64,000 nucleotides of DNA from Topomyia yanbarensis (lineage: Eukaryota > Arthropoda > Insecta > Diptera > Culicidae), in contig NC_080672.1 of the NCBI RefSeq assembly GCF_030247195.1, positions 94,436,113 through 94,500,112 on the forward strand. The letters are read 5' to 3'. Positions 1 to 64,000 of the stretch are shown here, in pieces. The translations under genes were made by a program, and so were the position numbers. Positions within the stretch are counted from its first letter, which is position 1. The number at the start of each line of letters is the position of its first letter. The notes below the pieces were generated by a model. It ran no database searches. It was not told the origin of the DNA and saw only the letters and a list, made by a program, of their open reading frames with translations.

Positions 1-49
1 CTCTCTAGTTGGTGACCGATGTGATGATACTGTAACTGATGATGCATCT

Positions 50-1037
50 TCATCGAAACCTTCGAAATTCTTCTTGTGAATTGTCGTCTCCTGCTTCCTG
101 TAACTCTGCTCGCTGAGAGTCCTCATTGTGCACTGGAGCTTCAATGTGTGCCTGTGTTGTATCAATGACTTTTTTCAAATGTGCCACGTTTCGGTCATAC
201 GATCTTCCATTTAAGGGGTCTTCAATCGTTACTCGCGGTCCCAAACGATCAACGACCTTGTATTCTTTGGGGTCGAATGTTGTTTGGAGCTTATTGCCTG
301 GTAACAGATTTTTCATTAACACAGTGTCTCCAAGATCAATTGATGATTTCCTTGCTCTTCTACGAGAGTCCTCATTTTCCCTTCCCTTTTCTTTCAACAT
401 TTGATCTCTGTCTGCAACATCAGAGGTTGTTGGTGTTGTTTCAATATCCTGCAGAGCTGGGATTTTGGATCTGATGGTTCTACCGTAAAGGAGTTCCGTG
501 GGTGTGCGTCCAGTTGTAGAATGCGGTGTGGTGTAGTACATCATCAAGTACTCTTGTAAATCCTTACGCCAATCTCTACCAAGAGCATTGCTAATTTGAA
601 GTCGCTTGAGCAGTGACCGGTTTTGCCTTTCCATCAACCCGTTCTCTTGGGGCCAGTATGGTGTCGAGTGGTTTAAGTGGATACTGTGATTTTGACTGTA
701 TTCTTCTATCTCAGTACCCACAAACTGTTTTGCGTTATCTAGCGTTATCGTTCTAGGGTAACCCAGACAAGTGAAAATGGTGTTTAGTCTAGTAACAGTT
801 TCCTTGGCCGTAATTTTGTGCATAACCACTACTTCTTTGTAGCGACTATAGTAGTCGAGACAACCAGTAACTATAAACCGCTCGGCATTGGTCGAAGGAA
901 GTCAATGGCGACGTCCACCCACGGTTTACATGGCAGTGGTCGTCGTGACATCGGTTCGGGCTTATTCGGCATAGAAACTAGACGGCAGCCTTCGCAATTC
1001 GATTAGTGACCTCGCGATCCATACCAGGCCACCAAAC
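50..1037 (-). pseudogene. Gypsy copy 1 integrase
   Basis: The open part 50-829 encodes the integrase catalytic core and C-terminal region. The second catalytic Asp lies in TITLDNAKQF and the Glu in PQENGLMERQNRS, giving the D,D-35-E arrangement; a chromodomain-free tail with YKVVDRLGPRVTI follows. The N-terminal zinc-binding piece is separated by a frameshift: its start (GHPGESVMKRRL) is at the end of the RNase H frame near 1040. Integrase inserts the reverse-transcribed copy into the genome in the family. Here the protein cannot be made whole. Confidence 0.8.
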
Positions 1038-2711
1038 TCAATTCCTAAGACGCCGCTTCATGACAGATTCGCCGGGGTGCCCTTCGTGAGCCAAATCCAG
1101 CATCCTGGAGCGCAGTCTCAACGGGACGACAAGTTTATCGCCACGGACAAGTAGGTCACCTACCATTCCTAGCTCGCCTCTAAATGGTACGTACGGTTTA
1201 ACTTCCGATTCATTCCAGGATCCCTTGTGCAGACACGTCTTCACTGCTGCTAGTGTTGAATCTGCTTCCATTGATTCCTCGAGCTCTTGAATATCGATTG
1301 CTGCGGATTCCATGACTGCCAGCACCATAAACTTATTTTCGACATCAAATTCTTCGGGAGTATCGTCAACAACTAGACGAGACAACGGATCAGCAATGTT
1401 GCTGGAACCTTTACGATATTTTACGGTGAATGAAAAGGATTGCAAACGAAGCACCCATCGCTCGATTCTAGAACAGGGTCTGGACGTTGGTTTGAATATC
1501 GCTTCTAGCGGCTTGTGATCCGCTTCCAGTTCGAAGGTACGACCCAGCAGGTAACAAGAAAAACGCTCGACTGTCCAAACCAACGCGAGGGCTTCCTTCT
1601 CGGTTTGACAGTATCTGTGCTCAGTTTGTGTAAGGCTTTTGCTCGAGTATGCAATCGGGCGAGGGGCGTCATCAGTTGAACCTTCAAATTGTAGCAGAGC
1701 GGCACCGAGAGCCACGGGTGAAGCATCAGCAATGACACGTGTTCGTAGAGAGTTATCGAAGAATCGCAATAACTTAACATTAGCAATCATTTCCTTTAGT
1801 TTTTGTAAACGATTGGTGCTGATCTTTTCCCCACACAAATTTGACCCCAGTGTGCGTTAGTGCCCGCAAAGGTGCAGTAGTGGTCGCAAGATCAGGTAGA
1901 AATCGTCCTACGTAGGTCACAATACCAAGAAAGATTCGCAGTTCTTCCTGGCTGGTTGGTGCTCGAAATTTTTTCAGAGCTTCGATTTTGTTATCCGAAG
2001 ATTAAATGCCTTCTGATGAGATTGTGTGACCCAGAAAATCCAACATCGTAACCTTGAACACACATTTGTCCTTGTTCAGCAGCACTCCGTATCCACGGAG
2101 CGTAGAAAGGACTTCTTCCATTGTTTCAGTAAGGATTAAAATATCGTCGATGAAATTGACAGCAAATTTACCGCAGCGACTGAGTATCTGTTCAAGAAAA
2201 CGCTGGAAAATTTCCGGTGCTATGACTATTCCGTACACGAGGCGCTTGTACGAAATAAACTCATGTGCGTGATAAACGTAGTTATGTATCGACTGGCTTC
2301 TTCCAATTCAACTTGATGAAAAGCCTCTTGTATGTCTAGCCTGCTAAAAAACTTTGCACCGGTAAATCTAGGAAGGAAATCCTCGATCGTAGGCATCAAA
2401 TGCCTCTCTCTAAGAATGGCAGCGTTCGCCTTACGCATATCCACGCACAAACGTAAATCCCCATTGTCTTTCACTACAGTAACTAACGGGGACACCCATT
2501 GGCATCCTCCTTCAACAGGCTCAATGATGTCATTCGCCAGTAATGCATTCAACTTCTCCTCTATTCTGGACGTAAGCGCAGACCGATGGGATGGGATCGA
2601 GAGATCGATGAGAATACAAACATTGACTCCTTTGATCTTATGAAACGGGTGTTTGGTGCTGGTTTCTAGCATTGCTACTCCATAAGTACTTGGTAACCCG
2701 GCAAACAACAC
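1038..2711 (-). pseudogene. Gypsy copy 1 reverse transcriptase and RNase H
   Basis: Frames 2226-2711 and 2002-2238 carry the reverse transcriptase: LRLCVDMRKAN, then FSRLDIQEAFHQVEL (first catalytic Asp) and VNFIDDILIL (the paired Asp, FIDD in place of YVDD). Frame 1038-1838 carries the RNase H (VIADASPVALGAALLQ, then EKEALALVW and ADHKPLEAIF). The frames are offset near 2230 and again between 1838 and 2002, so at least two frameshifts separate them. In the family this part copies genomic RNA into DNA and removes the RNA strand. Best viewed as a relic. Confidence 0.82.
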
Positions 2712-2939
2712 CCCTAGATCTGTGGCAGTTTTCCGACCTAGTAAACATTGCTGTCCGCCTTTTACTACGTAGAATGTGGCGTACTTCTTTTAAGTACGAC
2801 CCGCGTCTTCAATATGTACTAATGTTTCAAACTTGCCTAGTACCGTTAACGGCTACGCTTGATCGCCGTATGGTAAGAAAACCAAGTCACACTTCTTTTG
2901 TTGATTCCAAACTTTAGCGCAGTTAGCCTTAAGGTATTC

Positions 2940-3310
2940 CCACGTTTTCTCATCGATTACGTTTTTTTTGCATCCAGAGTCGACTAAAACTTGCAGCAGC
3001 ACATCTCCTACTTTCAACCAGAGTAGTTCGTCACCGTCACTGATACGGAAAATGAAATTATTGTCCGAACATACGCCTTCTTTGTGGTCATCACCTCTGT
3101 GAACCTCGACCTTGTTAATACGATCAGTTTGGAAGCTTTTGCCACTACGAAACGGTCCATCATATTTCCGCCATGATGCAAAATTGGTGCGACATTGGGT
3201 AGCAAAATGCCCAATCCGTTTACATTTGTTACACTCTTTTCCTTTAGCAGGGCAGGAAACGTCAGTTCCAAAATGTCCTTTACAACCACATCGCGTGCAT
3301 TATTTTGCAT
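2940..3310 (-). pseudogene. Gypsy copy 1 protease and nucleocapsid knuckles
   Basis: At 3181-3305, reading minus, two CCHC zinc knuckles follow each other: CGCKGHF...C and CNKCKRIGHFATQC, spaced like gypsy nucleocapsids. Further on, at about 2973-2981, the sequence encodes VLVDSG, the aspartic protease active-site triad D-S-G. The knuckles lie in a different frame from the neighbouring long open stretch, so this is not a single intact reading frame. Confidence 0.7.
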
Positions 3311-3453
3311 TTCATTGCTGAATCCTGTTAATATTTCCGTATGCTGTCGAGAAGTTTTCAGAACTTGTAGGAATGCTCATTGATCGGACCTGCTGTTTTA
3401 CGGATTCATACGTGGTTACAATTTTGGTAACTTCATCAAGACAATGAATCACG

Positions 3454-3930
3454 TTATTGTTCCTTAAGCTCACTTGGTGCGAACAGAATCACTTTGTCGA
3501 TCACGCTGATTGATCTGCTTTCTTCGGCTGATTTCCCGAAATTGCATTTATTTGCTTGGTCCTGGCAGAGGAGCATGAATTTCTCCAGCGTTTCCTCCAG
3601 ATTCGGCTTCAGAAGCCAGAACATATTTCGTTCGAACGCATCATGTTGTTTTGGTGAGAAGTACGCATCCAATTTTTCTATGGCGACTGCGTATGGATCG
3701 ATTGTTTTCTCGGTATCCTCAGTCACGTCAGAACCTGGTATGGACGCAAATACCTCTTGGAGCTCTGGGCCACCCTTTGCCAGCAAAATATTCCGTATGC
3801 GCGTTTTGTCTTTTTCATTCGTAGCCGATATAATATAACCAAAATTTCGCTTATATTTCACCCATTCATCACGAATGGCGTTCCTCGGCAATGACTTATA
3901 CTTGAACTGGGGGATGTCGCATTTCTCCAT
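3454..3930 (-). pseudogene. Gypsy copy 1 Gag (capsid part)
   Basis: 158 codons of a hydrophilic, helical protein with no zinc knuckle of its own. It starts MEKCDIPQFKYKSLP and includes a Gag-like segment, LDAYFSPKQHDAFERNMF followed by CQDQANKCNF, that resembles the retrotransposon gag family (YFxPxxNxxxER, then RxxAxxC). It lies directly upstream of the CCHC region in the expected order. The end of the frame is interrupted before the knuckles. Gag forms the particle in which reverse transcription takes place. Confidence 0.72.
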
Positions 3931-4262
3931 CGTACCACACGTTACAATCGATCAACTTTCAATGTTTTGCTTCCCGGCTCTTCGGAGCCTCTACCTTCTG
4001 GTAGATAGTTTCGCTTTATCTAGTTGCCCTTTTCAAATGGCTTTGAATTCGCTGGCTAGCAGCTGCCACTCGCAGGTGACTTAGTCTTATCGCTATCCTT
4101 TCGATAGCTACTACCCTTTGATAGTATCGCTTGGATCACGCTAGTTAGCACTTAGTTTCTCTGGAAGTTAAGACAACTACTTAACCTCAATTTTATCATA
4201 GAAACTCTTTCCGTTTAACATATATTATATTTTCTTACCTTTTTTCCGTACTAAAGATGAGA

Positions 4263-4281
4263 TCATCCTCGTCGCCAAATG
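4263..4281 (-). other. Primer-binding-site-like sequence of gypsy copy 1
   Basis: On the minus strand the sequence reads ATTTGGCGACGAGGATGAT immediately ahead of the gag leader. The second gypsy element has the same core, TTTGGCGACGATTGG, at 25863. The shared TTGGCGACGA in the same place in both elements argues for a tRNA primer site just inside the 5' LTR. The LTR that should follow at 4284 and beyond is absent; LINE sequence starts instead. Confidence 0.5.
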
Positions 4282-4289
4282 TTGTATTC

Positions 4290-7055
4290 CTGTGTCGGAT
4301 GATTCGGATCTCCAATCAATTGACAAGCAACAGTGCAGCAAATGTGGGAAACATCATGCGGATGATACTTGCAGGAGGCCCGCTGAGAAGTGTGTTTACT
4401 GTGGGGAGAATCCACATGCACTTTTGACATGCCCAGCGCACAAACTTCGCGCGGATAAACTGAAGCAATCCGCCAAAGATCGATCGAAACGCTCTTACGC
4501 AGAAATCCTTAAAAGAGCTGTTCCACTTATCTCCGAAAACCCATACGCTCTCTTGCCAACTGACGATATCGCCTCTAACGACCCTTGCGAGGGGCATTCT
4601 TTGGCTTCGTTTGGAAACTCTAGGAAAAGACCTAATCCAAACTCGACTCGAATTTCCTCGTAAGGGTTCTAGGTTGTCCCAAACAAGGGCACAAAATAAA
4701 AATATTTCATCAACTAGAAGTGCTGCTACAAATCCGAAGATGATACCTCCTGCACTCCAAAAAAATCTGAATTTTATCGTTGACGTAATTGCAAACATGA
4801 CCGTAACCGTAATTTACGAAATGAAGGAACATTACCGTGTTCCATTCAATTTTACATGAAACATATACTTTACATGCGCAATGACATAAAATTACACTTC
4901 CTACCATTCAGAACAAACGCTGTATGTGGAGTAAAATTACATGATTTACGAAATTAAACGTCATGTAAAATTAAAATCAAACGTAAAACTAAGTCATTTT
5001 TGATGCTCGTATATGTCAGGGTCAGGAGACGTAAATTTACACTATTTTTTCTAGGTGTGTGGTTTTGGGAAATTGAGATACAACCAGGAGTTCCCAGCAC
5101 TCCCCGGGGCACAACAAATCCCAAGTTCTCCCGCTTTACAGTCAAAAACGCAACCTAAAACGGGATTCCTTAAACTTTCTTACATTGTGAACAGGATATT
5201 CACAGCTTTCAACATTACCGATCCTCTGAAAAGCTTGCTGGTTGCTATTCTACCAACAGTAAGAACATTTTTAAAACAGTTGACTGAACAATGACCCCTC
5301 CTTGCAGCGATCGTCTTTGATGGTTACCTTATTGAACGGAATTACGGATCTGATCACTGTCTTACAGTGGAACTGCAGACGTATGATCTTCAAAATTGAT
5401 TCATTAAAACACTTGCTAGATTACAATAATTGTGGTGCATTTTCCCTATGTGAAACATGGCTTACTTCTAATTTATACCTCAACTTCCACGATTTTAACA
5501 TTATCCGCTTGGATCGAGCAGACTCATAAGGAGGGGTGCCTATAGGGATCAAAAAGTGCTACTCCTTCAATCGAATCAGCCTCCCTTCGACGCCAGGCAT
5601 TGAAGTTGTCGCTTATCAAGCAACAATGAAAGGCAAATATCCTTGCATTGCTTTTATTTACATTCCTCCTAGGGCCATGGGATGGGATATCGAAGATTCT
5701 CCAACGTGATTGAACACCTTCCCTCGCCCCGCCTGCTTCTTGGAGACTCTCACGGTTCAGGGTAGGGCTGTCTGTACGACGATAATCGATCCTTGACCAA
5801 TTAAAGACCTTTGTGACAACTTCAATATGGCAATTCTGAACACAGGGGAAATTACACGGGTTCCTAGACCACCAGCGCAAGCAAGTGCACTGGACATGTC
5901 AATGCTCGACATTACTACGGTTAGATTGTAAGTGGACGGTAATATCTGATCCCCATGGTAGTGACTACCTGCCGATTGTAATTGCAGTCACCACTCGTTC
6001 AAGACCTTCGGAACCAATCAATGTTCCCTATGACCTTACACGAAACATTGATTGGATGAGCTACGCTGCTGAGATATCCAAAACTATCGATTCGATACAG
6101 GTACTTCCCCCGGAGGAATAGTATAAGTTTTTGTTCAACTCGATTCTCGATACCGCGATTCAAACTCAGACGAAACGAGTACTCGACGTTAACACCCAAA
6201 AAAGGTTCTCCCAAACCGTGGGGGTTAGTTGCTAGCTATCGACTGTACGCGATAGTACAAAAACGCGAATGAAAAATTTAATGAAAGCCAAGAAACGCAG
6301 TTATTGGCGCCGGTTTGTCTACAGGTTAACAAGTGAAACCTTGATGAGCACTCTTTGGAGCACGGCCCGACGTATGCGAAACCGAAACAGTACTAACGAG
6401 AGCGTGAAATATTCAAACCGGTGGATATTTGATTTCGCCAAGAAGGTTTGTCCAGATTTCATCCCGGCAAAAACATCTACCGCGCCGCGTCGTCTCACAG
6501 TACCGCGAACGAAATACCGTTTTCGATGGTGGAGTTCTCACTTGCTCTCTTATCATGTAACAATAAAACCCCAGGGCCAGACAGAATCAAATTCAACTTG
6601 TTGAAGAATCTGCCATTCTGCCAAGAGACGCTTGCTGAATTTATTTAATACGTTTCTTGAGGGTAACATTGTCCCACATGATTGGAGACAAGAGAGTGTC
6701 ATCGTCATCCACAAACCAGGAAAATCAGGCTCCGACCACAACTCGTACCGACCGATTGCAATGCTCTTCTGTATTCGGAAGTTATTCGAAAAAATGATCT
6801 GGTTTCGCCTCGACAATATGGTCGAAGCAAATGGCTTACTGTCAGATACACAATTTGGCTTCCGCAAAGGCAAAGGGACATACGATTGCATATGCTAACA
6901 AAGAGCAGATGGCATCAGTATACTTGGATATTACGGGAGCTTTCGATTCAATTTCTATCAACATTCTTTATCAGAAGTTGCACCAGCATGGTCTTTCACC
7001 AATTTTAAATAACTTTTTGCTAAACCTGTTGTCTGAAAAAAAAATACATATTTAG
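4290..7055 (+). mobile_element. Decayed I-like LINE, copy A (5' portion)
   Basis: This is a diverged copy of the element at 47852-53816. It begins in the ORF1 zinc knuckles (CSKCGKHHADDTC, CVYCGENPHALLTC), runs through the ORF1 tail (from about 5055) into ORF2 (VLQWNC at about 5350; FHDFNIIRLDR), the endonuclease, and the reverse transcriptase up to LLNLLSEK at 7038. It has many stops and frameshifts, a deletion near 6220 that removes about 20 codons, another near 6885, and a MITE inserted at 4757-5061. It stops abruptly at about 7052. The next part of the element reappears at 9035. Non-functional. Confidence 0.88.
4757..5061. mobile_element. MITE inserted in I-like copy A
   Basis: About 305 bp interrupts the ORF1 tail of copy A between codons that are adjacent in the intact element (IPP and GFGKL). 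The left end reads CACTCCAAAAAAATCTGAAT; the inverse of the right end reads CACACACCTAGAAAAAATAG, a weak terminal inverted repeat. A TG dinucleotide flanks both sides. The interior is AT-rich and repeats variants of ACGTAA / TTACAT. Exact ends are uncertain by a few bases. Confidence 0.6.
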
Positions 7056-8356
7056 TTTGAAGGAAACTTTAAAAGATTCAGCAAATAATCAAACTCCGAG
7101 AAATCGTGTGCGGCAGAGCTTCTCCTAATTCCTGTAACTGTTTTCTTTGGGAAAATTTGTCATCCTACCGAAAAAAATTCAACGCGCTTCTTCATTTAGT
7201 ATTTTTTGAATCAATAAAACATTTTATTTGAATATATATTTTCTTTACCAATTATTATTCAATTATTTGCTGTGTTTTTGCTTGCGTGACTTTATCAAAA
7301 ATTACATTTTTTTACTTGTTACTTGTTTGCTTTTTAACAGTGCCACCGTACCGAGGTACGTTTTTGGGTAAAGTATGCATTTCCATCAAATGCGAATCTC
7401 GGTATGCTTTTCGAATATACATAGGAGATATCTGTGTGTTCAAATTACACATTGAATATTCGACGATAGTCGAAGATTATACTTTATCCTGTTTGTTGTT
7501 GAACCTACTAAACAGTTGGTTCAACTTGAACACTTACGTGCTTACCTCATGTGGATTTTGCGTGTTTATCCTGCAATAATGCTCATCAACACGTAATGTA
7601 AAACTACGATGTTACTGCCGGGAAACTGTCTGCCTTTTATTGTTTAATATAATAGTTTACAAAGTGCTCATTATAACTTGTTTTTGCATTTTGCTTCGAA
7701 AAAAGTTAAAGAACGATATATCTGCTATAAATACATGATCTTGATAGATTTACTTTTACCGCTTTCGTCATAGCTCGTATTTGTTAGCTACCCTTTATTC
7801 AACTGCGTACGATATAAGAACAAAGATAGAAACATATGGAAAAAAAGGTCCGTTCGTCAGAGTTCTATTACAAATTTATTTCTTTGAACTTATGAGTTCA
7901 ACCATCTTCTATTTCTCGATGACTATATAAGTTCATTAGATCCTATTGTTTGTTGACTAAAACAAAACAAAAAAATGAGTACTGACTTCCAATAATCGTC
8001 AAGAGTAGTAAAAAATAAAAGGTTCGTTTCGCCCAAAACATATCAACTTCAAAGAATCGAGGCAGAAGTTAATTAAAATGTTTATTCCTTTGCTTGTCTT
8101 AAAATTAGGTAAATGATTTTTCTACTTCGTTCCAAGATAACTTACAGTGATCTTTTGCCTCCATCTGTCGCAATTATTACGATAGATAGGTAGTAATAAA
8201 GCTGTAATAAATATTTTTATCCTTTAAAGAGAAGAGTACTTGCTTGTAATATGTTTTTGGGTTCTAAAGTGTTTTTTTGTTTTGTTTTAATGTGTTGTTT
8301 TGCGTTCAGTTAGTGTCGGTTACTTTTTCGGTTTACTAGCGAATCAACAGACGAAA
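7056..8356 (-). promoter_or_regulatory. Pop2 3' UTR and downstream flank with candidate poly(A) signals
   Basis: There is no coding sequence here. Read on the minus strand downstream of the Pop2 stop, AATAAA occurs near 8080-8087 (about 270 nt after the stop), and again near 7870 and 7790. The first is the likeliest cleavage signal, but usage cannot be decided from sequence. The segment is AT-rich and shows no transposon ends, other than its junctions with I-like sequence at 7052 and 9035. Confidence 0.4.
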
Positions 8357-8686
8357 TCATGAGGTTGCGTTGGTTTCGCCGTTATCGTGATAGTTGGTGC
8401 CGCTACTACTGTTCGTGGTGGTGTTGTTGTTATTATTGTTGCTGTTACTGTTCGCGTTGTTGTTGTTGTTGTTGCCAGCTGAACTAACACTGCCACTGTT
8501 ACCACCGCCTGTTCCGGCACCTGAGCCGGCATTAGTGTTTGCATTCGTACCAAGCGCTGTGCTGGAGCTGTTATTGGTGCTGCTGCTGTTGATCGTGTTG
8601 CTGCTTCCGTTCACAATGAACGATGTGCCGAGCCCGTACAGGTGGCCACAATACTTGGCGTTGTCAATGTTGTCTTCGAAGAACAT
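8357..8686 (-). CDS. Pop2: Pop2/CNOT7 deadenylase, terminal exon
   Basis: This exon encodes the last 109 residues of the CCR4-NOT catalytic subunit. It opens with MFFEDNIDNAKYCGHLYGLG, the near-invariant CNOT7 C-terminal segment, and ends NYHDNGETNATS. In between lies a Ser/Asn/Gly low-complexity insert absent from vertebrates. The acceptor reads TTTTTTTTTTGTTTCTACCAG in genomic minus-strand order just before ATGTTC. The exon is in phase 0 with the donor at 21703, rebuilding the family junction KMRE-MFFED. The intron between is about 13 kb and full of transposons. The Leu-rich plus-strand frame over the same bases is only the reverse of the Asn/Ser codon repeats. Confidence 0.93.
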   Translation of the reverse strand: MFFEDNIDNAKYCGHLYGLGTSFIVNGSSNTINSSSTNNSSSTALGTNANTNAGSGAGTGGGNSGSVSSAGNNNNNNANSNSNNNNNNTTTNSSSGTNYHDNGETNATS

Positions 8687-8819
8687 CTGGTAGAAACAAA
8701 AAAAAAACAATTGATAACGGTTAGTTGGTATCATCGATGCCTCCCTGGGACTTGCTAATTTTACGCAATTTGATATGCACTAGTAGTAAGTTATTTATAA
8801 TAGACAGTGTCTACTGCCC

Positions 8820-8880
8820 ATAATCGCAACAGTTCCATATTCTATGGGATTCCCTATCTACATGGAACTGACGATTATAG
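8820..8880. repeat. Short hairpin repeat in Pop2 intron 2
   Basis: ATAATCGcaACAGTTCCAT on the left is mirrored by ATGGAACTGACGATTAT on the right across a roughly 25-bp loop. It looks like a tiny fold-back element or a MITE end, 134 bp upstream (in gene sense) of the terminal exon acceptor. No target duplication is clear. Confidence 0.4.
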
Positions 8881-9034
8881 ACAATCTACTTAATATGAAA
8901 ACAAACATTTTTTTTGTTAAATGTAAGTTATATAGTTTCACTACTTTCCTCGAAATAAATGAGCGGTCGGAAATAAAAGTCAGTAGATCATACTGTGTGA
9001 AGCCCATTCAATTTTATTAAAATCTTATAATACA

Positions 9035-9195
9035 GTACTATTTTGCTTAAATGGTTGTCTGAAAAACACTTGTATTTTTCGCATGGTGATTCCCCGACAT
9101 CACGAATTAGCTACATGGGTCTTTCCCAGGATTCATGTCTAAACCAAGGAGCCAATTTTTATATGACTGACATTAACGAATGTCTTGTTCCCTCC
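9035..9195 (+). mobile_element. I-like LINE fragment (RT segment)
   Basis: The translation LSEKHLYFSHGDSPTSRISYMG... to NDINECLV matches the reverse transcriptase palm/thumb of the intact element on the minus strand (LSEKQMHFSHGDLSTSRFSYMG). It resumes within about 20 bases of where copy A stops at 7052, in the same orientation. The segment in between (7056-9034) holds the Pop2 terminal exon. Confidence 0.82.
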
Positions 9196-10136
9196 CATAG
9201 GTTGACGGGTTTGACGGTATTGCAAACATCATCAAGCAGCACCTGACAGACAATTGTTTTAAGATGGTTATTACATTACGCCTCGATAGTGGTGCATCGA
9301 GGAGACCGAGAGGGCTTATGGGCCTTTTTTATGTTTTGTGTTTTTTCATACTCCGCACCAGCCCACACTAACAGTCAGCCAACAGCCTGTGTACACTGGC
9401 GAGGCAGGCTGGTGGATCGCCGTGGATTGACCTTTTGTTTGGCCTGTGTTACAAACATTGTTCAACAGCTTAATGGTAGTGTTTGTGGGCACAGCTCGCA
9501 GTGGGGGTCATTGCGTGTCGATTTATTGGTCAACTTCGTCATCATGCACAGGTCAATAAAATAAAGAAATGTAGAAGTAGAAACCTATTAGTTAGTTTTT
9601 AGTACTAGTGTAGAGTGGTTATGTGCTAGTCGTTTGTCTATCTGCGTGGGTTCGTCTGCGAATTTGTGACAGCTGGATCAGGGAATGGATGTAGAACTAG
9701 CGCAAGTGATAGAATAGTTGGTAAATCAAGTGTTCAATATGTACATTCGATTCTATTCATTCGGTAAGATTGGATTGTTAAATTAAGGTACAATTAGTCT
9801 ACCGACGCACTTGAATAATCCATTCCCGGTCAGCATAGCATGATGAAATCCTGTTTTTGTTGTAGTTCTATTAGTTTGCTTTTCCATATCAATGTATACT
9901 AACAATAATAGTCAATTTATACACTTCTTGTTAATCTATTTGCATCTTATTTCTTTATTCGGCATATTATGAATTAGATTCATACTAACACTCACTAACC
10001 ATTAATTGCATATTCTCTCATATACACTCACAATCGTTCCCATTCTAAACGTACAAACGCTCGTTTCCTTCGCTAACACAAACCTAGCCACAAACGAGAA
10101 CATGCAATTGCAATCATCTACAGATATTCAAGCATA
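9196..10136. other. Unassigned intronic repeat DNA
   Basis: No gene was found. Some stretches (9990-10130) resemble 13440-13560 on the other side of the R1-like element, for instance both carry ACAAACGCTCG followed by TTCGC. This suggests that the R1-like LINE sits inside, or beside copies of, another repeat. 9290-9560 is GC-richer and open but not recognisable. Confidence 0.35.
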
Positions 10137-10484
10137 TTAACTCCGCTAGCGAATGACGGATCTCAATAGTAGCATGTCTGTAGTAACCTACGTACTTGGA
10201 ACTATTGAGAACCAGAGCTACAGGTCCAAAGCCCTGGTAAAGGAGGATGGTTGTGATGATCTGGGCCGCGGTCACCACGTAAAGCAAAAAAGGTCATAAC
10301 CCCAAGTCCAAGGCGTGAAGCGACCCGTGCCGAGGGATGAGTGATCGAGGGGATGAAAAACATGCTCGATCGTTAACGGAGTCTGTGGGGTACCTGGGCA
10401 ACCCCCACAGTAAGTGTTCCTTACAACGTTACTGCGGAGCTCTGACGTGGCGGACCTCCCTTTCTCGCGCGACTTGTGGGATCA

Positions 10485-11860
10485 ATGAGCGACGTGAAAA
10501 ACAATAAAAACAAACAATCGGAGGTGCCGAACCCTTTTGCTAAAGGTGGTTTGATGAGGTCTCCCCCCAGTGGGGAGAGTAGTGGAGCGACGGGGGCTGC
10601 ATCCGACATCACCAGTGACCCGAGCAGTAGACCTACCAACGTGCTGGACGGGCCACTAACCGCGATGCGTAAAGTGGTGGAGCAGCTCGATACTATAATC
10701 GAGTTCACTAACGCGAAGCAAAATATCAGCAAGGAGCTGAAACAGAGCCTGCTGGTGCTCCGGAAGGCTGTTCGTGTCGCAAGACAGGAACAGCAGGCTA
10801 ACGCCAAGAGGGTGGAATGTCGGGAGAAGTCCGACAGAAAAACCCAGACAGTGGCCTCCAAGAGGGAGGGAAGAGAGAAGGCCGACATAGGTACCCAGAC
10901 AGGGGCCTTCTATGGAGCAACCAAATCGCTCGAAGCGGCGGCCGAGTTCCCCTCGAAGGGCAAGCGCAAGACGACGTCGAACGCGAAGTACTCAAGGAAG
11001 TCACCAGGAGAGGGTGCAAAAACCAACACCATACGGCGTGTAACCGTCATGGCGAAACGCCATTTGGTCGAGGCAAGCCGGGGCGAAAATGACCCTGCCG
11101 GGCAGAGAGAAGGTACCAGCAACTCGGCGCAATCGGGGCAGGGGGGCGTGAACCCCCGGACGCTGTTCACCAAGAAGAAGCCGACACCGACACCGGATGC
11201 ACCGCGGACCGCGAAGAAGGCCAAGGACAGAGGCGAGGCCTTGTGGTTAAAGACCGACAAGGACAAATATGCCGACGTCCTTAAGTTAATGAGGGCGGCC
11301 GAAAACCTCTCGGCCCTCGGGCAAGACGTGCGCAGCGTGAGACGCACCAATACAGGCGAAATGCTTTTGGTGCTGAAGCGAGGCGCACAATCCAGTGCAA
11401 TCTATAAGGCCTTGGCCCAAGAGGTCCTGGTTGAAGGCGCCCAGGTGAGGTCGTTAGAGGCGGAAATGACTCTCCAGTGTAAACAACTGGACGAGTTCAC
11501 GACCGCAGACGATGTCGTCGCAGCCGTCAAGGAACAATGCGATGTAACAATAGAGCGGGCCTCTGTGCGCTTGGGAGGGGGACCCTCCGGCACGCAAGTA
11601 GCCTACCTTAGGCTACTGAAGGCAGATGCAAAAAAGGTTACAGTGATAGGTAAACTGAAGATCGGCTGGTCAGTATGCCCAGTTAGCATACCCCAGCCGC
11701 CTTCAGTGGATAGGTGCTATCGGTGCCTTGAGTCCGGCCATAAGTCGTACGAATGTAAGGGTACAGACAGGAGCAAACTATGTCGTCGCTGCGGCGAGGA
11801 GGGGCAAAAGGAGCGGGGCTGCACTAAAGCGCATAAATGCCTTATCTGCACCGCTAAGCC
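10485..11860 (+). pseudogene. R1-like ORF1 (Gag-like, CCHC)
   Basis: The first true ATG is at 10485 (MSDVKNNKNKQSE); upstream in-frame codons begin with GTG. The product is basic and low-complexity in the first 250 residues, then has an RNA-binding-like fold region, then CYRCLESGHKSYEC and CRRCGEEGQKERGC knuckles and KCLIC. The frame shifts at about 11860, right after the knuckles. The following frame continues with GGPSCPFGEANLNHC, which looks like the ORF1 terminus joined directly to the ORF2 endonuclease start by deletion. In R1 elements this protein packages element RNA. Confidence 0.75.
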
Positions 11861-11872
11861 CGTAATCATGCT

Positions 11873-13140
11873 ATGGGGGGACCTTCGTGTCCCTTCGGTG
11901 AGGCAAATCTTAACCATTGTGCAGCAGCCCAGCAGCTGTTGTGGCAGTCGGTCTCGGAGTCGAGGACAGATGCCGCCCTCCTATCAGACCCGTACAACAT
12001 CCCTGTCGGCAACGGCAATGGGGTGTCGGACGGGTCTGGGATGGTGGCCGAGGGTGTTGCGATTGCCAAGATCAATGGTGTGTTCTATTGTAGCTGCTAC
12101 GTTCCACCAAGGTGGCCCATAGAACAGTTCAACCAGTCATAGCGGGAGACTTTAACGCTTGGACAGTACAGTGGGGCAGCCGCTGTACAAATAGCAGGGT
12201 CCAAGCGCTAATGGAGGCGCTTGCGAAACTCGATACTGTGTTAGCTAATAATGGTTCCGCTAGCACATTCCGTAGAAACGGGGTGGAGGCATGGATTGAC
12301 GTAACATTTGCCAGCCCGAGTCTGGTTCCAGGCATGGAATGGAGGGTAGACGAAGGCTACACCCATAGCGATCATTTAGCAATCCGCTTTAGGATCAACT
12401 ATGGTGTGCAATATCTGAGGGCGGGAGATCCCTGTCAGGTACGCGGGTGGAAGTCCAATCACTTCGACAGCGAAGCTTTCACCGCGGCCCTGGGACTGGA
12501 GGCCAACACCGACAGTCGAAGCGGGGATGCGCTGGTAGCCGTTCTATCACGCGCGTGCGACGCCACTATGCCGAGAAAACCCCTGCCAAGAAACGGCAGA
12601 TGCCCGGTATACTGGTGGAGTGCCGAGATTGCAGCTCTACGATCAGCCTGCCTCAGAGCTAGACGTAGGATGCAAAGAGCCCGCACCGAGGATGCAAGAG
12701 AGAACCGCCGTGAAGTGTTTCGAGCTGCGAAATTGGCCCTTAACAAGGCCATTAAAAGCAGCAAGAGAGCGTGTTTCGACAACCTGTGTGAGAGTGCCAA
12801 CGCGAATCCGTGGGGTGACGCCTACAGAATCGTGATGGCCAAGACCAAAGGGGGCTCTTCACCCCCAGAACGGTCTCCGGATCGGTTGGCGACGATTATC
12901 GAAGCACTCTTCCCGTCTCGAGCCACAAGCCCCTGGCCACCTGCACTACGAGACAGTGCGGGCACGGCCGAAATGGTGTCTCCGGCGACGAACGAAGAAC
13001 TACTCGCAGTGGCTAATTCCCTAGCAGCGAACAAAGCTCCAGGGCCGGATGGAGTACCAAACAGCGCTCTCAAGGCAGCGATCATAGCGAACGCGAATAT
13101 GTTCAGGCTAACTATGCAAAGATGCCTTGACGTGTGGTAG
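11873..13140 (+). pseudogene. R1-like ORF2: endonuclease and RT start
   Basis: Two overlapping frames (11873-12142 and 12112-13140) carry an APE-type endonuclease: the N-terminal NLNHC, AGDFNAW (catalytic Asp and Asn) at about 12138, and HSDHLAIRF at about 12370. The linker is followed by NKAPGPDGVPNSALK, the RT0/RT1 entry motif, at about 13030. The frame ends at 13138, so no RT active site is present. One frameshift lies near 12120. The element cannot move. Confidence 0.82.
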
Positions 13141-13599
13141 CTTGGCATGTACTAATAGCACGCGTACTGGGTAGTACGTAAATGTATTCTCCATTGTAAA
13201 AAAAACACATATTCATGCAAACCCACCGCTCGCGTGATCATGAATCGTTCACGTCCGGAAGTCTACCCTCGGTTATAGAAGCCTAGACTCACACCTTCAG
13301 TTGGATCAATCAAACAATGACACTCATACTCACTAGACAAAACGTTCCATGGGGACATGATCTGGAACTGCAGTGATATGGGGAAACTGACTCTTCTAGC
13401 ATCTAGCACTAGAAATTAAGCATTAGACTCACGTTCCTCGCGCAATCATTTAAGAATGCATCGAATTTATGCACGCGAAGTTACACACACGCTAGCACAA
13501 GCGACAAACACGTTAACATACAAACGCTCGAGCCCTTCGCGATCACACTATCCACGCCAACAAACAGATATGCACCCCTGGACTCGAACGCTAAACCCT
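13141..13599. other. Unassigned repeat DNA after the R1-like LINE
   Basis: This stretch has no coding signal. It contains an A-run (13198-13206) and a segment similar to 9990-10130, consistent with a shared repeat on both sides of the R1-like copy. Confidence 0.35.
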
Positions 13600-13868
13600 T
13601 CCACGCAACATGGTGGGGCGCCCATCCAGAAGATCTGATCAGCCTGTACCAAACAACGATATTATCGGTGATGTACTACTGCTCTTTCCGTTTGCGCTCC
13701 GCTGCGAACATACAGTATATTCATCAAACTGAAGCGAACCCAGTATTGTTGTTTGCGTATTGCTTTGGGTTGCATGTAGTCGACCCATACGATGAGCCTA
13801 GAAGTGCTGACGGGCGTCCTTCCGCTGAAAAATCGGGTTTGGGCTCTTCCATTATGAAGATCGGTTGA
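13600..13868 (+). mobile_element. I-like LINE fragment (ORF2 after RT)
   Basis: The DNA aligns with the intact minus-strand element from the AACATGGTGGGG segment, through the region encoding LYQTTILSVLEYGCF and ALGCMHSTHTMSLEVL, to PLKNRFWDL. It carries frameshifts. It continues the order of the I fragments at 4290-7055 and 9035-9195. Confidence 0.8.
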
Positions 13869-14286
13869 GTTTTTACTATAAATGTAAACCAAACTCACAC
13901 GTGTCATAGGTGTGTATTGATGACAAACTTTGTATGACGTGTCATAATCGAGCATGGAAAATTTTCCATAGAAAAAAATCATTAATTATTAACTTTTATT
14001 CATACCTTTGACTTCATTCGATCTATAACCAATCGGTGAGATGCATTTTGAGGGAGATGAGTCAGGGAATCTAGAAAAAATAGTTATTTTTGGTTACAGT
14101 GTTGCCAAATTTGCTATATTTCCAGTTTAAAACTTAAACTGCATTTTTCCTAATTCGTGTATTTTTGTTTTAAAAATGATTGCGCCATTGTGTTTCTCAG
14201 ATCGTTTTACACATAAAACATCGTATGCATCGAGATTATCTGAACCAGTCCCACGACACAGTCATTTGAAGCAAAAAATTAATAAT
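13869..14286. repeat. Dispersed unclassified repeat, copy 1, inserted in I-like DNA
   Basis: This is clearly similar to 61235-61620: both have ACACGTGTCATAGGTGT, then GAAAATTTTC, then AATCGGTGAGATGCATTTT, then TTACAGTGT(T/C)GCCAAA, and end near AGTCATTTGAAGC / AGTTATTTGAAGC. It separates two I fragments that are only about nine codons apart in the intact element, so it is an insertion. No inverted repeat ends were found. Confidence 0.65.
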
Positions 14287-14394
14287 GATGGTATGTTGAA
14301 TCCGTTAGTAATTGCGAATTTCGAGAGGCTTGTCGAGTTCAATTCTTATACCCGATTTATGTCCTTGTACTTCGATTACATGGCGCAAAACATC
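14287..14394 (+). mobile_element. I-like LINE fragment (MLNPLVIANFERL segment)
   Basis: The open frame matches the intact ORF2 (LNPLVIANCERLVELNSQTRFMSLYFDYMAQNI) with a few substitutions. It stops at MAQNI, where the sequence switches to an R1-like tail. Confidence 0.82.
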
Positions 14395-14625
14395 ACACGC
14401 GCAACTCGGTGTGTTGCCGATCCGTAACTGAGCCGAAATCGTCTGGAGGACCTCCTGCCGACTCGAGAAGAACCACCCGGCGTCCCAGTTCATGATAACT
14501 CCTGATGAAAACCTATTTCTAGTTTTAAGATGGTTGTAAAATTGTTCCCCTTAGTTTAATTACAAACTATATTACAACTCTACTTGACCCCCGTAATCTT
14601 AATAAAATTATATTATCCCCACTTG
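14395..14625 (+). mobile_element. LINE 3' tail, probably R1-like
   Basis: After the I fragment the sequence changes to a segment encoding NRLEDLLPTREEPPGVPV, followed by TGATAACTCCTGATGAAAAC and an AT-rich 3' UTR ending in AATAAAATTATATTATCCCC. The style fits a mosquito R1-family 3' end. It could be the missing end of the copy at 10137-13140, but the I fragments lying between would then need a rearrangement. The family call is from memory. Confidence 0.4.
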
Positions 14626-14689
14626 TATAAGAAAGAATTTGGTACCGTTCCGTACCTTATCAAATAACCGAATTGAATAAAAAAAGCAC

Positions 14690-16450
14690 TCAGCACCAAA
14701 ATGTCGACCGCCACCATCCGACGATGAGTTTCCTGGTTTCAACAATGAACAGAATGGAAATAGCAATGAGGATAATGCCATTGCATCCGACGCTGGTGTC
14801 ATCGCACGAGTTAAATCGATTTCTCGCCAACGCCACCAGTTACTGAAGAAGGTACACTCAGGTTTTTTTACGCGGGGGATACGAGCCGCGTAAATGAAAA
14901 CCGCGTAAATGAAAACCGCGTAAATTTCAAAATCCGCGTAAATGAAAACCGCGTAAATTTCAAAATCCGCGTAAATGAAAACCGCGTAAATTTCAAAATC
15001 CGCGTAAATGAAAACCGCGTAAATTTCAAAATCCGCGTAAATGAAAACCGCGTAAATTTCAAAATCCGCGTAAATGAAGACCACTTAAATTTAAGAATCC
15101 GCGATATAGGGAACCTCATTGATGGGTACCGCGTAAATTCCAAAATCCGCGTAAATGAAAACCGCGTAAATTTCAAAAACCGCGTAAATGAAAACCGCGT
15201 AAATTTCAAAAACCGCGTAAATGAAAACCGCGTAAATTTCAAAATCCGCGTAAATGAAAACCGCGTAAATTTCAAAATCCGCGTAAAAAAAAACCGCGTA
15301 AAAAAATACCGCGCAAAAAAAAAACCGCGTATAAAAAAACTTGAGTGTACTTCGTATCCAAGAAGCTCTCGACAACCAGGAATTGGGAGTCCCGCATTTG
15401 AAAGTGTTTTAGAGCAACCTTCGTGCAGCTTGCTCCGAGTTCTCCAATTTCCATAATCAAATTTGTTGCTATTATCCCTGATGACGCAATGCCCCTCTAC
15501 GAAAACGTATACGTGCAATTCGAGCAGCTGTACAACATGGCATCAGCTGAAGTGGAATCTCGCATCATGCAGCATCAAGCTGACCTGACACCACAAATAG
15601 TAGTTAACCAACAACCACTGAAGGCACCTATTCCGGCGTTCGACGAAACTACACAGCATGGCCGAAGTTCAAAGCTATGTTCCGGGATGTTATGGCGCTT
15701 TCTCGAGATTCTGACGTAATTAAGCTATACCACCTCGACAAGGCTATAGTGGGTAATGCAGCCGGCGTTCTAGATGCGAAGGCAATAAACCAGGGAAATT
15801 AAGCTTTGAGGATATTGATGGAGAGATACGAGAACAAGCGAGTTTTGAAATCCATATCCGTGGACTTTTGATTTTTCGTCCGTATCAACGAACTGCGATA
15901 TCTTCTAAACGAGTGCACAAAACACGTGTAAAGTTTAGAGTACCAGAACCAGGAGATGTCTGGTATGTCTGAGCTGAATGTGGTCTACCTACTGACAGTT
16001 GCATTGGATAAATCAACCAGAAAACATTGGGAGCAGTCTCTTAAGCCTAGAGAGCTACCGAAATTTCAGCAAACGATGGACTTTCTGAAGTCGCATTGCC
16101 AAGTTTTGGAGATGCGAATCTGTTAGTTCCGGCACGAGTTCAAAGACGAATTCCGCCCAGAAAGCACATTCTTCGCAACCGAATCTCGTCAGCCAGCGAG
16201 CACATATTGCTACGTCAAATCAATGAAAAATGTGATTTTTGTGGTGGTCCACACCTGAATTATCAATGTGACAAGTTAAGCACTCTTTCCAGCAGCGAAC
16301 GGAAGGAAAGGGTGAGAGCAGCTGGAGTTAGCTTCAACTGCTTCAGGAAGGGTCATCGTTCGAACAACTGTACGTCATCCAAAAGCTGTCATAAATGCCA
16401 GAAGTGGCACCATACTCAGTTGCCCGAAAATGAGGCCACACCGAAACACG
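14690..16450 (+). pseudogene. BEL/Pao Gag with zinc knuckles
   Basis: After the MITE is set aside, the N-terminal coding line runs through RVKSISRQRHQLLKK into LRIQEALDNQ, then EFSNFHN. Further on LPTFDGRYEQWPKFK-type sequence is decayed to PIPAFDETTQHGRSSK (about 15630). The C-terminal part (16096-16623) has CDFCGGPHLNYQCDKL, then FNCFRKGHRSNNC and CHKCQKWHHTQLP, the three-knuckle pattern usual for BEL elements; the first Cys of the second knuckle is kept but its middle residues differ. Frameshifts and stops are present. Confidence 0.78.
14855..15347. mobile_element. TA-flanked MITE with internal 33-bp minisatellite
   Basis: 493 bp. The left end CACTCAGGTTTTTTTACGCG is the inverse of the right end, whose complement reads CACTCAAGTTTTTTTATACG. 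TA occurs on each side (14853-14854 and 15348-15349). Deleting the element and one TA restores the BEL gag frame exactly (LLKKV then LRIQEA). The core is a tandem array: alternating CCGCGTAAATGAAAA and CCGCGTAAATTTCAAAAT subunits, giving a 33-bp period over about 400 bp, nearly identical in the left half. The ORFs here simply translate the repeat. Confidence 0.88.
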
Positions 16451-16546
16451 ACTCCCGAATGAAAACAGCACCGACGATGGAGAATGAGGAATTCAAATCA
16501 ACTGGTCAAAGTGTGACGACTCCATCCCCACATCCAACAATCGAGA

Positions 16547-17950
16547 GTGGTATTTTTGCAAACCGCAGTCGCGGTGAAGGACAGAAACGACCAAACACAT
16601 CATTGCCGTGTTCTGTTGGATAGTCGCTCTCAGGTGAACTTCATCAGCGAAAGGATTCTAGGGATTCAAAAGCAGAGAGCTAGTGTTCCAATCGCTGGCA
16701 TAAACAATTTAAGGACAGCCGCACGTTACAAGATCGAGGTGAGCCTGATTTCCCGTTGCAGCAACTTCCGAGCTAAATAGGAACGCTTGGTAATTCCAAG
16801 AATCATCTGTACGATTCCATCGAAGAGCATCGACGTCACAGGTTGGAACATTCCTCGATGAATTCAGCTGGCCGATCCAACCTTTTTCCGTGCCGATAGC
16901 ATTGATATGCTGATCGGAGCAGAACTTTTCTTCAAGTTAATGAAGCCAGGTGACCTCGCTCTAATCGAAGGTCTCCCGGAGCTGCGTGAGTCACACTTTG
17001 GATGGTTAGTTGCAGGGACTAGACCAGCAGCTCGAATCTGTGCAATATGCGCAAGTGGCATCGATTCAATCTATCGAAGATTCGATACATAGATTCTGGG
17101 AGCTTGAACAAGTTCCAAACGCTGCACTCAGTACATCTGAAGAACAACGTTGTGAGAAACATTTTTCATCTACGTACTGCCGAGATTCGACCGGCAGATT
17201 TGTAATTCGACTGCCGCTCAAAAAAAAAACCCCGACGAGCTGGACAGCTGTCGTTCTTTAGATCCAAAACGATTTTACATGCTGGAGAACCGAAACCCCG
17301 ATTTGAAAATTCAATACGTTGATTTCATTCGGGAATACCAAACACTCGGTCCCGGTCAAGGAAGTGAACGAGGGAGATTACGAGCCCAGTAAAAAAACTT
17401 ATTACATGCCGCATCGCGCAGTGCTTCGTCCAGTTAACTCAACCACCAAATGCAGAGTAGTTGATTCCAGCGCGAAATCATCCGATACGAATTTAGCCCT
17501 TAACGACGTACTGGCTGTGGGACCAGTTGTGCAGAGTGAGCTGCTTGACATCGCATAAAGATTCCGAGTGCATCGTTACATTTTCTCATCCGATTTCTCC
17601 ACAATGTAGCACCAGATTCGCATGCATAAAAAGAACACCCGTTTTCAGAGAGTGTTCTGGAGAGATAATCCGACTGAACATCTGAAGATGCTAGAGTTGA
17701 CCACGGTTACTTATGGAACTGCATCAACTCCGTTCCAAGCAACTCGATGCTTGGTGCAACTAGCTAACGACGAAGGCGAAGAGTTTCCACTTGCTGCGAA
17801 CATCATAAAAAGGATTGCTACGTCGATGATATTTTGTCGGGCTCTGATACACTTGAAGAAGCCATCGAAGCGCATCATCTGCTCATATCGATGTTGGGAA
17901 GGGCTGGATTCATAAGTGGTGTTCAAATTCCTCAGAATTACTCGCACTCA
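16547..17950 (+). pseudogene. BEL/Pao protease and reverse transcriptase
   Basis: The protease motif reads LLDSRSQVNFIS at about 16612-16650 where BEL elements have LLDSGSQ, so the catalytic D-S-G Gly is replaced by Arg. The RT follows as RFWELEQVPN, CEKHFSSTYCRDSTGRF, YYMPHRAVLRP, then CRVVDSSAKSSDTNLALNDVL in successive frames. The active-site strand is readable at about 17818 as YVDDILSGSDTLEEA in the frame opposite to the longest ORF. Several frameshifts make it inactive. Confidence 0.78.
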
Positions 17951-18153
17951 TTCCGATCGACGAACGAGAATCAACGAAACCGATTGAAGATAACGACATC
18001 AACCAAGCAATAAAAATTCTTGGTCTACTCTGGGATCCATCCACCGATGAATTTTTTCTCGCAGGTATGCCATCTACGTTAACCGAATCCACGCGACCAG
18101 TTACGAAAAGAAGCATCTACTCTCAAGTAGCGAAACTGTAGGACCCACTGGGA

Positions 18154-19071
18154 ATGTATTCGCCAACCATTGTCTTCGCTAAACTACTAATACAACTACT
18201 TTGGCGCACAAAGAAGGACTGGGAAGATCCAGTGGACAACCAAATTGAGCATCAATGGAACGAACTTAAGCAGTCTCTAACACTTCTGAAACAATTATCC
18301 ACTCCACAGCGAGTTACTTTCGATGGAGCAGTAATGTATGAACTGCACGGTTTTTCTGACGCATCCACCATCGTCTTTGGAGTCAGCCTCTATATTTGCT
18401 GCATTCTATCCAATGGTTCGGCCAAATGTAGTTTGCTAACCAGTAAATGGAAGCTGGCTCCACTTCACGACGTATCGTTTCGGAGATTGGAACTGTGTGC
18501 AGCGGTCCTACTCTCCAACTTAGTAAGCAAGGTGCTTCCAATCATCCAAGTTGAATTCCAACAAGTCATGCTGTGGTCCGATAGCGAAATCGTGTTGGCA
18601 TGGTTAAAAAAGCATCCTAGTTGGCTGGATGTCTTCGTCCGAAATCGAGTTATTAAAATTCAACAACTCACTGATGGTCTGCAGTGGAACTATATTCGAT
18701 CAGCCGTTAACCCAGCTGACATTATTTCGCTTGGTCAGCTACCGGTAGCACTTATAACGAGTGGGATGTGGTGGGATGGACCTCAGTTTCTCAACGAGCC
18801 AGTGTTCACCATTGAGATACTTCATGACATTCCTGACGACGAGATTCCTGAGTTGAAACCAGAAATCGTGGTGACAACAGCATGGATCGAGGAGCAGTAC
18901 CGATGTTTGTCAACTGCAGCTCGTTCCGAAAACTACAGAGTTATCGCATGGGTATATCGTTTCATCAACAACGCTCGTAAAACGAAGACCAACCGTATTA
19001 TCCGTAGCAGGTTGACCGTTGGTGAGCTTCGCGATCATTGTGCGAGTAATTCAGCATGTCGAACTTGGTGA
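18154..19071 (+). pseudogene. BEL/Pao RNase H region
   Basis: This is a 305-codon open stretch. It has the Pao-type RT-RNase H linker MYSPTIVFAKLLIQLLW, then LHGFSDASTIVFGVSLY (first catalytic Asp), FRRLELCAAVLLSNL (Glu), MLWSDSEIVLAWL (Asp) and VNPADIISLGQLP, matching the NPAD motif of Pao elements. It is the longest intact piece of the element. The usual integrase start is not seen after it. Confidence 0.85.
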
Positions 19072-19321
19072 CGAAATCAAGCGAATATTCCTTGCAAACA
19101 TATCAACGCAATGAATCCGATTTACACTTATAATTATCTACGGACTCAGGATGCCAGCTTATGTTGGCTTCACTCATTTTTCAAAGAAACGTCGAAACAT
19201 TCACCCTCTTGGAGAATTTCTACTCTTTCAATAGAAAGAGGAAACACCGCAACGACCAACCGAAACAAGTGACACTTAGGATCCGTCGTGTACAGTCCAA
19301 CCCAATAAAGTGATTTTTAAA

Positions 19322-20360
19322 ACGAACAATGTTCTTTCGGAGATCAATGTGGGGTTTTCCCAATATTGAAGACTTATTTATTCAATTTATTGTCAAAAAA
19401 GCACATGCATTTTTCGTATGGCGATTTGAATACATTTAGAATAAGTTGCATGGGTCTTCCACTACACTCTTGTTTAAATTTTCATGGAAAAATAACTGGA
19501 TGATGGAGAGGTGATCATTCAAGTGACCCAGTATAAAAAGTATCAAACAAAGATACTTTCAAAAATAGAATGGTGTGCTTTTGTTTCCGTTCAGCTGCGA
19601 ACACTCACATTATGAAATTAAAACGAATACAGTATCTTGTTGAAGAATCGCCTTAGCTGGCATTCGATCCAAACGTAGTTGAAAATTTCTAATGACATGT
19701 CGAGCTTCAACAACAATCCAAATTCATGACAATGGCTTTTACTTACAGGTCACCATCTAATTACGTTCCCACATGTTCTAATTCTCCCGCTTCCCCTTTT
19801 TTCGACACGTCAATGCTAGTAGCATTAGATCACTACAGTCTGGGAATCCTTGATACTTTACTTCATAACTATTAATTTATCCTCACCCATCGTCTCAGTA
19901 CATTTGAGGCACTGCACTCATTGAACATTGACAAGCTCCTTTCTTTTTGAGAAATATATCCTGGGAATAACTATTGAACTTAACAAACAAAACTGATCCA
20001 TTTACCTCAGTGTGGGTTCCCGCTCATTATTCCGTATCGGGTAATGAAAGAGCGCAAATTTTTGGTGAAATTTATGAAAGAATATTATAGTGCTTCTCAT
20101 CAGAAGACGCATACTAACTGATAAACGCCCTGGGACAATAAAGATCTGGGACGATGGTTGCACTCAATTATCCCTAATGGATCAACGAAGACATGGTTCA
20201 AAGAGTTAGACTCAAGTCAGGACTTCATTCGTGTGCTGTCTAGGCTCATGTACAATCATTATATGCCAATAAGTAGATTCCTTACAACCCCAAAGTTCTA
20301 ATCTGTGACATCCTCATTCTCCGCAACCTAACTCTATCATATGCTACTAGTTTTTTATCC
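19322..20360 (+). mobile_element. Old I-like LINE relic
   Basis: This is strongly decayed but collinear with ORF2: GTATGGCG...TTGCATGGGTCTTCC near 19418 (FSHGDLS...YMGLP), TTTCCGTTCAGCTGCGAACA near 19586 (FRFAAN), GTGTGGGTTCCCGCTCATTATTCC near 20010 (WVPSHCS, RNase H), and GATCTGGGACGATGGTTGCACTC near 20143 (LGRWLHS). It runs in the same order as ORF2 and is older than the other copies. Confidence 0.75.
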
Positions 20361-20454
20361 ATTGCTACTCATAAGTCAATTAGATTTTAAGCAGTTATTT
20401 AAGTTTGCTCAAGCTCAACAAAGTAAAGAAAATAAACAAAGATCCATAATCGAT

Positions 20455-21060
20455 TGAATTCCAGAACATATGGGTGTAGAAGTTAATGTAATTGCTGATG
20501 AACCAACAAGTAACAGAGCTACCAATAGGTTTATTGGTTCTGAATATTTTGTAGCACATCAGTTCAATTTAGCTAGACCACATCAAACTAGACAACAATT
20601 TAAAAAAATACTGCCCATTAAAGCATAAGAGTACTGAAAAACAGCAAGTCGAGAAAAACGTTGTTCAAGATTTAAACTTTCATTGAGCCTTTGGATGGGA
20701 CAACCATGTTTTGGTATTTTTTCGAAGTTTACCAAACAAACCTGGTAATCATACTTGTGCATTGTCGGTCCATACGGGATTTTTATGCTTTTATGGGTAG
20801 ATTAGGTCTTAACAAAAAGAATCACATTACCTTCATACATCGTTTAGATACTTCCCTAGCAGAAGCCATTTACAAAGGACACAAAACTCGATCTAACGCT
20901 TCCCCAATGAGGTGTGCGAAATATCACAACACTTTCTTAAGGCATATTCTTAAGAGAAATATCTCCAGAAGCAGTGGTTTTCAACTTCCAACCCGACTTT
21001 GTTGAAATTTATAAGATACACCAAGATAAAAGAGTGCAAAAAGAAAGAGCAAAATGATGA
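20455..21060 (+). mobile_element. Remnant of a second LINE RNase H domain
   Basis: At 20469 the frame reads MGVEVNVIADEPTSNRAT, resembling the GxxGNxxADELAR motif that closes LINE RNase H domains. A low-quality continuation follows to about 21040. It differs from the I-like family (SIAGNEKADSLA), so it is another element. The identification is weak. Confidence 0.4.
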
Positions 21061-21459
21061 GACCACAAGCCTAACTTCAGCTACCCAGAGACAGATTTTT
21101 GATAGCAGAAGTAATACGAGGATAGCATACAGCAAATAAGGATGATTATATTCGGCGTTTGTCATTGTTTTGCTAATGTTTCGTTGTAATAAAAAACGAA
21201 AAAATTGTTTTACTCCATTTATCCAATTCAAATATATTTTGCATCCTTTAAGGAAAAATTCACAATTCAACATTTCATTAAATATTTTTTTCAAACAATA
21301 ACAATCGCTTCAGTAGTATAATTATGTAAACTTGTTTGCTGTATCCTATACCTACGTAACAAGAAAAAAAGCAATAACTTGAAATGACCATAACTGTTCT
21401 GTGTTGTGCTCAAATAGGAACTCTGGTTTCAAATATCAATAAACTGCAACTGGTAACTA

Positions 21460-21702
21460 CTATTCGCTCGAACTCTTTCTGACGTGCATCTTCAGCTTGG
21501 TGTCGATGTGATTCAGTGACTGATTCAAGGCACTTTCAAAACTGTCACTACAATTGCATTCCAAACTAACGTAGCCGCTAGTATTATTAACGCTATTGAT
21601 TCCACCATTGATACCTCCCCCACCACTGCTGTTGCAACAATCCGCCCCGCTACTATCGTTTCTACTACTACTGCTACTATTTAGAAAGCTGAAACCATGT
21701 AC
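21460..21702 (-). CDS. Pop2: Pop2 alternative C-terminus by read-through of the exon donor
   Basis: Beyond the donor at 21703 the frame stays open for 80 more codons (VHGFSFLNSSSSSRNDSSG... to KMHVRKSSSE) before a stop. Its Ser/Asn/Gly-rich composition resembles the genuine C-terminal insert in the terminal exon and unlike random AT-rich intron. If used, it gives a deadenylase that keeps all four catalytic acidic residues but lacks the conserved MFFED...GLG tail. No strong AATAAA was found just downstream, so a transcript is needed to confirm it. Confidence 0.5.
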   Translation of the reverse strand, partial: VHGFSFLNSSSSSRNDSSGADCCNSSGGGGINGGINSVNNTSGYVSLECNCSDSFESALNQSLNHIDTKLKMHVRKSSSE

Positions 21703-22509
21703 CTCTCGCATCTTGAAGAACGCCATCCCGGTGAGAAGCGAATCCGAACCGGCCTGATGTTGTGGTCCGATACGTCGTAGCTCCAGCTGATCAGCGACCT
21801 CCTGCAGACCACCCTTCAGATTCTTGCAACTCTTCATCAGATATTTCACGTCATAAATCGTCGGAAAGTAGATTCGTAGCAGCTCGAAGAAATCGCTCTC
21901 CTCCGCCGGAAGGTTCTGATCTGTCAAAAGCTTCAGTAGATAGCCAAAATCATACCCGGAGTGGAAGCTGAGCCACTTGATGTTATCCATCAGTACGATA
22001 CCGGAGGTCATCAACAGTTCGGCAAAATCCAAAGGATCGATTCCGTCTTCCTCGTGCTTCTTGAATTGTATGCCCGAATTTTGCAGCAGATCGATCGAAT
22101 CCTGCGCGTACATGTCCTCATTAAGATTGAACTTGAAATTGAACTGCCACGTAGAAAATCCAGGTGGCGTACGACCATCCTCGTCCATAAAAGTCAACCC
22201 CAGCTGGATGATTCTCAGTAGATCAACATTACAGCGCAGAAACTGATACTGGTAGTCGGCCGACGAACGGAACTCACCCACAGGACGTGCGACCACGCCC
22301 GGGAACTCGGTGTCCATCGCAACATAGTGATACTTCTGCACGATATGCCGAATCGTGCGAAATTCCTCGTCCAGGTTGTGCCGCCACACATCTCGTATAC
22401 CGCATTCTTCGTTCGATTGCGTATTCATGTTATTGCCATTTCCACCACCTCCACCTCCTCCTCCGCCAGTATGATTTCCTCCTCCGCCACCGCCGACTGC
22501 CGATGGCAT
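21703..22509 (-). CDS. Pop2: Pop2/CNOT7 deadenylase, main catalytic exon
   Basis: This encodes residues 1-269 of the poly(A)-specific 3' exonuclease of the CCR4-NOT complex, which shortens mRNA tails in the cytoplasm. A Gly-rich leader (residues 6-27) precedes ECGIRDVW and the DEDD nuclease fold. The catalytic acids are in VAMDTEFPG (Asp66, Glu68), HSGYDFGYLL and QHQAGSDSLLTG, the last with the nearby His. The start chosen is the ATG at 22507-22509: the bases upstream read TTCTCTTATTTTGCAG then GCAATG, a clear acceptor at 22513-22514, so GCA is the last leader codon. The donor is GAG-GTACAT at 21702. Full length with the terminal exon is 378 aa; family members without the low-complexity parts are about 285-300 aa. 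Confidence 0.95.
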
Positions 22510-22599
22510 TGCCTGCAAAATAAGAGAACTTTAGTAAGGTCATTTGAAAAGTCTATTCAAAATTGGTTGTCCTGGTCTGGTGTCGCTGAAAGAGAAATG

Positions 22600-24290
22600 T
22601 GAGAGTTCTAGATTGTCGGTGTCTAGTGTTTAAGTGAGAAAAATATTAACTTAATTGTAATAACTCAATAAGGTTTTTAGAACATGTTCAATAGATTTTT
22701 TTACCTGTACTAAAAATCGAAACAAACCTCTCAGAAGATTTTTTTCTATGAATTGCACTTCACTCTCCGCCAATTTTCTCGTCGAATAGACCCTATCAAG
22801 GAATTCTGTCCTACTTCCGGCCTCTGCGATTGTTATTCGACTTTGGTAGCAAACCGGAGTAAAAAAGGAGCAAATATTTTTTGTTCCTGATGGCTCCGGA
22901 GCAATTTTCGTGTACTTGAAGAAACCTACCGATTGATTCCATGTAGCTCGACAATCTGCAGGTCGGAGTCTTGGTCGATGAGTAGCAGCTTATATTTCCA
23001 ACACGGCGATTTATGCACCCTCGTCAATAGGTGCTTCGACAGCAAGCCACGGGTAGACGCATTTGTCTACCGCTGGGGCAGAGAGTAATAGTAATCGCAC
23101 TTGTAGTGTTGGTGCTTCCAGTATCAACAAAAAGTGATTTAAAGTGTTCGTTTTGTGCCCTAGTAGAGCTATTTGTCTACCGCAAGAACAACATGGCGAA
23201 GAAGGAAAATACATTCGCTAGGCAAGGAGCCCAGTTTGTGAACATGAAAGATAAACAAATTTGGAATAAACTAGACTTGTTCCGATTGCATTGATAAGGT
23301 TGTCAAGTCCAATAAATTTTATGGATTTAAGAAAGATGTGGTTGGAGTACTCCAACAAAATGTATTGCGGAGCAAAAACTGGGAATAAGTGGACACAGCG
23401 AAAGCTCATTCGTGTTACTTCCAATGACGCTTGTCTTTTGTACAAAAGTAGTGTATTCCAGTGAACCCACAGCGACGTACAAAATGAAAGTGAAAACCTT
23501 CCACAAATGACCGACGAGAGAGATAGCGCAACAATGCAGAAGAAAGAGAGTATCGTTCATTTATTCATTCATTTATCGGTTTAGTCTTAAACCTAGGAAT
23601 ATCCATATCATGGTCGAACTAGGGATTAATCTTTCAGTTATTAAACATTATAGTTGGAGAAAAATCCCGACAATACCCTTTCCATAAAAGAAGATTGGCG
23701 AATCAATATTGACAGCGTCATCTATACAAACAACCGACGACCGGGTCTACGTCATTGCAGATTGTGACGAAAACTGATATGACAATAGATATGCTCAATT
23801 CTGCAACTCCACCTAAAATTGTGCAGGTATTCATGCTATGCTATGTGTAGCTTGAAACCCTCAAAACAGTAAAATTCGACTGTAACTATTACAATTACAA
23901 TAAAATTCGAATGCTTTGATATTTTTTTTTTGATTTGGACAACAATATCAAAAAACCGACGCAAATTTTCAGTAAAAGGTATGGAACATACGTGTTTACT
24001 TAAAATTATGTTCATTGAATCGTTGACTTAAACATTACAAGGGTAAAGTAGGTTTTTTTCGAGCATCCAGTTTTTTACAGTTTTTTTTCAAGAATGGTTC
24101 CAGTTTTTTTGAAAAAAAAAAATGTTGACAACGCTGGTCGCGTGGGTTCGGATGCGTGTGGGACATTGATCTTCATTGACAAGTAAAGAAGAGCATGGTT
24201 CATAGAGGTTATACTCGCAATGGTTGCAGGAAGGGTGAAGCATGTGGGAATCATCTCAACGAAGTGGCGCAGTTGACAAATCGTTTTATT
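22600..24290. other. Pop2 intron 1, unassigned part
   Basis: No gene, no complete element. TTTGTCTACCGC occurs twice (23060, 23171). Otherwise it is AT-rich DNA with homopolymer runs. Confidence 0.4.
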
Positions 24291-24309
24291 GCTATCACAA
24301 ACATCCGAT

Positions 24310-24440
24310 TGTATGTCGTTTCCCGGAATATTATTTCCCAGGAAACCTTTTCCCGGAATATCATTTCCTGGAATGTGCCAGTTCCCGGAATATCGTTTCC
24401 CGGAATGTACCATTTCCCGGAATACCACTTCCCGGAACGT
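24310..24440. repeat. Tandem TTCCCGGAA array
   Basis: Six perfect copies of the palindrome TTCCCGGAA, plus diverged copies, at roughly 17-22-bp spacing, with units of the type TTTCCCGGAATATC / GTACCA. Reading frames across it are by-products. A related array is at 38325-38430. Confidence 0.8.
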
Positions 24441-24703
24441 ACTTTTTCTCGGTAATTTGTTATACCACAGACTTAACAGACATGACACTCAAATGTTCCA
24501 ACGAGTCGCAAAAATTTAACGGTCTTTTTAAAAATTTAGCATGACTGCTCAGTACTTTTCGGATTTGCCACGAGAGGCACGCATTTGTTGACATATGACA
24601 GGATAGAAAAAATCAAAAGCGCGCCACCGCACACTATTGAGCGCACGCAGTTGTTTTTGTTTTTATTAAAATTGTGGCAAACGAACGATTTTGTGTGATT
24701 TGG

Positions 24704-25600
24704 GATGGATAAAACTAGCGATTTACAGTTGTGTTATAAAACCGTTCAGCTCGAGATCGAAGCTATAAGCTCACTGAGTGAAAGTGGCGAATACGAAGAT
24801 ATTGAATTTATTAAAAATTGTTCATCAGAGCAAAATTTGGAGGAAGCAGCAGCGATCGCATTCGGTGATGCTGAGAACAAATAAATAAAGAAGCTGCAAA
24901 ATTATAAAACTTGTGTTGAGCCCATGGTCAATGGTCAAAAGATGACAATTGTGAGATTTTGTATCGGAAAGAGAAGCAATACGTTTTAAAACTAGAGCAG
25001 CGGCAAAGGGAATTAAAAAAATCTCTCCGTATGAGAAACAAACGAGTAAACGACGCCTTATATCAATAATGAAAAAGAAACAACAAATTTACGATCTACG
25101 TAAGGAAATCATGCAGTTGAAATCGCAGAATATTATTGATAAGCGGTTGCTAAAGCAAGTGAGGAAAAACAAAATGTTGCACAACTCTTTGTTAAACGAA
25201 TCTAGAAAACCAAAAGGGTGCAGATACCCGAATGGGATGAAAAATTTCGCAGTAAACACCTATTTAGCGGGACCATCTGCATATCGCTCCATCCAGCAAG
25301 TCAAGGTGCTTTGCCTGCCCGGCACGAGAACAACGCTGCTGCAGTGATGTTCACTTTGCTCCTGGGATCACAACGAGGCCTTACTCAATCGACTTGCACG
25401 GAAAACACAAAATTTTTCTAAGAAGGAGAAGGCCATTGTGATCGCTATGGATGGCATGGCGATAAAACCCAGTTTAAGTTACAATGCAAAAAGCGATTCG
25501 TTTATCGGATTTCCTTCTGATGGTGTGGATCGAAAAATTGAAAAAAATAACCCTTTCTGACTGGCTACGGAGGCAATCGCAGTATTAGTCCAGGGTATTC
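24704..25600 (+). pseudogene. P-element-like transposase, N-terminal half (broken)
   Basis: A short frame starts MDKTSDLQLCYKTVQLE (24704). After stops comes a coiled-coil-like basic segment (KLEQRQRELKKSLRMRN; then 25069 MKKKQQIYDLRKEIMQLK), then RYPNGMKNFAVNTYLAGPSAYRSI, like the P/THAP9 YSPxxRxFALxLHFYSPKAY block. A catalytic-Asp-type segment AIVIAMDGMAIKPSLSYN and IGFPSDGV follows at about 25435, similar to P transposase DEMxLK. No THAP zinc finger is readable. Frameshifts make it inactive. The second half lies at 30500-31343, beyond a gypsy insertion. Confidence 0.7.
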
Positions 25601-25912
25601 ATATCTTAGAACAACACCGGTGGGAAAACTTTCAGCTGAATGATTCACCTGGTAGATCCAAGAACCATGCCATATTGTCATCATACTACATTTCTTATTT
25701 ATACACACAGGCTGTTGGATATCTCTTAGCGCACAATACGCTCGGAAGCTGTAGTGATTCCCACTAACCGGCAGCACTGTTGTGTCTGTCCGTCGGACGT
25801 ACGAGTACAATAAATGGTTACTTCCTCGTGCACGCGCGTGTTTCCTTTCGGAGTCCTTACATTTTGGCGACGATTGGAGAAAAAAATATTAAATTCGTTG
25901 AGGAAGGCTGTA

Positions 25913-25978
25913 ATCAGGAATCAGAATATATTGGCTCAAATGGCACGTTCCCCGTACATAGTCGGGGATTTGTGCCTT
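25913..25978 (-). mobile_element. 66-bp 3' tail of the LOA-like LINE
   Basis: These 66 bases are the exact reverse complement of 37477-37542, the 3' end of the LOA-like LINE 11.5 kb away (no mismatch). It is an extremely 5'-truncated insertion in the untranslated leader of gypsy copy 2. The tail contains the small hairpin CCCCGACTATGTACGGGG. A target duplication is not evident. Confidence 0.85.
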
Positions 25979-26213
25979 TAAATACAACAGGTCTTTGATT
26001 AAATTCGAGTTTCGGTTCGGAATTTCAAAACAACACGGCAAATAGACCGAAAAAAAAGATTGCCTGTGAGATCGAACATAACCTTCAACTGACGCCGTAG
26101 CTCAAGGGCAACAGGAGTTCTACTATACAATAGGTAACCGTTGCTACTGAGAAGGAGAACGTTGCTGTGAGTAGGGAAACAAAAAGTGTTTCACCTTATT
26201 CGGGTAAAAGAAG

Positions 26214-27023
26214 ATGGAGAACAGCAAATCGACACTACCACCCTTTGACACTTCTAACACTGCATCCATTGGAACGCGCTGGAAGAAATGGAAACGATCA
26301 TTGGAGTTATTTCTGGAAGTAATTGCATTGCTCTGGCTTCTAGAAAGAAGTCTTATTTGTTGCATTTCGGTGGATCGCAGATACAGGATATTATTTTCGA
26401 TACACCTACCTGAACACTACGCACTCCCTTCAGCTAATTCCGATGTTTACAAAGAGGCGATAAAACTGTTGGATGCTCATTTTGCTCCATTTTCCAACGT
26501 ACGATCGATACGTGTTCCGGCAAATGAAGCAAGCGGCTGACGAATCTGTGGAGAAATTCGTTGCTCGTCTTCGAGAACAAGGAGGTTTGTGCGAGTATGG
26601 CAATGCACTCGATATGCGTGTTACAGAACAGGTGTTCGATAATAGCGCAGCAGACGAGCTACGTGAAGTGATTATTAGGAAGAAGCTAATGAATGTGGAG
26701 GAAATAGTGCAAGAAGCACGCATCGCAATAAAGAGGAGATGAAGAAAAATACAATTTCGGTGGAACAAAATAACATAAACTTAATCAAGAAATGGATGAA
26801 TAAGGAAAAGTGTTGTCGATGTGGGAGTGTTGGACATTTCGCGAACGATAAGTGTTGCCCCGCGAAGAACAAAGTGTGTGATGGCTGTAAGCTAGTTGGG
26901 CATTTCCGCAAAGTATGCAAAACTAAGCCGGAAAACCGCAAAACGAAAGACAAAAAGAGTAAGAAAAAAGTGTGGCAAGTTCAAGATTCTGGAGGAGGTG
27001 CACAGGGCTGCACAGTGGTTTGA
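26214..27023 (+). pseudogene. Gypsy copy 2 Gag
   Basis: The start MENSKSTLPPFDTSN is typical for this lineage's Gag. The capsid part continues across a frameshift at about 26500 (to YDRYVFRQMKQAADESVEKF...ARLREQGGLCEYG) and ends with two CCHC knuckles, CCRCGSVGHFANDKC and CDGCKLVGHFRKVC, at about 26815-26925, before a Lys-rich tail. A stop at 26740 lies between capsid and knuckle frames. Confidence 0.82.
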
Positions 27024-27368
27024 GTAGCGAAGATAGTGACGACGATGTGCAACAAATTTATGCCACCGGGGACAAACATGATCTGGTAACGTGCTACACA
27101 GGCGGTGTAAAATTGCAGTGGATTGTAGATACCGGTGCTCACGTTAATGTCATCAGCCGAAAGACATGGCGCCACCTTAAGGAAAATGGATGTAAATTCA
27201 GTGCTGTTCAAAAACCACGGAAAAAATCTCAGCGTTTACGGGGATGGTAAAATAAAAGTTTACAAAACATTCAATACGGACATAGCCACCCGTTCGAAAA
27301 ACGTATTCCACGAGGTGTATGTTGTGGACAACGAATCCGGCGCTAATCTGCTGTGAAAGAATATATCA
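27024..27368 (+). pseudogene. Gypsy copy 2 protease
   Basis: The frame 26972-27250 contains LQWIVDTGAHVNVIS, the D-T-G aspartic protease site, at about 27115-27160. The frame then shifts at about 27200 to FKNHGKNLSVYGDGKIKVYK and VVDNESGANLL, the C-terminal half. Confidence 0.75.
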
Positions 27369-29037
27369 TTGAAGTTGGGAATTCTGGAGATTCACGCAGA
27401 GGTGTTTTGTCTTCCAGGCAAGGAGAACTTAAAAGTGGGAAAGATGAAGAATTTACAGGTGAAACTACAAATCAACAAAGAGATAGTTCCAGTTCAGCAA
27501 CCATGTAGGCGTTTATCAATCTCTCTGCAAGACGTAGTCGAAGAAAAATTGGACGATCTGTTGAAACAGAACATCATCGAATTGGCACCCTTAAAGATTA
27601 CTTGGGCATCACCCTTGGTAGTTACCCTGAAAGATGGTGGAAAAAAATGTACGCCTGTGTGTTGACATGCGGATGGCCAACAAAGCCATAATTCCTGAGC
27701 GACACCCGTTACCCACATTCGATGAAATAATGCCTCACCTAGACGGTTGCAGATACTTTTCAAAAATTGACCTAGTGAAAGCTTTTCACCAGATCGAGCT
27801 TGCCTCTGATTCCCGCGAAATAACTACTTTTGTGACACCGAACGCATATTACCGTTACAAAAGATTGATGTTCGGAATGAACTGCTCCGCAGAAATATTC
27901 CAAAAGGAAATCGAGCGGGTTTTGAAAGGCTTGAAAGGTGTACTAGTGTTTATTGATGATATTCTCGTATACGCAAGGACGAAGAAAGAGCAGGACGTTA
28001 GAGTAGAACTAGTTTTGAAGCGGCTCGACGAACATGGACTGTCAATCAATCGCAAAAAGTCCGAGTTTGGGAAGAGTTCCGTGAACTTTATGGGTCATAC
28101 CTTATCAGAACAATTTATACTGCCAATGAACGATAAAATTAGTGCCGTCCGATCCTTCAGAAATCCGCAGAACGCCGCCGAGATGCGTAGTTTTTTAGGG
28201 TTAGTGAACTACGTTGGTAAGTTTGTCCCAAATCTCTCGGAAATGTCGACCACATTACGGCAAATGACAGTTCAGGGGGCTAAATTCGAATGGACAAATG
28301 AACGACGACGATGCTTCAAGAACATAAAAACTGCTTTAGCAAGCCCCAAGCACTTAGGATACTATAGTTCACAGAATCGTACACTGTTTATCACCGATGC
28401 CAGTGACAATGGGCTAGGTGCCGTCTTGGTACAGATCATTCACAACAAACCCCGAGTGATCAGTTACGCAAGCAAGAGCTTAACCCAAACGGAAAAGAAG
28501 TACTCGACGCTTGATAAGGAGGCTTTGGCCATCGCTTGGGCAGCCGAGCGATTTCAAATGTATCTAACTGGCCTGGAATTCAAGGTAATAACGGACCACA
28601 AGCCCTTAGTTGACATCTTCAGCGAAAAATCTTCTCCAAACAAGCGACAAGAAAGGTGGGTATTAAGGATGCAGTGTTTTCGCTATCGAATAAAACATGT
28701 TCCAGGGAAGACCAACATTGCGGATCCGTTGTCACGGCTGCCAGAAGAATTAAAATCTAAAATGTTCGATAAAGGTGCGGAGGAAGCACTGTATGCTATT
28801 GCGGAGGTTTGCAAGCCAGCCTCAGTAACGATGGATGAGATACAGTGCTCGCAAGCAGATACGGAGATACAAAAGGTTAGAAAGGCTCTACATGAAGATA
28901 AATGGGAATGCGATTTGAAACGGTACGCGGCATTCAAGGGCGAGCTATGCTTTGCAAACAATATACTGCTGAGAGGATCCAGAGACGTTACGAGAAACGG
29001 TTCTAAAGTTGGCACACATCGGTCATCCAGGTCGTGA
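27369..29037 (+). pseudogene. Gypsy copy 2 reverse transcriptase and RNase H
   Basis: A one-base frameshift at about 27645 separates the N-terminal piece (LDDLLKQNIIELAP) from a long frame with VRLCVDMRMANKAI, YFSKIDLVKAFHQIEL, and VFIDDILVYA (FIDD active site, about 27955). The RNase H follows with LFITDASDNGLGAVLVQ, TLDKEALAIAW and VITDHKPLVDIF. The frame runs to RGSRDVTRNGSK at 29037, where it shifts into integrase. Confidence 0.85.
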
Positions 29038-30076
29038 GAAGATGAAACAAAGAATGAGGATTGCGGTTTGGTGGCCTGGTATGGATGCTGACGCAGAGAA
29101 AACTTGTCGAGAGTGTTTTGATTACCAACTGGTTGCACCGTTCGATCCGCCGGAGCCTCTATGTATCCGGGACTTGCCAGCCGCTCCATGGGTTCACGTG
29201 GCAGGGGATTTTCTTGGACCATTACCGGATAATAGCTATGTGTTTGTGTTGATCGACCTCTACAGCCGATATGTTTTGGCTGAACCAATGACTCGTACTA
29301 CATCACGTGACGTGATTGGCTTTTTGACGACTATCTTTACTAGGATGGGACTTCCGCAAGTGATGACCTTCGATAATGCTAGGAACTTCTCAAGCCAAGA
29401 GATGAAAGACAATTGCATTGATCACGGGATCAAGTTGACTCACACTACTCCATACTATCCGAGTGCAAACGGCGAGGTCGAACGCCAAAACCGATCAATA
29501 TTGAAAATACTGAAAATAAGCAAACAGCAGAACACTAACTGGAAAGTTGCTCTTCAAGAATATCTATATATGTACTCTGTTACTCCACATTCTGTGACAG
29601 GTGTTTCACCGGCACAATTGATGTTCGGGAGAAGATTCCGAGACTTGATTCCTCACATCCAAATGCAAGTAATGGACCACCATGAAATGCGTGATCGGGA
29701 CCGAATGATGAAATACCAAGCAAAAGTCAACAGAGACGAAAAAGTTGGAGCGAAGAAGTCATTGGTGTCGGTTGGAGATGAGGTGTTAATGAAGAACATG
29801 TTACCGGAAAACAAACTCGCCTCCAAATTTATATCTACACCAGCGAAGGTAATCGAGCGACGTGGGAATAGCTTGACACTAGAAATTCCAAACGGACAAA
29901 CCTACAAACGCAACACATCACACGTGAAACCTTTAATACGGTCATCGACCACCGATAGTGTTATTCAAACTGATTTGACTCCACCGGCATCAGTAGTTCG
30001 AGAGTTCGCAATCCATGAAAGAGGAGATCGGTTTGGAATCTGCATTCAACTCGAAAGCCGCGATAAACTCTGTTAA
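29009..30076 (+). pseudogene. Gypsy copy 2 integrase
   Basis: 355 codons, intact in itself. It has the end of the HHCC zinc domain (HIGHPG, then CRECFDYQ), the core with AGDFLGPL (Asp), TFDNARNFSS (Asp) and YPSANGEVERQNRS (Glu), and a C-terminal GDEVLMKNMLPENKL segment also seen in copy 1. It is out of frame with RNase H by one shift. Closest in the window is the integrase of copy 1. Confidence 0.87.
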
Positions 30077-30217
30077 GGTAATAATGTATTTTTTTTAGTG
30101 GATAAGAAAAAAACTCATTTAATTTCATTACTAGCCTTTACGATCACCAATCACAGCCAATTCTTCCCATTGGAATTTTCTCCATGAAGCCGCGTTAAAA
30201 CTTAGTCGTATGTACTG

Positions 30218-30476
30218 CAGTCGTGATTCGCTGGTTGGGCCACAGCCTTGTCCAACTAACGAATTTGATTCGCTAGTTGGACCGACTGACAAATGTCAAA
30301 AACTCTCCAAAGGAGATGTTGGCAGTGTAAATGCACCAGTTCACATCTCTAAATATTGTCAGATTGATTGTCAAAGTATATTTGACACGAGATTTTCACG
30401 TTCTGATGCTTTTTAGTTGGAAAATGGTCCAACTAGCGGAGGTCCAACTAAGAAGCGGTCCAGCGAATCACGACTG
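30218..30476. mobile_element. Short inverted-repeat MITE with CAGTCGTGATTCGCTGG ends
   Basis: The left CAGTCGTGATTCGCTGG and right CCAGCGAATCACGACTG are perfect inverse copies; TA stands right of the element, and left as TACTG with three extra bases. Inside, GTTGGAC and its inverse GTCCAAC recur. 259 bp. It sits at the gypsy copy 2 / P-like boundary. Confidence 0.82.
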
Positions 30477-30499
30477 TACACAAAGAGTTCGGCATTTAC

Positions 30500-31343
30500 T
30501 GTACAAGAGGTAACACTTTTAAATTACATCATTTTCTTTCGAAAATGACCCACGTTAACGTTAAAACAGGCAAAAATCAATGCAAAGTCGCTCGCAATTT
30601 CACAACGGAAACCGAACAGCCTTAACGGCTTTCGTAGCAACATTAATGCTCTTTCATGGCTGTGGAAGAAACTGACAGAAGAGTTCGAGTTTGAACGTCT
30701 TTCTACCAACTTTCTCTGTCAGGATACGGTCGAGAATCTTTTTTCGGAAATCCACCGACGATGTGGTCATAACGATAGTCCGAATGCTTCACAATTTGCA
30801 GCGGCTTTCAAATATTCCTCTATAGCTGCAAAAAACAAAATCTCTGGAGCCAACTGTGAACAGGACGATGCTCAATGTGTTCTCGATGACGATTCTGCAT
30901 TTGATAAACACCAACCAACAAAAATAACTCAGTATCGCTATAAGTTGCTTCCTACTGAATTTGATGCTCGTAAGAGATACACGCCGCACGAATTAAATGC
31001 TCTTGTGTACATTGTTGGCGCTGCCGCGCGAAAACTACTTCAGCAATGTAAAAAACGTTTAGTTGCAGAGAAAGGCGAAGACGATTTGAACGACCGAATA
31101 TTGACATTCTCCAGGCTAAAAGATGGTAGAACATTACCAAACTCTAAGCTGTTCGAAATTGGACTTCTGGTGTACACTGTTTTTGTGCAAAGATTTACGA
31201 AGATGCTTTATCAGAACCGCAATAATGTAAAAAGTTGTATGAAAAGCTATTTGAACTTTGATTTATATAAGGACTATTTGTGTCTAAAATGCTTCAACAT
31301 ATTGGTTGATAAAATATTTAATACTCTTATTCAAAGCTTTTAA
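30500..31343 (+). pseudogene. P-element-like transposase, C-terminal part
   Basis: One continuous frame from about 30540 to the stop at 31341. It contains LNGFRSNINALSWLWKKL, then LCQDTVENLFSEIHRRCG followed by HNDSPNASQF. The last two match the P/THAP9 block (NQDxLENFFxxIRxxGGxNDNP). The C-terminus (NALVYIVGAAARKLLQQ, DYLCLKCFNILVDKIF) is also P-like. The role in the family is DNA cut-and-paste. With the N-terminal half broken and a gypsy element between, it is not functional. No inverted ends for the P-like element were found. Confidence 0.78.
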
Positions 31344-32168
31344 GTCTAAGGTAAAGAAAGTCTTCATTTAAAATAGTGATCACATTTGATTCATATAATA
31401 TTTTTCTCAGAGTCATGTCTGGTAAGTCTGTGGGTAAACTAACAAACGAAAACAATTTTCATCTCCGAATCCAATTATAACATTTTGGTCGACAGTTTGT
31501 TTCAATATGATTCGACTTCTGCTAACCTGCAATATAAATCTTCGATGTGGCGTTTTGAAATGAGCGTGTAGCACCTTCTACATATAGGACGATAAAGAAA
31601 TTTAAAAAAAATGCATTTAAAATTCGATTACAACTGTTTTTCGTATGGGATGACTTGCTTACTTGCCCTCATAAGGTTTGTGTGCAACATGGGCCATAAT
31701 ATTGCACATGAAGGTCAAAAAGTTGATTCAAATTATTGAGATGTATGAAAGAGGAACATGGCGGCCTTTTACACTGTTTTCGTTTGGCTTCAGGATGCAG
31801 CCATTTCTGCAATGACAGGTACTAACGTCTTAGGCCGGACTAAACTCAGGCCTAAAATCAAAGATAGTACCGTGTGGCGGTACCAACTAGATTAAAGCTT
31901 ACCGCTAGAGTACCAGTAATTGGTTATCATAAAAATGTTTCAAAGATGGTCGCATTTCGAGGCGTTCTAAACTGAACGTTAAGGATTTACACCATTCTAG
32001 AGCACGGCATACGCAGATTTCAGATATTTTTCTATACGTAATAAAGAGATGAATCAAGATCCCAAAAGATGGGATTCATAATACGAGTTTTAGATAATTT
32101 GTTCAGCATTTTCCGGCCAGTGTGATTTTTTTTTAAAATTCGGGCCCGAAATCTATCTCCTGTAATGT
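31344..32168. other. Unassigned AT-rich DNA
   Basis: No gene or element ends recognised; it lies between the P-like relic and the left 574-bp repeat, within the inferred Pop2 intron 1. Confidence 0.4.
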
Positions 32169-32742
32169 TTGATCTAGTGCCAAAAACAAAAGCTTTTATC
32201 CAATTCCATAGAACGATAGCAAGCGGCTTACATAGGATTTTTTCGATACTTTAATTTTACGCGAAACGCTAAAAATGTCATTAAAATCAACACTCCATCA
32301 TTTATAGAATAGCTATCCGTCTTTTAATTTCATTGCTTTCGTTTCTCTTAGTCTTGAATTTACCGAAAATAGCCAATAAAATTGATACAGACATAATTTA
32401 TTTAAAAAAAAAAACTAAAATCATGCTGTGAATCTACAGTGCTGTATTATGCTTTTCACCAAAGATTACCACGCGACGGAATCGATTCAAAATAGTAAAA
32501 GGATTGAAAACTTTTTAACTGAATCCGCAAAGTTTGGAACAAATATCAGGCAAAATATAGAGCCTGTTGGTCAGGAATTAGACGGTCATGAATTTATTCA
32601 CCCCTTCATTTCCGGCGGTGGGAAAATTGGAAAGTGTTTGTTACTATTTTAGTACTTATTTAGTTTATTGATATTCCACCCCTTGGGGTGCTTTTTATTC
32701 CCCACTCGATTTTTTAAAATCCCCCAAGTTTCTTTTTGGTTC
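32169..32742. repeat. Long direct repeat flanking the LOA-like LINE (left copy)
   Basis: 574 bp that recur at 37542-38117 with about seven substitutions plus homopolymer length changes (roughly 98-99 percent identity by eye). It begins TTGATCTA and ends CTTTTTGGTTC, which is not TG...CA as in an LTR. It contains a 74-codon frame (32428-32652) of unknown meaning, present in both copies. Confidence 0.85.
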
Positions 32743-35700
32743 CAAATTTCTTTTTGGTTTTACCCGGGCCCCGTGGTGGTGGAGGAACGCTACGTGGGAA
32801 GCTGAGCTGCAAGCAACCGGGCGGGTCATAGGTGGTGGATAATGCTTAATCGCGATAGCAACTAGTTGTGATTTGCGACCCGAACCAGCAGCGGGGGCTG
32901 ACTGCGGGTGTGGTAGGACGAGGTAGTGGGCCCTATGCGTTCTAGGCCTAAATACCACATGCCCTAAAGCAGCCCTGACACGGCGAGCCAGCGCCGCCTT
33001 TAAATAAGCGCTTAGCCCAAATCCCTCTCAATCCCTCTCCTACCGTTATCCTTTCTTCCTTCTGCGGCTGTTCGCCCATCTAAATATGGAAGCTGTTCTT
33101 CAATGTCAGCTTCTTTCACCGAACAGCCTAGATAAGCCGTGTAGTGTCGGTAGTGGTTGTTTCAACCGGCTAAGAATTACACTACGGACTACCTGTTTCA
33201 GTGGTAAAAATCTACCAAACAGGGAACCCCAATTCCATAGTGTCATGCGACCCGTGCTATGGGTAAAATTGTTGAGGGGGTTTAAAACATTCTCAATGGC
33301 GAACGGAGCCTAGGAAGAGTTGGGCGAACTCCCCAGTATGCTGCATTACGCAGCGGAACGTTCACTCTACACACCGATTTTTTTTCACCGATGATCCACT
33401 TAATTTTGCCGAATTTTTGTTGGCTGGGGGTTTGCTGAGACTCTCGGCTGATGGTAGTTCGGTGAAGTTTTGTTGAGTTTCGATTATCAAATTTCGATGT
33501 GTACAGATGAACCTGCCCAGAGGCCGTGTGGTATCCGGCCTAGAATTGAGCCACTGGAGTCCTGCTCCCATGTCGTAGGAGGCGACTGAAAGTAGGAGAC
33601 CCTAAGTCAAGGTGTAGTTCTGTGCCGAGGACTTAATGACTGGAGGGTCTAAAATATGCCAATCGCGCACGGAGCATTTTGGGTTTTGCCCTTACTGTGT
33701 TATGGGAATCTCTGACACAGTGGACCATTATTTTCTTCTTCTTTTCGCAAAATCGTGGGAATCAAATGATCATGTCCCATTTAAACCTGATATGGCTCGC
33801 TAAATGCGTTAACATCCCAACTCGCTTGGTGTCCTCTAGTTGTTGTGCAATTTGTGTTGGAGATGAAATGTACAGTTCTCTAATCAACAATGGTTAGAAT
33901 AGCACAAATCAATCTCCAACATAAACGTACAACAACTATGAATTTATCTCGACTCATGTAGGAAGGTAAAGCTTCCATAGCATTGATTCAAGAGCCGTAT
34001 TTCCATAAAGGAAACTTCTATTTTGGAAAGTTACTTAACACTGCCTGCATTGCTTACAACAAGACAGGCATGACTAACCCACGTGAAATGCCTCGTGCTT
34101 GCATTCTTACAAATAAGGCTATTGACGCGTGTCTCAAATTGGAGCTCACAACTCGCGATATCTGTGTTGTCACAGTTACACTGACTGTCGGAAACGTAGA
34201 CAAAAAATATATATATATTGTTCAGCATACCTACCGCATAACGAATCATCTCCTTCTGATGATTTCAAAAGCGTTGTATCATATTGTAGCAGAAATGGGC
34301 TTCCGCTCATTGTCGGCAGTGATGCGAATGCTCATCACATCATTTGGGGCAGCTCAGACATCAATCTGAGAGGCTCTGAACTGATGGAGTACATAAGTAG
34401 TACAAATCTCCATATTCTGAATGTGGGAAACCGACCAACTTTTGCGAGGTCTGGGAGGGAGGAGGTTTTAGACATAACACTTTGCTCTGATAGAATTTTG
34501 CATGAACTGGGAAATTGGCAGGTTCCAAATGAAACTGAACCGTCTCTATCCGATCATAAATATATATTTTTCGATCATTTTGATGTCACTTTCAATGTGG
34601 TGACATATCGTAATCCTAAATCTACAAACTGGGACCTCTTTTTGGAAAACTTGGCGACTAAATTTCATGGATATTTTCCAACAATTAGTCAACTAGACGA
34701 CTTAGATGACTTCGTGGATACGACAAACTCATTCATATTAGCATCCTACGAAGAAGCTTGTCCGCTTCGTACTGTTAAATCGACTAGGGGAACCCCTTGG
34801 TGGAGGGCTGAGCTTGAAAGAATGAAGAAAATTATGAGAAGAGCTTGAAACCGGCGTCAGCATGATGACTCCAGGGCTTTCAGGTCAGCTCGTAGTGCAT
34901 ATAAGAAATTTCTTAGATCTGCAGAACGGGCTGGCTGGCAAACCCTATGCACTAATGTCTCTAGTTTGAACGAGGCTAGCAGATTAAATAAAATTCTCTG
35001 CAAATCGAATGATTTTCAGATGAACTCCTTAAAAACCAGAGATGGTGTTTATGTGACGGACGAAAAAGATGTTCTTAATTGTCTCTTCGACACACACTTT
35101 CCAGGTTGTATCGATCCGGAGTTGAACAATGTTCACAGATCTCATTCTGGTGATTCGGACTCGTGGGCGTTAGCACGCACATTGGTTTCCACTGAATCGG
35201 TCAAGTGGGCAGTTGACAGCTTTGCTCCATACAAATCACCCGGAAAAGATGGAATACTTCCCGTGCTACTGCAAAAGGGATTTGATATTCTTAAACATGT
35301 CTTGAAAAAGATTTTGCTTTCCAGTCTTGCTACCGGGTATATCCCGAAAGCATGGCGAGAAATAACTGTTAGATTTATTCCCAAAGGGGGGCGCTCGAGC
35401 TATGAAGAAGCCAAGAGTTTTAGGCCTATCAGCTTAAGTTCATTTCTTCTGAAAGCTTTGGAACGGATAATCGATCATCACATCAGGAACGTTAGTTTAG
35501 TTGAATATCCACTGCACAAAATGCAACATGCATATCAGTGTGGGAAATCCACGATCACTCTGCTTCACGATGTTGTTTACAACATTGAGAAAGCCTTCTC
35601 GCTCAAGCAATCTAGCTTGGGTGTATTCCTAGATATTGAGGGTGCTTTTGACAATGTGTCCTTCCAGTCTATTCTGGAAGCGACGCGCGGTCATGGGATA

Positions 35701-37541
35701 CCTGCATGTATCTCAGATTGGATAAACGCAATGCTTAGTAACCGCATACTTTTCTCGTCACTGCGACAGGCTGAGATACGGAAGTTGAGTATTTGCGGTT
35801 GTCCTCAGGGCGGCGTTCTGTTACCTTTGTTATGGAACTTAGTAGCTGACGGCTTGTTGAAGAAACTCAATGAGCTTGGATTTCCAACCTACGGGTTTGC
35901 TGACGATTACCAAATACTAATTACTGGATTTTGCATCGGAACAATCTTTGACTTAATGCAACAGGCATTAAGAGCTGTCGAACAGTGGTGTCGACAAGTT
36001 AAACTATCAGTTAACCCAAGCAAAACTTCAATGGTTCTTTTCACGAAGAAGCGAATAGCAACCGGGGTTCGTCCCTTGCAGTTCTTTGATTCTGAGCTAC
36101 TGTGTGCAGATCAAGTCAAATACGTTGGAGTTATATTGGATTCCAAACTGAATTGGTCTGCTCACATTGAGTTCAGAGTCAAGAAAGCGTGCATGGCCTG
36201 CTGCTCTTGAGGCACTTCTAAATATCAAACCATTACACATACACTTAAAACAAGAAGCACTATCATGTGCATACAGACTGCAGGTTACTGGGCTTTGGAA
36301 CAGTAATCATGTTGATCTTGCTACCAGTCATACACGATTGTGGTCACAAATGGTTACATGGGGTGAAGATATTCTTGCTCCCAGCGATATTACACTCACT
36401 TGTGGTTTTCCTTGCAGGACATTCCATGTGAAGATTCCCTCTAGAGAGGAGTGGTTGTCTGGCTTTATGCAAAGACAACAACAAACGCAAGTGGTTTGTT
36501 ACACTGACGGTTCTCTGATGGAGGGACGTGCTGGTGCTGGTGTCTACTGTCGTGAAATGAGATTGGAACAATCTCACTCACTAGGTAGATACTGTACTGT
36601 ATTCCAAGCAGAAATCTTTGCGATTATGTGCGGGGTGCAATCGGCCCTTCAACTGAGTTTGTCCGGCAGAGTTATAAACTTCTGCTCCGATAGTCAGGCT
36701 GCAATCAAGGCCCTTAGCTCAGACAAATCCCGGTCCAAGCTAGTGATCGCGTGCCGAACCCAAATCGAAGAACTAAGCATTGTCAACACTATCTACCTTG
36801 TCTGGGTGCCCGGACATTGCGGTATTACTGGAAATGAATGGGCTGACGAATTGGCTAGGGCAGGTTCAGCGATTGACTTCGTTGATCCTGAGCCCGCGCT
36901 GCCAATTTCGACAAGTTGGATAAGGGAAAAAATACGGTCCTGGGCTTCGTCCGAGCACCGCAATTATTGGAGAAATCTACAAACGTGTCGCCAAACAAAG
37001 GCGTTTCTAGAACAACCATGCCCAGTGGTTTCGAAAAATCTCTTACATTTTTCGAAGCTCCACTGCGGTATGCTGACCAGGATTTTAACCGGCCACTGCA
37101 AACTCAATTATCACATGGCAACTATTCAGCGCGCTGAGTGTTTTTCATGTGATCTTTGTGAATCCGACTACGGAGCCTCATATCATCTGATATGCAACTG
37201 TCCAGCGGTAGCGCAATTGCGATTTCGAGTCTTCAGCCGTCCTTATATAGACGAAACCATGTTTGGTCGACTGAAACTCAGAGACATACTAAAGTTTCTT
37301 ATCCAATGTGGTAAAGAGCTTTAGGCTTATTCGCAGGCAAGTTGAACTACTTGTGAGTTTAACTTACCTGTTGTTTATTTTTGTTTTGTGCTGTTATTTT
37401 TCCCACCCTTCCAATTCTACTTCCCCACACCTCCTTGTCCTTTCCTTCCGCTCAGGAAGTGATGAAAACACACGGCAAGGCACAAATCCCCGACTATGTA
37501 CGGGGAACGTGCCATTTGAGCCAATATATTCTGATTCCTGA
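32743..37541 (+). mobile_element. LOA-like LINE, about 4.8 kb
   Basis: A 1.15-kb untranslated, GC-richer leader precedes an ORF2 with APE endonuclease, reverse transcriptase, RNase H and a CCHC end. No ORF1 protein was recognisable. RNase H plus the endonuclease start MVRIAQINLQHKR fit the LOA clade (Lian/Loa/Bilbo type). The 3' UTR ends in the hairpin CCCCGACTATGTACGGGG and ATTCTGATTCCTGAT, not poly(A). Both ends abut the 574-bp direct repeats exactly. The right junction repeats TTTCTTTTTGGTT once more just inside the 5' end. Confidence 0.85.
33893..37324 (+). pseudogene. LOA-like ORF2 (endonuclease, RT, RNase H)
   Basis: Starts MVRIAQINLQHKR; a stop after LSRLM, frame changes near 34200, a TGA at 34846 and a frame change near 36190 break it. 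Endonuclease: ALIQEPYFHK, then VGSDANAHHIIWG and LSDHKYIFF. RT: FIPKGG, FLDIEGAFDNV and YGFADDYQILI (Asp pair at about 35900). RNase H: VCYTDGSLMEGRAGAGVY, FCSDSQAAIKAL and WVPGHCGITGNEWADELA at about 36500-36860. C-terminal CDLCESDYGASYHLICNC zinc motif at about 37150. Recent enough to read well but inactive. Confidence 0.85.
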
Positions 37542-38117
37542 TTGATCTACTGCCAAAAACAAAAGCTTTTATCCAATTCCATAGAACGATAGCAAGCGGC
37601 TTACATAGGATTTTTTCGATACTTTAATTTTACGCGAAACGCTAAAAATGTCATTAAAATCAACACCCCATCATTTATAGAATAGCTATCCGTCTTTTAA
37701 TTTCATTGCTTTCGTTTCTCTTAGTCTTGAATTTACCGAAAATAGCCAATAAAATCGATACAGACATAATTTATTTAAAAAAAAAAAACTAAAATCATGC
37801 TGTGAATCTACAGTGCTGTATTATGCTTTTCACCAAAGATTACCACGCGACGGAATCGATTCAAAATAGTAAAAGGATTGAAAACTTTTTAACTGAATCC
37901 GCAAAGTTTGGAACAAATATCAGGCAAAATATAGAGCCTGTTGGTCAGGAATTAGACGGTCATGAATTTATTCACCCCTTCATTTCCGGCGGTGGGAAAA
38001 TTGGAAAGTGTTTGTTACTATTTTAGTACTTATTTAGTTTATTGATATTCCACCCATTGGGGTGCTTTTTATTCCTCACTCGATTTTTTAAAATCCCCCC
38101 AAGTTTCTTTTTGGTTC
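37542..38117. repeat. Long direct repeat flanking the LOA-like LINE (right copy)
   Basis: Second copy of 32169-32742, beginning exactly where the LINE 3' end stops and ending where different flanking DNA (AAACCCAAAAGTCG) starts. Differences from the left copy are scattered single bases and run lengths (for example TAGTGCC/TACTGCC, ACTCCATC/ACCCCATC). Confidence 0.85.
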
Positions 38118-38324
38118 AAACCCAAAAGTCGTTCGTAATCTGTTCATATAATGATCAATCTAAATTATTTTTTCTATCATCGCGGTATCGAATGGGTTAA
38201 ATATTTAAAATGACAGTTTCGCAATCATGTCGCTATCTAGTTTTGCTAATTTTCAGTGATGAACACAATAAATACTCAAAAATTTAAAAATATTTTCAAG
38301 CAACTTTTCATGTTCTAAACGGTT

Positions 38325-38430
38325 TTCCGGGAAATGATACATTCTGGGAAATGGTTTTCCGAGAAATGGTACATTCCAGGAAACGATATTCCGGGATATG
38401 GTACATTCCGGAAAATAATTTTCCGGGAAA
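38325..38430. repeat. Second TTCC/GGAA array
   Basis: TTTTCCGGGAAATG-type units recur about six times at 17-22 bp, with ACATTCC linkers; most units are imperfect (TTCCGGGAA, TTCCGAGAA, TTCCAGGAA). It is the same family as 24310-24440, on the opposite strand. Confidence 0.7.
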
Positions 38431-38484
38431 TGACGTACAACCTGCAGACGCAAATAGCGTCAAGAAATTGCTGGGTGTGATCTG

Positions 38485-38655
38485 TTCAAAACCCGAACCC
38501 GACCCGAATCCAAAAATTCCAAATCCGAAAAACCCGAACCCTAAAGTTTCAAATTTAAAAAACCCGGATCCGATCCGAACCTGAGAAATTCAAATTTGAA
38601 AACCCGGAACCCGACCCGAGCCCGAGAAATTTAAATTTACAAAACCTGAAACTTG
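38485..38655. repeat. Degenerate CCCGAA-type tandem repeat
   Basis: CCGAACCCGACCCGA, AAAAACCCGAACCC and similar words recur irregularly for about 170 bp. Coding potential of the Pro/Asn pattern is only repeat-driven. Confidence 0.65.
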
Positions 38656-39262
38656 TTTAATTGAGCATCTGGAAAACAATAGGGTATATTATTGAGGACT
38701 ATATAAGCCTCATTTGTGGCTTGGACGGAAGCTACATACGAAATACTGTGGGTGAACCTTTGCGTCGATGATTTAGGCGAGAAGCATTAAGATTCAGTAT
38801 TGTTTATCTTCAGAACAAAACATATCGACATCAAAGTTTTACTTCAAGGGGGCACCTAGGTGCCTTGTGAGATTTGTTACCCATCTAAAGGCATGGTGGC
38901 TGATTTGCTGAAACTTATGCTGAAACCAGATCAGCAAATATGAAGACAATGTCACTTGCAAGATATCTTCATTTTCAGCAGAATCTTTGTATTGTCGATA
39001 CATATCTCTATTCCACAACGGAATTTAAATGCTTACTTGGCCAAAAACGTTTGTCTAAAGAAACATACTACTACATGGTAGGTGCAACAGTACAATAATT
39101 TGGCTCTCCTGCCTATTCTGAATTTTAATCAAACTATGTTGTATAACAACTCAAATATATTAAACATCCTCAGTATGTCAGAACTAGAGTCGGAATTTAA
39201 TCCTTTAGATAGTGTCGCTGTGTCTGACTCTAGTCGTATAACGCATCGATCTAACAACTCAC

Positions 39263-39530
39263 CTGTGCCTCACTTTGGGGCCTCTGTCTGTGCTGCTGTT
39301 GGGGCAACTGTTGCTGCTGCTGCTGTTTCTGAAGTGCCGAAGATCTTTCCTCTTCCGACTTAGAATCACTTAACGTTGGACTATTGGCAGGTGCTTTCTT
39401 GTTTTCATCCGTCTGCAGTTGTCGCTCTTCGTCTTCTCCAGCGTCCGGCTGTTGGTTTGCTTCGGCGGCCGCCGTGTCGTCAGCCACAATTACCACAGAG
39501 CCACAAAAGCTGCTGGATCTAGCGATCTAG
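39263..39530 (-). other. Probable 5' leader exon of Pop2
   Basis: On the minus strand a frame free of stops from about 39525 ends at CAG-GTGAGT (39263), an excellent donor. It reads a Glu/Asp- and Gln-rich stretch (ALQKQQQQQQLPQQQHRQRP). It has no in-frame ATG, so it would be untranslated, or translated from a non-ATG codon. It is in phase 0, as is the Pop2 acceptor at 22512, so joining would extend the frame without interruption. The plus-strand frames there are shadows. The link to Pop2 is inference; another gene could own the exon. Confidence 0.45.
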
Positions 39531-40510
39531 TTGCCGTTAGTGAATCGCACACCACACTCCTTTTGCCTGCGTTGGATTCCAGTGCAGGACACAGATTTGG
39601 TTGGGTTCGGTGTGGTACCACTTGTAGAACTAATTGGGACGGAATCGTGATACGAACGACGAATATCAAACAGAGCACGATTGCAGCATACCGAAAATGA
39701 GAGGGCAATGATAGAAGGCATAATAGAGTATTCCGAAAAGCAATTATAACTATCAACGACGCCGTAATTGTTAAGCTCGTATGGAAAAGGTAGTGGTATT
39801 TTCGATAACTGTATGAAGATCGGAGACAAACATTACGCGGCTAGGGTTGTTCGTTAATTGGAATTTGTTTTGAAATTTCTAGTTCGTCAAGCCTGTGCAA
39901 TCATTGTTCCAAATCAACTTGTTTTGAACATTAAGTTTACTGTTAACCTGACCAAAATATGTGCGCCGATTATCGAGTTATATCACGCCCTTTTCAAATT
40001 TTACTCTATTCATTTGACATAATATAGATATACAATATTAACAATACAAGGAATGTTATTAAAATACAATATATTTACGAAGAACCCCCTGATACTTTCA
40101 CGACTTACCCAATCGCGGAAGCGGTTCAACCAGCTAGTATGGCCACTCGATACTCAAGTTTTTCTCTTGTTGCCTTGGACTGCAATATACGGGAGGAACT
40201 GGAGCTGTGAACCGGATGCAAATACGAAACACTACACAACAAGCCCACACAAACGCACGAATTTCTGCCGGAAGTGCACTATTCCCTCTGTTTCCGAAGG
40301 ACAATAACTTCCAGGAGATACGCTCGGTACACCTAGCTGCTTCTTCTGGTTTATCCGCAAGGTTTTTTCTTTCTTTTTCCCCCTGCTTTGGCTGCAGCCA
40401 CCACCGCGAGAAAAATGATTCGTGTTCGCGTTTGTCTCGTTCGTTTGTGTCTTTCACAATCGTTTTTGTTCGAAAGTGTGCGTGAGATCGAAAGTTAAAT
40501 GAAAAATGCA

Positions 40511-40516
40511 AACTGA
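40511..40516 (-). promoter_or_regulatory. Candidate initiator (TCAGTT)
   Basis: TCAGTT on the minus strand, with +1 at 40514, fits the arthropod initiator consensus. It is followed by 5'-UTR-like sequence rich in CGAACGA/ACAAACG motifs (40400-40490), about 1 kb upstream of the leader exon donor. No TATA box or DPE was recognised. Weak on its own. Confidence 0.25.
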
Positions 40517-40590
40517 CAGAACACAGCGTAATTACATTGAAAAGGTTTGCTCATTATACACGCGTCACCAGAAACCAGGTACTAGCACGA

Positions 40591-41593
40591 TCGAGGGGAA
40601 CGACACTCCGTCATTTGTTGATGGAATAAACTTATAATTTAAAATTCCGATTGGATTTATAAAAATTGGTATTGGTTAGATCAAAATGGATTCGAATTAA
40701 CGACATTACTTGATAATGGTTTGGAATGGCCGAGGATAGTTTAAAATGTGTCATAAAAAATTAATTGAATTCGATCGTGAACCGACAAATGGGCGAAACT
40801 AACAAAAATGTACACAAACAGAGATTTGATTAATATCTGAAAGAGGAGTAAAAATACTTTATAAAAAATATAAAAACTCATTTATAAATATTTCACACTT
40901 CATGAAAATCAATAAAAAACAAAACGGCGAATCCGACTTTCAACTGTAAACAAAGAGCCAGGCGGGTTACGCCTCTGCATTTCTAAGGTAGTGTATAAAG
41001 GCGAAATTGACAGCATCATTGTTTACAAGGTCCGTAAACAGAATCGCCCCAAACAAAAACCAAGTGCTTGTTACGCCAAGGGGGAATAACAAATTTTCCC
41101 CTCCAGCGAGCACGGCGAAAGCCACATTTGATTTTTGTTTTTTGGCGACACTGCAGGGCGAAATTGAGAGTCGTCAAAACAAGAGGGCGACTCAAAAATG
41201 GCCTAATCAACATTTCATAACAACACGGCGAAATAATCTGTTTTCAATTTTATCAACGAAAACGTTATTATATAAAACATTTTAGTTATGCTTCCGAAAA
41301 CTAGTATTGTTTCAAAGTGTTTCAATACATTTGAAGGCGCAGTATGCAAACACTGTTAAAATATTGAAAGTTTCGAAAATAGAGCATGTAGAGTTGCCAG
41401 TTACATCAAATTGATCGTAATTCGAGCAAAATTGGATTGAGATTGGATAAATTTGTTGAGTTTTTTTCAAATATTTTAGCAATACTCGATGTGATAGAAA
41501 TTTTTTTAAATTTTCTAAAATTGCCGTAAAAATGAAAATTCATGCAAAATCGAACGGAATATAACAATTATTCTGAAGTGACGTTCCCCTCGA
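40591..41593. mobile_element. 1.0-kb non-autonomous element with TCGAGGGGAACG ends
   Basis: Left end TCGAGGGGAACGACACTCC; the complement of the right end reads TCGAGGGGAACGTCACTTC. GCACGA directly flanks both ends (40585-40590 and 41594-41599), a 6-bp target duplication. No transposase frame inside. Superfamily not assigned. Confidence 0.75.
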
Positions 41594-42652
41594 GCACGAT
41601 AGCTATACACAGATGCCATTTCAAAATGGACCATAAAAGTAATACCAAATAAATACATATTGTATTTGGTAATACTATATGTTAGAAAATATGTAACCGA
41701 CAGTTATTTCTTATCATTAGTCTAAAGAACATACCATACATTATTTCTCATTGAACATACTCTCCTTAATCCCAATAGGCAAGGTTCTTTGTCATTTGGC
41801 GTGAAGTACAAACAGAAAAACAAACAAAAACGCAGTTGCAGTTTTTGATGAGCTTAAATATTGTTAAAAATGTATGAAATTAGGCGTGTTCTTATTCAAG
41901 TACATTTTGTTATATAAGGCTCAATCCAAATTGAAATAAAAAATAAATTTAATTCTCTTGAATAAAGCTGTCTGGAAAGTTTGCTATCACTTTTTATTCG
42001 GGACTTTTCTCAATGAGAAGTAGGTGCCCATTAGACTAAAAATGATCCTAATTAGCGAGCACAACACCTTTTGGGTTCTTTTTGAGGTCCCAAATGACTG
42101 TGCAAATTATGCGAGCGATCGGTTGCTCCCCGGACGTGCGAAATGGTATCAAAGTTTTGTAGAAATTAGTATGGGAACATGTACTTTGTTGCTTATCCAC
42201 TCGTACAGATCACTATTTCACGCAACTTGAAAAATTAATGGAATAAAAGTAAGAGTAAAAAATAATTGAAGAACCAATGGAATCAAAGAATACCCCAATA
42301 TTGTATATTTCATTGGAAACGAGCCATTCAGTCATTTTGATGCGACGAATTGAATTGGCGCATTTGATAATAAATGCTCAAAAACGTCGAAAAATATGTA
42401 TTACCCAAGTTTAATGTGTGCTAATTATTTAGTTTAACTGAATTTGTCAATAAAACTGACTGAAAACTGTGCTTCTAAAGCTTCTGGTTTCCAAATGTTT
42501 TATTTACAGAAAATTGCATCACCTTTTATTAAAGTGTTATTCATCCCATAAGAAATACATTGCGACGAATCGTGCGCCGAATCTTGTTTCGACGAAAAAT
42601 AATCGTCGCGTCTTCTTTGGAAAAGTACGGACTATAATTATAATTATTCACC

Positions 42653-42953
42653 TTAGGGACCATCCATAAATGACGTAGCGTTTTTGAGCGATTTTTAACG
42701 CCCCCCTCCCCCATTATAGCATTTCGTCACAAACTTCTAAATACCCCCCTGGTAATTACGTAGCTTGACGGTAACTCTACCCCGCCTTGTCACCGCATTT
42801 TTTTTTTAAATAAAAAACGGTGTTCGTTATTCCCCTTTAAAAAAGATACGTAGCATGACATGACCCCCTACCCCCTGTCGTCACACATCATCACAAAATA
42901 CAAAACTCCCCCTCCCCCATATAATGCTACGTCATTTATGGCTGATCCCTTAA
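42653..42953. mobile_element. MITE with ATCCATAAATGACGTAGC ends
   Basis: Left GGGACCATCCATAAATGACG and, inverted, right GGGATCAGCCATAAATGACG. The flanks carry TTA on the left and TTAA on the right. The interior is rich in CCCCCTCCCCC and AAAACGGTG words. This motif family is widespread in insect genomes as a short repeat (memory, not checked). Confidence 0.78.
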
Positions 42954-43169
42954 TACCCCGTGATTGAGTCAAAAATCCCAATTTTAGGTATTGCAAATCT
43001 TTTCTAAATTCCACATCGAGACATTTCAGCCCTACGCCACCAAGTCGTGCGCCGAATTACGCGCATGTTCACTTCGCATTGGTGCAAGCAAAAAACGGTT
43101 TGACGTTTATTTTTGTTTCGTTCGCACTCATTTGTGTCACATATAGCAACAAATCGACGAAACGCTAGT

Positions 43170-43406
43170 TCTCGACAAACATATGATTACGGCCTAAAAG
43201 CCAACTGTCAAAATTCACTTTGAATGGAAATTCTGGACAAACCGTTACGCGCCAATCACAGATGTTGGTAGTAAACGAAAGAGAAAAGTTTTCTCTTTCA
43301 TAAACTGTTGTGAACTGTGTTCGACTAGTAACGGTTTCTCCGGAATTTCAATTCAAAGTGGATTTTGACAGTTGGCTTTTAGGCCGTAATCATATGTTTG
43401 TCGAGA
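43170..43406. mobile_element. Fold-back MITE, copy 1 (TCTCGACAAACAT ends)
   Basis: About 60-bp inverted arms: CTCGACAAACATATGATTAC, then AAAAGCCAACTGTCAAAATT, mirrored at the right. The centre is about 100 bp. A second copy is at 58429-58661, 15 kb away. Confidence 0.82.
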
Positions 43407-43884
43407 GTTTATCTCGGGATTGGTTATAGTTTTTCATATGCGTGTAGGCATTGTGCCGTTTTGACATTTGAATTAAGAGGCAAAATAAGGACTGGCAACA
43501 AATTACGAACAAACTCAAGATAAAGAGAAAGAATGGTGGGAACACTTGACATATTTATCCGCAAAGTTTTACAAGAGTATAAAACTCACTGAAACGAAGA
43601 TCATGGTAATTATTACTATATTGGGGGTTTAAATTAAAAAGGGTGTACCAGTGAATTTTGGTAGATAATGTACCATGCTTAACGTGAATATTATTCCTGT
43701 CATTTGTACCATAACCATTCCGATATAAGGATGTGGTATTTATTACTATTTCATGGTAATGCAATAGTAATGTTTACTACATACCTCTAATTACACTATA
43801 TGGTTAAAATTACCATGTGTATGGTTGTTTTAAAAAGTTCTAGCTGGTTATAGTTACTACTGAAGTTTACCATGTTATAGTAAT

Positions 43885-44217
43885 AATAGTATATGGAATT
43901 TCTTTTAGTTACATCAGAAAAGTTTTTTTTACTTTAATTCTATCAAGGAATGATTTATTAATTCTTTAAATTTTACATATCTCAATCTTTAAATTTAATA
44001 TTATTAGTAGTAGTTCTTACCTACAACGTTCACATCAGTTTTAAATCCTTAATAGTATATGGAATTTCTTTTAGTTACATCAGAAAAGTTTTTTTTTACT
44101 TTAATTCTATCAAGGAATGATTTATTAATTCTTTAAATTTTACATATCTCAATCTTTAAATTTAATATTATTAGTAGTAGTTCTTACCTACAACGTTCAC
44201 ATCAGTTTTAAATCCTT
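43885..44217. repeat. Recent 166-bp tandem duplication
   Basis: 43885-44050 and 44051-44217 are identical apart from one extra T in a poly-T run. No gene lies inside. It sits in a region (43580-44930) full of ACCATGGTAAT and GTAGTAA-type words. Confidence 0.88.
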
Positions 44218-44958
44218 ACATTTCTTTTAAAATACAAACAAATAAGCAGGTCATCCTCATACATAAATTCTGTCTGGAAATTGTTCCAGTTTCTGACAAT
44301 ATGAAATCGCTTCATAAAGCTCTGGATTTTTATTGATATCTAGAGGATGGGAAATATATTAAGAAAATTTTGGCATTTGGGCTAGTGTCAGAATTTACTA
44401 ATGTTTTGCTTACCAATGAGAATTACGCATCCGTACCGCAGTCGACAATCAATTATCTTCACTTTATTCGACTTTATCTTCAAAAAACTTCAAGCGAAAA
44501 GAACGGGGAAAAATTGCATGAATGCAGAGAAAATGGTTTTTTCACAATATGGTGGATGCAAATTTTGCAAATACATTATCACCACGCAAACATTACCACG
44601 CTTGTAGTAATTTCAAAAGTGAACAGTGTTCAGTCAAAACACTGGTAATTCCTTTTATTATTACCATGTTCATAGTAAAACTGATTGGAGTCGAAAGAGT
44701 TGGGACAATTCGACCACAAAGGTACATTGAAATTGAAAATATTGGTACTTATTCCAACCATGGGATCAAGGTAAAATCAAATATACAAAACAGTAAAAAC
44801 TACCATACGGGTTTCTTCGAATCATGTAGTTGTTTCAACCATTATCTAGTAGTTTCATAATAATTTATGGTACATTTTACTATTTATTGAAAACGTGCTT
44901 TCTACCATGACTATGTAGTTAGCACTACCATGTCTTTCTTCTCAGATAGTACTCAAAA
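44218..44958. other. Unassigned DNA with TACCATG/GTAATA words
   Basis: No gene. Repeated TACCATG, ATGGTAA and GTAGTAA words run from 43580 to 44930, as in the arms of a large decayed inverted element, but no ends could be fixed. Confidence 0.35.
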
Positions 44959-45559
44959 GGGCCCCTTACACGAGGCGGTAGTAATGTCATTACTGAGCAG
45001 TAATGTCACTTTTAATGAACCTGTAAGGCGAGTAATGATGGAATTCCCATACAATTCCAGTAATGACACTACTTAGTAATGACACTTTTATTGCGCGTGT
45101 AAAGCGGACCCTACACGAGCAGAAATATTGACAATAAATCATTTATTGATCAATATATTGATGGTGTAAGGTCATCTTGAAAATATTGATTCTGTAGAAT
45201 TTAATTGGGATTGATGGATTGAAGCAGTCTTGTCAATATATTTCAGTTTTATTGACAATATTATTTCAGTTTTATTGACAATATTTCTGTCTCGTGTAGG
45301 GTCCGCTTAAGGGCCGTTTTATACGTTCAATATTTTTGTCAATACGAGTATTAACGTTATTGCTTCAATACATCAATCCCAAATACATCGTCAATACAAC
45401 TTTTTTTCCATTACACACACGTACAACACTGTCTAGTATTGACAAAAATATTGAACGTGTAAGGCCCGCAGAATTTCGTCATCACTCGCATTACACGAGA
45501 TAATTAATAGTGACATTACTGTTCAGTAATGGCATTACTAATACCTCGTGCAAGGGCCT
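44959..45559. mobile_element. Nest of three fold-back MITEs
   Basis: Outer element: GGGCCCCTTACACGAGG (44959) against its inverse near 45559, with AGTAATGTCATTACT arms. Inside it lie two more: 45104-45306 with GCGGACCCTACACGAGCAG ends and ATTGACAATA arms, and 45309-45469 with GGGCCGTTTTATACGTTC against an inverted GGGCCTTACACGTTC. The elements share a GGnCC...TACACG end style. The two inner ones touch at CTTAA. No proteins. Confidence 0.78.
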
Positions 45560-45880
45560 CGTATGGAAATGCAAAAAACTGGATAAAAATCGCAAAGAAA
45601 TCTGCTTTCGGACAATGGTTTTCAAAGCGTACCATGCGCAATGGATCTTTCATGACAATCCTTTACTTGCTATCACATACCGAAACATAATAAAAACAAT
45701 TTGACCATGTACAATCCAAATTCAAATTTATTCGTAAATATATTCACAAAAAGCAGACTTATTGTTCCGAAATACACTCATAAGCTAAAAGTTCAAGTAC
45801 GGCAGTCCATTTCGACCGTTGCTCGTGAGATTTTTATAAGGTTTGTCAAAAGCGAACCTTGTTTTAAAAAGATTCTACCT
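45560..45880. other. Intergenic, downstream of Uch
   Basis: Downstream side of Uch (minus strand). Minus-strand poly(A) signal words (TTTATT on plus) are not decisive, for example AAATTTATTCG at 45723. No gene seen. Confidence 0.3.
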
Positions 45881-46390
45881 CTACTGTGTGGGAACCAGTC
45901 CTAGCAAAGTAAAGCGTACCTCGTTGGGATCTCGAGCAACATATTTTTTGCACACGGCTATGGCGTCTCTCAGTAAATTCTCCGGATCAGTTTCACCGTG
46001 AACGACGGGGAAATTTTTTCTTCCATCCAATTCGTACAGTTTTCCCTCGAAGTGAACAAATGCAACAAAGTGATGGAAAACCTTAACGTTAATATCTGGG
46101 GCTGCAGTTTGGCCTTCGTTAGCCACACTTTCATGTGTTTCAATAAATCCAGAATCATGTTCCAGTGCCTTGCCACGCTCTTCCGGTGATTTATCTTTTG
46201 TAGCATCGTAGTACTTCTTCATAACACTGCCCTCTTCCAATTCAATATCCGGATTGTTTAGTATGGCATGAACCAGAGCAATTGTCCCACATGCATTATG
46301 TACATATTGGCGAGTGTAAAACAAGTTTTTTGGATGTTGAATATTTTTGGCTTTCAACTCTTCGTCTTCGTTGGCGCGGAATTCCTCATA
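45881..46390 (-). CDS. Uch: Ubiquitin C-terminal hydrolase (UCH-L3 type), exon 3
   Basis: Exon 3 encodes residues 60-228 of 228. UCH enzymes are cytosolic cysteine proteases that release ubiquitin from small C-terminal adducts and recycle it. The active site is complete: oxyanion Gln in TRQYVHNAC, catalytic Cys in NACGTIALVHAI, His in HHFVAFVHFEG, Asp in YELDGRKNFP. The mobile crossover loop is the SPEERGKALEHDSGF segment. The acceptor is CTCTTTTTAG just before TATGAGG; exon 2 ends in ATC so the junction rebuilds SDI-YEEF, as in UCH-L3 family proteins (ITEKYEVF). The stop TAG is at 45881. Total length 228 aa is normal (230 in vertebrate UCH-L3). Confidence 0.95.
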   Translation of the reverse strand, partial: YEEFRANEDEELKAKNIQHPKNLFYTRQYVHNACGTIALVHAILNNPDIELEEGSVMKKYYDATKDKSPEERGKALEHDSGFIETHESVANEGQTAAPDINVKVFHHFVAFVHFEGKLYELDGRKNFPVVHGETDPENLLRDAIAVCKKYVARDPNEVRFTLLGLVPTQ

Positions 46391-46458
46391 CTAAAAAGAG
46401 TTCATTAACTATCTATCATAACCTCTAAGTACTATTCATTAGAATAATTTATACTAAC

Positions 46459-46599
46459 GATATCGGAGCACGGGAACAGGAAAATTAACGATTTAAGCGG
46501 AGAAGGAACAAAAGCCAACAACTCATCATCCATTCCATAGATGTCGACAATATTCCACAACGGTGACACACCCAGTTTCCCCAAATAACTGTTGAGTAC
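46459..46599 (-). CDS. Uch: Uch exon 2
   Basis: 47 codons: VLNSYLGKLGVSPLWNIVDIYGMDDELLAFVPSP... to SDI. This is the UCH N-terminal lobe. The acceptor is TTTCTTGCTTCAAG before GTACTC; donor ATC-GTTAGT. Both boundaries are phase 0. The following intron is only 68 bp. Confidence 0.92.
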
Positions 46600-46654
46600 C
46601 TTGAAGCAAGAAAATTGTGATTCTGATTGATGACCTACCAAGTGCACAATTTAC

Positions 46655-46690
46655 CTCCGGGTTGGATTCCAATGGCAGCCAGGTGTTCAT
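46655..46690 (-). CDS. Uch: Uch exon 1 (12 codons)
   Basis: Too short for standard ORF scanning: ATG AAC ACC TGG CTG... gives MNTWLPLESNPE, matching the UCH start (xxWLPLEANPE). Donor GAG-GTAAAT at 46654, acceptor of exon 2 at 46600. The intron is 55 bp. Upstream sequence is AT-rich without an obvious TATA box. Confidence 0.92.
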
Positions 46691-46939
46691 GTTGGTTACT
46701 GTATTGAATTAGTTACTTAGAAGTGTAGCAATAAGAAAACTAATGCTTTGAATTGCTCAGTACAATGAAAAACAAAATAATGAATGAGTTAACTGCAAAG
46801 CCGGCTAAAAACTTTTTTACAGCTTTGGATCTGTTGAACAATGAAAGCTGAATTTATTTTGTTTTTGATGACTGACAGCAGTTCAACCCTTTAAAGTCCA
46901 GGAGAATCTGGAAAAGCTTTTGAATTTAGGCCGTTTAGA

Positions 46940-47585
46940 GCATGTTCAGGAGAGTTTCAGTTTTAGATTTATAATTTTGACAGTTCTATAATATAAAACT
47001 GGAAATTTTAAAACTGGAACTTTCTGTCCCCAGCAGCAGTTTTAGCGGGTGCTCTATTCAGTTTAAAATTCATGTCTCGCCATGCCTTCAGCGTTACTGC
47101 ATTCAAATTTATTTTTCCCCAGTCTATCTGTTCTAAGTGTCCCTGCTGAAAACTTTGCATGTATTTAAAACACAGTTCTAAACGTGTTTTAAAATCAGCA
47201 ACAAATAGAACGGCGTCGTATAACAGTTTTAAATTTAAAAACAAAACTGTTCGAAATTATAAAACAAAACGCTCTGCTGGGGATGTGAATGTTTCAGTTT
47301 CAATTCTACTTTGAAACTCCTATACAAAATAAACGCTCCTGAACATGCCCTGTGTTTTAAATACATGGAAAGTATGCAGCACAGACACTTAGACCCGACA
47401 CACTGGGGAAAAATAAATTTGAATGCAGTAACGCTGAAGGCATGGCAAGACATGAATTTTAAACTGAATAGAACACCCGCTAAAACTGCTGCTGGGGACA
47501 GCAAGTTCCAGTTTTAAAAATTTTCAGTTTTATATTATAGAACTATCAAAATTATGAATCTAAAACTGAAACACTCCTGAACATT
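46940..47585. repeat. Long fold-back repeat upstream of Uch
   Basis: Arms of about 150 bp or more: CATGTTCAGGAGAGTTTCAG and TTTTGACAGTTCTATAATAT at the left, inverse at the right end. An extra internal end (CTCCTGAACATGCCC at about 47340) shows one complete element (46937-47348) plus a second inverted partial copy. The MFLNLKLLYDAVLF-type frames on both strands are translations of the repeat. Related copies at 54008-54730. Confidence 0.78.
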
Positions 47586-47840
47586 GCAGTGATTGCAACA
47601 ATGTTTTTTTCCATTTCAGGAAACGTAAAAATAACATTAAAATTTAAAAAAAGAAATATGTTGACAGTCTGGATTTGACACTATCAGAAGCATTTGACAT
47701 ATCGACTTTCACGACAAATGATTCCCTGTCAGAAAAAAATTAATACATGTTTACCCGGATTTCCCGCAGGGTTACTTTTATTTGGCATAAACACCATACA
47801 ATGCACATAGTTTTTTTTTTGTTTTGGGTGTTGTCTTGAT
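47586..47840. other. Flank of the I-like LINE
   Basis: AT-rich, no gene. A T-run at 47812-47821 is unrelated to the LINE tail. Confidence 0.3.
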
Positions 47841-48321
47841 AGGCCAAATTTTTTTTTTTTTTTTTTATCTTAAAATACGTTTATTTAGGCCCAAATGCTG
47901 TAGCTTAACGAGGCCGATAATTCATTTTTTTTTATATTACATGTCACATGTTAGTGGGGGAAGGGAAAGCCGTATTTAGGGGCGGCTTGCTCCCCTCTTA
48001 TGTTAGTAAAGGAAAAAGGTAGGAAGTGGGATACATATTGTGTAATTGACATCGTCGTTTGCTGATTGATCATTGTGGCGGATATGCACACTTTGTTGTA
48101 GTGTTGTAGTTTCCAGCCTGTAATCGCAGGGGCGAGGGGAGGGTCGATATTTCGGATAATTATTGGCACTCTATATCATCTGCATGTGCGGTATGTCATG
48201 ATGTTCTGGATAGACGGTTATCAAGAAGAGTGTGCACCGAAGACTCGTGAAGCAATGCCATATTGTAGATACAGGGATAGGTTGGTGAGATTCTACTGTG
48301 AATGAGAGAGGGTAAAATGTA

Positions 48322-51300
48322 TTAAACTTGGACATCAATGGTTTTCAAAAAGATATAGATAAGAAAAATATAGGGGTGGTCACGGCTTGCCAGGACGTCC
48401 CGGACTGGCACATAGGGTGATCTACCTCGGGCCCGAAGGGAATCTATTAGTTGGGACCTGGCAACAGAGTACTCTGAGCACAGCCAAACAACATGCTCGA
48501 TGTCGTGATAGCCGTTCTCACAAACACAATGATTATTTTCAGCAAGCCCTATACGACGGAGATGCGCGTCAAACGAGTAATGGTTGGACATGATCCTTGA
48601 CATCGTACGAATAAAGCCCCGGTTCACATCCAACCCCTTAAACCAAGCATTCGTTGATACCTTCGGGATAATGGAATGTAGCCACCGTCCCAGATGCCCA
48701 TTGCTCCATGAGGTTTGCCAACTATCGAGCGTCCTCTGACGAGAGATACTGAAAAATTCGTTGAAGCAAATTGGTCTTTCGTAAGTGTCGCCTTCTAATG
48801 CGCCCACCTTGGCTAAAGAGTCCGCCTTCTCATTGCCCGCAATAGAACAATGTGACGGGACCCAAACCAAGGTAATCTGGTAAGATTTTTCAGATAAAGC
48901 ACTCAGATATTCCCGTATTTTCCCCAGGAAATACGGTGAGTGCTTTCCAGGCTTCGCCGCACGGATGGCCTCAATGGAGCTGAGACTATCCGAAACGATG
49001 AAGTAATGGTCTGAGGGCAGGGTGTCAATGATCCCGAGAGTATACTGAATGGCAGCTAATTCTGCGACGTAAATTGAAGCAGGATCATTGAGTTTGAATG
49101 AGGCAGCAAGATTTTCGTTGAAGATACCGAAGCCTGTGGACCCGTCGAGAATTGATCCGTCAGTGTAGAACATTTTGGCGCAGTCGACTTGATGGTATTT
49201 GTTATAGAAAATATTTGGGACCACTTGTGGGCGAATATGATCCGGAATTCCACAAATCTCTTCCTTCATGGATGTATCGAAAAATACAGTTGGATCAGAA
49301 GTATCTAAGAGATGAGCACGGTTGACGTTATATGTAGATGAATTGATGTTCTGTGCCATGTAATCGAAGTACAAGGACATGAATCGGGTCTGAGAATTAA
49401 GCTCGACAAGCCTTTCGCAATTTGCAATCACCAATGGGTTCAGAATATCGCATCGAATGAGCAATCGATATGAGAGGTCCCAGAATCGATTTTTCAGCGG
49501 AAGAACGCCCGCCAGCACTTCGAGACTCATCGTATGGGTCGAGTGCATGCAACCCAAGGCAATACGCAAGCAACGATACTGGATTCGCTCCAGTTTGATG
49601 AAGTGTATGTTCGCAGCGAAGCGAAAGCAGAAACATCCGTACTCCAACACTGATAATATCGTTGTTTGGTACAACCTGATTAGGTCTCCTGGATGGGCAC
49701 CCCACCATGTTCCAGTTATTGTACGGAAAAAGTTGATCCTTTGTTGGCACTTCTGTTTCAGATACCTAATGTGACATCCCCAGGTACCTTTAGAGTCGAA
49801 CCATACCCCGAGATATTTGAATGTTGAAGCCTGAGCAATAGTTTGATCCATTAATTGAAGCTGTAGTTGCGCTGGTTCACGCTTTCTAGAAAATACGACT
49901 AGCTCAGTTTTCTCCGTGGAGAACTCGATACCCAGTTGGAGAGCCCATGCAGACAAATTGTCCAAGGTATCTTGCAGTGGTCCTTGCAAGTCGACGGCTT
50001 TAGGACCTGTAATAGAGACCACACCGTCATCTGCAAGCTGCCTTAGCGTGCAGGAATTGACAAGACATTCGTCAATGTCATTCACGTAAAAATTGTAGAG
50101 GAGAGGGCTTAGACAGGAGCCCTGGGGAAGGCCCATGTAGCTAAATCGTGATGTCGATAAATCGCCATGCGAGAAATGCATTTGTTTTTCAGACAACAGG
50201 TTTAGCAAAAAGTTATTTAAAATTGGCGAAAGACCATGCTGGTGCAACTTCTCATAAAGTATGTTGATCGAAACTGAATCGAAAGCCCCCTTAATATCCA
50301 AGAATACTGATGCCATCTGCTCTTTGTTAGCATATGCCATTTGAATTTCTGTTGAGAGCAACGCAAGGCAATCGTTCGTCCCTTTGCCTTTGCGGAAGCC
50401 AAATTGTGTATCTGACAGTAAGCCATTTGTTTCGACCCAATTGTCGAGCCGAAACAGGATCATTTTCTCGAACAACTTCCGGATACAGGACAGCATTGCA
50501 ATCGGACGATACGAATTGTGGTTGGAGGCTGGTTTTCCTGGTTTTTGGATGGCGATGACCCTCACCTGTCTCCAGTCATGTGGGACAATGTTACCCTCAA
50601 GAAACCTATTAAATAAATTCAACAAGCGTCTTTTGGCAGAGTATGGCAGATTCTTCAATAAGTTGAATTTAATTCTATCTGGCCCCGGGGCTTTATTGTT
50701 ACATGATAAGAGAGCAAGTGAGAACTCCACCATCGTAAACGGTGTTTCGTTCGCGGTATTGTAAGGCGACGCGGCGCGGTAGATTTTCTGTGCCGGGGCG
50801 GAATCCGGACAAACCTTCTTGGCGAAATCGAATATCCAACGGTTTGAATATTCCACGCTCTCGTTAGTACTGTTTCGGTTTCGCATACGTCGGGCCGTGC
50901 CCCAAAGAGTGCTCATCGATGTTTCTCTTGTTAACCCGTCGACAAACCGGCGCCAGTAACTGCGTTTCTTAGCTTTCATTAAATTTTTCATTCGCTTTTC
51001 TAATATCGCGTACACTCGATAACTAGCAACTAACCCGTCGTTCCGGAAGGTTTTATACGCGGCAGCTTTCTCCGCGTACACGTCTGAGCACTCTTTGTCC
51101 CACCACGGGTTGGGAGAACGTTTTTGGGTGTTCACGTCGGGTACTCGTTTCGTCTGAGTTTGAATCGCGCTATCGAGAATCGAGTTGGACAAAAACTTAT
51201 ATTCTTCCTCCGGGGGAAGTATCTGTGTTGAATCGATAGTTTTGGATATCTCAGCAGCGTAGCTCTTCCAATCAATGTTTCGTGTGAGGTCATAGGGAAC

Positions 51301-52008
51301 ATTGATTGGTGTCGATGGTCTTGAACCAGTGGTGATTGCAATTACAATTGGTAAGTGGTCACTACCGTGGGGATCAGATATTACCTTCCACTTGCAATCT
51401 AACCGTAGTGATGTCGAGCATAAAGATATGTCCAGTGCACTTGCTTGCGCAGGTGGTCTAGGAATTCGTGTCATTTCCCCTGTGTTCAGAATTGTCATAT
51501 TGAAGTTGTCACAAAGGTCTTGAATTGTCGAAGATCGATTATCGTCGTATAGACAGCCCCACCCCGTACCGTGAGAGTTAAAGTCTCCAAGAAGCAGGCG
51601 GGGCGAGGGAAGGTGTTCAATCACGTTGGAGAATCTTCGATATCCCATCATGGCCCTAGGAGGAATGTAAATAGAAGCAATGCAAAGATCTTTGCCTTTG
51701 ATTGTTGTTTGACAAGCGACAACTTCAATGCCTGGCGTCGAAGGGAGGTTGATTCGATTGAAGGAGTAGCACTTTTTGATCCCTAAAAGTACCCCCCCAT
51801 ATGAGTCTTCTCGATCCAAGCGGATAATGTTAAAATCGTGGAAGTTGAGGTTTATATTAGAAGTTAGCCATGTTTCACATAGGGAAAATGCATCACAATG
51901 ATTGTAATTTAGCAAGTGTTTTAATGAATCAATTTTGGGGATAATACTTCTGCAGTTCCACTGTAAAACAGTGATCAGATCCCTGATTCCGTCTAATAAG
52001 TTAGCCAT
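48322..52008 (-). CDS. I-like LINE ORF2: endonuclease, reverse transcriptase, RNase H
   Basis: 1228 aa, uninterrupted. APE-type endonuclease 1-220 (QWNCRS with Asn18, CETWL with Glu45, GDFNSHGTGW with Asp142 and Asn144, SDH at 216-218). Reverse transcriptase about 430-720, with APGPDRIKF, FLDIKGAFDSV, MGLPQGSCLSPLLYNFYV and QLADDGVVS (LADD in place of the usual YADD, around 657-662). RNase H about 940-1070: MFYTDGSILDGSTGFGIF, VAELAAI, IVSDSLSS, WVPSHCSIAGNEKADSLA. A C-terminal Cys/His motif (CVCENGYHDIEHVVWLC) closes it. It makes the nick and the first-strand cDNA in target-primed reverse transcription. The start ATG overlaps the ORF1 stop (ATGGCTAA). Confidence 0.92.
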   Translation of the reverse strand: MANLLDGIRDLITVLQWNCRSIIPKIDSLKHLLNYNHCDAFSLCETWLTSNINLNFHDFNIIRLDREDSYGGVLLGIKKCYSFNRINLPSTPGIEVVACQTTIKGKDLCIASIYIPPRAMMGYRRFSNVIEHLPSPRLLLGDFNSHGTGWGCLYDDNRSSTIQDLCDNFNMTILNTGEMTRIPRPPAQASALDISLCSTSLRLDCKWKVISDPHGSDHLPIVIAITTGSRPSTPINVPYDLTRNIDWKSYAAEISKTIDSTQILPPEEEYKFLSNSILDSAIQTQTKRVPDVNTQKRSPNPWWDKECSDVYAEKAAAYKTFRNDGLVASYRVYAILEKRMKNLMKAKKRSYWRRFVDGLTRETSMSTLWGTARRMRNRNSTNESVEYSNRWIFDFAKKVCPDSAPAQKIYRAASPYNTANETPFTMVEFSLALLSCNNKAPGPDRIKFNLLKNLPYSAKRRLLNLFNRFLEGNIVPHDWRQVRVIAIQKPGKPASNHNSYRPIAMLSCIRKLFEKMILFRLDNWVETNGLLSDTQFGFRKGKGTNDCLALLSTEIQMAYANKEQMASVFLDIKGAFDSVSINILYEKLHQHGLSPILNNFLLNLLSEKQMHFSHGDLSTSRFSYMGLPQGSCLSPLLYNFYVNDIDECLVNSCTLRQLADDGVVSITGPKAVDLQGPLQDTLDNLSAWALQLGIEFSTEKTELVVFSRKREPAQLQLQLMDQTIAQASTFKYLGVWFDSKGTWGCHIRYLKQKCQQRINFFRTITGTWWGAHPGDLIRLYQTTILSVLEYGCFCFRFAANIHFIKLERIQYRCLRIALGCMHSTHTMSLEVLAGVLPLKNRFWDLSYRLLIRCDILNPLVIANCERLVELNSQTRFMSLYFDYMAQNINSSTYNVNRAHLLDTSDPTVFFDTSMKEEICGIPDHIRPQVVPNIFYNKYHQVDCAKMFYTDGSILDGSTGFGIFNENLAASFKLNDPASIYVAELAAIQYTLGIIDTLPSDHYFIVSDSLSSIEAIRAAKPGKHSPYFLGKIREYLSALSEKSYQITLVWVPSHCSIAGNEKADSLAKVGALEGDTYERPICFNEFFSISRQRTLDSWQTSWSNGHLGRWLHSIIPKVSTNAWFKGLDVNRGFIRTMSRIMSNHYSFDAHLRRIGLAENNHCVCENGYHDIEHVVWLCSEYSVARSQLIDSLRARGRSPYVPVRDVLASRDHPYIFLIYIFLKTIDVQV

Positions 52009-53382
52009 CGAAGGATACGATCGCTGTAAGGAGGGGCCATTGTTCAGTCAACTGTTTTAAAAATGTTCTTACTGTTGGTAGAATAGCAACCAGCAAGCTT
52101 TTCATAGGATCGGTAATGTTGAAAGCTGTGAATATCCAGTCCACAATGTCAGAAAATTTAAGGAATCCCGTTTTAGGTTGAGTTTCTGACTGTAAAATTG
52201 GAGCACTTGGGATTTTTGGTGCCCCGGGGAGTGCTGGGAACTCCTGGTTGTATCTCAATTTCCCAAAACCAGGAGGTATTATCTTCGGATTTGTACCAGC
52301 ACTTCCAGTTGATGAATTATTTTTATTTTGTACCCTTGTTTGGGACAACCTAGGACCCTTACGAGGAAGTTCAGGTGAGTTTTGATTAGGTCTTTTCCTA
52401 GAGTTTCCAAGCGGAGCCAAAGAATGCCCCTCGCAAGGGTCGTTAGAGGCGTTATCGTCAGTTGACAAGAGAGCGAATGGGTTTTCGGAGATAAGTGGAA
52501 CAGCTCTTTTAAGCATTTCTGCGTAAGAGCGTCTGGAGCGATCTTTGGCGGATCGCTTCAGTTTATCCGCGCGAAGTTTGTACGTTGGGCATGTCAAAAG
52601 TGCATGCGGATTCTCCCCACAGTAAACACACTTCTCAGCGGGCCTACTGCAAGTATCATCCGCATGGCGTTCCCCACATTTACCGCACCGTTGCTTGTTG
52701 CTACAGTAGGTGGCCGTGTGACCTAGCTGCTTGCAATTGGAACAATTCATGACCCGCGGTACAAACAGGCGTACAGGTAGACGAGCTCCTCCCACTTCAA
52801 CGTAGCTCGGAAGTGCAGATCCGGCGAAGGTTACGCGAAACGAGTCTGATGGATAGTAATTACCATCTTCGATGGACTTTGAGTGCAATTGCTTGCACTC
52901 CAAAATCTTAACTGATTGAAGGTTAGGGTCCTTAAAGCGGCCAGCCCCATCATTCATCAGATCATCGACAGTTAGACCCGCATCACTTACCACACCGTCG
53001 ATCTCCACATCACGAGAAGGGATGTAGACGCGATACTCCAGCGTAAAGAGGCTATTGCTAACGATATCATTGGCCTGTTTCAAGTCAGTAACGACTACGC
53101 GCAGTTTATCTGACTGAACCTTTTAATCTCGGTTACGGCCGAGTAACGTTTTGTCAGCTCCCGTGCAACAGTTATGCTGTTTAACGGTTTATTTTTGGGC
53201 CGAAAGTATACCACCCAAGGACCAGCGGATCCATCCTGGTAAACCTTGACTCGGGGGGGCTGTGAGACATTGGGGGAAAGTGGGGGAAGTGGATCGACCA
53301 TAACATTATCTGTCTCAGTATCAGATATACGTTCTTCTTCATAATATTCCTCTTCGGAGGGTGATCCTTCTGTTTGTTCCAT
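52001..53382 (-). pseudogene. I-like LINE ORF1 (CCHC Gag-like), one frame break
   Basis: Two adjoining frames: 53095-53382 (95 codons, ATG at 53382: MEQTEGSPSEEEYYEEER, acidic) and 52001-53083 (360 codons). A single-base shift near 53115, between EIKRF and SDKLRVVV, separates them. The second part holds an RNA-binding-like fold (KILECKQL...FRVTFAGSALPSYV) and three zinc knuckles: CSNCKQLGHTATYC, CGKCGERHADDTC, CVYCGENPHALLTC. In the family it coats element RNA. The stop TAA overlaps the ORF2 start. Either one indel or a deliberate shift; the indel is likelier. Confidence 0.82.
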
Positions 53383-54007
53383 TTTGTTGCGGGAGCAACA
53401 CGCTCGACCGCACTGTTTAACTTAAATCAAAATAAAAAATCAAAAGCAATAAAAAGAAAAAAATCGATAAGAAAAGTAAAAAACGAAAAACTTCACCAGT
53501 TGGTTCCTGACGAGCTGGTAGGTGAATTGATCCTTCGTTTCTTTTATCCGTCACCCGCGTGACCTTCACACAGTAGAGCTGATATAGCTCGTCTAAACAA
53601 AGCCGTCTTTCAGGCAAGAAAAATGTTTAATAACGCACTTCACTGCACTACTTTAACTGATATCGCAGGTAACAATTATCACTCGCGGGACTGTTTATTA
53701 GTAATGCTTTACTGCAGCCTCTGCCACAGCAAGCACCTTCGTACCACCGTAAAAACTAAACCACACCGGAGAGAACAAAAAGCACTTGTTTCCCGGTACA
53801 AAGTTGGTTACGAATGAGGCCAAATTTAAACAACCGGAGTTTTCCTATGTATGGTTGCCAAGTTTAGATAAGATTTATCTTAAAAAACAAAAAAATCGTT
53901 TTTACGTATTACAACGAAATTTTTTTTCGAAATAATGTTATATTATGTATATTGGACCTAAAATTTATCGAATGGAACGGAAAACTATATATAGCTTAAT
54001 GACCCAA

Positions 54008-54730
54008 TAGAATGGCGTCGTATAACATTAAAAAAATTTTGAAGCAAAGCTGTTCGAAATTATAAAACAAAACGTTCTGCTGGGGATGTGAATGTTTCAG
54101 TTCCAGTTCTACTTTGAAACTCCCATACAAAATAAAACCTGAACATGCCCTTAGGGCATGTGCAGGGGTGTTTCATATCTAGATTCATAATTTTGACAGT
54201 TCTATAATATAAAACTGAAAATTTTAAAACTAGAACTCACTGTCCTCAGTAGCAGTTTAAGCGGGTGTTCTATTCAGTTTAAAATTCATGTCGCGCCATG
54301 CCTTCAGCATTACTGCATTCAAATTTATTTTTTCCCAGTCTATCGGGTCTAAGTGCATGTGCTGAAAACTTTGCAAGTATTTGAAACACAGTTCTAAACG
54401 TGTTTTAAAATCAGCAACAAATAGAACGGCGTTGTATAACAGTTTTAAATTTTGAAACAAAATTGGTCGAAATTATAAAACAAAACGCTTTGCTGGGGAT
54501 ATGAATCTTTCTGTTCCAGTTCTACTTCGAAACTCCTATGTAAAATAAAACGCTCCTGAACATGCTCTTATACGACGCCGTTCTATTTGCTGCTGATTTT
54601 AAAACACGTTTAGAACTGTGTTTTAAATACATGGAGAGTACTCAGCACAGGCACTTAGTCCCGATAGACAGAGGAAAAAATAAATTTGAATGCAGTAACG
54701 CTGAAGCCATGGCGAGACATGAATTTTTCC
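54008..54730. repeat. Long fold-back repeat cluster, copies related to 46940-47585
   Basis: One complete unit (54150-54565: GGGCATGTGCAGGGGTGTTT... to CTCCTGAACATGCTC) flanked by inverted partial units on both sides (54008-54147 and 54567-54730). The TTTGACAGTTCTATAATATA and CTGCTGGGGAT words are shared. It lies on the opposite side of the I-like LINE from the first cluster. Confidence 0.7.
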
Positions 54731-54779
54731 CCCTACGAGGACAATATGGGCGGCAAACTTCAGACTGTCTAATTTACTG

Positions 54780-55480
54780 AGCCTTTTGGTTCCCTTGTGC
54801 CATTTAGTACCACTTCCTCGTTGAGCTTTCGACTTGTTCGCGAACTACTCGGTCTAGTCCCCGACGACGGATCTAGCCTACTTCGACGAAGAGTTTCGCA
54901 GCGAGAGAAGTTCGAAAGCGAGCCAACCAGCCAGGCGCCAAGGTGGTTCGGCGATTCCGGTGGAGCCGCAGTGTTAAAACCCCATCGTACATCCCGTTCC
55001 AAAGAGTTAGACCGAGAATGGAGCCCTTCGTTCGTCTCGTACAGCAGCACTTTACTCTGGAAGTAGTTCTTCAGGATCTGGCTCATTCTTCTGTGCAGCG
55101 CTGCGGCATTGGCATATACGAGTGTTGCGCTAGCAATCGGACAGATAGAAATAGTTTCCGGTTTTGTAACTAATATATTTGATGACAGAAGTTATAAAAT
55201 CCCTTCGGGGATAAATGCAAATTAATATTGATTTTACATAAATAGAGCAAGTACTCACGTTTAGTTTCTTCTGCTGCTATTCTATCCGTACTAGACACAA
55301 CGGCCCGTACTATCTTAGTACTAAATATAGTTTCTATAACATAAGATTTTAGGTTAAGCTATTGCATGATTTCAGTTTTTAATTTTACCTTCTGTATGTA
55401 TGTAGTTTTAAGTTTTAATAAATGAACTGTACTGACTGACCCGATACTGCAGGATTTAGTGTTAAGCTACTCAATTTAAC
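54780..55480. other. Unassigned GC-richer segment
   Basis: 54780-55170 has higher GC and open frames on both strands with no recognised domain. 55200-55440 is AT-rich with AATAAATG at 55417, as at a retroelement or LTR end. No partner repeat was found. Confidence 0.3.
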
Positions 55481-55819
55481 TTTTAGAAATCTTCCACTTT
55501 GCCTTTACTGATTGCTTTACTGAAATAGCTTTTTATCTTCCACTACCGTATGATTTCACTGACTGCTGACTTGCAACTTTTCTTCTACTTACACTCGACT
55601 GGTAGGATGACAGTTCAGGGTTGTGTTGAGTCACGCACAGATCGATGGTTGAAATATAAAGGTGCGCCCAGTTCACAGGGCTGTGGCACACATATATCAG
55701 AGATGTTTAAAAGGAAGGTGCGTCGCATCACAAAGAGATGTGACAACGAGGCTGGATGGCCCGGAGACTTCCCTGACTTTTACATCTACACCAGCTTCTG
55801 TACCTTCCGGATTTCGGAG

Positions 55820-56115
55820 GAATTGCCATAATCTAAAAACTTCTGCAGTAGCATCCTGAACATGTCAGGATATGCCAAGATCGCAACTTTCAGCGCTACG
55901 TTTGATATTCCTTTGAATACTTCTTTGATTTTAGTGGCATCGACGCATCTTTGAGCTCGTCGTTTGTCGCTTGCCACTCGGCTGTGTTTGCTCCTTCTTC
56001 TTCGCCGTACGGTGTCGGTGACCAAGTAGTTGGATCATGCTTCGGGAAGAGACCCTCAACGATTATCTTTAGCTTACCCGGGCATATTTCAGTTGGCGCC
56101 AACGGGTCTTCGTCA
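55820..56115 (-). mobile_element. R1-like LINE fragment (endonuclease-RT linker)
   Basis: On the minus strand, CPGKLKIIVEGLFPKHDPTTW and NVALKVAILAYPDMFRMLLQ match the R1-like copy at 12870-13130 (PDRLATIIEALFPSRATSPW, NSALKAAIIANANMFRLTMQ). A frameshift lies at about 55915. The APGPDG motif is decayed. Confidence 0.72.
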
Positions 56116-56129
56116 TGACGACTCAGTAC

Positions 56130-57478
56130 GCATCCCCCAGGGATTGGCGTCTACTTCTTAGCACAGCTACTTATGGCAAGCTAGTTAGCTAAGCTGGATT
56201 CCCCGTTTTAAACCGTTCCTACCTTATCGAAACGTCGCTTGAGTTCCCCTCTCACTCTCCGAACTTGCTCTCTGAGTCCGCCTTCTGGCTCTAAGACAAA
56301 CGGCGTGTAGCGCACTGAGCTACTCATTTAACCAGTAAGCTGCACGCCGTCTACTGCATGGCTCCAGTTTTCGTGGCATTGTAATGTCACAATCCGTCAC
56401 AATCCTTGTTAGATTAGCCGCATCAACGTACTTGATTCCGCTGTTCGCCGAAGTGACTCAATGAAGAGGTTTTTGTTAAAGATTTTCCGTCTTCCACTTT
56501 AGCTTGCCGGTAGTCCTTCTTCGTGCTGTAGAAGGGTGCCATTGATTGGCCGACGCGGTAGCAAATCGCCTGCTCATGTCCATGTTCGCCGCCAGTCAAG
56601 AACTACAGAATGTGGCGGAATTTCTCTCGGTACCGATATCCATTTCGTGAACCAATTAGCTCCCAGTTTTGTCACGATAGCAGTGGTCATGTAGCTCCCT
56701 GCTTTACCACGATCTACCCGTTGTTCCCGACCGATAGGTGTCGAGGTCTGCCGCCAATTTTCACTACAAGGAAATATTTTCACAAGATAACTTTTGCAAA
56801 TGAAACTTTCAGAATTCCTTTTAAAATGATAGGCATATTTTTATTGAATATATTAAATTTTTTGAAATTTCTTCAAAATTTTTCGAAGGGGAGTTGACCC
56901 CAAGCCCCCCCCCCCCCCCCGCTACAACGGCACAGCCCCGATCCAAGACATTTTCGCCGCTATGCTCGACCGAAATCTGGTATCTAGAGTTATATCGATG
57001 CTCCTATGGTCTTGCCACGTATCTGCTGCCATTTGATGAACATAAATTGAATTTACTTTCATCAGACCAAAGAACATTCTGATAGTCAGAATTTGTTCAA
57101 TGTCAGCATCCTACTAGAGCTAAACTTAAACGGACTTTCCCGTTTTTCATGATATTAGTCACTTTTATGTTGGTTGCCAGGTATTCGATTTTGCTTCGCA
57201 GAGACATCGTCGAAATCTAGAACTCAGATAGAGATGCATGCATTGTGCAGCATATTGGGTGACATCAGTTGCCGTATTTCGGGCATCATTTTAAGCGATT
57301 CGAAGCATTGCTTGATCCTCGTTTTCCGTCAATATTCGTCACTAGCCGCTTCCTACGGTCCTTTTCTTCGAGGTGGATTGTGAAAACCTTTTGTAAATAC
57401 TTCCTTTTATTTTATGACAGATGCCAAACTGCTCAAGAATCACGCGATTTATTTTTACCAGAAAATTTAGCCTGAACG
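56130..57478. other. Unassigned, no gene
   Basis: A C-run at about 56906-56924 is the only marked local feature. Frames are short and show no domain. Confidence 0.35.
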
Positions 57479-57486
57479 ATGTCATA

Positions 57487-57680
57487 CTAGGGGCAGATCA
57501 CTACGAAAAAACTAGCCCTACATTCCACAAAACGTCGAACAAAGTGGATCACCGTAGGACGTTTTTTTAACAAACTTTTCTGCGAGTGAGTGCAAAGTTG
57601 TTGCAAAAATGGAAATTAAATGCATTTTTTTCTAATTTGATGCAAATTTTTTATACATTCCTAGAGTGATCTGCCCCTAG
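57487..57680. mobile_element. hAT-type MITE
   Basis: CTAGGGGCAGATCACT at the left and its exact inverse AGTGATCTGCCCCTAG at the right; ATGTCATA is repeated directly on both sides (57479-57486 and 57681-57688). An 8-bp target duplication and a GGGGCAG-type end fit the hAT superfamily. 194 bp, non-coding. Confidence 0.87.
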
Positions 57681-58428
57681 ATGTCATAGCACACATAATT
57701 ACTACACTATTTCCTCATAACTAGTTGTTTCGAATATTAACAAAAGAACAAAATTTTTGAAAGAAGAAGCGAACTGAAATAAACTAATAAATGCCTTGGT
57801 GAATTTTGTTTGTCCGGCCTTATTTTGACAGTTGTGTAGTTTATCACATACACGCTAAAATCGATTAACCAAATGTTTGTTGATACCCCATGTCATTGGT
57901 AATATTATTGTTAGTCAACTTTCAAATAAAATAGCAGGAAAAACTTTGAATAGATAAATTATTTACAAAAAATGTATTTGAAGGATTTGGTGCATTTTTT
58001 ATGACCGGTACTATTTAAACCTCAGCAAACCAATGTCTGCGATAGTCTACACGTTTCACTACATGCGCTCGCCTACAATCAATTTACATGGGTTCGTATC
58101 CGACCCTGCCTGATCTACGGAGGGTTAAAGAACTCATTAGTAGTACTATTATCTGACACCACGAAATTACAATTTTTGATTGGGGTTTGACTATTTATTG
58201 CTAACATTCATAAATGTCATACAGTGGCACAATGTGTGACAAAATCTCAAAAATCTAGGGGGTTTTATACTTTTGTGAATATTCATTTTAATTGTGTCTT
58301 AGTTTGACTTTCTGCTCAAATATGATTGATCGCTATATTTGACAAGTATATTAACCCTTCAACGAGCAGCGCTGCCAAATGGGTTTATTTAAAATGATTT
58401 AATTGTTATATTTTAATTGCCGCAAAGT

Positions 58429-58661
58429 TCTCGACAAACATATTATTACGGCTTAAAAGCCAACTGTTAAAATTCCTTTTGAAAGGAAAATCCGGATAAG
58501 CCGTTACTCGCCAATCGCAGATGTAGGTAGTAAACAAAAGAGAAAAGTTTTCTCTTTCATTAACTGCTATGAACTGTGTTTAGCCAGAAACGGTTTATCC
58601 GGAATTTCTCTTCAAAGAGAATTTTGACAGTTGGCTTTTAAGCCAACTATGTTTGTCGAGA
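58429..58661. mobile_element. Fold-back MITE, copy 2 (TCTCGACAAACAT ends)
   Basis: Same family as 43170-43406: CTCGACAAACATATTATTAC and AAAAGCCAACTG arms around a similar core (AAAGAGAAAAGTTTTCTCTTTC). The right arm has lost a few bases. About 470 bp upstream of the desaturase start region. Confidence 0.8.
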
Positions 58662-58919
58662 GTTCTACTGTACCGATTTTGTTAACTATTCTAGGCAAAT
58701 TCAAGACTAAGAGAAACGAAAGCTATGAAATTGGAAAACAGATAGGTATTCTAGAGCGAATCAATTAGGAAGAATATAATTATGGGAATTCGGATTTAAT
58801 AGCTGAAATATGTGACCCATAATTAGTAAAAATAGCCATAAGAACCAATTTTATGATTTTGTCCCAACTTTACATGGAAAAGTGCAACTGTGAGGCGTAA
58901 CCTCATAAATCGATACACC

Positions 58920-58927
58920 TATATAAA
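58920..58927 (+). promoter_or_regulatory. TATA-like box upstream of the desaturase
   Basis: TATATAAA, with TATCAGTG (initiator-like TCAGTG) further on at 58995. The spacing between them (about 75 bp) is too large for a classical pair, so either could mark the start. A GATAAG lies at 58980. Confidence 0.3.
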
Positions 58928-59133
58928 CGAAAGCACAAAAAATCTTATCCGCTTGTATTGAATTCGACCCCCAAAAATAGATAAGCTGTATCGTTATCAG
59001 TGCTTGTACACCGGGTATCTAAGCGTAGCTCCAAATTTCTAATCCGTTCCAGTTGCCTTTGAACAAATGGAGTGAAAATACCAGCCTTCCATATATCTCA
59101 ATTTTTTTTAGTGAAAAGAACCGAAGCAATTCA

Positions 59134-60099
59134 ATGGGTCAACACGTTTCGCGAACTGATTTCGAGTGGGTTTACGATGAACAGCCACACATTGGCCGAC
59201 GCGACGCCATGCTAAAGAAATATCCACAAATTAAGAACCTGTACGGGCCGGACCCGGCGTTCAAGTATATCGTTTCTGCGATGGTTCTGACACAAGTCTT
59301 GATGCTGTATGTAATGCAGAATCAGTCCTGGACAATGATCACCTTGGTGGCGTATTGTTTCGGAGGAGTGATCAATCATTCTCTAATGTTGGCAAATCAT
59401 GAAATTTCGCACAACATGGCGTTCGGGTATGGTCGACCATTGGCAAATCGATACTTTGGAATGTGGTGCAATCTACCCATCGGAATTCCAATGTCGGTGT
59501 CGTTTAAAAAGTATCACACACTGCATCATAGATACCTGGCTAATGAGAAACTTGATCCAGATGTACCCAGTATTCTAGAAGCGAAGCTATTCTGCAACAC
59601 ATTTGGAAAGTTCATATGGGTCATTTTGCAGCCATTGTTCTATGCATTGAGACCATTGTTTGTAAACCCACTTCCGGTGGAGAAACTGGAAATCATCAAC
59701 ACAGTCGTACAAGTCATATTCGATGGTCTCGTGGTGTTAATATTCGGATGGAGGATGCTCGCCTATTTGCTGATCGGTTCTTTTCTAGCGATGGGTATTC
59801 ATCCGGTTGCTGGTCACTTCATCGCCGAACACTACATGTTTGCGAAAGGTTTCGAAACGTACTCCTACTACGGCTCTCTGAATTCGATCACGTTCAATGT
59901 CGGATATCACAACGAACATCATGACTTCCCTGCGATTCCTGGCAGCAGGCTACCTGAAGTGAAAAGAATAGCCCCAGAGTTTTACGATACTATTCCACAG
60001 CACACGTCCTGGGTTCGGGTGATGTACGACTTCGTGATGGATCCTGCGGTTGGTCCATATGCACGGATAAAGCGAAGAGCTTTGCAAAAAGCGGGCTAG
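59134..60099 (+). CDS. ifc: Sphingolipid delta-4 desaturase (DES1 / infertile crescent)
   Basis: 321 aa, usual length for the family (about 320). The enzyme turns dihydroceramide into ceramide in the ER membrane. The start ATG at 59134 gives MGQHVSRTDFEW, an N-myristoylation-type opening shared with the fly and vertebrate orthologues; the bases just before it (ATTTTTTTTAG) look like an acceptor of a leader intron, so coding is in one exon. Three His clusters are intact: HEISH (about 90), HTLHH (about 129), HNEHH (about 259). Hydrophobic spans: AMVLTQVLMLYVM, MITLVAYCFGGVINH, VVQVIFDGLVVLIFG and LLIGSFLAMGIHPVAGHF. An AATAAA at 60445 is a likely 3' end. Confidence 0.95.
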   Translation: MGQHVSRTDFEWVYDEQPHIGRRDAMLKKYPQIKNLYGPDPAFKYIVSAMVLTQVLMLYVMQNQSWTMITLVAYCFGGVINHSLMLANHEISHNMAFGYGRPLANRYFGMWCNLPIGIPMSVSFKKYHTLHHRYLANEKLDPDVPSILEAKLFCNTFGKFIWVILQPLFYALRPLFVNPLPVEKLEIINTVVQVIFDGLVVLIFGWRMLAYLLIGSFLAMGIHPVAGHFIAEHYMFAKGFETYSYYGSLNSITFNVGYHNEHHDFPAIPGSRLPEVKRIAPEFYDTIPQHTSWVRVMYDFVMDPAVGPYARIKRRALQKAG

Positions 60100-61234
60100 A
60101 TATTGGCGAGGTGAGTCAGCACCGTCCGATTGCGTGAGGATGAGTGCAAGTAGTTGATAAGTTCATGATTGATTAGACGTTCGTTGATAGCAATACCTAA
60201 ATTGCTTTGATACGCTTATACGTTGGTGATGATATAGCAGTGAAAACATTTTAAGTAAGAGATCGTTACAAGTGTAAATTGGTTTAATGGCTACCATATG
60301 CTAAATTGACCATTGACATTTATTAAAGATGTGGGTTTCCCAAATATTTGCAAAGGTTTTGTATGATTAATGACTAAGATATTTTTCGTAAAGATTCATG
60401 AGCTGATTCATATTAGCTGCAGATATAGGAACCATGATTATCAGAATAAATGGGTTCTATTCTGCATATTTCCAATTTTTTGTGCTTGTAGAGCTTTGAT
60501 TACCACTGCGACCATATAAATGATTATTGTAGTATGACTCAATTTGCATGATAATGCACATTATCCTTCCCTTCATAATGAAAGTAAGATTTTTTTTTGA
60601 TTTGGCATATTTTCCCAGTTAGAATCAACTCATATAATAAATTCGATTGCCTTACAAAGATTTGGTTAAGTTTGACTTTTTGTGTTTCGAATTCATCTCG
60701 TCAGTAACTAGCACCAACTGAGTGTCTGGTTAGGCGATGTATCTAAACTAGAACCCAAACTGGCACTAGTTAGACACAAAAAAAATCCAAACAGTTCACA
60801 CGACACATGTGAAACACAAAACATCAAACCTAATTTATGTTTTGTGCCCTTAGTGCGCAATCCAATTTTCCCTTTTGGGAATTATTATTGCCTAATGCCG
60901 GGTGTTTGGCTCCCAGGCCAAGGGACAAAAGTTCGTTTTCGTTTGCTCGTCAGCAAACCAGAGCTTCTACATTTGTTTCCTGGGGTATCACCCGGAACAA
61001 GTCAGTTGTTGTAGACGTTGTCACTGTTGTTCTTTTTTGTCACTGTTGTGCTATTTTATGGAAAGCGTAATTTGACACTTTTCGAGAAAAAATTGAGTTT
61101 GAGGTTTAATATCTTAAAACTTATAAATGGTAGAAACAATTCAGAGAAAGCCATTTATGCTTCTATTCTATATTATTCTCTCAAATATTACGAAGATCGG
61201 TTGACTATATTAAGGGTTTTTGCTAAAAGTTGCT
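60100..61234 (+). other. Desaturase 3' UTR and flank
   Basis: AATAAA at 60445. 60660-60790 is a diverged inverted repeat (TTTGACTTTTTGTGT... against GACACAAAAAAAATCC), probably a small MITE with AACTAGCACCA words. No gene. Confidence 0.4.
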
Positions 61235-61620
61235 AAAAGTCGCTCTCACACGTGTCATAGGTGTTTATTGATGAAAAAAATTATATGACCTCACATAATA
61301 GCGCAAGGAAAATTTTCTATGCAAATGAAGCATCAATTATTAACATTTATTCAAATCTTCGGCTTACTTTGGCCTAAAAACAATCGGTGAGATGCATTTT
61401 AGAGGAAATTGGTCAATCTATAAAAAAAGAGTTATTTTTGTTTACAGTGTCGCCAAACAGGCATTTTGCTCGCAACGCATGTATTTTTCTTTTGAAAATT
61501 ATTATGTTATTGTGTTCGTTAGACATTTTTACACATAAAAACATCTAAAACTTCAATATACCTTGAACCAATCCCTAAAACACAGTTATTTGAAGCAAAA
61601 ATCTTACAATTTCTCATCAC
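61235..61620. repeat. Dispersed unclassified repeat, copy 2
   Basis: Shares the ordered words of 13869-14286 (CACACGTGTCATAGGTGT, AATCGGTGAGATGCATTTT, AGTTATTTTTGTTTACAGTG). It continues in the same orientation to the AGTTATTTGAAGC word. Confidence 0.65.
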
Positions 61621-61689
61621 TTTTCGTCATATATCTCAGTAACCAAGCATAATTTCAAAATTCTGAAAACGCCACTTTGTAGAGATTTT

Positions 61690-62050
61690 TTACACATATT
61701 GATGGGTTTTAAAAAAATCCACTGAACGTGAAGTCGCCATCTTGGTTTTCAAAATGGCCCTAAACATCGATATCTGACGTCCACTCATCAATCCCGTTCC
61801 AAAAATACCCATATTGATGGGGATTTGGAGAATTCCACTGAACCGGAAGTTGCCATCTTGGTTTTCACAAATGTCCAAGACATCGATATCTGGCTTCTAC
61901 TGGTCCAGCCCGTTCCGAAAATACCGATATTGATTAGGTTTTAGAGAATTCCGCGAAGCCGGAAGTCGACATCTTGATTTTTAAAATGGTCTCAGACATC
62001 CATATTTGCCGTCTACTCGTTAATACTGTTCAGAAAACAGCCATATTGTT
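61690..62050. repeat. Diverged minisatellite, about 118-bp period
   Basis: Three units, each with AAGT(C/T)GCCATCTTGGTTTT, ACATCGATATCTG and CCCGTTCC(A/G)AAAATACC. Unit starts are near 61728, 61849 and 61960. Confidence 0.7.
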
Positions 62051-62229
62051 AAAATGCAGACCGAAAGAAATTCTCAAGATCCGACTTTTCCACAACTCTT
62101 TTAAGGCATTCGAATAACCGTGCTACTTGCAAAATCCGTGCAAAAAAACTTGTTCTAAATTCGTCTTTTGCCTTCAAAAGGACATTTTTGATAAAACTTC
62201 AAAATCACCCCTTTTCCTAAAATTGTCTA

Positions 62230-62394
62230 AGTTTTTTGCATTGAATGTAACGCAGCTTTCGAAATTAACGCGGTATTTTTTTGCACAGTTTTCTGAATTA
62301 ACGCGGTTTTTTACACGGATTTCGCAATTAACACGGTTTTTTGCACGGTTTTTTTACACGGCACGTATCCCCCGTGTAAAAAAACCTTAGTGTA
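62230..62394. mobile_element. Relic of the TACACT / ACGCGG element family
   Basis: Read inverted, it opens TACACTAAGGTTTTTTTACA and GGGGGATACG, close to the left end of the MITE at 14855, then repeats CCG(T/C)G(T/C)(A/T)AAAAA words at irregular spacing. The other end is not found. Confidence 0.6.
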
Positions 62395-62399
62395 TGTTC

Positions 62400-64000
62400 C
62401 GTAACTTTTTGATTATTAAAGTACTTTAATTACTTTGGTCCATTGGGATCCACTCAAAGGGATGTGTTCGTTCGACGAAATTTTGCAATAGAGCAAAATA
62501 AATAAGTCGTCGAACCAGGCAGTGAATTGTCAAACAAACGTCTCATGGAATGCCTAAATTAATTATGCAGATTGAAATACATGGTCAGTTCAGCGCGAGT
62601 AAAAATACAAGGCGACAAAATTCAACTTTCAAATGAGAAACGTCAACACTACAGCTATTGACGTCAGAGTTTTTTGAAGATTTTTGTGTGGAGACTGCCG
62701 TTTCACAATCGCTTACATACATTAAGCAGGCAATTGAAAATATTTGTTCAGTTCCAGCGCATGAAAGTTCCTGACATAAATATTTTCATGTAACGAATTA
62801 CAATCACGGTTAGTTACAAAATCGAAATCAAAAATATTAAGGCCAAATTTTGCATGGAATGCCTCATATGTAGTAAGTTTATCTGTGTCACCACCAAACA
62901 TTGTTGTTCGAAGTATCCAGAATGAGAAATTTTGTGAATGAGAAATTTTGTGTGTTTTGTCAGAGCTACCGTATGCACTAAAAAGAGATGCTTTGAAATG
63001 AAGTCACCATCCGATAAACTCCTTGAATTATTAAGCTACAACCGTCTTTTTCGAAATTACCTTATTTTTTCCTTGATCAGTCTTTTTCAATGTTAACCCT
63101 TTCATGTCCAACTTTTTTTTCTAGTGCATGTAAGGTTTCAAAACTATTTTTCCCTGAAAACGGTGAGATCAAGAAACACGAAAAGTCTTTATTCATAAAG
63201 ATAGGTGCTTCCCTTGCAGTGCTGGAAGCTGCACAATTTTTACCTTCCAATGGTCAATACAATGCTCCTAGAATATTCACAATAGTCCAATTGCTTGGAA
63301 AACGTAGCCAAATACAGACTAAATTGATAAGTTTCATTAGTTTTCAAAAATACTGCACCATAGCGAAGATATATGAAAAATTCATTTTCTGTCGTCAACG
63401 TAAACTGTCCCTGGCAGCACTGCTCCATCGGGATCCAATCAGACTAATTTCAATAATTTCAGTTATAGAGCTGATTCTTGTAACTGTTAATGCTCAAATA
63501 AAAGGCAATAGTCAAATTTATTAGTCTTACTTGTTTTGTGAGCAAATCTTGTCGCAATCTAAAGTTACAGCTGTTCAAAACATATATGAAAACTTTCGTT
63601 TAACTCACAAATTCGATATATTGAATACCACCAAAAAGTCTTATGGCATTTTCGTTTTGACAGTACACTACACCGGTGTAGTCGGTGTTACACTCATTCA
63701 AACTTGGGTGTATCCATCTCTTTCTTCGCACTACACCGGTGTGGCACCAAGAAAAAACAAAAACGCTATTAAATAAGCTTCATTAGCTCGGTCACCCACC
63801 CAAGGTCCGATAGATAATGAACTGTAACACTGCTATACAAAATAAAAAAAATGGGAGCAGAACGAAAAAATGGCAAAAGTTTACGGTCCCAGGAAACCCC
63901 TGGTGAAGAAATCTTTTAAAAAAATTGGAACGGCGCTTCACAAATTAAAACCAAAGTTTGTATGGAGAACTAGGGGTGTTCAAGAGGGAAGATATCAATG
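62400..64000. other. No gene recognised
   Basis: The longest frame, 63090-63524 (144 codons, plus), has no domain, no good start and AT-driven composition. The palindrome CTACACCGGTGTAG occurs at 63668, with CTACACCGGTGTGG at 63731. Confidence 0.4.

Follow-up and report, generated by a model that had tools for sequence, protein, structure and literature searches.

An apparent 574-bp target-site duplication around a LINE of the mosquito Topomyia yanbarensis, and a LINE family in which long duplications are frequent

The window is a stretch of 64,000 nucleotides of the Topomyia yanbarensis genome (C3:94436113-94500112), and the genome searched is the 1.168 Gb assembly of 1044 contigs. The window contains a LINE on the plus strand that is enclosed by two direct copies of a 574-bp sequence, beyond which a dispersed host repeat extends in either direction. 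The features of this locus, together with a small second piece of the same LINE family, are given below in window coordinates.

31906-32168, plus strand: left flank, part of the dispersed host repeat, which runs unbroken into the duplicated segment in paralogues
32169-32742, plus strand: left copy of the putative target-site duplication (TSD; 574 bp), 98.8% identical to 37542-38117 and single-copy in the paralogous empty sites
32743-32762, plus strand: filler at the 5' junction, for the most part repeating the final bases of the duplication (CAAATTTCTTTTTGGTT) and then reading TTA; its length is 17-20 bp, according to the end point chosen for the duplication
32763-37541, plus strand: LINE copy with broken reading frames, its 5' end complete as judged from other copies
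34126-34848, plus strand: endonuclease (apurinic-type) piece of ORF2 (PF14529, E 7.6e-22)
34849-36210, plus strand: reverse transcriptase piece of ORF2 (PF00078, E 2.4e-35)
36152-37324, plus strand: RNase H piece of ORF2 (PF00075, E 2.6e-14)
36198/36199, no strand: deletion point, where the window copy lacks about 211 bp present in the other copies that extend that far
37542-38117, plus strand: right copy of the putative TSD, from repeat comparison and paralogue alignment
38118-38319, plus strand: right flank, in which the host repeat carries on; unbroken from the duplicated segment in eight of eight aligned paralogue rows and also by BLAST
25912-25978, minus strand: 67-bp piece from the 3' end of another member of this LINE family, 100% identical to 37477-37543, with no flush repeat within 12 kb

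The element is placed among the LINEs by its endonuclease and reverse transcriptase, by the absence of long terminal repeats and by flanking repeats that are not common between copies. Its domains follow the order endonuclease, reverse transcriptase, RNase H, which we take to mark the LOA clade (and some other clades), and the original prediction, which called the element LOA-like, holds for this domain content, the extent of that comparison. A named mosquito relative is an Aedes albopictus protein with 71% identity over 36% of the query, and the LINE protein gave no match among viral contigs, a comparison that may omit records close to the genome of the window. The reading frames of the window copy are interrupted by a stop at 34846-34848 and by a frame change near 36.2 kb, the site of the gap of about 211 bp. 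The start of complete copies elsewhere in the genome coincides with CCCGGGCCCC, which corresponds to window position 32763 (the CCCGGG start), or falls a few bases from it, and 32743-32762 is therefore filler and not LINE. Of the limits proposed originally, 32743-37541, the 3' end at 37541 stands and the 5' start moves to 32763. The 3' end (...TTCTGATTCCTGA) is common to all 30 copies that were cut out on the basis of 3' similarity, many of which continue with a further TTCCTGA or part of it, whereas 5' ends are spread along the element, which indicates frequent 5' truncation.

The filler overlaps a period-18 tandem repeat at 32724-32759; it copies the last part of the duplication, altered in a single place, and then reads TTA. 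The 13-mer TTTCTTTTTGGTT occurs just three times on the two strands of the window, at 32729, 32747 and 38104, and so the second short copy that had been noticed just inside the 5' junction is indeed present. Its attribution to template switching is plausible; comparable fillers derived from the end of the duplication are seen by eye at one further family copy (L031, 11 bp) and, more weakly, at another (L035, 5 bp).

The window contains several other features. Gypsy-like reverse transcriptase and integrase ORFs (PF00665 and PF17921 on 28973-30073, the rest by eye) and a TNP-like RNase H fragment (PF21789) occupy 27631-30076 and 30549-31343, just left of the host repeat, and the 67-bp LINE piece at 25912-25978, which seems to lie in the leader of a Gypsy-like element, is truncated close to the foot of a predicted hairpin. 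A further LINE-like element lies on the minus strand at 48322-53122; its open frame of 1241 aa is preceded by an ORF carrying zinc-knuckle-like motifs (by eye), and diverged fragments of it are found at 4323-7049. A single-ORF sphingolipid delta-4 desaturase (DES1) gene at 59131-60099 shares 86% identity with that of Uranotaenia lowii, and only 72% with a second DES1 attributed to T. yanbarensis. Finally, a coding-like tandem repeat with a 33-bp shift (RVNENRVNFKI) that is open on both strands is located at 14886-15331.

The two repeat copies, 32169-32742 and 37542-38117, are identical in 569 of 576 aligned columns and differ by five substitutions and two one-base gaps, in agreement with the roughly seven differences first estimated. 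The LINE adjoins the right copy at its 3' end with an ambiguity of 0-2 nt and is separated from the left copy by the 17-20 bp of filler, and both copies are thus flush with the element when the filler is counted with the junction, as the original prediction held. The flanking sequences outside the two copies were compared and differ from each other, also as stated there.

A genome search with the 574 bp returned 72 matches among the best 40 of 1910 first-look candidates. In paralogues the left flank (from 31906 or 31938) leads into a single 574-bp stretch that passes directly, without an intervening LINE, into the right flank beyond 38118. The left flank runs unbroken into this stretch in L003/L004/L009, L006, L008/L016 and L014, and from 31938 onwards in L011, L012 and L015; in L011 the right flank is interrupted by a later insertion. 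In a multiple alignment of eight paralogue rows from seven loci the right edge is crossed in all eight and the left edge in six, the rows of L010 and L013 starting inside the duplicated stretch. Identity over the duplicated stretch is 88-94%, with 78% for the partial L013, and the LINE sequence has no match in the loci around the other host-repeat copies (L003-L021, 102 kb, partly overlapping). Because homology crosses both edges, the 574 bp are not the unit for which they had been taken but a slice, with arbitrary limits, of a larger dispersed repeat. The notion that a repeat unit always precedes this LINE, which would have spoken against a TSD, was likewise dropped, as other LINE copies are flanked differently and the repeat, dispersed only as part of the larger one and single in the aligned paralogues, occurs at loci free of the LINE. 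Although they are other loci and not alleles of the window site, paralogues that carry both flanks, one slice and no LINE can be regarded as natural empty sites, so that on this comparison the 574-bp repeat is to be read as the extraordinarily long TSD that was suspected. When polarised against the paralogues, three of the five substitutions fall on the left copy and one on the right, while one is ambiguous; changes on both copies are expected for sequences that were equal at birth and then drifted, and make an assembly duplicate, the other objection that had been foreseen, unlikely.

On C1 (L017-L019, C1:83335000-83358000) the host repeat forms a giant palindrome of at least 22 kb overall, with arms of several kb that are 99.7% identical over 3062 bp, and inverted pairs with a spacing of 13-33 kb are seen among its other copies too. 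A related minisatellite is present in opposite orientation at window positions 24309-24456 and 38317-38433, which suggests that the host-repeat copy in the window may be an inverted pair too. At L009 (577-7062; C3:212794500-212803000) another host-repeat copy contains a 3246-bp tandem duplication with 99.9% identity that is either recent or an assembly duplicate.

The LINE family was surveyed in 33 copies for which both junctions could be read, namely the window copy, the 67-bp piece, 26 copies found by 3'-end similarity and five found by 5'-end similarity. From the best 40 of 1638 first-look candidates of the 3'-end search, ten without a locus were left out and 30 were cut; among these L022 is the window itself (counted once), and three were dropped, L038 having the flanks of L037, L030 being nested in a related LINE and L047 having its 5' end outside the stretch. 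The 5'-end search supplied six from the best 40 of 1827 first-look candidates, of which L096 was dropped as the LINE 3' end was not found in its stretch. An automatic rule called 14 of the 33 positive, with L046 as 26 bp, and L031 and L026 were added by hand because of later insertions. In sum, a duplication flush with both LINE ends is present in 16 of the 33 copies, at lengths of 21-1002 bp with a median of 190 bp and 11 copies above 100 bp. The original prediction holds for this locus and, against these counts, was too modest for the family. TSDs of 5-20 bp are typical of LINEs, without being strictly defining, and the 16 duplications all exceed this range:

L044: 1002 bp
Window copy: 574 bp
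L031: 369 bp; left copy with a later insertion, by hand; the least alike pair (95% and 86% in two parts)
L035: 362 bp; pair with a large gap
L051: 320 bp
L092: 223 bp
L027: 214 bp
L046: 213 bp, inferred from 26- and 24-bp pieces; left copy lacks 163 bp; complex
L045: 167 bp
L043: 159 bp
L026: 121 bp; by hand, later insertion just inside the LINE
L098: 78 bp
L034: 77 bp
L090: 35 bp
L039: 33 bp
L040: 21 bp

If L046 is counted as 26 bp, the median becomes 163 bp and the number of copies above 100 bp becomes ten. The duplicated sequences differ between copies, and there is accordingly no shared flanking unit. Most of the longer pairs diverge by 1-3% (L031 by 5% or more), and five pairs (21, 33, 35, 78 and 121 bp) are identical. 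Duplications are found in seven of ten full-length versus nine of 23 truncated copies, a difference that is not significant (Fisher p 0.14). At L026 the LINE is preceded by a 360-bp gap that corresponds to a younger insertion some 13 bp into the LINE, by eye a short inverted-repeat element with related sequence at window 42651-42950, and for this reason the 121-bp duplication is taken as flush. L046 and L047 (C1:128744999-128748653) are two family copies placed back to back with 50 bp between them; these 50 bp consist of the 26- and 24-bp pieces, which in the downstream flank are separated by 163 bp. L045/L067 (C2:47362190-47369990) is a LINE inside an imperfect palindrome, which accounts for flanks that show both the 167-bp duplication and inverted repeats.

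In seventeen of the 33 copies no long duplication is seen over the 0.7-12 kb tested: L023, L024, L025, L028, L029, L032, L033, L036, L037, L041, L042, L048, L049, L050, the 67-bp piece, L088 and L094. The distance tested, given as the longer flank, reached 12 kb at the 67-bp piece and 5 kb at L029, L042 and L049; it was about 0.7-0.8 kb at L088 and L094, and most copies had 1.5-3.7 kb. An apparent 4.4-kb duplication at L029 turned out, when the right flank was extended, to be an older repeat (88-92%) flush with neither end; repeats between the flanks of L032 and L037 are not flush either, and L049 has a 25-bp piece of its right flank near the 5' junction and no duplication within 5 kb, so that all four were counted as negative. 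An exact-match test for short flush repeats gave 8 bp at L033 and 6 bp at L028 (both near-flush), 5 bp at L024 and the 67-bp piece, and no match in the 13 remaining negatives. As the longest match was 8 bp, no TSD of 9-20 bp is seen in the 17 negatives. Such short matches fall within the range of swapped flanks: of 1056 pairs with flanks exchanged, 81 give at least 6 bp, 11 of them at least 8 bp, and the longest match is 9 bp. Very short TSDs, or TSDs with a mismatch, may nevertheless be present in negative copies, with L028 and L033 as near-flush candidates. Swapping left and right flanks in 756 pairs from 28 copies yielded no flush repeat of 30 bp or more. The long duplication is therefore a frequent property of the family and not a universal one, and copies without it may be insertions that were repaired with a deletion or rearrangement.

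A control insertion is provided by a palindromic host-repeat copy on C1, one arm of which carries a different element with a 547-aa reverse-transcriptase ORF (PF00078), presumably an RTE-like LINE. By eye its TSD is AAGCTGTTCACATT, 14 bp, and the other arm of the palindrome serves as the empty site. Ordinary TSDs are thus made in this genome, as far as one insertion can tell.

Several other explanations for the repeats can be weighed against these data. The 574-bp copies as the LTRs of an LTR element deserve next to no credence; direct repeats of LTR size do surround a reverse transcriptase, but the copies lack TG/CA termini, as had been noted from the start, the four interior pieces scanned are of LINE type (endonuclease, reverse transcriptase, RNase H) with no integrase, and other copies of the element have different flanking repeats or none, so that terminal repeats do not travel with the element. 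It is also very improbable that a 574-bp tandem duplication existed beforehand and that the LINE landed at its junction. Since the empty sites are paralogues and not alleles, an older tandem in the window's host-repeat copy is formally conceivable, and the host repeat does form tandem duplications, such as the 3246-bp one at L009. The LINE would, however, have had to hit within a few bases of the junction, a coincidence that would need to recur at about 15 other loci whose repeat lengths are unrelated, and the duplicated stretch is single in the aligned paralogue rows. Just as little probability attaches to duplications that arose later, when recombination or gene conversion acted around the inserted LINE, or that are errors of the assembly. 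Young repeats assemble poorly and the L009 tandem (99.9% identity) could be of either origin, but both sides of the LINE are flush at 16 loci, the divergence of 1-3% in most of the longer pairs is unlike that of assembly duplicates (five pairs, of 21-121 bp, being identical), and the window pair has accumulated changes on both copies.

The host as the cause is a stronger competitor, if still an unlikely one. A mosquito with weak nucleotide-excision repair or a similar defect could resemble repair-deficient human cells, and in the available part of the report on these the lengths for L1 in XPA, XPC and XPD deficient cells are similar to those found here (PMC5223499). Against such a general defect, another retrotransposon of the same genome, albeit in a single insertion, duplicated 14 bp of its target, and the empty site for comparison is clean.

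The preferred reading is that the LINE inserted by target-primed reverse transcription with a distant second break, which gave the 574-bp TSD, and that its family often does the same; we put the probability of this at about 0.88. In target-primed reverse transcription the length of the duplication equals the distance from the bottom-strand nick to the top-strand break that primes the second strand. At the window locus the bottom strand would have been nicked at 32168/32169 and the LINE RNA copied from this nick, while the top strand would have been broken or primed about 574 bp downstream instead of about 15 bp. Fill-in of the 574 bp between the breaks on both sides would produce the TSD, and the 5' end would be joined via a short filler copied from the top-strand end. 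Of this, the duplication, the single-copy paralogous sites, the lengths at other copies and the filler are observed; the order and strand of the breaks, the fill-in and a cause in the element, not in the host, are inferred. The first step of insertion looks normal, since 3' junctions are regular and in the 12 positive copies inspected the duplication starts at the LINE tail. The variable distances of 21-1002 bp in about half of the copies suggest in turn that second-strand cleavage is loosely coupled to the first nick or uncoupled from it. On the simplest reading the LINE protein would not make or enforce a close second cut, other breaks being used with fill-in and a short templated filler. 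A bolder and tentative version, which we hold to be possible and somewhat less than even in its chances, is that the family no longer makes a nearby second cut of its own and uses host top-strand breaks 20 to 1000 bases away, for example the gaps between lagging-strand fragments at a replication fork. If so, TSDs of around 200 bp would be the normal signature of the family and their lengths would record the positions of the breaks.

Parallels are described in the available parts of several published sources. A TSD of 10-20 bp is given as usual for this class of LINE, with R9 at 126 bp (PMC6895275), and three Drosophila LINE-like elements have median TSDs of 11-25 bp (PMC8090852). R9 of the rotifer Adineta vaga resembles the mosquito LINE in that an exceptionally long duplication is a property of the element; it is, however, R2-related and inserts in ribosomal DNA with 126 bp (PMC6895275), whereas the mosquito LINE has an apurinic-type endonuclease, scattered sites and widely variable lengths. 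Zebrafish ZfL2-2 in chicken DT40 cells likewise made a long duplication in a wild-type background, a single one of 1228 bp in 25 insertions, the other 24 having target alterations of at most 20 bp (PMC2666801). Similar lengths are made by L1 in human cells deficient in nucleotide-excision repair, where 57-91% of insertions, depending on the cell line, have duplications above 100 bp and some of several kb, compared with at most 10% in HeLa, and where insertion is proposed by the authors to be completed from a distant nick; that system consists of a marked L1 in cultured mutant cells, whereas the mosquito LINE is a natural family with 11 of 33 copies above 100 bp (PMC5223499). Extremely long duplications have also been seen with truncated L1 in HeLa cells (PMC2912911). 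Drosophila R1 shares variable second-strand cleavage with extra nucleotides and duplicated target at the 5' junction, but its duplications are 2-17 bp or are replaced by a 9-bp deletion (PMC2718515). Our literature search, whose coverage leaves out most subscription journals and which is thus weak evidence of absence, found no natural LINE family with routinely long TSDs. Long TSDs are already known as exceptions and from repair-deficient human cells, and the mosquito LINE is ordinary in its proteins and 3' end and unusual in how it finishes insertion.

Cutting and priming of the second strand is the least understood step of LINE insertion. An abundant family with closely similar copies that often skips the 5-20 bp spacing offers many readable records of this step, and its protein can be compared with those of relatives that cut close by. 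Overall, LINEs of this kind can duplicate hundreds of host bases per jump and leave behind direct repeats that are able to recombine later.
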